Shown in pieces: positions 1-33,942 of a DNA stretch of 33,942 nucleotides. The DNA is from Saliphagus infecundisoli. GTDB lineage: Archaea; Halobacteriota; Halobacteria; Halobacteriales; Natrialbaceae. The stretch covers positions 1 through 33,942 of the forward strand of contig NZ_JAIWHV010000033.1 of assembly GCF_020177375.1 (NCBI RefSeq), in the 5' to 3' direction. The stretch's first letter is position 1; each line of letters begins with the position of its first letter. A program made the translations under genes and the position numbers. The notes under the pieces were generated by a model that saw nothing but the letters and a program-made list of their open reading frames with translations, was not told where the DNA came from and did not search any database.

Positions 1-131
1 TGTTGCTGATCTTGATCGTATCGGATAAAATTGAACGTCACGGATGAATCCTTACGCTATACAGGAGTTTCTGCTAGATAAGGTCTACGTCATGTGAGTT
101 CTCTGTCGATGTTTCTTGGACAGGCTCTGGT

Positions 132-656
132 GTGTTCATTATTCAGGATGAACCGTTCACGACTGGTGATTGGATCGAGTGGGATGGGAATTCGGGTGTG
201 GTGCGAGAGGTCCAGCTCCGGGTAACGAAACTCGATACGTTCGACAACCAGCTTGTCACGGTACCCAACAGTGACCTTGCGAATGCAGCCCTGGTCAACA
301 ACGAGGCGAACGACACACGCCGTATCTCGGTCGGATTTGGAATCGGCTATGACGACGATATCGAACAAGCCCGTCGGGCAATTATCGACGAGGGGAAGCT
401 GACCGAGGGGGTGCTCGCCGATCCCGTCCCGACAGCTCCTGTGACCGAACTGGGTGACTCTGCAGTCGTGCTCCAGGGCCGGATTTGGATTGATACCAAT
501 CAGAGTAGTTATGGTGCCGTCCGCGCTCGCTTTGTCGAAGCAGTCAAACAACGCTTCGATACCGAAGGCCTCGACATGCCCTATCCCAACACCGAGCTCA
601 CCGGAGACATTACCGTCACAGACTCAAGCACGATTGAAACGTCTGCTGGCGACTGA
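132..656 (+). pseudogene. MscS-family mechanosensitive channel, C-terminal remnant
   Basis: This is the cytosolic part of a small-conductance mechanosensitive channel, which releases solutes on hypo-osmotic shock. The first residues (IIQDEPFTTGDWIEWDG) and the following VTKLDTFDNQLVTVPNSDL segment match the MscS beta domain, and the rest matches the alpha/beta carboxyl domain. The pore-lining transmembrane helix and everything before it are missing. The frame stays open upstream only to a TAG at 75-77, and that stretch shows no membrane segment. GTG at 132 is the only usable start and no convincing ribosome site precedes it. I infer a 5'-truncated gene rather than a working channel. The next gene is another membrane protein often linked with MscS, so the pair may once have worked together. 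Confidence 0.75.
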
Positions 657-882
657 CGAAGCGAATTTCCGGTCAATAAGTTAGCTGTCGGTTATTTTCA
701 TATCCTTCGCTCGATTGCAATTCCTTCCCACGTCGATATAGTCGGGCGTATTTCAGAGTGAATGATACCGATAGAACGAGATATATGTTGGTTAATCACC
801 ATAGTCTTTACTATAGTTGGTATGGACGTTCCAATTGCACCCACCACAGGTTAACCTAACAGGTGGGTGGTACGGAGAAGAC

Positions 883-1938
883 ATGACATCACCGACACCA
901 TCAATCGCAGTAGCTAGTCGCACCGTGTTGCAAATCCAAGTGCCGGATTATCTTCAAGACACCGTGGCTGATATCGTCGGGTTCATCCCAGCGATTGTCG
1001 GTGCGATCCTCATCCTGTTGATCGGGTGGATACTCGGGCGCATTCTCGGGCGGGTCGTGACCCGGGTTCTCGAGCGGATTGGTCTCTCGACCTATACGCG
1101 TAATACGCCGGTAGATCGAGACGGTGGGATCGCGAGCGCAATAGGGACATTGATCGCGTATATCGTGTATTTCTATGCCGCACTCGCGGCGGCGGATGTG
1201 CTGGGCATTTCGATACTATCGGAATTGTTCTCGGAGATCGGAGCATTTCTGCCGCTCATTTTTTCGGCAGCGATCGTCCTCGTCATCGGGTTCATTATCG
1301 GGCGAACCGTTGGTGATCTCGTTGCACAGATCGTCGATGGGTTTGGATTCTCGACGTACGCACGAGGAACTCCTCTCGAGGATATCACGCGGTCCGCCGG
1401 TGGGATTGGCAACGCGATCGGGAGTCTCGTCGAGTACTTCATTTATTTCCTCACAGCACTTGCTGTCGCGGACATCGTCCAGATACCCGCGCTATCTGAG
1501 TTGCTGAACGACTTTGCTGCCTTCATTCCGGCATTAATCGGGGGCATCCTTGTCCTGATTGTGGGTGTCTTTCTCGCTGACCGTCTCGAGGAGATCGTGG
1601 CGAATACGGATCGGAGCCGTCTGACATCGCTGGCTGGACTCGGAGTGAAGTTGTTCGTCTACTACATCACCATCACGATCGCTCTCGACACAGTCGGGTT
1701 TGCGACGGGCGTCCTCACAACGTTCTTCACCGCAGCAGTTACAGCGTTCTTCGGTGCACTGGGTGTAGCGCTCGCACTCGGCATTGGGATCGGAGTCGGC
1801 TGGGGAAGCAAAGACTACGTCGCCGAGAACATCGACCGATGGGTCGCAAACGCACGGGGAAGTGTCTCGGAGCTCAACAACGAACCGGACACTGGGCCGA
1901 ACGATGAGTTTGACTCATCTGGACCCACTGACGACTGA
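883..1938 (+). CDS. TM-helix-repeat membrane protein (MscS-associated type)
   Basis: A 351-residue membrane protein with repeated units of a conserved glycine-rich transmembrane helix followed by a short amphipathic segment (compare FIPAIVGAILILLIGWILGR, FLPLIFSAAIVLVIGFIIGR and FIPALIGGILVLIVGVFLAD). This is the pattern of the conserved TM helix family (PF05552), found alone or fused to MscS channels. Linker motifs recur too (GLSTYTRNTP, GFSTYARGTP), so the protein arose by internal duplication. The tail after residue ~320 is acidic and hydrophilic. I chose ATG 883 because GGAG lies 5 nt upstream (874-877); an upstream in-frame TTG at 817 lacks such a site. A role in osmotic or mechanosensitive response is inferred from the family. 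Confidence 0.8.
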   Translation: MTSPTPSIAVASRTVLQIQVPDYLQDTVADIVGFIPAIVGAILILLIGWILGRILGRVVTRVLERIGLSTYTRNTPVDRDGGIASAIGTLIAYIVYFYAALAAADVLGISILSELFSEIGAFLPLIFSAAIVLVIGFIIGRTVGDLVAQIVDGFGFSTYARGTPLEDITRSAGGIGNAIGSLVEYFIYFLTALAVADIVQIPALSELLNDFAAFIPALIGGILVLIVGVFLADRLEEIVANTDRSRLTSLAGLGVKLFVYYITITIALDTVGFATGVLTTFFTAAVTAFFGALGVALALGIGIGVGWGSKDYVAENIDRWVANARGSVSELNNEPDTGPNDEFDSSGPTDD

Positions 1939-2070
1939 TAGAACAAAAGGGCCGACGAAGGATCGATAGCACCCACACTTCTCTCAATTTCTCATCCACC
2001 GCTTTCGACCGCGCTGCTACTCCTCTCTCGTAGCGACCGGAAAGAAGACGTTGGGAACGATAGGGTCGGA

Positions 2071-2214
2071 CTACAGCCCGATGTTGCCGCTACCCAGATC
2101 GCCCAGATCGAGCTGCGAAATCAGCTGTTGGCGTTTTTCTTCCGGCATGTTCTCGATCAGGGTCTGTAGGTCGTCGACGTTGACCTCTTGGGGATCTGGT
2201 AAATTTGAGCTCAT
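2071..2214 (-). CDS. Small hypothetical protein, 47 aa
   Basis: A 47-codon frame read on the minus strand (MSSNLPDPQEVNVDDLQTLI..., ending SGNIGL). It has a strong ribosome site, GGAGG, 7-8 nt before the ATG, which is unusual in haloarchaea, where many mRNAs are leaderless. The composition is acidic and helical, with a short EEKRQQLISQLDLGDL amphipathic segment and no membrane span or cysteines. It converges on the TM-helix gene and lies downstream of the DUF3006/MBL pair, separated by ~150 bp. I do not recognise a family. Just past the stop is ATAGGGTCGG (2060-2069), the same ten bases that end the 82-bp MITEs in this window. Confidence 0.55.
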   Translation of the reverse strand: MSSNLPDPQEVNVDDLQTLIENMPEEKRQQLISQLDLGDLGSGNIGL

Positions 2215-2361
2215 TGGTGAAACCTCCACTCTCGCGAGACGATACCGAGGCGCTTAATCGTTATTGTGATATTGTGTATTTTCTATCCAATCACCACTAT
2301 CTTTCATTCGAGGGGTATAGAAAGACCTGTTCGTCAGCTGCATCCGAACAAAATTGCGCCC

Positions 2362-2637
2362 TCACTCCCGCTCAGAGAAGTCCGACGAAAGACGATCAAA
2401 TCGGTCTTGGATGGATTTCCGCCGAGATTGGGTCACATCAGGCAGATACTCCGCGGTCTGAAGCGACCCCTCTTCTACTGAAACTTCTAAAACGGCTCCT
2501 TCCTGTTGGCCATCCTCTGGAAGTCGCTCGATATTGACATCCAATTGCTCGACAGTCTCGCCGTCTTCTTCCAGTAGCAGCACTGCTATCTGTCCATCTT
2601 CGATGCGATCCAGGGTGGCGGTGTATGTCTCACTCAT
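2362..2637 (-). CDS. DUF3006 domain protein
   Basis: A 91-residue protein opening with a Tyr-Thr-Ala-x-Leu-Asp-Arg-Ile-Glu-Asp-Gly motif, then an all-beta N-terminal half (AVLLLEEDGETVEQLDVNIE) typical of DUF3006 (PF11213). The C-terminal third is charged and probably helical. In bacteria and archaea this domain is usually encoded directly next to, or fused with, a ComEC-like metallo-beta-lactamase protein, as here. Its ATG overlaps the stop codon of the upstream lipoprotein gene (TAATG at 2635-2639), so translational coupling is likely. Function unknown; a partner or regulator of the lipoprotein hydrolase is a reasonable inference. Confidence 0.8.
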   Translation of the reverse strand: MSETYTATLDRIEDGQIAVLLLEEDGETVEQLDVNIERLPEDGQQEGAVLEVSVEEGSLQTAEYLPDVTQSRRKSIQDRFDRLSSDFSERE

Positions 2638-3794
2638 TAGGGTGTTACTGGTGGTGCATCCATATGAATCGGGGGTGCGATCTGCTCTTGGGATTCTTCA
2701 GCTGGTTTCTCCTCGAGGAGATCCTCGGCGTCAGTCGAAAACTCGTGTTCGGTTTCGAGCGTGTAGTCTCCTCCATCGCTCGTGAGCACGATCGTTCCGT
2801 GAACGCCGGTCCAGTATGTCTCGATCTCCCGGGCCGCGTAGTCTTCGAGGACCGATTCCGAGGGATGGCCGTACTGGGAGTCGTAGGCACTCGAAATGAT
2901 AGCTACGTCCGGGTTGACCTGATTCATGAACGGCTCTGTTGAGGATGTCGATGAGCCGTGGTGGCCTGCTTGATACACATCGGATTCGAGTGCGGCCCCA
3001 TACTCGTCGGCCATCCGTTCTTCGGCATCAGCCTCCGCATCGCCAGTGGTGAGATATGAGAACTCGCCAAACTCGATTGTGAGTGAGATACTGTTGTACT
3101 GTTTGTCCGATCCCGAGTCGCCTGCTGGTGGATTCAAGACATCAACAGTCGTGTCACCAAACACAAAACTATCGTTCTCGTCGACAGTCAGTAACTCGAC
3201 GTCGTGTTCCTCGATGGCATCGAGATAGCGCTCGTACGTTTGGCTCGTTGCGGTCACTCCTGAATCATAGACGGCCCCGATCCCTTCTCGTTCGGTTTCG
3301 TAGTACTCGATGATCGCGTCGTGACCGCCGATATGATCGGCGTCCGCATGGGTCGAGACGAGATGATCGATTCGCTTGACGTTCTGATTCTCGAGATACG
3401 CAATGACGTCTTCGCCCCCTTGTCGCCAGTCGCCGGAATCGATCAGCATCGTCTCCCCAGAGGGTTCGATGATCAGTGTTGCATCGGCTTGCCCCACGTC
3501 GATATGATGGATTTCGAGTTCACCATTGACTTCGTCCGAGGGAGCGGTTTCGTTCTCTGAAAGGTGTGTCTCATTCTCTGACGATGGCGTCTCGTTTAAA
3601 GACTCGTTGTCGTTAGACTCAGCAGGAGTAGAAGTCGTATTTGCTTCCTCTGTCTCGGTAGTTTCGGTAGAGTCAGGAGGAGTACCGGTGTCTCCCTCAT
3701 CAGTTTGGGGTGTCGCATCCTGGCCGGCGCTATCCGCACAACCGGCGAACAGTAACAACACCGCAACAAGCGCAACGATAACGGCCTGCCTCAT
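2637..3794 (-). CDS. ComEC-like metallo-beta-lactamase lipoprotein
   Basis: A 385-residue secreted protein. Residues 1-18 form a signal peptide ending in a lipobox (LLLFAGC), so the mature protein is probably lipid-anchored outside the membrane. Residues ~20-90 are a Thr/Ser/Glu-rich low-complexity spacer typical of haloarchaeal lipoproteins. The catalytic domain starts at HHIDVGQADATLI and holds the metal motif HADADHIGG, then GHHGSS and the late histidine region, as in the ComEC/Rec2 C-terminal hydrolase family. That family includes phosphodiesterases and nucleases acting on extracellular DNA, but the substrate here is unknown. I start at the internal Met directly before the signal peptide (3794), not at 3821. 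The gene is coupled to the downstream DUF3006 gene. Confidence 0.85.
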   Translation of the reverse strand: MRQAVIVALVAVLLLFAGCADSAGQDATPQTDEGDTGTPPDSTETTETEEANTTSTPAESNDNESLNETPSSENETHLSENETAPSDEVNGELEIHHIDVGQADATLIIEPSGETMLIDSGDWRQGGEDVIAYLENQNVKRIDHLVSTHADADHIGGHDAIIEYYETEREGIGAVYDSGVTATSQTYERYLDAIEEHDVELLTVDENDSFVFGDTTVDVLNPPAGDSGSDKQYNSISLTIEFGEFSYLTTGDAEADAEERMADEYGAALESDVYQAGHHGSSTSSTEPFMNQVNPDVAIISSAYDSQYGHPSESVLEDYAAREIETYWTGVHGTIVLTSDGGDYTLETEHEFSTDAEDLLEEKPAEESQEQIAPPIHMDAPPVTP

Positions 3795-3973
3795 GAGTGC
3801 TGATAGGATGGACTCCCACATGGTCGTTTGGAAAGGGGTGGGTCTATCGCCTGAACGGCCCGTTCACGCCTCTTATGACTGCTGATAGGGATCCGCGTGG
3901 ATATTCGGAGGTTCTCATGAGGAAAACGGCCTACTAGGAAAACCGTACGATGAGGGAGCTATGAACTAGTCTG

Positions 3974-5023
3974 CTAATCCCTATGAGTTGAGCTCTCCGA
4001 GTGCCACCTGAGTCGGACCTCATGCGTTGTCTCCTCCTCACCGTCTCGAACGCCTTCGGCAACGGAAATTGTCTCTTGAGGCGTCGTCCGGGGGCCGGCC
4101 ATCGTTTCGTCCAGTTGTCCGATCTCCCCAGAGTGGCCGGTAAGGTCGGTCTGGAGCTGCTGGAGATAGGCCGCGAGTTCATCGCGACTCATCTCTGCAT
4201 CCAGTAGTGTCGGCTCAACCGGAGTGCGAACGATATCGCTTGCCCGGTCGATGACGACAGCGTTCACGACTGCGCCCAGAAGGAGGATAACCCCGCTGAA
4301 ATATAACCATGTGACCAACAAGAGGATACTCGCGATCAGATTACTCGAATCACCGCTGAGGGAGACATACACTTGGAAAAGTACCTGCAAGACTGCCCAC
4401 CCGATGGCTCCGACGAGTGTCCCCGGAAGCACGTCTCGTGGCTCGACGTCAATATCCGGGAACAGATAGTACATCGGGAAGAACGCCACGATGAGACCAA
4501 CGACGAGCAAAAGCGGTACGACAGCTCCGATGAACGAAACGAATGAAAAGAGCGCAACAACGCTGGTCGCCGCGACCATCGCAACAATTCCAAGCGTCAG
4601 TGTCAGCAGCATCAACAGCCCTTTTTTGATCTGACCAACGAACGAGTCATGAGCGACCGTCTCGTAGATCTCCGAGAACGCGGTATCGATCCCCCGAAAC
4701 ACTTTGAGAGAACCCCAGACGAGCGTGAGGACTCCGATAATGGAGGCAGTGACGGTCGATCCAGAACCAGCATCCGACTGTTGTTCGATCATCACCTCAA
4801 TGACGCCACCAACCGATGGAGAGACGCTATCGGTCGTAATATCGATCACTTCTTGTTGAAGTTCGGGGGCGCCGAACGAAACGACGAGAAGTACGAACAT
4901 GATCAACGGGACGAGCGAGACGAACGCGCTGTAGGCAATGCTCCCCGCGAGGAACGTGACATTTTTCTCACTGAACACTGTTTTGGCCATTTTCGCCTGT
5001 GATACGGCCGACTGGCGGTCCAT
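3974..5023 (-). CDS. YihY/virulence factor BrkB family membrane protein
   Basis: A 349-residue integral membrane protein with about six hydrophobic segments. The N-terminal motif with FLAGSIAYSAFVSLVPLIMF, the central ALFSFVSFIGAVVPLLL region and the late WLYFSGVILLLGAVVNAV segment match the YihY/BrkB family (once misnamed ribonuclease BN). Members are thought to be transporters or envelope proteins of uncertain substrate. After the last helix the ~90-residue tail is hydrophilic and Glu/Arg-rich, predicted to be cytoplasmic. The ATG at 5023 gives the expected charged N-terminus (MDRQSAVSQAKMAK). It stands alone; the ~230 bp upstream hold no gene and end at a repeat array. Confidence 0.85.
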   Translation of the reverse strand: MDRQSAVSQAKMAKTVFSEKNVTFLAGSIAYSAFVSLVPLIMFVLLVVSFGAPELQQEVIDITTDSVSPSVGGVIEVMIEQQSDAGSGSTVTASIIGVLTLVWGSLKVFRGIDTAFSEIYETVAHDSFVGQIKKGLLMLLTLTLGIVAMVAATSVVALFSFVSFIGAVVPLLLVVGLIVAFFPMYYLFPDIDVEPRDVLPGTLVGAIGWAVLQVLFQVYVSLSGDSSNLIASILLLVTWLYFSGVILLLGAVVNAVVIDRASDIVRTPVEPTLLDAEMSRDELAAYLQQLQTDLTGHSGEIGQLDETMAGPRTTPQETISVAEGVRDGEEETTHEVRLRWHSESSTHRD

Positions 5024-5255
5024 GGGGCTCGTCTCTTAGTTCGAACAATAAATCGGTAGGTTGCACTTGGCTCGTCTTCAGCCGGATGGTTACCCCGCTC
5101 TTTGCTGGGCCCCCGGAAGTCATCGGTCAACGACTAGTAGAAACGAACAGGACTGCATACATGAGGCCTCTTCTCCTGAGTCAATACCCCTTTTCCGGCA
5201 AGCGTCTCTTTCTGATAATCATCGGCCGATCAATACCTAATGGAGCTATGTATTC

Positions 5256-5277
5256 ATAGGGCCGGTCACAAGTCATT
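5256..5277 (+). repeat. Solo MITE-type terminal repeat
   Basis: Twenty-two bases starting ATAGGGCCGGTCACAAG that match, with one mismatch, the right-hand end of the 82-bp MITE at 15904-15985 read in reverse. They are preceded by TCA, as in both complete MITEs. The sequence departs from the MITE immediately after this segment and runs straight into the long inverted repeat at 5278. It may be the end of the parent element or a MITE broken by recombination. Confidence 0.55.
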
Positions 5278-5416
5278 GGTCGCGTCGCAAAGTCCGCTAG
5301 ATTTTGCTCCCGATGCCAGAAACATGCTTTAGCCGATGTCCTACGACGCTGTTTAAACGTCGTGCACCCGTTGCATACGATTTTGAAGGAGTGAGAGGAC
5401 GGACACCAGTCGCTAC
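5278..5416 (+). repeat. Long imperfect inverted repeat, left copy
   Basis: About 139 bp that pair, as an imperfect inverted repeat, with 6781-6916. Shared blocks in order (left copy sense) are GGTCGYGTCGCARAGT, TTGCTCCCGA, AAACATGCTT, AGCCGAT, GCTGTTTAAACG, CGTGCACCCG, TGCATACGAT and ACCAGTCGCTAC. The copies enclose the HalOD1 gene and the IS1595 relic. The block contains a short palindrome around GTTTAAAC and a TGCACCC(G)-type palindrome. I do not recognise it as a known IS end. It could be the ends of a composite mobile unit or a duplicated gene tail. Confidence 0.6.
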
Positions 5417-5500
5417 AACACGAAACTATAGACTGCTTTGCGACAGATCAAAAATGACTGCGAGGAACCACACCCGGCTGACATCCGTGAGAACGGTAGT

Positions 5501-5761
5501 TCACGAATCCTTGACTACCACTGTTGAATCAACGAGGTCGATCGTATATCCATATGCTGTAAATGAAATTCTGGCTTCTACACTATCTGTAACAAGCGAA
5601 TCGAGAGATTGGGGATCGAGGTACTCATAGAGCGGGGGTATGGCCTTTACGTCTGTGTTCTCGAGGGCTGCAATCGTATAGGCGACCGCGACACTTGGAA
5701 GTGTTTGTTCCCAGTTGAATTCCTTTTGATATACCTGACTCTGATTGCCTGAAGAATCCAT
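5501..5761 (-). CDS. HalOD1 output-domain protein
   Basis: A stand-alone 86-residue HalOD1 domain, a small haloarchaeal output domain often seen after sensor or receiver domains or alone. Recognised from the middle motif (LENTDVKAIPPLYEYLDPQS), followed by a Leu-rich helix and a C-terminal beta hairpin (ISFTAYGYTIDLVDSTVVV). No other domain is present. It lies between the long inverted repeats with the IS1595 relic, so it may travel as cargo. Low-GC flanks separate it from both neighbours. The role is probably protein-protein signalling, inferred from the family. Confidence 0.8.
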   Translation of the reverse strand: MDSSGNQSQVYQKEFNWEQTLPSVAVAYTIAALENTDVKAIPPLYEYLDPQSLDSLVTDSVEARISFTAYGYTIDLVDSTVVVKDS

Positions 5762-5884
5762 ATTAGTTCGGCCACACCCCTAAATAAATTTCTTTTGGCC
5801 AAGTGAATAATAATTCCGTCTATCAGCAATTTACAATAAATTATCATGATAATTGTCCAGAGAAGAATAGGTATCGGATGGTAT

Positions 5885-6605
5885 TATGTGGGCGTCACCG
5901 ATCACGTAGGTATCGGAGTGGGTGACGGCCAGATGACCGTCCACCCCCTCCGTCTCCTGATATCGTCGTAGATCGCGTAGTCGTCAGTACAGAGGATGAC
6001 GCTTCCATCGCCGTACTCGGCGATATCCTCGTCAGCGTCTTGCAGATCTTCACAGACGAGAAACCGAACTCATCCGCCGGAGCGACGGACGAGTGTCAGT
6101 ACTGGCGGTTTGTCTGATTCGAAGGTTCCGCGCCCCTTTTTGAGAGTCCGCGCTCGCGCGGACTCCCATCCTCGTCTTCGAGTCCTTTCTCACCAGCTGT
6201 GACGTAGACCTCGTCAGCTTCGCACACGTCGTAAAGGTCGAACTCGTCGATATCACCGCTGACGTCCTGGACTTTGTGGACGAAGTTGAGAACGGCTTCG
6301 TAGTCTCGATCGAGGTCCCGAGCGATCTGAGCGGTCGGCTCAGATCGCATCTCCTTGACGATGTAGAACATCTCTTCGAGTCCGAAGCGATGCTGCCAGA
6401 AAATCGTCTTCGTGAGGTCGCTGAAGTATGTCTCACACGCCTTGCACCAGTACTGCTGAGCGTCCTTGTCGGTCGTCCCGCGTTTGACGACAGCATCTTC
6501 CCCGCAATGGACACACGTCACCGTCTCGCCGAAACGGGCGAGACGGAGACGTTCAAAGCATCGATCACGTGGTGGAAGGAAGACCCGGGCAGACACCTCG
6601 TCCAT
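5885..6605 (-). pseudogene. IS1595-family transposase relic
   Basis: Minus-strand remains of an IS1595 (ISXO2-like) transposase. An intact start from 6605 gives the zinc ribbon (CVHCGEDAV ... YWCKAC), the helix-turn-helix region and the first catalytic Asp (EADEVYVTAG). After the hinge the frame shifts near 6120, and DKPPVLTLVRRS resumes in another frame with a TGA. Another shift near 5960 separates VILCTDDYAIYDDI from VDGHLAVTHSDTYVIGDAH, and the sequence then dissolves before the last catalytic residue. At least two frame breaks and a lost 3' end mean it is dead. It differs strongly from the intact IS1595 copy at 12575, so the two are separate arrivals. It still carries perfect internal hairpins at 6144-6165, 6322-6348 and 6521-6546. 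Confidence 0.85.
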
Positions 6606-6780
6606 CGTTGGTCGGTATGTGATCCGCCAGCGGAATTGGTGTTACGATCTATCGAGGTGAGCGTCGTGTTGTAGATCCTGTTCGAAAAACAATATTGGGC
6701 CGGATTCCACGGCCTTAGAAGCGATTATAGCATTTATTATCCCAATTCACCAACAAAATTATTATTTTTGGACAGACTCA

Positions 6781-6916
6781 GTAGCGACTGGTATCCGCCT
6801 CTCTCCTCCAACATCGTATGCACCGGGTGCACGGCGTTTAAACAGCGTAGTTGGAGATCGGCTGAAGCATGTTTTTGACGTCGGGAGCAACGTCTAGAAA
6901 ACTCTGCGACACGACC
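6781..6916 (-). repeat. Long imperfect inverted repeat, right copy
   Basis: Partner of 5278-5416 in opposite orientation (the matching strand is the minus strand here). Its outer end, the complement of GGTCGTGTCGCAGAGT at 6901-6916, abuts the stop of the deoxyhypusine synthase gene at 6917. In one frame of the minus strand this copy is open over 17 codons to a TAA (VAPDVKNMLQPISNYAV), while the left copy has an extra stop, so a decayed coding tail is possible. Identity between copies is roughly three quarters by eye. Confidence 0.6.
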
Positions 6917-7900
6917 TCATTGTTTGAAGGCATTAGCGACGATTAGCGGAAATACGAGTGTCGCTTCCGCTTCAACTTGCGTGTAGTTCGTATCATTATC
7001 TTTGATTTTTCCCCACGACACTGCCTCGTTCGGTGGCGCACCCGATAGTGATCCATCACCCTCGACACCGGTCGAAATGTATACGACGTAATCCGCACCG
7101 CCCCTGAACAGGTTTGTCATAATAGCGTGATGCTTTGGAACTCCACCACCTACTGCGAAGAGCCCGGTCTCGTCTGCGAGCAGTCCGTTTTCAATGAGCG
7201 AGTCGTAATCATCCAGAATCTCGATACCGACCTCAGAATCGTGACTCTGACGGTAGTAATAAAGGAAATTCCCCACTTCAGCATCAGTCAGGGCCGGGCA
7301 ATAGACGGGAACGTTGTTGTCCGCCGCCTGCTTTAACACCGAGTCTTTGTCGTCAAGCGTATGTCCTAGTTCGCGGGCAAATGCCGTTGGCGTACGAATC
7401 TTCTTCTCTGAGAAGAATTCCTCAAAGAATTCATACAGATATTCCTCAAGCCAGACGTATCGATCTGATGGAACGAAAATATTCCCTAAGCGGTTGATTC
7501 CTCGCTCTCGAAGATCACTCTCGTCTGCGTTCCATTCGCCCATCTTAAACGGCTTTGCTGTTTTGATGACATCCTCCGTTAGCGACCCAGATGTCGTAAT
7601 AAGGACGTCAACAAATCCTTCGCTCACCAAGTAGGCGACGACTTCTCGCAGTCCAGAGGAAACAATGTTCGAGGTGAACGTGAGATAGATCGTCGCATCT
7701 GCATCCTGCATTCGTTCGGCGATGTCGATCGCCTCTGCCAGCTGAGTAGCTTGAAACCCGGTCGTGGCGTACGATTCCAGTAAGTCCCCAAAATCGAAGG
7801 GGCCACGGAAGTCGTAGCCCCGGACGTCAGGGGCATCGATAGTCTCGTCGCTCCCAGGAACGACTTGATCGTGAGTATCGTCTTTGGTCACATTCACCAT
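6917..7900 (-). CDS. dys: Deoxyhypusine synthase
   Basis: A 327-residue protein matching deoxyhypusine synthase. This NAD-dependent enzyme transfers the aminobutyl group of spermidine (or, in archaea lacking spermidine, possibly agmatine-derived groups) to one lysine of translation factor aIF5A. Hallmarks are FTSNIVSSGLREVVAYLV (NAD-binding region), TTSGSLTEDVIK, GVPKHHAIMTNLFRGGADY and the C-terminal NEAVSWGKIKDN, whose lysine corresponds to the covalent intermediate lysine of the human enzyme. Length is normal and no frame break is seen. The gene stands alone between a long inverted repeat (its stop touches it) and an 82-bp MITE upstream. Such a core gene in a repeat-dense region is unexpected; it may be the only copy or a second one. 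Confidence 0.9.
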   Translation of the reverse strand: MVNVTKDDTHDQVVPGSDETIDAPDVRGYDFRGPFDFGDLLESYATTGFQATQLAEAIDIAERMQDADATIYLTFTSNIVSSGLREVVAYLVSEGFVDVLITTSGSLTEDVIKTAKPFKMGEWNADESDLRERGINRLGNIFVPSDRYVWLEEYLYEFFEEFFSEKKIRTPTAFARELGHTLDDKDSVLKQAADNNVPVYCPALTDAEVGNFLYYYRQSHDSEVGIEILDDYDSLIENGLLADETGLFAVGGGVPKHHAIMTNLFRGGADYVVYISTGVEGDGSLSGAPPNEAVSWGKIKDNDTNYTQVEAEATLVFPLIVANAFKQ

Positions 7901-7963
7901 CTTGCATCTGCCAATTTGAATAGCCCGAAGTTTAGCCGATCACGCCAGTGACAGCATATACTC

Positions 7964-8045
7964 ATAGGGTCGGATGTAACTATTTACCGATCGATCGTAC
8001 GACCGTATTGCGATCGGCAGTGCAATGACTTACATCCGACCCTAT
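7964..8045. mobile_element. 82-bp MITE with 16-bp terminal inverted repeats
   Basis: A short non-coding element with perfect 16-bp ends (ATAGGGTCGGATGTAA at 7964-7979, its complement at 8030-8045). It has the same length as the element at 15904-15985 and shares its internal motifs ATTTACCG, GCGATCG and AATGAC. TCA directly adjoins TAGGG on the left and follows CCCTA on the right, which could be a 3-bp target duplication. No coding capacity. It lies between the deoxyhypusine synthase gene and a coding relic. Confidence 0.75.
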
Positions 8046-8058
8046 CAGAGAGCTGCTC

Positions 8059-8313
8059 TTATGGAAGCCGTTCCAGCGCGTCGTAGAGAGTGTCGATCTC
8101 CTCGCGGTGGTCTTTGATAAGGTCCTTGATCGTCGCTACCGGCGACGATCTGCGGGGATTGGACAACGTCAGAAACGGGCAGTAAAGTCGGTTTTGCCAG
8201 AACTCACGGTTGTCCTGACTGTCGAAGCTGGCATCAGCCAGTGCAGCCTGGAGTTCGTCGGTGTCGTACTCTTCTTCGTGCCACCATCTATAATTTAAAA
8301 TATGATCACATTC
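8059..8313 (-). pseudogene. C-terminal relic of an unrecognised protein
   Basis: On the minus strand the frame is open from ~8313 to a TAA at 8059. It reads like real protein (RWWHEEEYDTDELQAALADA, then ...NREFWQNRLYCPF... and a final KDLIKDHREEIDTLYDALER). No start codon with upstream context exists, since a TGA lies just before it inside the end of the EamA gene. The charged helical ending resembles C-termini of haloarchaeal winged-helix proteins, but I cannot name the family. It is probably the tail of a gene cut off on the EamA side; the MITE lies 13 bp beyond its stop. Confidence 0.4.
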
Positions 8314-9214
8314 TTCTCATGATTGGAATTAATTGTTTCACCAATTTCTGTTTGATAAGGAGAAACCCACCGAATATCGCGATAAAACCGGTGGCAGTTG
8401 GGAGATCTACTAGCCGACCGAAAATCACCCAACTCAAGAGCGCCGCAGCAACGGGCTCGAAATAGCCGATGAGATTAATTTCTGCTGGACCATGCTGATC
8501 CAGTAACTGGAAATAAAGGAGAAACGCAACTGCTCCAGAAATAAGACTAAGATGGGCCAGTGAAACGACCGCAGAGGGTGTCCATTGAATCGCTTCCAAA
8601 TGTTCACCTGTTCCGACCCCAACAATATGGAGCAGTCCTGCACCCAGAAGCATCGCCCATGCTTGCATACTCTGAACTGGCATCGTGGTTCGATAAGGAC
8701 GAGTAAGAACGGAGCCTAACGCAAAAGCCGATGCTGCAAGGAATACTAAACCGCTCCCAAGCACACTAGTTGTAATCATAAGCAAATCAGCCGGGCCAGC
8801 TATTAGAGTTACACCAATGAACCCAAGGATCAATCCAACGATACGCCTCACAGTCAAGGATTCATCCAATAGGAGTGTCGCGAACATCATGGTAAGAATA
8901 GGCCCCAAACTGATGATAATTGCTGCCATGGTTCCAGAAATATATTGTTGCCCAATATACAAAAACGCATGATGGCCTCCGATGATGAACGCACCTGCAA
9001 TCAGAATAACGAGCCAATCTTGGTGAGAGCGAGGTCGCCAGTATTCGGTAGTTATCATAGCAAACACAAGGATCGCTGCTCCAGCAACGTAGTATCGGAG
9101 TGCTGCGAATATAATTGGTGGAAAGTAGGGAAGTCCTGCCTCAATTGCAACGAATGAACTCCCCCATAATAAACCCAAAAGGATGAAAGAAAGGCCAGAC
9201 CGAATCCGGTTCAT
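8306..9214 (-). CDS. EamA/DMT-superfamily transporter
   Basis: A 302-residue membrane protein of ten predicted helices arranged as two EamA repeats. Typical motifs are LLGLLWGSSFVAIEAGL at the N-terminus, GTMAAIIISLGPILTMMFA before helix 4, and in the second half HGPAEINLIGYFEPVAAALL with the conserved Pro. Members export or import small metabolites such as amino acids or drugs; the substrate cannot be read from sequence. The DNA is clearly more AT-rich than its neighbours and codon use is relaxed, suggesting separate transfer. Its 5' side ends ~85 bp before the ISH3-type element. Confidence 0.85.
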   Translation of the reverse strand: MNRIRSGLSFILLGLLWGSSFVAIEAGLPYFPPIIFAALRYYVAGAAILVFAMITTEYWRPRSHQDWLVILIAGAFIIGGHHAFLYIGQQYISGTMAAIIISLGPILTMMFATLLLDESLTVRRIVGLILGFIGVTLIAGPADLLMITTSVLGSGLVFLAASAFALGSVLTRPYRTTMPVQSMQAWAMLLGAGLLHIVGVGTGEHLEAIQWTPSAVVSLAHLSLISGAVAFLLYFQLLDQHGPAEINLIGYFEPVAAALLSWVIFGRLVDLPTATGFIAIFGGFLLIKQKLVKQLIPIMRRM

Positions 9215-9363
9215 GAGGGTATTCTTCAGAAATCGCTTATCAATTTACTGGTTTGAACGCTCCTTTTACTATCTCGGCGGTTGGGCAAGACTGGCGTTTC
9301 AGACTCAGTACTTCACGAAGCCGGTTAGTTGAGACGTCTGCTTGCTGACGTTGTGCCTAAGAA

Positions 9364-10760
9364 CCATCGGTGTTCGGTTAAGCACTGGGTGGTCTCGTGA
9401 AGGCTTCAGCCACTCGTTCGCTGAGTAAGAGGCGTGATTTCTCTGGTTGACGAGCGTCACGGAACATCAATTCCGACAGGTTCGGCGGTGGATGTCCGAA
9501 CGACTGGGCCAAATCTTCGAGGATGAGCTGGGCGAGAGACCGCAAGGTCCTCGCCCAGCGTTCCCGCGGAAACACCGTCTCGGGAAACAACTCCTGAAAC
9601 ATGCCAAGCAAGGCTCTGCTGACCACAAGCGTCAGCAGAGCCGCCACAACCAGCAGTTCCACGATCGCTGGATCGCTTGTCTGGAACTTCTCCAGCCCGT
9701 ACACTGATTTCAACTCCCGAAACAGCAACTCCACCTCCCACCGCAACCCATACAACGCTGCAACCTGCCGTGGAGTGAACTCATCGGGCAGATTCGTCAC
9801 GTACAGATGGTAGTCGTCGGTGTCCTCGTTGCGGACACCGACGACGCGGAATTCCATCGTGCCGGTTGATTGGTTCCCAGCGTACGCCCGTCGCTTGAAC
9901 GTGATCTCCACAGTCACGTCCACGATCTCACGTCTGAGATCTCCCAGAACGTCCTGGAGACGGCGGTTTGGCAAGGAAATGGCGCGACCACGCCATTTCC
10001 GCCGCTCTCCGACGATCAATGGATTCGCGTTCGACTTCAACCGCGTCAGAAAGACTCCGCCGTTTTCCTCGATCAACGCGAATCGGCGGAAACTGTAGAA
10101 GCCGAGGTCGAACAGCAACAACCGGCCTCGCAGCCAGCTCCCCGTACGGAGCTGGCTGCTCTCCTGAGTGCGCTCATCGGTGAGCTGGAACTGTTCGAGG
10201 CTCTGTGTAGTGGCGTTATGGACGAGATGAAGCTTTGCGCCGGACTGATCGGAGTGAGTCGCGGGAAACTCGCTGAGGAGCCGATGCAACCGGAAGATGG
10301 TTGCATCGGCGATCAGCACTTCGCGGAACAACTCGAACCGTGGAGCGATCGTGTGAGGAACCGCGACCTCCTCGAGAGCGTGCTCGAGGAGGTCGCTCAA
10401 CAATGTCGCAAGTGCTGGTGTGAAGCGGTCGTAGAAGCTGGAGCGAGCAACAGTCTGGTTGGTCGCTGCGGAGTAGGCTCGCTGAAATCCGGCGATGGTA
10501 CGGGCTTCGCCGTCGACGGCGAAGCCCATGATCAGCGTCCAGACGAGCACCGTGATGTCGATTGTGCGTTTGCGCTGAACGACATCTCGCTCGTGCGCGA
10601 TGTCTTCGATAAGCTCTGCTGGAAAGAGAGAAGTCAACCGCCGTCGAATGAGGTCTGGGGAGAGTTCCGTTAGCACAACCTCTTCCCACGCGGTCTACAA
10701 CGATAACGTCATCAACAGAGCGGAGTCTCTTGGTTTCTCAGCTTAACCGAACACCGATGG
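9364..10760. mobile_element. ISH8-type insertion sequence (IS4 family), intact
   Basis: A 1397-bp element with perfect 20-bp terminal inverted repeats (CCATCGGTGTTCGGTTAAGC at 9364-9383, its complement at 10741-10760). The target sequence CCTAAGAA is duplicated on both sides (9356-9363 and 10761-10768); up to 10 bases (with the following CC) could be counted. It lies four codons into the ISH3-type transposase, so the insertion is later than that element. Ends, duplication and transposase are all intact, so it could be active. Confidence 0.93.
9378..10676 (-). CDS. ISH8-type IS4-family transposase
   Basis: A 432-residue DDE transposase filling the ISH8 element. Catalytic pieces are visible: first Asp in VLIADATIF (residues ~118-126), second in LLLFDLGFYSF (~186-196), and the IS4 signature with the Glu in LRWEVELLFRELKSVYGLEK (~305-324). 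The C-terminal ~90 residues form the usual helical tail. No frameshift. The coding sequence holds eight perfect inverted repeats with stems of 10-14 bp (9527-9559, 9612-9642, 9813-9845, 9975-10000, 10130-10159, 10279-10309, 10363-10396, 10502-10527), far beyond chance. The second ISH8 copy at 16442 is only moderately similar in protein sequence. Confidence 0.93.
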   Translation of the reverse strand: MLTELSPDLIRRRLTSLFPAELIEDIAHERDVVQRKRTIDITVLVWTLIMGFAVDGEARTIAGFQRAYSAATNQTVARSSFYDRFTPALATLLSDLLEHALEEVAVPHTIAPRFELFREVLIADATIFRLHRLLSEFPATHSDQSGAKLHLVHNATTQSLEQFQLTDERTQESSQLRTGSWLRGRLLLFDLGFYSFRRFALIEENGGVFLTRLKSNANPLIVGERRKWRGRAISLPNRRLQDVLGDLRREIVDVTVEITFKRRAYAGNQSTGTMEFRVVGVRNEDTDDYHLYVTNLPDEFTPRQVAALYGLRWEVELLFRELKSVYGLEKFQTSDPAIVELLVVAALLTLVVSRALLGMFQELFPETVFPRERWARTLRSLAQLILEDLAQSFGHPPPNLSELMFRDARQPEKSRLLLSERVAEAFTRPPSA

Positions 10761-11580
10761 CCTAAGAACCCACAGCAAGCAGACGGTGAAATCCACGAGG
10801 ACCAGCTTCTTAACTTTCTCGTCAACGTTCTCGCCGGCGCGTTCTCGCTCGAACTCGGCGAGAACGCTGAGATTGATTCTGAAGAGATCTTCGAGGTCCT
10901 CGTCGGCGCGACCGCCGACGGGACCTCGATCTCCTCACTCTGCAAGAAGACCGACGGGTCACCCTCCGGTAACGACGTCCTCCACCATCTACGCACCAAG
11001 TTCGACCTCGAAACCGTCGAATCGACAGGCAACACGCCCCTTCAACAGGATGTCCTCGAGACGCTTCCCGAGCAGGTGGAGGTCGTCGCTGACCTCCACC
11101 TGCGGCCCTACTACGGTGATGAAGACGAAACGGACGGTCTGTATCACTCCGAGGCCAAGCGTGGAACGACTGCATTCCACGCCTATGCTATACCCTCTAT
11201 GCACGCGTGAACAACAAACGCTACACGCTGGCGGTGCGCCGTCTCACCGACGGCGATACCGCCAGCGACGTTCTCGCGGAGTTCCTTGGACTGCTCAACA
11301 GCTTCGAGTTCGACGTCAAAGCGGTCTATCTCGACAGCGGCTTCTACGACGGCAAGTGTCTCACGTTGCTTCAAGCGCACAATTTCGCGTACATCGTCCC
11401 GATCATCAAATGGGGCAGCAAGATCGAGGCCGAACTCAACCAAGGGTGGAGTCGTGAGATCTCTCACGATCTCACGACGTCCTATGGAGACCACGAGTGG
11501 ACTGTCGAATTCCCCGTGATGATCGATTGTACGTACAAGAACGGACGATACGATGAGAACGGGGTGGCGCGTCACGGCTA

Positions 11581-11687
11581 GAGTGCTCTGCGCAACGTTT
11601 GAACATCCAGTCACGGAGACCGGGGCCCAAGGGATGACGAGAGGGAGTTTGCACATCTGGAACGCTCAAAGGTTACGCCAACCACTC
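11581..11687. mobile_element. 107-bp MITE-like insert in the ISH3 transposase
   Basis: Non-coding 107 bp that split the ISH3 transposase codon run His-Gly-Tyr-Ala, so its borders can be set precisely. It starts GAGTG and ends CACTC. Its ~30-bp ends are imperfect inverted repeats (about three quarters match, including GCG-AAC, TTTGA and TCCAG blocks). Only a single A may be duplicated at the target. No similar copy was seen elsewhere in the window. Confidence 0.6.
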
Positions 11688-12228
11688 ACGCCGTCGACGC
11701 GCCGTTTGTCGACGAACCACGACAGGCTCGATCCCATTACAGCAAACGGTTCGGGATCGAAGCGAGCTATCGGCTTTCGGAGTCAACGCTGATCTCGACA
11801 ACGACGAAAGATCCGATGAGACGGCTGTTGTTCGTCGTGGTCAGCCTGCTGATCCAAAACGTCTGGCGGTTCCTCCCTGGGAGTACGTGGCGACGCCCCG
11901 CCGTGGCGGGCGTCGCCTCTGGTGGTGGCCCTTTGAGGAGTTCGTCGATATGGTAATTCGGGCGGCGTGGACGGCCCTCGCAGCGCGTCGGGCCGTCCCC
12001 GCAAACCGCCCACCGGATGACCGATTCCACCGATAACTGGTGACCGAGCCCGCCCTGCCGATCAGTGACAACACCGTCGCGTCGGCGGCTGACCGCCGCC
12101 GACTGCGACGCTTCCTCGTCTCCTGACGCCGAGATGGATCGCTGGAGCACATGTCCAGCTCAGATTCGTCGGTAACTCACGCTTCAGCGGCAGTGAGCTG
12201 AGGACGCTTTGTGAGGTACTGAGACTGA

Positions 12229-12550
12229 TTCACGAACCTCGTCGTAAGGGCTAGTGACCCGAACAGGAGGTAGGTGCGGGTTTTTCAGGCCATGCATTCT
12301 GGGAACACCCTACTCGTTACGGGGCGTTAGCAGTCTTGTTCACCGCTGAAAACGAGAGGCCGCGACGACTTCGAACCAATCCATGCTACTCATCCATTAA
12401 AGAGATGGGACTATCATATTCTTTACTTGTTCTAATTCACAAGCAGTGAAATAACGGGTAGACAGTGTAAAGGTACGAGATAAAGAAGCTCGCTCTTGTG
12501 ACGGAGATTGTTGACGGCAAGAGTTGTGACTGAAAGTCGAAGAGGGCAAG
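12229..12550. other. Non-coding stretch between ISH3-type element and IS1595 gene
   Basis: About 320 bp without a supported gene. It turns AT-rich in its second half. No inverted repeat pair that would mark the left end of the IS1595 element could be established by eye, although GTTGACGG near 12510 and the region after the transposase stop share a weak TTGTTGA match. Confidence 0.5.
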
Positions 12551-12570
12551 GGCACCGCGCCAGCGGTGCC
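12551..12570 (+). promoter_or_regulatory. Hairpin over the transposase start region
   Basis: A perfect 8-bp stem with 4-nt loop (GGCACCGC, GCCA, GCGGTGCC) ending 4 nt before ATG 12575 and covering the alternative GTG start at 12566. In the mRNA it would mask the start region from ribosomes loading upstream. This is a common way for ISs to prevent expression from outside promoters, so the role is an inference from position. Confidence 0.6.
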
Positions 12571-12574
12571 CGAT

Positions 12575-13459
12575 ATGTTCCCAATAAGCCGGTTCGTGTC
12601 GGAATCGGCTGCAGCGGACCTGCTCCAACAGGTTCGCTGGCGTGATGGCGTCGAATGCCCCCGCTGCCGTTCTGACCGCCAGGTCAGAAACGGCAGCTAC
12701 CGGGTGTATCAGCGGTATCTGTGTAAGAATTGCGGTCGAACGTTTAACGACAAGACTGGGACGATCTTCGCCCACTCGAAGCTCACGCTCACAGAGTGGT
12801 ACTTCACGATCTACGTGTTCTTACGGTTCAACACGAGTATTCGCCAGATCGAAGCTGAACTTGATTTGTCGTACAGGACGGTGAGACGGCGTGTCGAGCG
12901 CTTCGCCAGAGCGCTCGACGCGCCTTCGATCAAACTGTCCGGACCAGTCGAAATCGACGAAGTATACGTGTCTGCCGGCCTCAAGGGTCGCGAGCGCGAC
13001 CAGGAGTCGCGCTCGCGTGGCCTGTCCACACGCGGACGAGGATCGTACGACGGCGACAAGCCACCGGTGTTCACGTTGGTCGATCGTGGCTCGGACGATC
13101 GACACATCGTTCCAGCGAAATCCGCCGACGAATCGACTGTGCGACTCCTGCTTACCGACCATAACCAGGAGTCGCTGACCGTATATACCGACGGATTTCG
13201 GGCGTACGACCCGCTAGAGGACGACGACAACTTCGACCGCGAGTACGTCGTCCATAGTGACGGTGAGTACGCTGATGGCGAGGTACACGTCAACGGCTGC
13301 GAGAGCCACGCGTCGCTGACGCGACGGTGGCTCTCGCCCCACCGAGGTATCTCGAAAGACAAGCTAACACCCTATCTCAGAGCCTTTCAACTTCGTCGTG
13401 AACTCTATAGAAAACCAGGTGACGAAGCACTCAAGCATGCTCTTGACGCTGCGCTCTGA
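12575..13459 (+). CDS. IS1595-family transposase
   Basis: A 294-residue, apparently intact transposase of the IS1595/ISXO2 group. The N-terminal zinc ribbon is CPRCRSDRQV ... YLCKNC, then a helix-turn-helix with the IEAELDLSYRTVRRRVERF segment. The catalytic core has Asp in GPVEIDEVYVSAG, Asp in LTVYTDGFRAYD and the final NGCESHASLTRRWLSPHRG block, followed by FQLRRELYRK. I chose ATG 12575; GTG 12566 would add three residues inside the hairpin. Further perfect stems lie inside the gene (12663-12697 with one bulge, 12893-12919, 12989-13017, 13079-13103, 13141-13175, 13299-13337). Clear terminal repeats of the element were not found. Confidence 0.9.
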   Translation: MFPISRFVSESAAADLLQQVRWRDGVECPRCRSDRQVRNGSYRVYQRYLCKNCGRTFNDKTGTIFAHSKLTLTEWYFTIYVFLRFNTSIRQIEAELDLSYRTVRRRVERFARALDAPSIKLSGPVEIDEVYVSAGLKGRERDQESRSRGLSTRGRGSYDGDKPPVFTLVDRGSDDRHIVPAKSADESTVRLLLTDHNQESLTVYTDGFRAYDPLEDDDNFDREYVVHSDGEYADGEVHVNGCESHASLTRRWLSPHRGISKDKLTPYLRAFQLRRELYRKPGDEALKHALDAAL

Positions 13460-13500
13460 AAATCAACAACGTGCTTCCCATGAGCGAAGAAGCTAGTGAG

Positions 13501-14307
13501 TTACATCGTTTCTGGAAGCGGCTCAGCCTCCCGCCAATACCTCGTGAATTCGTCTTTCAACTCTTCAATAAGAATGTTTTCGTTTATATGAATCGTTCCG
13601 AGGGGCCGTGACCGCGCAAATGGATCAGTTACGTACAGGTACAGGTCACGCTGATCGATCAGATCAAAGTTTGCTGTGACAGCTGAATGGATCCGCGTTT
13701 CGACCGGGGTCGTTTGATCAGTGTCACGTAATAATTCCAGTAGTTGCTCTCCCTCGCCGGACAATCCCTCGGACAGGAGAATCTGAACGTCAATCGAGCC
13801 ATTCTCTAATGAATCCAACCAGCTTTGGAGGGGCTCTGTAACGTTTAGAAATTGGTGGGCTAATACCGAATCACCGACAATCAATACTTCATCAGTGGCA
13901 TCCGAAAAACGCTCGATTTGAGCGTGGACGAACTCAATTTCGGTGTCATGCGATCTAGTTTCCCAAAACCGTCCATCGGTCGGTGGCTGATTGCCAAGTT
14001 GTGAATGAAGTTCCGCTGCGACGTTCTCGTAACGAGTTCGTTCGATCTCGAGGTCTCGTTTTCGGTTACGTAGTAGACGATCGATCGCCATCTCGGAGTC
14101 GATTGGTGAGTAGACTCGCGGATGGCTTTCCGGATTGCAGTGGACGAAATCGCGCGACTCGAGTCCATTTAGCACATCATAGATCCGTCCCATCGGGACG
14201 CCGCTTTCATTAGATAATTCCTCGGCAGTAGCTGTTCTCACGTTAAGCAGTGCTCTATAGACCCTTTCCTCGTAGCTTGATAACCCGAGATCCCGAAGCG
14301 ATACCAT
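13501..14307 (-). CDS. TrmB-family transcriptional regulator
   Basis: A 268-residue regulator. The N-terminal winged helix (MVSLRDLGLSSYEERVYRAL, then EELSNESGVPMGRIYDVLNG) is the TrmB DNA-binding domain. A coiled-coil-like linker (residues ~75-105) leads to a C-terminal effector domain containing EVLIVGDSVLAHQFL and LYLYVTDPFARSRPLGTIH, as in haloarchaeal TrmB-like proteins of the PLD-like fold. The longer frame to 14550 is rejected: Met 14307 starts exactly at the conserved N-terminus. It is divergent from the export-protein gene at 14500 with a shared 192-bp promoter region, so control of that gene is plausible. Ligand unknown. Confidence 0.85.
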   Translation of the reverse strand: MVSLRDLGLSSYEERVYRALLNVRTATAEELSNESGVPMGRIYDVLNGLESRDFVHCNPESHPRVYSPIDSEMAIDRLLRNRKRDLEIERTRYENVAAELHSQLGNQPPTDGRFWETRSHDTEIEFVHAQIERFSDATDEVLIVGDSVLAHQFLNVTEPLQSWLDSLENGSIDVQILLSEGLSGEGEQLLELLRDTDQTTPVETRIHSAVTANFDLIDQRDLYLYVTDPFARSRPLGTIHINENILIEELKDEFTRYWREAEPLPETM

Positions 14308-14499
14308 ACTGAGCAGAGGTGGGTGAGCTAAATAAATGATGGTATTGTTTCTCCCCCACCTTGGGCTATCATAGTAGATCTCAGTTCCCTGGGCCCGATC
14401 GGCACTAACCACAAATAGAAATAGTAAATAAATATTTAGGAAGTGTCCTAGTATTTGGGTGGTGATATATGTGGTGAAAGCGTATCGGTAGATGCACTT
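14308..14499. promoter_or_regulatory. Divergent promoter region, TrmB regulator / export protein
   Basis: A 192-bp intergenic region. An AT-rich block near 14414-14440 (AATAGTAAATAAATATTTAG) is the best TATA-box candidate. TATCATAGTAGAT near 14370 is a candidate for the regulator's own promoter on the minus strand. No clean operator palindrome was identified. Confidence 0.4.
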
Positions 14500-15123
14500 A
14501 TGAACCGAGAACAGCTCACTGACCTCTGGCGTCGATTCGTCCCAGTACACCCGTTACCCTGGGGGCTCGCGATTGGAATTGGTTTGCTGATTACTCTTGC
14601 TGTTGCTGCAAGCACTGATTTGCTCACTCTCCCTACGCTCGAATCCGAGAATGTAAGCGAGTTCATTCGCCAAGCCGACGGGAACGTGCAGTACATCATG
14701 ATTTTCGTAATGGCAGCAGTACCCGTACTCGAAATTCTCATTGTGATTCCCATCGGGATCGGGCTTGGGTTGAATCCTTTTGCAGTAGCTGCATTCGCCT
14801 TTCTTGGGAATGTGCTCCCAATTTACGGAATTATTGTTCTCTACGAACGGCTGAAGACGTGGTGGGAGGACTGGACTGGCTCGCGCTCTGATCCATCAAA
14901 GCAGAAAAAACGAGCACTGGTGTTGTGGAACCGCTATGGTCTTCCTGGTCTTGCGCTCGTCTCGCCAGTCGCGACCGGCGTCCATTTGGCTGCGGCTCTC
15001 GCCCTTACTGTTGGATCGAGGAAACGCTCCGTCGCAGTGTGGATGACTGGTGCTATCGCTCTGTGGACGATTCTGCTCACAGCGGGTACATACTACGGAA
15101 TTGGGTATATTACGGGACTATGA
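14500..15123 (+). CDS. Small multidrug export protein family (PF06695-like)
   Basis: A 207-residue membrane protein with about five helices. The pattern VLEILIVIPIGIGLGLNPF ... FLGNVLPIYGIIVLYERLK ... WNRYGLPGLALVSPVATGVH ... SRKRSVAVWMTGAIALWT fits the COG2426/PF06695 small multi-drug export family, named after weak phenotypic data; the true substrate is unknown. ATG 14500 is preferred to upstream frame extension at 14455 because membrane topology starts after a charged MNREQLTDLWRRF segment. The TrmB regulator divergent to it is the likely controller. Confidence 0.75.
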   Translation: MNREQLTDLWRRFVPVHPLPWGLAIGIGLLITLAVAASTDLLTLPTLESENVSEFIRQADGNVQYIMIFVMAAVPVLEILIVIPIGIGLGLNPFAVAAFAFLGNVLPIYGIIVLYERLKTWWEDWTGSRSDPSKQKKRALVLWNRYGLPGLALVSPVATGVHLAAALALTVGSRKRSVAVWMTGAIALWTILLTAGTYYGIGYITGL

Positions 15124-15189
15124 GAAGATCCAGAACGCAGGTCAGTTAGTTGATCCACCGCGTAACATATGCACTCCGATGTAACGATC

Positions 15190-15334
15190 GGATTTCTCGC
15201 AGTAAGCCCACCTCAGTGGCCCGGCGCGACGCCGCTGCTCGCGATCGGCAGAGAACATGACAGGCAGCGATAGCCCCCATCTCCTGCAGGGCACAGTCCG
15301 CCTCCCCCACCAGTGGCCCCGGGAAGGACTGTGC
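15190..15334 (-). ncRNA. Structured RNA candidate A
   Basis: Transcribed from the minus strand. The 5' stem is 9 bp, GCACAGTCC pairing with GGACTGTGC (15326-15334 with 15291-15299, 26-nt loop), followed at once by CCTGCAGG. Downstream it shares the 16-nt block GATCGCGAGCAGCGGC (complement at 15231-15246) with candidate B, then CGTCGC and a CCAC-TGAG-GTGG hairpin. It also shares 16 identical bases with B in the promoter. No frame longer than a few dozen codons fits this strand. Exact ends are unknown; the 3' end is set near the last conserved block. Confidence 0.6.
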
Positions 15335-15354
15335 GCATGTGTGTCAACGCCGAA

Positions 15355-15362
15355 GGTTATAG
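15355..15362 (-). promoter_or_regulatory. TATA-like box of RNA candidate A
   Basis: CTATAACC on the minus strand, 28 nt before the first base of the stem. Sixteen bases including it (CGCCACGACTATAACC) are identical to the region upstream of candidate B at 18415-18430. The spacing suits an archaeal TATA box with transcription starting at or just before the stem. Confidence 0.55.
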
Positions 15363-15510
15363 TCGTGGCGGTAATTCGAAATGACTCACTCACGAGTAGA
15401 ACGGGCAACTCCATAAGTGAAAAGCCTGTTCTCGGGACGCTAACCATAGGTAGAGCCGATAATGTTGGTGTCCTCGAGACACGAATCGGCGTGTCTGCTG
15501 AGGGAGTATC

Positions 15511-15621
15511 CTAGTCGAGATCTGGATGGCACTTTTCACAGAGCCACTGGGTGTCTTCTCCCGCCTGCCTTTTTCAAACGCGTTCAACTTGGGTCCCGCA
15601 CTGATCACAACGTGCTGCCAT
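15511..15621 (-). pseudogene. Small zinc-finger protein gene with internal TGA
   Basis: A 37-codon frame reading MAARCDQCGTQVERV, TGA, KRQAGEDTQWLCEKCHPDLD, stop. The two CxxC pairs (CDQC and CEKC) form a typical haloarchaeal mini zinc finger. A CGA (Arg) to TGA change would explain the stop, since the frame on both sides is otherwise coherent. Haloarchaea are not known to read UGA as selenocysteine, so it is likely a dead gene. It is too short for standard gene calling. Confidence 0.55.
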
Positions 15622-15903
15622 AGGTCACTCGTGATCTCAGGTGAATATCACTCCACCGCCCTACGGAGTGGTTTTCGCTTCTTGTCGGCTCTCTGTCTAC
15701 AGTGGTCGAAACGTCGAGTGAAGTGGTTGAGTCCCTACGGTGTCAGTCGATCTCGTGAAAAGTACAGTGCTGCTTTATCCTAACTGAACTTTGCGACGCG
15801 ACCCACTCCTCTGCGAAACGGGTGGTGACGTTCATACCAATCGCCACTATCCCGCTTCAACTCCTTTGATCTACTGCCGTACCTCGACACCGCTTAGTGA
15901 TTC
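15622..15903. other. Non-coding stretch
   Basis: About 280 bp with no supported gene. At 15788-15803 is ACTTTGCGACGCGACC, the complement of the GGTCGCGTCGCAAAGT motif that begins the long inverted repeat at 5278. CCACCGCCCTACGGAGTGG (15656-15674) could form a short hairpin. Confidence 0.4.
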
Positions 15904-15985
15904 ATAGGGTCGGTTACAACGATTTACCGTTCGGTCGCGTCACCGTGTTGCGATCGACGGTGTAATGACTTGTGACCGACCCTAT
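15904..15985. mobile_element. 82-bp MITE, second copy
   Basis: Same length and design as the MITE at 7964-8045. Ends are ATAGGGTCGGTTACAA and, complemented on the right, ATAGGGTCGGTCACAA (15 of 16 match). Internal ATTTACCG, TTGCGATCG and TAATGAC blocks are conserved between copies while other positions differ. As in the first copy, TCA flanks TAGGG on the left and CCCTA on the right. Non-coding. Confidence 0.75.
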
Positions 15986-16016
15986 CAATGGACCCGATTT
16001 CCCGGCCGGAATGGGT

Positions 16017-16154
16017 TTAGTCGTCGTCGCTACGGCGGGTACCGACGCGTCGTGCAATATCGCTCCAGAATTCTGTCCACCATTGTGGGCCAGAACGCAG
16101 TCGCGATCCTTCGATTTGTTCTCGTTCAGTGTCTTGATCAGTGTGAGTTGCCAT
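16017..16154 (-). CDS. Small hypothetical protein, 45 aa
   Basis: A 45-codon frame (MATHTDQDTEREQIEGSRLR ... WWTEFWSDIARRVGTRR, acidic end SDDD). It lies 61 bp after the 71-aa membrane protein gene on the same strand and could be its distal partner. Charged, with one Trp-rich amphipathic helix and no family I recognise. The longer frame to 16268 is less likely. Weakly supported: no ribosome site is evident. Confidence 0.35.
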   Translation of the reverse strand: MATHTDQDTEREQIEGSRLRSGPQWWTEFWSDIARRVGTRRSDDD

Positions 16155-16215
16155 TGTAGGGCTCTCGATTGGTAGCTGCCAGTTAGTGACCTGGCGGTAT
16201 AAGTACCGGGTCGGT

Positions 16216-16431
16216 TCACCAGATGAATCCAATCGAGAGCCCGATTGCGAGGAGACAGAGCCCGACAATGAGCAGTAATTGCGTTACTAGGAGGAACGTA
16301 GCGTAGCCCGCGATCACCGTCTCATTCTCATCAATCCACGTGCCGTAATCCTGGACTAACTGCTCGAGCCATTCCCGGTTAGATGCCCGTTGTGCGAGCA
16401 ATTCTTGACCGTGTCTTGGTTGAGTGCCCAT
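16216..16431 (-). CDS. Small membrane protein, 71 aa, probably 5'-truncated by ISH8
   Basis: A 71-residue protein whose first ~40 residues are hydrophilic (helical, ASNREWLEQLVQDYGTWIDE) and whose C-terminal third is one long hydrophobic span (YATFLLVTQLLLIVGLCLLA then IGLSIGFIW). The ATG is only 2 bp from the end of the second ISH8 at 16434, so either the gene has lost its original start and promoter or it is now read from the IS. The family is not recognised. Confidence 0.5.
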   Translation of the reverse strand: MGTQPRHGQELLAQRASNREWLEQLVQDYGTWIDENETVIAGYATFLLVTQLLLIVGLCLLAIGLSIGFIW

Positions 16432-16433
16432 TG

Positions 16434-17826
16434 GTCTTTAGCTAAGCCTCAACAGTCGGTTGGATGGTGGTAGCGAGCTGTTCCTGGAGGATTGGTCGTT
16501 GCTGGTGGATCTTCTGAGCGTCGTCGATCAGTCGCTGTAGCAGTGGTGGCGGTGAGTAGGCGAGATATTCCCTCAGTTCACGGAGGATGAGCTGGGCGTG
16601 CGACCGGAAGGTCGCCGCCCAGCGCTCCGGCGGGAACACCGTCCCTTCATCAGCGTGTTCTCTGACCAGACCAAGCAAATCACGGCTCACGACCAACGAT
16701 AACAACGCTGCGTACAGCAGAATCTCCACGATATGCTTCTTCGTCGTGTCGAACTCATCCAGTCCGTACTGTGTCTTGAGTTCGCGGAACAGCAACTCTA
16801 CCTGCCATCGACACCGGTAGATCGTCGCGAGATCAGCTGGGTAAAACTCGTCTCGAGAGAGGTTCGTGATGTACAGATGGTAGTCGTCGGCGTCCTCGTT
16901 GCGGACGCCGACGACGCGGAACCGTTTCGTATCCCGTGACTGCGTCCCCTCGTACTCCCTCCGATCGAACTCAACCTCGACTTCTACGTCGATGTACGTG
17001 CGTGAGAGATCGTCTACGATGTCGAAGATTTTCTCGCCCTCCAAGGGGATGGCGCGACCGCGCCATCCTCGTAGTTCATCCGTCACAACCGGGTTTGCGC
17101 TCCGTTTCAACCGGCTCACGAAGTAGCCGTCGTTCTCGTCGATCAACGCGAAGCGTCGGTACTTGAAGTACGCAAGATCGAAGATCGCTAGCCGTCCTTC
17201 CAGCCACGATCCCGTCTCAAACTCTGTACTGTCGTGCGTTTTCTCGTCTGTGACGCTGAAGCGTTCGACCGTCTGGTCGGTGACGTTATGGAGCAGGTGG
17301 AGCGACGCTCCAGCCTGCTCCTCATGACGTGCTGTGTACTCCTCGGAGAGCAACTCGTGCAACCGGAGAACAGTTCCATCAGCGATCATCACGTCTCGAA
17401 AACGGTCGAACTCCTTAGAAACAGTGTGAGGGACAGCGACCTCGTCGAAGCCGTACTCGACGAGGTCGCGGAGGTACTCTGCGAGTGTCGGCGTCAACCG
17501 CTGATAGAACCCTCCCGGAGAGAGCGACTCGTCGGCAGTGGAGTTGTAGCTGCGTCTGAAGGCTGCAAGCGTTCGGCTTTCGCCCGTGGCGAAGCCGAAC
17601 GCGAACGACCAGACAAGTGGTGGGATCTGAAGCTTCCCCTCGCGCTCGACCACGCCGACCGAATCGGCGTGGTCTTCGAGCGCTTCAGAAGGAAGGAGGT
17701 TAGTGAGACGACGTTCAATATGACGTGAGGAGGCTTTGGTGTACACAGCTATCGCCTCCTCATTCCTTCCGAAAAGATGTCCCGATAAGCTGCCGCTGTC
17801 ATGCGGTTCTTCGCTTAGCTAAAGAC
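16434..17826. mobile_element. Second ISH8-type insertion sequence
   Basis: A 1393-bp element with perfect 14-bp terminal inverted repeats (GTCTTTAGCTAAGC at 16434-16447, its complement at 17813-17826). The terminal sequence differs from the first ISH8, so this is a different IS of the same group. No target duplication is visible (GTGCCCATTG on one side, GGATGACCCC on the other), which suggests a deletion or recombination after insertion. Confidence 0.85.
16442..17746 (-). CDS. ISH8-type IS4-family transposase, second copy
   Basis: A 434-residue intact IS4-family transposase. Catalytic Asp residues lie in VMIADGTVLRL and LAIFDLAYFKY; the signature with the Glu is CRWQVELLFRELKTQYGLDE. It aligns along its whole length with the 9378-10676 protein but with many substitutions. 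Like that gene it carries long perfect hairpins (16591-16623, 16893-16925, 17047-17068, 17436-17469, 17570-17601 with one bulge, 17642-17688). Three of these sit at the same protein positions as in the first copy, with paired nucleotide changes. Confidence 0.92.
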   Translation of the reverse strand: MYTKASSRHIERRLTNLLPSEALEDHADSVGVVEREGKLQIPPLVWSFAFGFATGESRTLAAFRRSYNSTADESLSPGGFYQRLTPTLAEYLRDLVEYGFDEVAVPHTVSKEFDRFRDVMIADGTVLRLHELLSEEYTARHEEQAGASLHLLHNVTDQTVERFSVTDEKTHDSTEFETGSWLEGRLAIFDLAYFKYRRFALIDENDGYFVSRLKRSANPVVTDELRGWRGRAIPLEGEKIFDIVDDLSRTYIDVEVEVEFDRREYEGTQSRDTKRFRVVGVRNEDADDYHLYITNLSRDEFYPADLATIYRCRWQVELLFRELKTQYGLDEFDTTKKHIVEILLYAALLSLVVSRDLLGLVREHADEGTVFPPERWAATFRSHAQLILRELREYLAYSPPPLLQRLIDDAQKIHQQRPILQEQLATTIQPTVEA

Positions 17827-18422
17827 GGATGACCCCTGGTGTTAGATGCAGGAGTAGGTCGTGCACGTAGATGATAGATACCATCAGTCATAGTAGTGTT
17901 GATGGCGACCCGCCGAATTTCCCACGAATCTAGGTCGGGCTGCCACCGTAGGGCAACTCAGACCGGAGGACGATTCTCGCTTTTAGTACTCGCGGCTACA
18001 GAGCCTTCCAGGTCTCGTGTTGGTGCTCAGCTTTGCACGTTGATCTGACGACAGATTCCCCGTCTAAACATCCCCGAGAGGACGTCTATTGATGAGGTTT
18101 CTCAGTAGGGAACCAACGAGCTGTTCTTCGCAGGAGTGAGTCTCCTGTATTTTCGCAGCGGTCAGCGCGTCGTCGAAGTGGTCGGTTGCTCACGTGACCT
18201 CGAGATACCTGTTCAACAGCGAGTCTACTCCTGGTTCGACAAGTTGAACTGTAGGTCATCTACCGTGAAAAGCTGAGATTGAGGTTTTCATTGAGAAAGA
18301 GATGAGCACCGTTCCGACACAGATGAAACTCCGGTGTAGATAGTCGGTCCGTCGTACGTGTCTCATTAGCGGGTGAAAACGCCAAGATTATGGGTTAACT
18401 CTGGAGGGCGCTATCGCCACGA
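17827..18422. other. Non-coding stretch with IS end remnant
   Basis: About 600 bp without a supported gene. CTCAGCTTTGCACGTTGA at 18026-18043 equals, with one mismatch, the left terminal repeat of the IS701-type element at 25473, but what follows is unrelated, so it is a solo end. Between ~18160 and 18360 short frames read vaguely like transposase (ending FIEKEMSTVPTQMKLRCR) but cannot be assigned. A 7-bp inverted repeat, TGGAGGG/CCCTCCA (18402-18408 and 18429-18435), brackets the TATA-like box of RNA candidate B. Confidence 0.45.
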
Positions 18423-18430
18423 CTATAACC
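18423..18430 (+). promoter_or_regulatory. TATA-like box of RNA candidate B
   Basis: CTATAACC, 29 nt upstream of the first stem base. Part of a 16-base block identical to the one upstream of candidate A. A 7-bp inverted repeat directly flanks it and could be an operator. Confidence 0.55.
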
Positions 18431-18451
18431 CTCCACGTGAGTCACCTACAT

Positions 18452-18633
18452 GCGCGTCCCTGGTCGTCATGGTAATCTAGGGGCGTGTCCTGTACGTACT
18501 CGGGGCGGGATCTCCCCTCCCGTCCCACCCCATGCTCTCTAGTTGATCGCGAGCAGCGGCAGTATCAAAAACGTCGCCCCTGGTTCACATAGGGGGTGGG
18601 ACGGGACGACGAACACGTTATGCGATGTCGACC
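18452..18633 (+). ncRNA. Structured RNA candidate B
   Basis: Stem one is 18452-18463 with 18477-18488 (GCGCGTCCCTGG against CTAGGGGCGTGT, several GU pairs). CCTGTACGTACTCGG follows, a 15-nt block identical in candidate D. Then come a G-rich/C-rich hairpin, the GATCGCGAGCAGCGGC block shared with A (18545-18560), and a terminal hairpin (CGTCG 18572-18576 with CGACG 18607-18611, then an unpaired C/A and three GC pairs). Its loop holds CACATAGGGGGTGGG, identical in C. TCCCGTCCCACCCC (18518-18531) is perfectly complementary to 18593-18606, so the terminal loop can form a pseudoknot or an alternative fold. ATGCGATGTCGACC after it is also shared with C (one change). The TRAM-domain protein gene lies ~450 bp downstream. 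Confidence 0.65.
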
Positions 18634-18868
18634 TCTGTGATTAACACTCTGGACCAGTTGCGGTTGATACCGGTTTCAGTATATGTTCATCAAGAACTGC
18701 GTAGAGGCTCAGTTTCGCGAGTGTGATTTGATCATCGAATCCTGACTTCCTTTGATAAGGGAACGACTTCTGTATAACTCCGCTTTGTGGCATCTGGCCC
18801 GGGATGCGAGAGAGAACAGTGATTTACTGTACCCGACAGACTTATTACCTTTCATGACTGTTATTTAC

Positions 18869-18931
18869 ATGCACGGATCCACAAGTTGCGTCGCATTCAC
18901 ACACTACCGTGCACCCTACAGGCGGACCTAA
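18869..18931 (+). CDS. Possible leaderless 20-aa ORF before a terminator
   Basis: ATG 18869 to TAA 18929 encodes 20 residues (MHGSTSCVAFTHYRAPYRRT). A TTATTA box lies ~27 nt upstream (18842-18847), the classic distance for a leaderless haloarchaeal transcript, and a terminator-like hairpin begins inside its last codons. The unit would make an ~80-nt transcript. It may be a tiny protein gene, a leader, or a small RNA in which the frame is accidental. Confidence 0.3.
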   Translation: MHGSTSCVAFTHYRAPYRRT

Positions 18932-18948
18932 GCCATCCGCCTGTTTTT
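18919..18948 (+). terminator. Hairpin plus T-run terminator
   Basis: A perfect 8-bp stem (CAGGCGGA 18919-18926, TCCGCCTG 18936-18943) with a 9-nt loop, followed by TTTTT. Archaeal termination mainly needs the T-run; the hairpin is an added sign. It would end the short unit starting near 18869, ~140 bp before the TRAM gene. Confidence 0.6.
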
Positions 18949-19087
18949 GCTGCTGATCATCTCTGAACTGCGTTCGTTAGTGTCCAAGAGGTGGAGCTGT
19001 ATCGACCGACCTCCGCAATGGTTCGGTTTCCGAGATGACGCCCTGTGGTCACCAGTAGACTCAAGGTGATGGTTGGATGAGAATCGA

Positions 19088-19525
19088 ATGGAAGATTTCA
19101 GTATGGAGGTACCTGAAGAGTTGCTCTGTCTGTTCAGTGCCGAGGTTGAGGCCGATGGCGACTCGTATCGAATCGAGATTCCTGCTCGAGAGGTCACCGA
19201 GGGTGATCTCCAACTAGGAGAGGCCTATCGCGTCGCACTGCTTGCATCTGATTCTGATTCTGGCTCATCAGCCCATGAGACGACCGGGCAATCATCCGAA
19301 TCCAGTGCACGTGATCCACCGATTGCAGAGGGTGATCGCCGGATCGTCGATATCGACGATATCGGCAAGCGAGGGGATGGTATCGCCCGTGTCGAGCGGG
19401 GCTACGTGGTCATCGTTCCGGAGACCGAGATCGGCGACCGGGTCAAGATTGAAATCGAGAACGTCCAGGAAACGCTCGCCTTCGGCGAGGTCATCGAACA
19501 TGTTGACCCCACCGTCCACGAGTGA
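19088..19525 (+). CDS. TRAM-domain RNA-binding protein
   Basis: A 145-residue protein. Residues ~1-55 form a small N-terminal module common in haloarchaeal homologues (MEVPEELLCLFSAEVEADGD ... IEIPAREV ... GEAYRVALL). A Ser-rich linker follows, then a C-terminal TRAM domain (DIDDIGKRGDGIARVERGYV then VPETEIGDRVKIEIENVQET), a beta-barrel that binds RNA. Stand-alone archaeal TRAM proteins have been described as RNA chaperones resembling cold-shock proteins. The start at 19088 is preferred over TTG 19073. It is convergent with the TBP gene and downstream of RNA candidate B and the small terminator unit. Confidence 0.85.
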   Translation: MEDFSMEVPEELLCLFSAEVEADGDSYRIEIPAREVTEGDLQLGEAYRVALLASDSDSGSSAHETTGQSSESSARDPPIAEGDRRIVDIDDIGKRGDGIARVERGYVVIVPETEIGDRVKIEIENVQETLAFGEVIEHVDPTVHE

Positions 19526-19592
19526 CTGATGGGGCTTCCAAGCTAGCGAACCCTCTCGGCTAGCGAGGAGTCCATCTCCGAGTTCACAGATG

Positions 19593-20153
19593 CTACTCGA
19601 GCAATCCAAGATCGTCTAATCGTGCGTGAACCGCAGTAATCGCATCCTCGGCATCGCTTGGCTGAGTTCCACCGGTGATGACGAGTTTCCCACTGCCGAA
19701 CAGCAAGACGACGACGTCCAGTTCGTCGGCCCGATAGACGAGTCCGGGGAACTGTTCGGGTTCGTACTCGACGGCCTCCAATCCGAAGCCGATCGCGACT
19801 GCGTTGAGATTGAGCGACGTGCCGAGATCACCGCTTGTCACGATGTTCTGGACCGTAACGTCTGGCTCCTCTGGGACATTAAGACCCAATCGACGAAGTT
19901 TCTCGAACGTCTGCCCGACTGCTGTCGACAAGTCCTCGACTGACGAAGCACCGGTACAGACGATCTTCCCTGAGCGGAAGATCAGTGATGCAGCTTTCGG
20001 ATCGGTCGTTCGCGAGACAACCCCTGGGAATTGATCTGGCTCGAACGAGGCGCCGTCGAGATCGTCCGCAAGCGACTCGAGATCGAGTTCCTGGTCGATG
20101 CTCGTCGACCCGACGACGTTCTCCGTCGAAAGTGTCTCTGTAAGGTCTCCCAT
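19593..20153 (-). CDS. tbp: TATA-box-binding protein paralogue
   Basis: A 186-residue TBP with both saddle repeats. Repeat 1 contains GASFEPDQFPGVVSRTTDP and SLIFRSGKIVCTGASS; repeat 2 contains AVEYEPEQFPGLVYRADELD and VLLFGSGKLVITGG. IVTSGDLG and LDDLGLLE close the match to haloarchaeal TBPs. It acts with TFB to place RNA polymerase on promoters. Haloarchaea often carry several TBPs, some on megaplasmids, to switch gene sets; this one departs from the usual in acidic substitutions at the N-terminus. It is divergent from a PadR regulator, with ~190 bp between. Confidence 0.93.
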   Translation of the reverse strand: MGDLTETLSTENVVGSTSIDQELDLESLADDLDGASFEPDQFPGVVSRTTDPKAASLIFRSGKIVCTGASSVEDLSTAVGQTFEKLRRLGLNVPEEPDVTVQNIVTSGDLGTSLNLNAVAIGFGLEAVEYEPEQFPGLVYRADELDVVVLLFGSGKLVITGGTQPSDAEDAITAVHARLDDLGLLE

Positions 20154-20345
20154 CCCTTTTGATAGGGCTGCCTGGAACCGATATTAATCTGCTGTTGTAC
20201 GGTAACCGCGTTCCCGCTCGGTCCGCAAGATGTGGCTTGGTGAAACACTCCGTTGTGGGAGATAGTCAGCTGAATTCAGGTGAATTTGGCTAATCTGACG
20301 GTCAAGATCGAGTGTATTTATTGGTAGGAGAACTGAGTCGCGAGT

Positions 20346-20645
20346 ATGTTGGCCGATCTGACCGGGTTTCAGCGTGACCTCTTGTTCGTCCTCAGCGGGT
20401 TGGGGACGCCGAGTGGAAGCGAACTCATGAGCAAGGTCGAACAATCGCAGGATCGACCGGTCCTCCATGGGCGCCTCTACTCAAATCTAGACGACCTTGT
20501 CGAGGCAGGATACATCGAGAAGGGGGAGCTCGACGGACGGACGAACTACTATGCACTCACCGATGAGGGGTACGAGAAGCTCCGGGCTCGCCACGAGTGG
20601 GAGCAGGAGCATCTCGAGGCGCCGTCAACTGCTGACGCCGACTAA
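20346..20645 (+). CDS. PadR-family transcriptional regulator
   Basis: A 99-residue winged-helix protein of PadR type: LTGFQRDLLFVLSGLGTPSG opens helix 1, a recognition helix precedes GRLYSNLDDLVEAGYIEKGE, and the wing is DGRTNYYALTDEGYEKL. The short C-terminus is an acidic helix, probably for dimerisation. It is divergent from the TBP gene; regulation of tbp or of itself is possible. The ATG follows a short leader, GTCGCGAGT. Confidence 0.85.
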   Translation: MLADLTGFQRDLLFVLSGLGTPSGSELMSKVEQSQDRPVLHGRLYSNLDDLVEAGYIEKGELDGRTNYYALTDEGYEKLRARHEWEQEHLEAPSTADAD

Positions 20646-20711
20646 CGAACACAGCCCTGTTACCACCTGTTGAAGGGTGTCAAAACGGCAGGGGCTGTGA
20701 CTGGCTGGTGA

Positions 20712-21689
20712 CTACGAGGTCCCGATCTCCGTTCCCGGACTGAACTCGGTTAGCTGCTCAATCCGCTGTTCGAGCTCGTCGACTTCCTCACGGAGGTCCT
20801 CAGCTTCAGGCTCGTCGCTCAATGCGAGCTGGTCTTTGAGTCCTTGGAGCCGGCTCTGTTTGGTTTCCTCGTCGACGTCGGCTTTGCGGACGTACTCTCG
20901 CTCGTCGATCTCGTAGACGGCCGAGTCGGACAGTTCGGTCACGTCGAGTGCTTCGTCGACCTTCTCTCGGTCGACGGCCATGACGCGTTCGCGAGCGATA
21001 CCTTCCTCCTCGAGGACGCGGAGCACTTTGTCATCGTCCTTGAGCGAACGATTTCGACGGGTCGTCCGCTGAACCGACCCGTACTGGCCGTGAACCGGCT
21101 GGTCATGGTGCAGCCGGTCGAGGAGGATCTCTCGGACCTCTGTGCGGAGATCGCCTGCGTTGCGTTGGACGTCCGAGAGCAGCGTGTAGAGGTTGATGAG
21201 TACGGGCGTCTCCCACTCGTCGAACGCAGCGGGGTCATGACGTTCGAGCGTATCGATCAGCAAGAGCATGTCGGCGTAGACGTCGAGATCCGGTTCGGTC
21301 CGATCCTGGTCGCCATCACTCGACGGGGTGGCCCCGGTGATGAGCTGGGAGGTGGTCGGCTCGTCGGTTTCGGTGAGCGTCTCGGCTCGCGTGTCACACT
21401 CGTAGCGAGGATGAAGGCTCAAGACGGCAGCGTAGGGTTCGGCATCGGGCGGAAGACGCTGGAGTTGGAAGGTGCCGCTGGCGTCGGAGATCCGGTCGGC
21501 CAGCGTTGCGAACTGGTCGCGTTTGAGGGGTTCTTTGTCGCCTGCCTTGGTTTCCGTAATCACGATGCGGTGCTCCTGGACGTCGGTGATCCTGAACTCG
21601 GTCTCTGTGAGCGGGGTGACGAGGGTCGCCTCGTCGTCGAGGGCGTCGCACTCGTCGAGGAGCGTATGCCAGCTCGTTCCAAACGGCAT
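20712..21689 (-). CDS. Hypothetical haloarchaeal protein with coiled-coil C-terminus
   Basis: A 325-residue acidic protein. The N-terminal ~70 residues form a beta-rich module (TEFRITDVQEHRIVITETKA, KRDQFATLADRI) similar in feel to small DNA- or nucleotide-handling modules. The middle is helical (YADMLLLIDTLERHD, VLINLYTLLSDVQ), and the end is a coiled coil (EEDLREEVDELEQRIEQL-like heptads). Start MPFGTSW at 21689 replaces a longer frame to 21755. I believe it belongs to a family seen on haloarchaeal plasmids but cannot name a function. It is convergent with the PadR gene. Confidence 0.65.
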   Translation of the reverse strand: MPFGTSWHTLLDECDALDDEATLVTPLTETEFRITDVQEHRIVITETKAGDKEPLKRDQFATLADRISDASGTFQLQRLPPDAEPYAAVLSLHPRYECDTRAETLTETDEPTTSQLITGATPSSDGDQDRTEPDLDVYADMLLLIDTLERHDPAAFDEWETPVLINLYTLLSDVQRNAGDLRTEVREILLDRLHHDQPVHGQYGSVQRTTRRNRSLKDDDKVLRVLEEEGIARERVMAVDREKVDEALDVTELSDSAVYEIDEREYVRKADVDEETKQSRLQGLKDQLALSDEPEAEDLREEVDELEQRIEQLTEFSPGTEIGTS

Positions 21690-21852
21690 AGCAGAGTGTG
21701 GGGTCTGGGGACCAAAACATCTTGCTTGTGACGGTAGAGTGGCTGATCTGACCACTCGATTTCGTCGGGGAGTGTTCCGTCCTCTTTTGAGACAGATCTC
21801 GCGTTACATTTGGGTGCGCAGGTGGCGACATAGCGATCTTCGGGTATCTCCG

Positions 21853-22659
21853 TCAGAAGAGCCCGATAATGAATCCGAGGCCCATGATAGTGAGGACGAC
21901 GGCGGAGAACATGGGAAGATAGGGCGTGTACCGCTCGACTCGTTCTTCGGAGTGTTCGTAGCCCGCGATCAATAACATCGTCAGGCCAACGATTCCGAGG
22001 ATAACCGTAAGTGCATAGGCGGTCATCAGTTCGAGGCAGTATGGCGAGCCAGCGCAGAGGGCGATGATTTCAAACTCTTCTTCGTGGGCGAATCCGAGAA
22101 CGAACGCGAACCACGCGATCCCGAGGAGGCCGCGGTCCGCCGAATCGTCAAGCGTATCGTGGGAGTGCTCGTGCCCGCCGAGAAACGGAATCCACACGGT
22201 GAGCCGACTGAATCGACTCTTATCGTTGTGCTCATGTGAGTGCTGGTGTTCGTCCTCGTGATCATGCTCGTGCTCGCCACTGTGTTCGTGGGAATGATCG
22301 TCGTGACCGTGTGAGTGGCCGTGGAAGTATTCACGGATTCCGAGCGCGATGAGTAACACGCCAGCGACGAGACTGACTGGCCCGCCGATTCGGACGTCTC
22401 CGAAGAGCACGACCGGTTCGTTGACCTGTGTGAGGTTGAAATAGGATTTCGCGTAAAAGAACACTGCCACCATCGCGATGCTACTGACGAGGTGGCCGAC
22501 GCCGATGATGAAACTCGCAGCAAAGCCGTAGAGCCACTTGTTCGTCTGGTCGAGCGCATACGAGGCAGCCACGGGCCATCCGTGTCCGGGTTCGACTCCG
22601 TGGACCGCCCCGAGAGCAATCGCCCCGGCAAAGAGTCCGAGATTGTCGAGATACACCAT
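21853..22659 (-). CDS. NicO/RcnA-like nickel-cobalt transporter
   Basis: A 268-residue membrane protein of about six helices. The N-terminal GAVHGVEPGHGWPVAASYAL carries the HxxxPGH motif of the NicO/UreH/RcnA family. A long loop between helices (residues ~110-150) is extremely His-rich with alternating Asp/Glu, a metal sink or sensor typical of RcnA-type exporters. The later half has GIAWFAFVLGFAHEEEFEII, which repeats the His motif. The likely role is Ni/Co efflux or uptake across the cytoplasmic membrane. ATG 22659 directly precedes the first helix. No metal-responsive operator is evident. Confidence 0.88.
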   Translation of the reverse strand: MVYLDNLGLFAGAIALGAVHGVEPGHGWPVAASYALDQTNKWLYGFAASFIIGVGHLVSSIAMVAVFFYAKSYFNLTQVNEPVVLFGDVRIGGPVSLVAGVLLIALGIREYFHGHSHGHDDHSHEHSGEHEHDHEDEHQHSHEHNDKSRFSRLTVWIPFLGGHEHSHDTLDDSADRGLLGIAWFAFVLGFAHEEEFEIIALCAGSPYCLELMTAYALTVILGIVGLTMLLIAGYEHSEERVERYTPYLPMFSAVVLTIMGLGFIIGLF

Positions 22660-22811
22660 CCGTACGGCGATATTCCGAAGACGATCGGTTTATGGATTGT
22701 TACTACCGAATCGGTGGAATCGTCATAACACGGGGCTCAATTCGAGAACAAGCGTCGATATCTCTACTACGAGTGGAAGAAAATGTGCCGAACTCATCAA
22801 CCACACATCGT

Positions 22812-22847
22812 GTAGTGCCCGTGGAGACAGTACTGGGGGTGCACTAC
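22812..22847. other. Hairpin upstream of the nickel transporter gene
   Basis: GTAGTGC and GCACTAC (7 bp perfect) flank ~22 nt. On the plus strand CCTGCGATC follows, as after the stem of the structured RNAs, and ACACATCGT precedes. However, the CTAT box at the usual distance is absent and the region runs into a coding gene at 22864. It may be a degenerate sixth member or an unrelated leader structure of the minus-strand transporter mRNA. Confidence 0.35.
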
Positions 22848-22863
22848 CTGCGATCGGAGCGCC

Positions 22864-23259
22864 TCAGCACATCATACTCGTCTGTTCAACGAGTCGCTTG
22901 CAACGGATAGAGATGAGTCCAACCGGCATATCGTCTGCGGGAAGATAGACATACTCGCCGTATTCGTCGTCAAGCAGTGATTCGATAAATGCCGGCTCGT
23001 CGGTTCCCGTCACCATGACGAGCGGGTGAGTGGGGTGGGACTGCCGAAACTCCTCGTACAACGTGGGTGCATCAGCGACCTCCTCTGCGACGATCGCGAC
23101 GACACAGTCTCCGTTAGTGACAGCGTCGGGATCGGGATGGGGGGCAAAGCTAGTGATCGTCTTGACGGTAAGACCGGACGTGTGGTCGATCAGTTGGTCC
23201 GCGATTCGCGTCCCGTTCCGGCCGACGGTCGCGAGTGTGAGTTGCACCGGTCCATCCAT
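22864..23259 (-). CDS. Hypothetical protein, possible degenerate receiver-like domain
   Basis: A 131-residue protein. Alternating beta and alpha segments (VQLTLATVGRNGTRIADQLI, GDCVVAIVAEEVADAPTLYE, HPLVMVTGTDEPAF, YGEYVYLPADDMPVGLISIR) recall a receiver/Rossmann-like fold, in particular degenerate receiver domains of haloarchaeal regulators. A phosphoacceptor Asp in the expected place is not clear (TNGDCVVA is the nearest). The start MDGPVQLT at 23259 is preferred over 23319. It stands upstream of the nickel transporter on the same strand with ~200 bp between. Function unknown. Confidence 0.55.
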   Translation of the reverse strand: MDGPVQLTLATVGRNGTRIADQLIDHTSGLTVKTITSFAPHPDPDAVTNGDCVVAIVAEEVADAPTLYEEFRQSHPTHPLVMVTGTDEPAFIESLLDDEYGEYVYLPADDMPVGLISIRCKRLVEQTSMMC

Positions 23260-23480
23260 AGAGCGCGTAATTCTCTCCAGATGCTTGTATACGGGCCTTC
23301 CTGGGAAAGTAATAACCAATGGATAATAACATGTTTTCTTATTGTCAATTAATTAAAACTGTTACGAATTCAATGCAGAACGAACAGGGCGCCTTATCAC
23401 CTGCAAGCGGCCTCAATGGAGCTAAACCTCTATCTGACTTGGCCGGTCCAACGGGAGAGGTAGCCATATAACCCACACAT

Positions 23481-23488
23481 CTATTACT
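23481..23488 (+). promoter_or_regulatory. TATA-like box of RNA candidate C
   Basis: CTATTACT, 30 nt before the stem of candidate C. An alternative ATATAACC at 23467-23474 resembles the A and B boxes more closely in sequence but sits 44 nt away, so the spacing favours 23481. Confidence 0.4.
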
Positions 23489-23510
23489 TTCCCCTGGTTA
23501 CTCCCTGAGC

Positions 23511-23693
23511 GCACGACCCGATCTGAAGGCACACGGGACCAGAGGGTCGTGCTGCCATTCAGAGGCACACCACCGACGGGCGGGCCACCACCGCCCGCTC
23601 GTTTTCTGGAAGCAGTCAGAACCACGGAAACTCGTCGCCCCGGATGCACATAGGGGGTGGGTGGGGCAACGAGTGCGATATGCGATGCCGACC
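23511..23693 (+). ncRNA. Structured RNA candidate C
   Basis: Stem one: GCACGACCC 23511-23519 with GGGTCGTGC 23544-23552. Second hairpin: CGGGCGG 23577-23583 with CCGCCCG 23591-23597, loop GCCACCA. Terminal hairpin: ACTCGT 23630-23635 with ACGAGT 23669-23674, an unpaired C/A, then GCCCC with GGGGC; the loop holds CACATAGGGGGTGGG (23647-23661), identical to B. The terminal stem sequence differs from B on both strands yet keeps pairing and the same C/A mismatch. ATGCGATGCCGACC closes the similarity. No coding frame is credible here. It lies between two regulatory genes. Confidence 0.65.
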
Positions 23694-23892
23694 CGAGTGG
23701 TTCCAAGGCCGACACTATACCCATATCTCCAATGCCCATTAGTAATGGGTCCGAACAAACGAACTGAAGTGACCATTTAGAGTAAGATATAGTTACCACG
23801 GCGATCTAAATGGATCTAACACAACTTGGCGACTGTCTCGAGATCGGAATTGACTTGCAGTATCGTGGGAAAAGAATACTATACTAACTCAT

Positions 23893-24141
23893 ATGCAAGA
23901 GTCGAAGCAGAAGTTAGCAGAGATGCCTCCGAGTTCCAAGCTTGTGTATATCGTACTGCAACACGAGGAAGCATTGACCCAGAAGAAACTGGCTGAAGAG
24001 ACGCGGCTTTCAAAACGTACGATTCGGTATGCATTGCAGCAGCTCGAATCAACTGGGCTGGTTGAAGAAGACATCTACATTCGAGATGCGCGACAGAATC
24101 TGTATCGACTATCCGAATCGAACTGTACTGCATGTGGGTAG
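23893..24141 (+). CDS. Winged-helix DNA-binding protein
   Basis: An 82-residue single-domain regulator. PSSKLVYIVLQHEEALTQKK opens the winged helix, then LAEETRLSKRTIRYALQQLE gives the recognition helix and GLVEEDIYIRDARQNLYRL the wing. This is the common haloarchaeal MarR/ArsR-like small wHTH type. The C-terminus has a CTAC pair that could bind metal only with a partner. An AT-rich ACTATACTAA stretch just upstream suggests a promoter with a very short leader. It is flanked on both sides by the structured RNA segments; a regulatory link is possible but unproven. Confidence 0.75.
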   Translation: MQESKQKLAEMPPSSKLVYIVLQHEEALTQKKLAEETRLSKRTIRYALQQLESTGLVEEDIYIRDARQNLYRLSESNCTACG

Positions 24142-24254
24142 AGAGCAGCATATATCGATAGATCCGATTTCAACGGAGAACGCCGGGGGCGGCCTATCAG
24201 TTGGGTAGCTGTTGAGTCAGCGTGTTGAGCCAGAGTGGACGACTACCGACGCTG

Positions 24255-24386
24255 CCGGTCCGAGCTATGAGATGCAAGATCTGAGTCTGGTAAATCCGAT
24301 CGGGCTGGGTTGGGATTCAGCCCGATCTAAAGCCCTTGCAGGTGGCACAGCCCGGGGAACGGTTGGACAGGCTAACCCAGGCCGTG
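24255..24386 (-). ncRNA. Structured RNA candidate E
   Basis: Minus strand. Stem one: GCACGGCCT with GGGCTGTGC (24378-24386 with 24345-24353, two GU pairs), then CCACCTGCAAGG. Second hairpin: a perfect 10-bp stem, GATCGGGCTG/CAGCCCGATC (24298-24307 and 24318-24327), 10-nt loop. The 3' part CATCTCATAG-CTCGGACCGG aligns with the terminal-loop region of B and D. Its CTATACTC box is at 24409-24416, 30 nt upstream. The most diverged copy with a clear first stem. Confidence 0.5.
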
Positions 24387-24408
24387 CAAGCAAATAACAC
24401 ACGTGCGG

Positions 24409-24416
24409 GAGTATAG
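24409..24416 (-). promoter_or_regulatory. TATA-like box of RNA candidate E
   Basis: CTATACTC on the minus strand, ~30 nt before the stem of E, the same distance as in the other members. Confidence 0.4.
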
Positions 24417-24559
24417 ATCTGATGTTTCCCATCGGACAGTAGGGGGTATGACTGTCGTTGATCGCACTTGGTCGAAACAGGTAGGAGTCAAGAACGACAC
24501 CCTGCCCGATCGGATGTCCGCTGAGAGAGGGCATGGTCCCGTCATGCCAGACGGTCCCC

Positions 24560-24732
24560 TTGAGAACCGTGCCCTCCGATTATGAACTTTCGAGGAAAAT
24601 AGGTCTGTGGATATGATACTCACTCGTCGTCGATCTAATGGACAGGAACGGGTGAGGTATGGGACTCACCTGACCGAGTACGTACAGGGCACGGCTGGGA
24701 CGCCGTGTATGGCTGATAAGCGTCAGCCGTGC
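24560..24732 (-). ncRNA. Structured RNA candidate D
   Basis: Minus strand. Stem one: perfect 9 bp, GCACGGCTG/CAGCCGTGC (24724-24732 with 24689-24697), followed immediately by CCTGTACGTACTCGG (24674-24688), identical to B. Second hairpin: GGTGAG/CTCACC (24651-24670). GATCG and AGTATCA blocks align with B, and TTCATAATCGGAGGGCACGG aligns with the terminal-loop segment of B. Between this and candidate E a further imperfect stem-loop (24526-24576) is present and may belong to D. The region has no supported protein gene on either strand. Confidence 0.6.
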
Positions 24733-24753
24733 GGATGGCCATCAGCCGCGAAG

Positions 24754-24761
24754 ACGGATAG
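24754..24761 (-). promoter_or_regulatory. TATA-like box of RNA candidate D
   Basis: CTATCCGT on the minus strand, 29 nt before the stem of D. As a TATA box it is weak, so the position carries more weight than the sequence. Confidence 0.35.
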
Positions 24762-24851
24762 ATGTGGGGATTTGGACCAAGAGGGGAGACAGTGGACCCA
24801 ACACGTCCGCACTGATAGTAAGCGTCTCACCACGGAGGGATTCTCGAAATA

Positions 24852-25415
24852 TCAATTTGTGCCCAGTTCCTTGACGACGGTCGCTGGATTGCCTTGTACG
24901 ACGACCTCTGTGGGAACATCTTCAGTCACGACCGCGCCGGACGCGATGACGCTGTCGTCGCCAACAGTCACACCGGGATTGACCACAGCCTGTCCACCGA
25001 TCCAGACGTTGTCACCAACTGAGACTGGCTTCGCGTACTCTCGGCCTTCGGTTCGTTTGGATGCGTCAAGCGGATGCGTCGCCGTGTAGATGTGGACACC
25101 AGGTGCAATCATGCAATTCTGACCGATCTCTACGCGGCCCGCATCCAAGATGACGCAATCAAAGTTCGCATAGAAATTCCCCCCAACGTGGATATTGTAC
25201 CCGTAATCACATCGAAATGGGGGCTCTATCTGACACTCATCGCCCACTGAGCCAAAGAGAGCTTCTACCAACTCCTCACGGTCGGCTTGGTCATCTGGCA
25301 TCGTGTTGTTGTAACGCCCCGTGAGTTCATGCGCACGGTTCCGGTCAGCCACGAGTTCGGGATCAGTTGGATCGTACAGGTCCCCACTCAGCATTTGTTC
25401 TTTGTCGCTGCTCAT
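24852..25415 (-). CDS. Maltose/galactoside O-acetyltransferase family protein
   Basis: A 187-residue left-handed beta-helix acetyltransferase. The N-terminal maltose-acetyltransferase segment (EQMLSGDLYDPTDPELVADR) is followed by hexapeptide repeats. The conserved CDYGYNIHVGGNFYANFDC and HIYTATHPLDA (catalytic His in the latter) lead to VWIGGQAVVNPGVTVGDDSV and GNPA near the C-terminus, the acetyl-CoA site. It transfers acetyl from acetyl-CoA to a sugar hydroxyl, possibly in polysaccharide or sugar detoxification. Normal length. It is a single gene; the IS701-type element ends 57 bp upstream of its start. Confidence 0.9.
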   Translation of the reverse strand: MSSDKEQMLSGDLYDPTDPELVADRNRAHELTGRYNNTMPDDQADREELVEALFGSVGDECQIEPPFRCDYGYNIHVGGNFYANFDCVILDAGRVEIGQNCMIAPGVHIYTATHPLDASKRTEGREYAKPVSVGDNVWIGGQAVVNPGVTVGDDSVIASGAVVTEDVPTEVVVQGNPATVVKELGTN

Positions 25416-25472
25416 GGTCCCACAGAATGTCCACCGTCAATAGGAGTTGGCGATAACGCTTCGGCTAGTTAG

Positions 25473-26751
25473 CTCGGCTTTGCACGTTGAAGTAGGAGCA
25501 TGACGTAGGCGGTAGCAGGACGGATGATGCCGATTACTGACTTCTTGTCGTGCACGCACGTGTTCGACGAGTTCGAGTCGCTGTCACCGGCACACCGCCA
25601 TCATGCGAAAACCTACGCCACCGGTCTTGTTGCGGCCAGCAACAAGACCGTGGCGGGTATCGCACGCGAAGTTCTTCCGGCCCAAGGCAAACGCGCTCTC
25701 AACAAGTTCCTCACCGAGTACGACTGGGACGAACAGCAATTCAACCATGAACGCCTTGAAGAACTCCAAAATCACGGTGAAACACGCTGGTCAAAGGATG
25801 GCTACATCATCCTCGACGACACGATCACTGAGAAAGCCGGGGACGAAGTCCCCGGCGTCGGCCACTTCTACGATCATGCCGAAGGTGACACCGTCTGGGG
25901 TCAAGACCTCATCTACGCCTTCTACGCCGACGACAAAACCGCCTACCCACTCACCTTCCGCCTCTACGAAAAACAAGACGAGGACGATCAAGACCACGAC
26001 ACCAAGTACGATCTCGCCCGCGAGATCGTCACCGAACTCGAAGAAGAGGTAGGTGTCCCTGCGGCCACCTACCTCTTCGACTCGTGGTTCGCCCACGATT
26101 CTGGCCTTCCTGAACACATCGAATCCTACGGCAAGGACTGGATCGGCCCGCTCCGGAGCAACCGACAGGTGACCTACGGCGGCGAAGAGATCCGCGTCGA
26201 TGCGCTGGAAGAGCGCATCGACACGGTCGAGCGCAATATCGACGACGAGACCTACCACATCTGGACAAAGAAGCTTCCCGTCTCCCAACTGGGAGACGTG
26301 AAGCTGGTTATCGCCGAGAAAGAAACCGACGAAGACGACAAGAAGAATCCGGTCAAGTACCTCGTCACGAACAAAATCGACGCACCGACCGAGCACATTA
26401 TTCGCTCCTACGGGATGCGCTGGCGCATCGAGACGTTCTTCGAGGACTCGAAACAGGATCTCGGCTTGGGAGACTGCGAGATGCAGACCGACGAAGGTAC
26501 CAGTCGCCACTGGCACCTTCTGATGGCTGCCTACAGTCTCGTTCGTCTTGATCCCGATTCGAGCGCCTTGGGGACGGTTCGCTCGAAAGCGTCATCGCTT
26601 CGAGCGAACCTCGAACATTCCCTGAAGGAAGCTATCTACGACCTCCTCTCGTGGGTTCGGAATAACGATGATCGCGGCGTCGATGACCTCATGACTGAGA
26701 TCGACCACCTCTTCGTTCACTCAACCACCGACGCTAACGTGCAAAGCTGAG
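25473..26751. mobile_element. IS701-like insertion sequence
   Basis: A 1279-bp element with 16-bp imperfect terminal inverted repeats (CTCGGCTTTGCACGTT at 25473-25488, complement of CTCAGCTTTGCACGTT at 26736-26751). The stop codon of the transposase lies in the right repeat. No target duplication is seen (GTTAG before, TACAC after), and the arsenite-transporter gene on the right is cut while its other half is absent on the left. This indicates an associated deletion or recombination. Confidence 0.85.
25524..26750 (+). CDS. IS701-like DDE transposase
   Basis: A 408-residue, apparently intact transposase. First catalytic Asp in YIILDDTITEKAG, second in TYLFDSWFAHDSG, and the Y-R-E-K signature in YGMRWRIETFFEDSKQDLGL, as in IS4/IS701-superfamily proteins. 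N-terminal LSPAHRHHAKTYATGLVAAS and NKTVAGIAREVLPAQ match the archaeal members. Perfect hairpins sit in the coding strand at 25622-25650, 25836-25856, 26009-26028, 26043-26078, 26196-26222, 26279-26298 and 26576-26610. Confidence 0.88.
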   Translation: MMPITDFLSCTHVFDEFESLSPAHRHHAKTYATGLVAASNKTVAGIAREVLPAQGKRALNKFLTEYDWDEQQFNHERLEELQNHGETRWSKDGYIILDDTITEKAGDEVPGVGHFYDHAEGDTVWGQDLIYAFYADDKTAYPLTFRLYEKQDEDDQDHDTKYDLAREIVTELEEEVGVPAATYLFDSWFAHDSGLPEHIESYGKDWIGPLRSNRQVTYGGEEIRVDALEERIDTVERNIDDETYHIWTKKLPVSQLGDVKLVIAEKETDEDDKKNPVKYLVTNKIDAPTEHIIRSYGMRWRIETFFEDSKQDLGLGDCEMQTDEGTSRHWHLLMAAYSLVRLDPDSSALGTVRSKASSLRANLEHSLKEAIYDLLSWVRNNDDRGVDDLMTEIDHLFVHSTTDANVQS

Positions 26752-27179
26752 TACACTGGAAGCAGCACCAACTGCAAGACGAGGTTGTACGGCAGAATCG
26801 ACGTCGCAAGCGGGACGTCCCCGTCGGCGACGTCCGTGAAAATGAGATACCAGTCCGTACAGGGCGTGACCAGCAACATGATGAGACCGACCCAGAGCGC
26901 CGGGTGATCACGAAGAAAGAGGGCACCGAGGCCGACAGCCAACAGCGGACTCCAGATGAAGTTAACCAGGAGGCTCGACCCCACGACACGCCGGTTCCCG
27001 AACGCCGCACGGAGCCGGGAGAACGAAACACCGGCGAACGCGGCGAATAACATCACCATCAGAAACGGGAGGATCAGCCGATCCGCGACGGCAGGGACAC
27101 CCCCAATCTGACCCAGTGCAAGCCCGCCGACGATGGCGACGAGGACGAACACGGTCTGATACTTCTCGACGAGCTCCAT
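26752..27179 (-). pseudogene. Acr3-type arsenite efflux transporter, truncated by IS
   Basis: The first ~142 residues of a BASS/Acr3-type transporter: four N-terminal helices with VADRLILPFLMVMLFAAFAG, FIWSPLLAVGLGALFLRDHP and GLIMLLVTPCTDWYLIFTDV, the last being characteristic of arsenic-resistance proteins. A full protein has about ten helices. After VLLPVY the frame runs into the IS end and adds a short foreign tail (SALHVSVGG) before a stop at 26721. The gene is very likely non-functional. The promoter side is intact. Confidence 0.85.
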
Positions 27180-27304
27180 CCACCCTCGATTCGGAGCTAC
27201 GCTGGGTTAGGGCTGTGGATGTTCCTCGCTACCTCTGTACGTAACAGCTGTTTCAGGCCCACACCCGGACGAAAGAAGTAATCCTCATTCCTTCGATCGA
27301 CTGT

Positions 27305-27472
27305 CTACAGATCGCGGGCGTGGACAGTTCGCCGGTCGTTATCTTCGGCCCGCTGGGCAGCATCTTCGAGCAACTCCGCGACCTCCTCGTCGAGGGCATC
27401 GTAGAAATCCGCTGCCACGTTCTGGTCGTCGAGTTGGTCCTTCACTGCCGATTTAACGATGAGGTCTGCCAT
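27305..27472 (-). CDS. Histone-fold (DUF1931-like) small protein
   Basis: A 55-residue protein, MADLIVKSAVKDQLDDQNVA then DFYDALDEEVAELLEDAAQR and NDRRTVHARDL. This is the archaeal histone-fold/DUF1931 pattern in which a short helix, a long central helix and the R-T-V-x-x-R-D-L end form one histone handshake unit. It probably dimerises and may bind DNA. The long frame running up to 28075 is rejected: the family start is Met 27472. It lies between the cut arsenite-transporter gene and the small-gene cluster. Confidence 0.85.
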   Translation of the reverse strand: MADLIVKSAVKDQLDDQNVAADFYDALDEEVAELLEDAAQRAEDNDRRTVHARDL

Positions 27473-27598
27473 ACGACACTCATCAGTACATACCTCTTCA
27501 AGAAGTAGTCTTCGGCTTTCTAGCGTCCAAGACGACGTCAAGACAATCCTCACTCGGTAATCAGAGAAGGAGTCGAAAAAGAGGCAACTACATTGCTG

Positions 27599-27645
27599 CC
27601 TTGTGCAACACGCTTTTTGGAAATGCGCCCCATTGTTGCACAAGG
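27599..27645. promoter_or_regulatory. 12-bp inverted repeat before the 50-aa gene
   Basis: CCTTGTGCAACA (27599-27610) and its perfect complement TGTTGCACAAGG (27634-27645), 23-nt spacer. The right arm ends 3 nt before an ATG, and its AAGG may serve as ribosome site. The same 12 bases recur as an inverted repeat at 31540-31589, with different spacer. It could be an operator, a partition or replication site, or the ends of a tiny MITE. Confidence 0.6.
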
Positions 27646-27648
27646 TCG

Positions 27649-27801
27649 ATGACTCCACCCACCGCACCGGCGTCACTTCCCGATTATATCGCCGAAGGAC
27701 TCCCCAAACAAGATGATGAGACGCTTCGCGACACACAGGAGTACATCGATCAGTTGCTCGCCGATCGCGAACGGCGCCGCGAGGAGCCGGCCTGTCTCTA
27801 A
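27649..27801 (+). CDS. Small haloarchaeal protein, 50 aa
   Basis: MTPPTAPASLPDYIAEGLPK then QDDETLRDTQEYIDQLLADR. The LPDYIxEGLxKQxxETLRxxxEYxDxL pattern is the N-terminal module of a family common on haloarchaeal plasmids, usually in longer proteins; here it stops after 50 residues (REEPACL). Helical and charged. Possibly an antitoxin-like or adaptor protein, but I do not know its function. It lies directly after the inverted repeat. Confidence 0.6.
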   Translation: MTPPTAPASLPDYIAEGLPKQDDETLRDTQEYIDQLLADRERRREEPACL

Positions 27802-27898
27802 CTATACGGTATAGACTCAACCTCATACATGTACTATATATTGCCAACGTTCCACCTATAGGAGCAACTCTTATTCGGGCATTTATACAAAGTATTGT

Positions 27899-28123
27899 AT
27901 GGGCGAACAGCCAACGGACGGTATGAGTGAGCCCCGCGCGATTCTCACGGACCGCGAACGCGAGATTATCAAAGGGATTGACGTCTCGGACGATTATCGC
28001 TACCAGACTATCAGCCGAATCCGCCGGCGTTTCGATCGGCTCGAGGAGGACCTGGAGGTACTCGACGAGAATCATGACTCTCTAGGCGAGGAGCTCCGCG
28101 ACGTGATCTGTGAGGACGACTGA
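27899..28123 (+). CDS. Small conserved haloarchaeal protein, 74 aa
   Basis: A 74-residue acidic helical protein. Central motif ILTDREREIIKGIDVSDDYR and YQTISRIRRRFDRLEEDLEV, then ELRDVICEDD, a pattern seen repeatedly in haloarchaeal plasmid genes. The start at 27899 has an AT-rich upstream region (TTTATACAAAGTATTG) with a TATA-like TTTATA ~25 nt away, so the mRNA may be leaderless. First gene of a tight same-strand cluster to 29507. Function unknown. Confidence 0.75.
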   Translation: MGEQPTDGMSEPRAILTDREREIIKGIDVSDDYRYQTISRIRRRFDRLEEDLEVLDENHDSLGEELRDVICEDD

Positions 28124-28126
28124 TCT

Positions 28127-28747
28127 ATGGGGGCATCTCCCCCGGCCGGATACGACGTTTCAAAGCACGCTCACGCCGGGCGGTCGGACTGTCATATCAC
28201 GGTCGGATTCGACCGTGAGGGGACCCACATTCCCCGGTTCCTTGTACAGCTCCATTTCCAGGCGACGACCGATCCAGTCCGGTGGCAGGCGATTGCCCGG
28301 ATGGATCACAACGAAACGTCCGCTACGGGCCATGACGTGTATCGCGAAGGCCTCCATGTCGACATTGATCGACGCTCGAGCGAGACGGTCCACCTCGGAC
28401 TCAGACACTCCTCACTCCCCACGAATCGGGGAAAGGTGATCCGAAGCTGTGCCGGCTACTTCCAACGCGAAGCCGAGTACTTTATCGACGTTTTCGAGGA
28501 GCGGCGACCGCCCGGACGGCCGCCTCGATGGCCCGATGGGGGAGAGTCAACACGTACGTTTATCCCTCTGAGCCCTCTAGAGAAGAGTATGAGCCAGGGA
28601 TCGTCCGCCGAAGACGCGCTTTCACTAGAGGAACTGTCGGAGATCCTCGCCGATGCGACGGGCACGACCCCCGAAGAGATCGAACAGGGCGCCGCCGAAA
28701 TCGAGATCGCGCCCCCCGAAGAAGCGACTGTTCTTGACGACGCATAG
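28127..28747 (+). CDS. Conserved haloarchaeal protein with acidic tail, 206 aa
   Basis: Starts 3 nt after the previous stop. Residues ~15-145 form one domain with HAGRSDCHITVGFDREGTHI, PRFLVQLHFQATT, MDHNETSATGHDVYREGLHV and ERRPPGRPPRWPDGG. This His/Asp-containing pattern recurs in haloarchaeal plasmid proteins of unknown function. The last ~60 residues (after MSQGSSAEDALSLEELSEIL) are an acidic helical tail that could also be translated separately from the internal Met. No catalytic family is recognised. Confidence 0.65.
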   Translation: MGASPPAGYDVSKHAHAGRSDCHITVGFDREGTHIPRFLVQLHFQATTDPVRWQAIARMDHNETSATGHDVYREGLHVDIDRRSSETVHLGLRHSSLPTNRGKVIRSCAGYFQREAEYFIDVFEERRPPGRPPRWPDGGESTRTFIPLSPLEKSMSQGSSAEDALSLEELSEILADATGTTPEEIEQGAAEIEIAPPEEATVLDDA

Positions 28748-28771
28748 TTGAGTTACGACCTCGGGTGAACC

Positions 28772-29062
28772 ATGACACAGGATCGGTCCGAAACCGACAT
28801 CGGCCCCGACGAGGAGCGTCCGACCCGAGAGGAGCGTATCGCTGTAGCCCGAAGCGTCGTCTACGACGCGGACGGCGAGCTCATCGACGAGGACGATCTC
28901 GAGGGCACCCTCGAGGCCCACGGTATCGACGTCGGTGTGAGCGAGGACGGACTCCCCGAGTACCGAGACGTCCCGCGTGACCTCTCCCTCTCGGCGGTTC
29001 ACCTGGCGGTCGACCTCCGAAAGGACCCTGCCAAGTTCATCACCGACCCCATCGAAGCCTGA
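28772..29062 (+). CDS. Small acidic hypothetical protein, 96 aa
   Basis: A 96-residue acidic protein, 24 bp after the previous gene. It reads TREERIAVARSVVYDADGEL and a C-terminal DLSLSAVHLAVDLRKDPAKF helix. No cysteines, no membrane span, no family I can name. It belongs to the same operon by spacing and strand. Confidence 0.65.
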   Translation: MTQDRSETDIGPDEERPTREERIAVARSVVYDADGELIDEDDLEGTLEAHGIDVGVSEDGLPEYRDVPRDLSLSAVHLAVDLRKDPAKFITDPIEA

Positions 29063-29065
29063 ATT

Positions 29066-29422
29066 ATGGGCCGCGACCTATCTCCGGACGACCACGATGA
29101 CGCGCCGATTGAAGCGGGCGCCTCGCTCGAAGTGTGGGATCGGCGAACGGTGCTCGAAACCTTCGGCGAAACCGATTTGCGGGTCCAGGGACCGAAGAAA
29201 GTGGCTGAAGATGGGCCGACCTACATCTCGATCCACGCCGGTCCCGAAGACGACAAGTATGACGACGCCGGTGGCCACTGCCATATCACCCTCGAACCCG
29301 AAGACGCACAGCAGTTAGCGGCGGCACTCCTCCAAGCGAGCGAGGACGACCCGGACATCCTTCTCGACGAAGGGGATACCACCCTTATCCATAACCACGA
29401 CAAGGGCGCCGATGGCAAGTGA
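29066..29422 (+). CDS. Small conserved protein, 118 aa
   Basis: A 118-residue protein starting 3 nt after the previous stop. Central ISIHAGPEDDKYDDAGGHCH and ITLEPEDAQQLAAALLQASE hint at a small beta-sandwich with a conserved His pair. Its end overlaps the next small gene by 11 nt, supporting one transcript. Function unknown. Confidence 0.65.
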   Translation: MGRDLSPDDHDDAPIEAGASLEVWDRRTVLETFGETDLRVQGPKKVAEDGPTYISIHAGPEDDKYDDAGGHCHITLEPEDAQQLAAALLQASEDDPDILLDEGDTTLIHNHDKGADGK

Positions 29423-29507
29423 AGAAACCGACGATCGCGAGGAGTATCGGGAGCGTATCCGGAAAATCATGGACGAGAATCGAGACGTGTTCGACGCGCT
29501 CGACTGA
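29412..29507 (+). CDS. 31-aa protein at the operon end
   Basis: MASEETDDREEYRERIRKIM then DENRDVFDALD, stop. Very charged, one helix. Too short for usual gene calling, but its start overlaps the end of the previous gene in the manner of coupled genes, and similar REEYRxRIRxIxDENRxVFDAL tails are common in haloarchaea. Confidence 0.55.
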   Translation: MASEETDDREEYRERIRKIMDENRDVFDALD

Positions 29508-29693
29508 CGCGCACGGGACCCCGCCACCGTCTGCCGTTCTCCACTCGAAACACGTCGCACAGACGTCAGACCCCCTATTCTCGGTTCTACACTATTCTCC
29601 ACATGATCCACACGAAACAGTATCTCCACTTGTCCCACTCGAAAGGCTCCGTCTGACGAGTGGCTGACGTGCGTCCGACGAGATTTGATACGC

Positions 29694-30071
29694 CTATTTA
29701 ATATCGTATCCCCATTCCCGAAGAAGATCTGCAACCTCATCTACATGAGCTAGTCCGACGAGAAGTGCTGCCTCACGAAGATCGGCTTTCTTAATGGAAT
29801 CTCCAAGTTCGTTCTCGACAGCTGTTTTCGCCTCGCGTTGGTCTTCGATCGTTGATTCTTGGAGATGGAGCTGTACCGTTTTAGACCGCCCATCCGTAAT
29901 ACTATCACGAGCGTAGATCCAAGGAAGGCTTCGAGACGTCGGCTGTTCGTTGTCTGTATCGTCATCGCGTTTGTCTATTTCGGCGGGCACAGACTCTGGT
30001 TCCGACCCATCATCAGTACCAGCCCCTCCGAAAGGGTCGTCACTGCTGGCACCGCTTTTGAATCCGTTCAT
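29694..30071 (-). CDS. Probable partition accessory protein (ParA partner)
   Basis: A 125-residue protein whose ATG overlaps the ParA stop (ATGA at 30068-30071), a standard parAB-type arrangement. The first ~45 residues are acidic and disordered. The C-terminal ~75 residues (ITDGRSKTVQLHLQESTIED ... KADLREAALLVGLAHVDEVA ... LLREWGYDIK) look like a small DNA-binding/dimerisation module in place of ParB. Inferred role: centromere-binding adaptor for the ATPase. No family name can be given with certainty. Confidence 0.65.
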   Translation of the reverse strand: MNGFKSGASSDDPFGGAGTDDGSEPESVPAEIDKRDDDTDNEQPTSRSLPWIYARDSITDGRSKTVQLHLQESTIEDQREAKTAVENELGDSIKKADLREAALLVGLAHVDEVADLLREWGYDIK

Positions 30072-30943
30072 GCTGGAACATCCTCCTTAAGCGCACCGGG
30101 CTCAGGTGGGTTCGGTGCCTCGATATCGGCCTGTGCCTCGAGATACCGAGCCAGTCGATCAAACTGAGCCAGTGTTTCGATTTCGTACTCACGTCGCCGA
30201 TCGCGGTGTGTACGAACGTACTCGAATGCCGAGCACTGTTGTTTCCAGCATCCTTCCATCAGGGAGGTTCGGTCAGGGATGATCTCAGGGGTGGGGAACG
30301 AGATAGTATCAATGAGCTCTTCCTGATCATTGGTTCGCTTGAACCCGTTTGGGACCGCTGCAAGAACACCAACCTCAATACCCATCTGCTCTGCGAAGTT
30401 ACTCGCGAGTTCCTCAAGGCCATCGACCGACGCTTGGCCTTTTGCGCTCGGTTCAACTGGAAGGACTAGGTTTCGCGTCGCATAGATCGCGTTGTAGAGA
30501 TGGACGGATTCGGTGGCTGGAGGGTCACAAATCAAGACGTCGTACGCCTCGGCGATATCAGCTTCAGCAAGAACCCGCTGCAGTTGTGCATAGATATTGT
30601 AGGAGTCACCGAGTTGTTCGGCCTTCTGCTGCTCTCGAGCGAGATGATCCTGTAGATCCGAGAGCATGTTGTGTTCAGGGAGAATGTCGACATTTTCAGA
30701 AGTGCGCACGAGATCATCAAGTGCACCCTTGCCGCTTTGAACCATGTGGCGGACGAGGTTATCGGCCTCTCGGTCCGTTCGATCATTGTCGACGCCCAGT
30801 AGTCTGCTAAGGTCGCCGTCTTGTGGATCGAGTGGAACAACCAACACGTCGAGCCCTGCTCGAGCATGTGCAGCAGCGAGGTTCGCGGCTAACGATGTCT
30901 TGCCAACTCCCCCAGCTTCCGAGTACACCGTGTATGAAAGCAT
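30068..30943 (-). CDS. parA: ParA/MinD-family partition ATPase
   Basis: A 291-residue Walker-type ATPase. YSEAGGVGKTSLAANLAAAH is the P-loop (the first Lys of the classic KGG motif is replaced by Glu-Ala, as in other haloarchaeal ParA-like proteins). VLVVPLDPQDGDLSRLLG is the A' motif and YDVLICDPPATESVHLYNAI the Walker B region. ATP-driven binding to nucleoid DNA moves plasmid copies apart. The start at 30943 puts the P-loop at residue 8; the frame from 30970 adds nothing conserved. It forms an operon with the overlapping partner gene. Palindromes upstream (31042-31090) may be operator or centromere. Confidence 0.9.
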   Translation of the reverse strand: MLSYTVYSEAGGVGKTSLAANLAAAHARAGLDVLVVPLDPQDGDLSRLLGVDNDRTDREADNLVRHMVQSGKGALDDLVRTSENVDILPEHNMLSDLQDHLAREQQKAEQLGDSYNIYAQLQRVLAEADIAEAYDVLICDPPATESVHLYNAIYATRNLVLPVEPSAKGQASVDGLEELASNFAEQMGIEVGVLAAVPNGFKRTNDQEELIDTISFPTPEIIPDRTSLMEGCWKQQCSAFEYVRTHRDRRREYEIETLAQFDRLARYLEAQADIEAPNPPEPGALKEDVPA

Positions 30944-31041
30944 GCACTCTGTTAAAATCCACAGAGACATGAAAGTACGTCAGACACATGTCTACGTATC
31001 ATGAATTAGTATGATGATTAAGTTAGGTATGCCAGAAACTT

Positions 31042-31090
31042 GTCTAAGATACGTATCCAAGATATTAATCTAAGATTCTTAGATTAGATT
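31042..31090. promoter_or_regulatory. Palindrome and repeat array upstream of parA
   Basis: A perfect 19-nt palindrome, AATCTAAGATTCTTAGATT (31067-31085), preceded by TCTAAGATA and TCCAAGATA at short intervals and followed by TTAGATTAGAT: several copies of TCTAAGAT or its complement in 50 bp. It sits ~100 bp upstream of parA in AT-rich DNA, a typical place for a partition site or autoregulatory operator. Confidence 0.65.
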
Positions 31091-31120
31091 GTTTGATATC
31101 CCACCTATTCCGTTGACGGG

Positions 31121-31142
31121 CCCCACCTCAATCGAGGCGGGG
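31121..31142. other. GC-rich hairpin
   Basis: CCCCACCTC and GAGGCGGGG (31121-31129, 31134-31142) with an AATC loop and one A/C mismatch, standing in otherwise AT-rich DNA. It could be a transcription or processing signal for either direction. Confidence 0.4.
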
Positions 31143-31275
31143 ACGCCTCTGTGGAGATGATTTGGGGAGTTTTCAGATTTATAACAAACACGGAAACTCA
31201 ACTAAACGATCGCCACAATGGCTGGTCACCAGTTCTCCCGTGGCCTTTATCGAGCACCGGACAGTACATATTCAT

Positions 31276-31434
31276 ATGAGCCTTGAACGTCCCACTCGCA
31301 GTAACGGGCGGGATACTGCGGAAGTACTCGCAGATCTCACGGGTCGGCCCGTCGAAGACTTCGAGTACGACGGTCAGATCCCTGATATCGAGGATTTAGA
31401 GTTCCACCTCGTCGAAGATGCGGACGAGGAGTAG
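31276..31434 (+). CDS. Small hypothetical protein, 52 aa
   Basis: MSLERPTRSNGRDTAEVLAD then LTGRPVEDFEYDGQIPDIED and an acidic end. The upstream part of the long frame is not protein-like, so Met 31276 is chosen. Charged with no membrane span. No family recognised. It lies between the parA upstream sites and the second CCTTGTGCAACA inverted repeat. Confidence 0.5.
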   Translation: MSLERPTRSNGRDTAEVLADLTGRPVEDFEYDGQIPDIEDLEFHLVEDADEE

Positions 31435-31539
31435 CGCGTCTTAGAACCATTTACTACCGAAATCGTGCTAGCGTTCAAATTGATCAAGGAGCTTGTCGGC
31501 TCAGTCTAATAGACGAGGGACGTCTCAAACTCGTGTTGT

Positions 31540-31589
31540 TACCTTGTGCAACATAGCTTTGTGAGTGAGAACGTTTGTTGCACAAGGTA
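31540..31589. promoter_or_regulatory. 14-bp inverted repeat, second CCTTGTGCAACA site
   Basis: TACCTTGTGCAACA (31540-31553) and TGTTGCACAAGGTA (31576-31589), perfect, 22-nt spacer. The inner 12 bases equal those of the site at 27599-27645; the spacers are unrelated apart from GCTTT. The two sites bracket the small-gene operon and parA. Confidence 0.6.
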
Positions 31590-31752
31590 GGATGTGAGTT
31601 GATTCCTGAGACGATAGAATTCACAGTTCTAGTCGACGCTCGCGATGCTCGCTCCTTGTGATCAGACGCTCTCTTCCGAATGACGCTGAACGAACCCGTC
31701 AGGAAAGAGCGGCAGCCAGGTATATTTGTACGTGTAGGGAGAAGAAAACACC

Positions 31753-32049
31753 ATGACAGACGACGATGAGACGGTCTATCATCGCTCTCTCGATACACCA
31801 CTCGACCTTCGTACCGCGCTTGAATCGGCTGCAATCGAATTTCTCGACGTCGATGAGGATCGAACGGTCGTGATCTACCAACAGTCAATTCTCATGGTAA
31901 CTGCCACAGAGGGATCTGCAACGACAGCACAGGCATTCGATGTCGAACTCTGGGAGCCTCCAGCAGCAGGAACTACTGATGATTACGAGACCCTCCTCAC
32001 TGGATTTGTGGAAGAACTCCTTGCAGCCCCTGATCGATCCTCTCAGTAG
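31753..32049 (+). CDS. Hypothetical protein, 98 aa
   Basis: A 98-residue acidic protein: TVYHRSLDTPLDLRTALESA, then IEFLDVDEDRTVVIYQQSIL and a helical C-terminal DDYETLLTGFVEELLAAPDR. The alpha/beta order recalls small haloarchaeal signalling modules, but not closely enough to assign. It precedes the integrase on the same strand with ~290 bp between. Confidence 0.6.
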   Translation: MTDDDETVYHRSLDTPLDLRTALESAAIEFLDVDEDRTVVIYQQSILMVTATEGSATTAQAFDVELWEPPAAGTTDDYETLLTGFVEELLAAPDRSSQ

Positions 32050-32336
32050 CGAATATCGTACTTTTGCAGATAATAGAGACGATAGACGGCATCTAGAGAG
32101 TTATATTCAATTGGGAAAAATAATTCAATAAAGCCGGTGGAGAATGATATATCATTATGTGATTTATCATTATTCTTCATTGGGCGGGCGGCTAAATTGT
32201 ATATGTTGGTTGTCCCATGCCGACAACCCACTACACAAAATATTAGGAGTACTAACACAAACGCCGAACCAGCCACCAATGCACCCCTTAGAATCGACCC
32301 AGGACCAAGGACAGCGCCTACTCGGCGAAAATTTCC
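32050..32336. promoter_or_regulatory. AT-rich upstream region of the integrase with palindromes
   Basis: 287 bp with no gene. It holds a 14-nt palindrome AATGATATATCATT (32143-32156), a 7-bp hairpin GGTTGTC/GACAACC (32208-32228), and two ATTCAAT repeats (~32104-32129). This would suit a recombinase operator or an attachment site, but no core-site duplicate was found in the window. Confidence 0.45.
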
Positions 32337-33578
32337 ATGCCTGAGCAAATCAATTGGTCGCGACAGTCACTCGACGAACTGCAACAGACCTGGACCATCA
32401 CAATCGAACCCGCCCTCGAACGCGCAGGCCACGACCTCCAGTCACGACCAACCTACCAACAGCTACTCAACGTCGGCTACGGAGGGATCGCCTACACCCT
32501 TCGCGAACACCACGGTCTCACGCTCTCAGAATTCCTCACTACCATCGGTTACAGCGAGAACTCACCACCGAATTCCAACTCCTGGAAGATTGACAACGAA
32601 ACCACCATCGACGAGCTTGAAGCATACATTCGAACGCTCGAACAGCGACGGAACCTTGCTGAGTCAACAATCTCTACCAAGCGATCCCGACTCGCCACCT
32701 ACGCACGCACGTATCAAGACGCACATGGTCATGCTGATCTCATCGACCCGCTCACCGATCTTGACGCCCAACCCGACGAGATCGAGCGGGTGCTGACCGT
32801 CTTCGACACACTCGACCACGACTTAGAGAGTGACGCGTCGAAACTCCGCTACCTCGGCGACGTCTCACAGTTCTACGAGCATCTCCAACGACGAGGGAAA
32901 GCTACCTACAACCCTGCGGGGACCATCGAGATGGAGTACGGCTGGCAACGCCCCGAACCAGATAACGCGGCCCTCTCGAGCCACCACGTGCGGCAGATCT
33001 ACGACGTCGCCGACAACACGAGTGACGAACTCCTCGTCCTCGCACTGTGTGCCTGGGGGCTCCGTCGGAACGAAGTCGCGGCGTTGCACAACTCACAACT
33101 AGTCCTCGAAACAGATGATCCGCACATCCACTTTGACGAGCGAAAGAACGGACCAGGAACGGTCGCCTTGATCTACGGTCACGAGACACTCGCCAATCGC
33201 CTCGACACACTAGGTGCGTCCGATCGCGACTGGAACGGGCACCTGTTCCCCTCGACGGCAGCCGCAAGCGGCCACATTGTCGGTGAAACCGTCCAAGCAC
33301 GCTTCCAGCGGCTCGCAGAGCGTGCTGACGTCCGAGTGCGTGGACAGGCGCCCACGTCGAAAATGGGACGGCGATTCTGGTACACGACGTATCTCGACTC
33401 GCAAACAGACCTTCTCGAGAATCTCGATGCAATTGCAGACGATCAAGGCAGCTCCGATCCCAGCGTCGTCCTGAAAAATTACCTCTCAGAAGAAGAACGC
33501 CGTCAGTATCGTCGAGAGTTTATGCGAAAGCGACTCGCTGACGCGTTCGAGACTCAGCACACACGATCTTCCGCTTGA
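32337..33578 (+). CDS. Tyrosine recombinase / integrase
   Basis: A 413-residue protein of haloarchaeal XerC/D-like type. Residues ~1-85 form an extra N-terminal domain (SRPTYQQLLNVGYGGIAYTL). Residues ~85-200 are the SAM-like core-binding domain (IRTLEQRRNLAESTISTKRS). The catalytic domain follows: Arg in LCAWGLRRNEVAAL, Lys in HFDERKNGPGTVAL, an RRFWYTTYLDS segment in the place of the HxxR box, and a C-terminal VVLKNYLSEEERRQ holding the likely nucleophile Tyr. The His of the usual box II is not obvious. It cuts and rejoins DNA, for integration or plasmid dimer resolution. It closes the plasmid-like backbone. Confidence 0.85.
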   Translation: MPEQINWSRQSLDELQQTWTITIEPALERAGHDLQSRPTYQQLLNVGYGGIAYTLREHHGLTLSEFLTTIGYSENSPPNSNSWKIDNETTIDELEAYIRTLEQRRNLAESTISTKRSRLATYARTYQDAHGHADLIDPLTDLDAQPDEIERVLTVFDTLDHDLESDASKLRYLGDVSQFYEHLQRRGKATYNPAGTIEMEYGWQRPEPDNAALSSHHVRQIYDVADNTSDELLVLALCAWGLRRNEVAALHNSQLVLETDDPHIHFDERKNGPGTVALIYGHETLANRLDTLGASDRDWNGHLFPSTAAASGHIVGETVQARFQRLAERADVRVRGQAPTSKMGRRFWYTTYLDSQTDLLENLDAIADDQGSSDPSVVLKNYLSEEERRQYRREFMRKRLADAFETQHTRSSA

Positions 33579-33942
33579 TGCTCAAAGCTGAACTCCCCAC
33601 AGACCTCGTCGCCTACTCGCCCGATCTCCGCTTGAATACATCAATATATTGAAAATGGGTTAGACACACCATTATTGCCAGTAAAACGGGGTACAACAGC
33701 GCGTTTTTGATTGCTATCAACAAGGGAGTTTGCAAATCAAGACAGGCATGTGTTATTTAGATTATTGGCAACACCGGAGAGGGTACTGGAGAAACTGGCA
33801 CTGACGGTTAAGTAGTTGGTCGCGTCGCACACTACTTCCGAGGAATACGTCTGCCGAACAGCTATCGTCTCAGCAATCCGTGAGAGACACGATCAGTCAT
33901 GTCGTCCGTTCTTCCGCACAATAACGTCGCTGCTCGCAACTT
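33579..33942. other. Non-coding tail with a motif hairpin
   Basis: No gene supported. AAGTAGT and ACTACTT (33810-33816, 33831-33837) form a 7-bp stem whose loop TGGTCGCGTCGCAC carries GGTCGCGTCGCA, the motif that also starts the long inverted repeats at 5278 and 6916 and occurs at 15792-15803. Its role is unknown. Confidence 0.45.

Follow-up and report, generated by a model that had tools for sequence, protein, structure and literature searches.

A family of about 31 putative small structured RNA genes in the haloarchaeon Saliphagus infecundisoli

Five non-coding segments (A to E) in the 33,942-nt stretch of Saliphagus infecundisoli DNA analysed here (the window, labelled contig C26 in a 4.53-Mb genome assembled as 76 contigs) belong to a genome-wide family with a common fold, and are best read as paralogous, independently transcribed structured small RNAs, most likely trans-acting sibling regulators. 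We put the probability of this reading at roughly 0.6, the regulatory role being a proposal. That the members are RNA genes is strongly supported, on the basis of the covariation of their stems and the placement of a promoter box upstream of them. The parts of the five window members are as follows:

15359..15362, minus strand: putative CTAT promoter box of A, at -28 from stem 1, inside CGCCACGACTATAACC, which A shares with B
15190..15334, minus strand: RNA gene A, tied to the family by alignment, with no covariance-model report
15334-15326/15299-15291, minus strand: stem 1 of A
15290-15280, minus strand: linker of A, CCTGCAGGAGA, then the second hairpin
15231-15246, minus strand: GATCGCGAGCAGCGGC in the 3' domain of A, which runs on to GGGCTTACTG
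18423..18426, plus strand: putative CTAT promoter box of B, at -29 from stem 1
18452..18526, plus strand: core of B, with stem 1 at 18452-18460/18480-18488
18489-18501, plus strand: linker of B, CCTGTACGTACTC, then stem 2 with a C-rich loop, to 18526
18551..18611, plus strand: chimeric 3' part of B, GAGCAGCGGC (common to A), then a hairpin at 18572-18611
23481..23484, plus strand: putative CTAT promoter box of C, at -30 from stem 1
23511..23606, plus strand: core of C, with stem 1 at 23511-23519/23544-23552
between stems 1 and 2, plus strand: linker of C, a mini-hairpin TGCC...GGCA
23577-23601, plus strand: stem 2 of C, then TTTTC at 23602-23606
23631..23673, plus strand: 3' hairpin of C, with the conserved G-rich loop GGATGCACATAGGGGGTGGG
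24758..24761, minus strand: putative CTAT promoter box of D, at -29 from stem 1
24649..24732, minus strand: core of D, with stem 1 at 24732-24724/24697-24689
24688-24676, minus strand: linker of D, CCTGTACGTACTC, then stem 2, to 24649
24413..24416, minus strand: putative CTAT promoter box of E, at -29 from stem 1
24297..24387, minus strand: core of E, with stem 1 at 24387-24379/24353-24345
24327-24319/24306-24298, minus strand: stem 2 of E, preceded by the linker CACCTGCAAG and followed by the T-rich ATTTAC

All five segments were recovered where the original prediction had placed them, the 5' ends of stem 1 agreeing to the base (15334 for A, 24732 for D and 24387 for E on the minus strand, 18452 for B and 23511 for C on the plus strand), and the four exact blocks said to link them pairwise are present at the claimed lengths: 16 nt twice between A and B (CGCCACGACTATAACC and GATCGCGAGCAGCGGC), 15 nt between B and D (CCTGTACGTACTCGG), and 15 nt between B and C (CACATAGGGGGTGGG). 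The description of five copies in 10 kb holds for the window, but the family is spread over the whole genome, with about 31 members. BLAST searches of the genome with C alone or with B alone retrieve further members (down to E=2e-35 and E=5e-14, respectively), and a covariance model built from 27 members (R2, following R1, built from 8) recovered 30 members on the own-genome contigs fetched. A pattern scan independent of the covariance models, combining a CTAT-like box, a 9-bp GCAC/GTGC stem and a following hairpin, points to mostly the same sites. Segment A is absent from the covariance-model output at the thresholds used; it was counted as a member because its whole length can be aligned with C60, C27_27737 and C12, and because its own stem covaries, which brings the probable total to about 31 (30 model matches and A). 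The genome thus carries several homologous RNA genes of the kind termed sibling sRNAs. Atypical or partly decayed forms number two or three (C18_39998, C29_28632, C24_2757); the members on C12 and C11 score low, yet keep the promoter box and the layout. Arrays occur, with three members within 450 nt on C27 and pairs on C19, C18 and C29, and the copies on C25, C37 and C59 are three segmental copies of recent common ancestry.

The common core consists of a 9-bp stem 1 (GCAC.../...GTGC), a linker, and a 9-bp stem 2 that closes a C-rich loop; a short T/C run often comes next. In the 30-member alignment, 94% of the cells are paired and 14 of the 18 pairs show two-sided changes, with 69 two-sided cells against 19 in shuffles, counts that overstate independence since the members are akin and the alignment was itself fitted to the structure. 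None of 500 shuffles equalled the observed value on any of five measures, and shifting the partner by a single column lowers pairing from 94% to 46%, so that the proposed selection on RNA structure, read by the original prediction from paired changes in the stem, is upheld. Stem 1 alone, taken from hand-cut and ungapped arms of 17 distinct stems, is 98% paired, with 17 two-sided cells against 4.5 in shuffles. MAFFT misaligned the stems of mixed subtypes, and the loops were therefore N-padded, for the seed model only. G-U cells outnumber A-C cells (52 vs 14 overall, 27 vs 3 in helix 1), an asymmetry that the preference of the covariance-model aligner for G-U over A-C inflates, and this excess is what folding of the promoter strand as RNA would lead one to expect. 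The folding energies of single sequences are unremarkable (z of +0.9, -1.6, -1.5, -2.3 and -2.1 for A to E), and the case for the family thus rests on covariation and promoter placement rather than on stability. Loop lengths vary without reading-frame periodicity. C accounts for 51% of the bases in loop 2 and for about 30% in loop 1 and the linker; this richness could be a by-product of the G-rich and C-rich arms of the stem. Anti-SD action of the LhrC/csRNA type would call for an accessible C-rich (UCCC-like) or anti-SD sequence, for which loop 2 may be a candidate.

The CTAT box had been predicted 28-30 nt from the stem, and it indeed starts at -28 (A), -29 (B, D, E) or -30 (C). Across the family, CTAT starts between -40 and -27 in 21 of 31 members, 20 of them between -28 and -30, while other 14-nt bins hold 0-2 occurrences; most of the remaining members carry TATA-like variants (ATTAT, CTTTT, CGTAT) at the same position. 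The haloarchaeal TATA motif has been reported as TTWT with an upstream BRE (PMC4983044), against which CTAT is a plausible promoter box and not the consensus. At the other end, T makes up 48% and C 36% of the three bases that directly follow stem 2 (as in TTTTC or CTTTC), and the intergenic terminator motif that predominates in Haloferax volcanii is a T-stretch followed by C (PMC7237163). From the distance to the promoter box and the match of the T/C run to this motif, the RNA would be expected to start at or near stem 1, and in types 1 and 3 its end should come after stem 2. Further upstream, five members have a 47-bp palindrome, CCTTGTGCAAC-N-GTTGCACAAGG, its end lying exactly 46 nt upstream of stem 1 in four of them and 53 nt upstream in the fifth. 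In this subset of members the palindrome may be a regulatory site, but it is also present next to protein genes, eighteen such palindromes having been found altogether.

By linker, the alignments show four groups: type 1 (TGCCTGTCAGAGGCAC, in which a small hairpin is possible), type 2 (CCTGTACGTACTC), type 3 (ACCTGCAAG), and a fourth, mixed one that includes A. The type 2 linker occurs exactly seven times in the genome, every time within a family member, and is identical among these seven members, although they differ in stem 1 (67%) and loop 1 (54%). A search for antisense targets of the linkers made none evident: the rest of the genome contains no exact full-length complement, and near-matches are at about chance level. 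Downstream of the core, one 3' domain (GAGCAGCGGCG...GGGCTTACT) is carried by A, C60, C27_27737, C12, C37 and C59, and partly by B and C25; another, a hairpin with GGATGCACATAGGGGGTGGG, is found in C, C29_10649, C24_1896 and B, and is decayed in C19. The 3' part of B joins the first half of the former to the latter (its hairpin at 18572-18611 has the G-rich loop common to C), and this combination shows that 3' domains have been exchanged between members. Some members have long 3' domains of greater complexity than is usual for sRNAs, a point against the favoured reading.

Under the favoured reading, transcription would begin at stem 1 or a few nucleotides from it, directed by a TATA-type promoter box 28-30 nt upstream, and would yield a core RNA of about 95-105 nt made of stem-loop 1, the linker, stem-loop 2 with its C-rich loop, and a T/C run as possible terminator, some members extending into a 3' domain to reach about 170-230 nt. 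The stems would hold the RNA in shape, and the exposed linker and C-rich loop would touch mRNAs or an RNA-binding protein, and differences in promoters and upstream elements would place the copies under different conditions of expression.

Sampled over the first 20 kb of each contig, GC content exceeds 65% on contigs totalling about 2.7 Mb and is lower on the other 1.8 Mb or so. Every member but one lies on contigs with a sampled GC of at most 62.6%. The low-GC part is probably plasmid, to judge from its GC, the sizes of its contigs and the genes on them (ParA, transposases, extra TBP/TFB). The exception, C11:268397-268489, adjoins a winged-helix gene on an 847-kb contig of 70% GC, and is taken as chromosomal. 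Neighbouring proteins are varied (ParA, HTH regulators, glycosyltransferase, MatE, formate transporter, TFB, TBP, TRAM, transposases and unknown genes), and in an all-against-all comparison none of them proved a constant partner. A PadR-like gene is shared by five loci, of which three are segmental copies, and otherwise only small sets recur. As no partner gene recurs, the members are regarded as stand-alone RNA genes, and the suggested tie to TBP/TRAM genes finds no support, since other members adjoin diverse genes. An omega RNA of the TnpB/IS200 type was rejected, as no adjacent tnpB was seen among the neighbouring proteins scanned, which were a part of all neighbours. A MITE or another IS-derived repeat was likewise rejected: inspection of the alignments showed no terminal repeats shared by the copies and no target duplications, the similarity being confined to the promoter and the RNA.

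Beyond this genome, searches with the covariance models gave no convincing match, either with R1 in 125 genomes of the family and 392 of the order, or with R2 in 391 genomes of the class and 41 genomes of relatives. These amount to about 1,000 whole-genome searches over overlapping sets, in which the genus was represented by its own genome alone and in which sets of more than 40 genomes had few candidates scored per genome, so that very divergent homologues may be missed. The search proposed by the original prediction returned 30 members at home and nothing convincing in relatives, and the homologues it called for outside the window are many in the own genome, with none beyond it in the data searched. 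Two outside matches (G005, E=0.007; G064, E=0.08) had neither promoter box nor linker and were judged chance. BLAST of one type-1 member found nothing convincing in 100 relatives, and BLAST of the chromosomal copy returned only weak matches to unrelated, seemingly coding sequence, mostly to the region upstream of the RNA. BLAST against plasmid records gave no homologue, five RNA patterns and one palindrome pattern had no match in viral contigs, and a scan of 257 Gb for the 16-mer TGCCTGTCAGAGGCAC gave 40 scattered matches, below chance expectation. Rfam 15 contains nothing that reaches the gathering score in the window, in agreement with the initial statement that no haloarchaeal RNA class is known to have such a layout. 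With an E-value threshold, the sole non-overlapping match within 15000-24800 was a sub-threshold sbcD at 17532-17684, in a transposase, and related loci gave one off-target sR2 match. No box C/D or H/ACA model of Rfam matched over members in the sequences scanned, and archaeal RNAs of these classes were set aside.

Could the linker instead bind a protein? The lack of a full-length complement elsewhere in the genome makes this a serious rival. The RNAs would then be scaffolds or cofactors of a ribonucleoprotein, perhaps encoded once elsewhere, with the linker and stem 1 binding the protein and the copies serving as decoys, variants or components. Its appeal lies in a linker that stays invariant while the stems covary, and in the elaborate 3' domains of several members, which bear hairpins of their own; loop 1 and linker types nevertheless vary between subfamilies, no protein gene recurs beside the members, and matches to defence systems near them are weak or unspecific, which leaves this explanation rather unlikely, though it deserves attention. 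Broader in scope is the tentative idea, against which we would still wager, that the family represents a new archaeal RNA class, a large, modular, plasmid-carried and lineage-private set with exchangeable 3' domains and its own regulatory or ribonucleoprotein system.

The original prediction also raised a selfish RNA-encoding repeat, which would spread among plasmids and keep its structure as needed for its own copying. It would fit the concentration of some 31 divergent copies on low-GC contigs, the grouping of members in twos or threes as arrays and the exchange of 3' modules, and copies have indeed spread by segmental and array duplication; the idea is nonetheless weakened to the point of being improbable by similarity that spans promoter to RNA end without terminal repeats, target duplications or an associated enzyme, by an old divergence with compensatory changes, and by absence from the relatives searched, whereas a mobile element would as a rule have spread. 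Cis-acting leaders or operators of adjoining genes appear very improbable: three members precede a phiH1-repressor/PadR-like gene by about 260 nt, but D and E point toward the small HTH gene that flanks them, A and the gene downstream of it converge, and tandem members each have their own promoter. That these are not RNAs but DNA hairpins, serving for instance in recombination or replication, is hardly credible; the presence of inverted repeats on mobile DNA might suggest it, but the G-T/A-C asymmetry and a promoter box at fixed distance speak against it.

Sibling small RNAs, the favoured reading, have bacterial parallels. The csRNAs of Streptococcus (CiaR regulon; PMC3091779) likewise comprise several homologous sRNAs per genome with two stem-loops and a conserved unpaired stretch after stem-loop 1, but are bacterial, CiaR-driven and carry anti-SD/anti-AUG sequences, whereas the haloarchaeal family has far more copies, an archaeal-type promoter and no evident sequence relation to them. 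LhrC of Listeria also consists of multicopy siblings of similar length, whose stem-loops bind ribosome-binding sites; it is bacterial, with known targets and no 3' domain swapping described, and its seven members were the highest sibling number in a 2021 review (PMC8079631). Another example is FopS of Bacteroides thetaiotaomicron (PMC11697453), a large paralogous family dispersed in the genome, possibly through phage-mediated spread, which differs by its 14 members, conserved 5' seed and protein partner RbpB from about 31 members in an archaeon, mostly on low-GC contigs and with strongly covarying stems. Closer in lineage, sRNA132 and s479 of Haloferax volcanii are stand-alone haloarchaeal sRNA genes, but are described as individual RNAs. 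The family is thus of the multicopy-sRNA kind, yet belongs to neither the csRNAs, LhrC nor FopS, and no archaeal multicopy sRNA family with such a layout was found in the literature searched, which was largely without subscription papers. Why do plasmids require so many copies? The alignment, covariance model and promoter rule are ready, making expression, targets and protein partner directly testable, and, if the reading is true, the family, with about 31 siblings, would exceed every other such set in the literature searched, and would apparently be the first in Archaea.

In RNA B, the family member at window positions 18452-18633 (plus strand), CCCGTCCCACCCC (18518-18530), located 3' of the stem-2 loop, is perfectly complementary over 13 nt to GGGGTGGGACGGG of the 3' hairpin (18593-18605), so that B could adopt two mutually exclusive folds. 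Genes for a TBP and a TFB of their own are present on the low-GC contigs (window 19593-20153; 736-1698 of L115, another sequence of the same genome), and RNA family members lie close to each of these genes.

In 1.17 Mb of the S. infecundisoli genome there are 18 copies of a 47-bp palindrome composed of CCTTGTGCAAC, about 24 nt and then GTTGCACAAGG. RNA genes are found 46-53 nt downstream of five of the 18, and several palindromes are followed after 3-4 nt by the start codon of a small protein that recurs (N-terminus roughly MTPPTAP-SLPDYIA). Sites include:

27599-27645 and 31542-31587, window
L114:3182-3228, L115:3291-3337, L116:1169-1216, L154:19601-19647 and L100:8973-9020, sequences of the same genome beyond the window

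The window also harbors further repeats and transposase-like genes:

5278-5395 and 6799-6916, 118-nt inverted repeat
7962-8047, 15902-15987 and also 5252-5277, short repeats whose ends are TCATAGGGTCGG.../...CCGACCCTATCA
9378-10676 and 16442-17746, related transposase-like genes

The inverted repeat, whose arms are 84% complementary and spaced 1.4 kb, is directly adjoined by the deoxyhypusine synthase gene (6917-7900). The two transposase-like genes share blocks D1 and D3 (72-87% identical), and the second matches Pfam DDE_Tnp_1. The short repeats (79% identity) look like a small transposable element.
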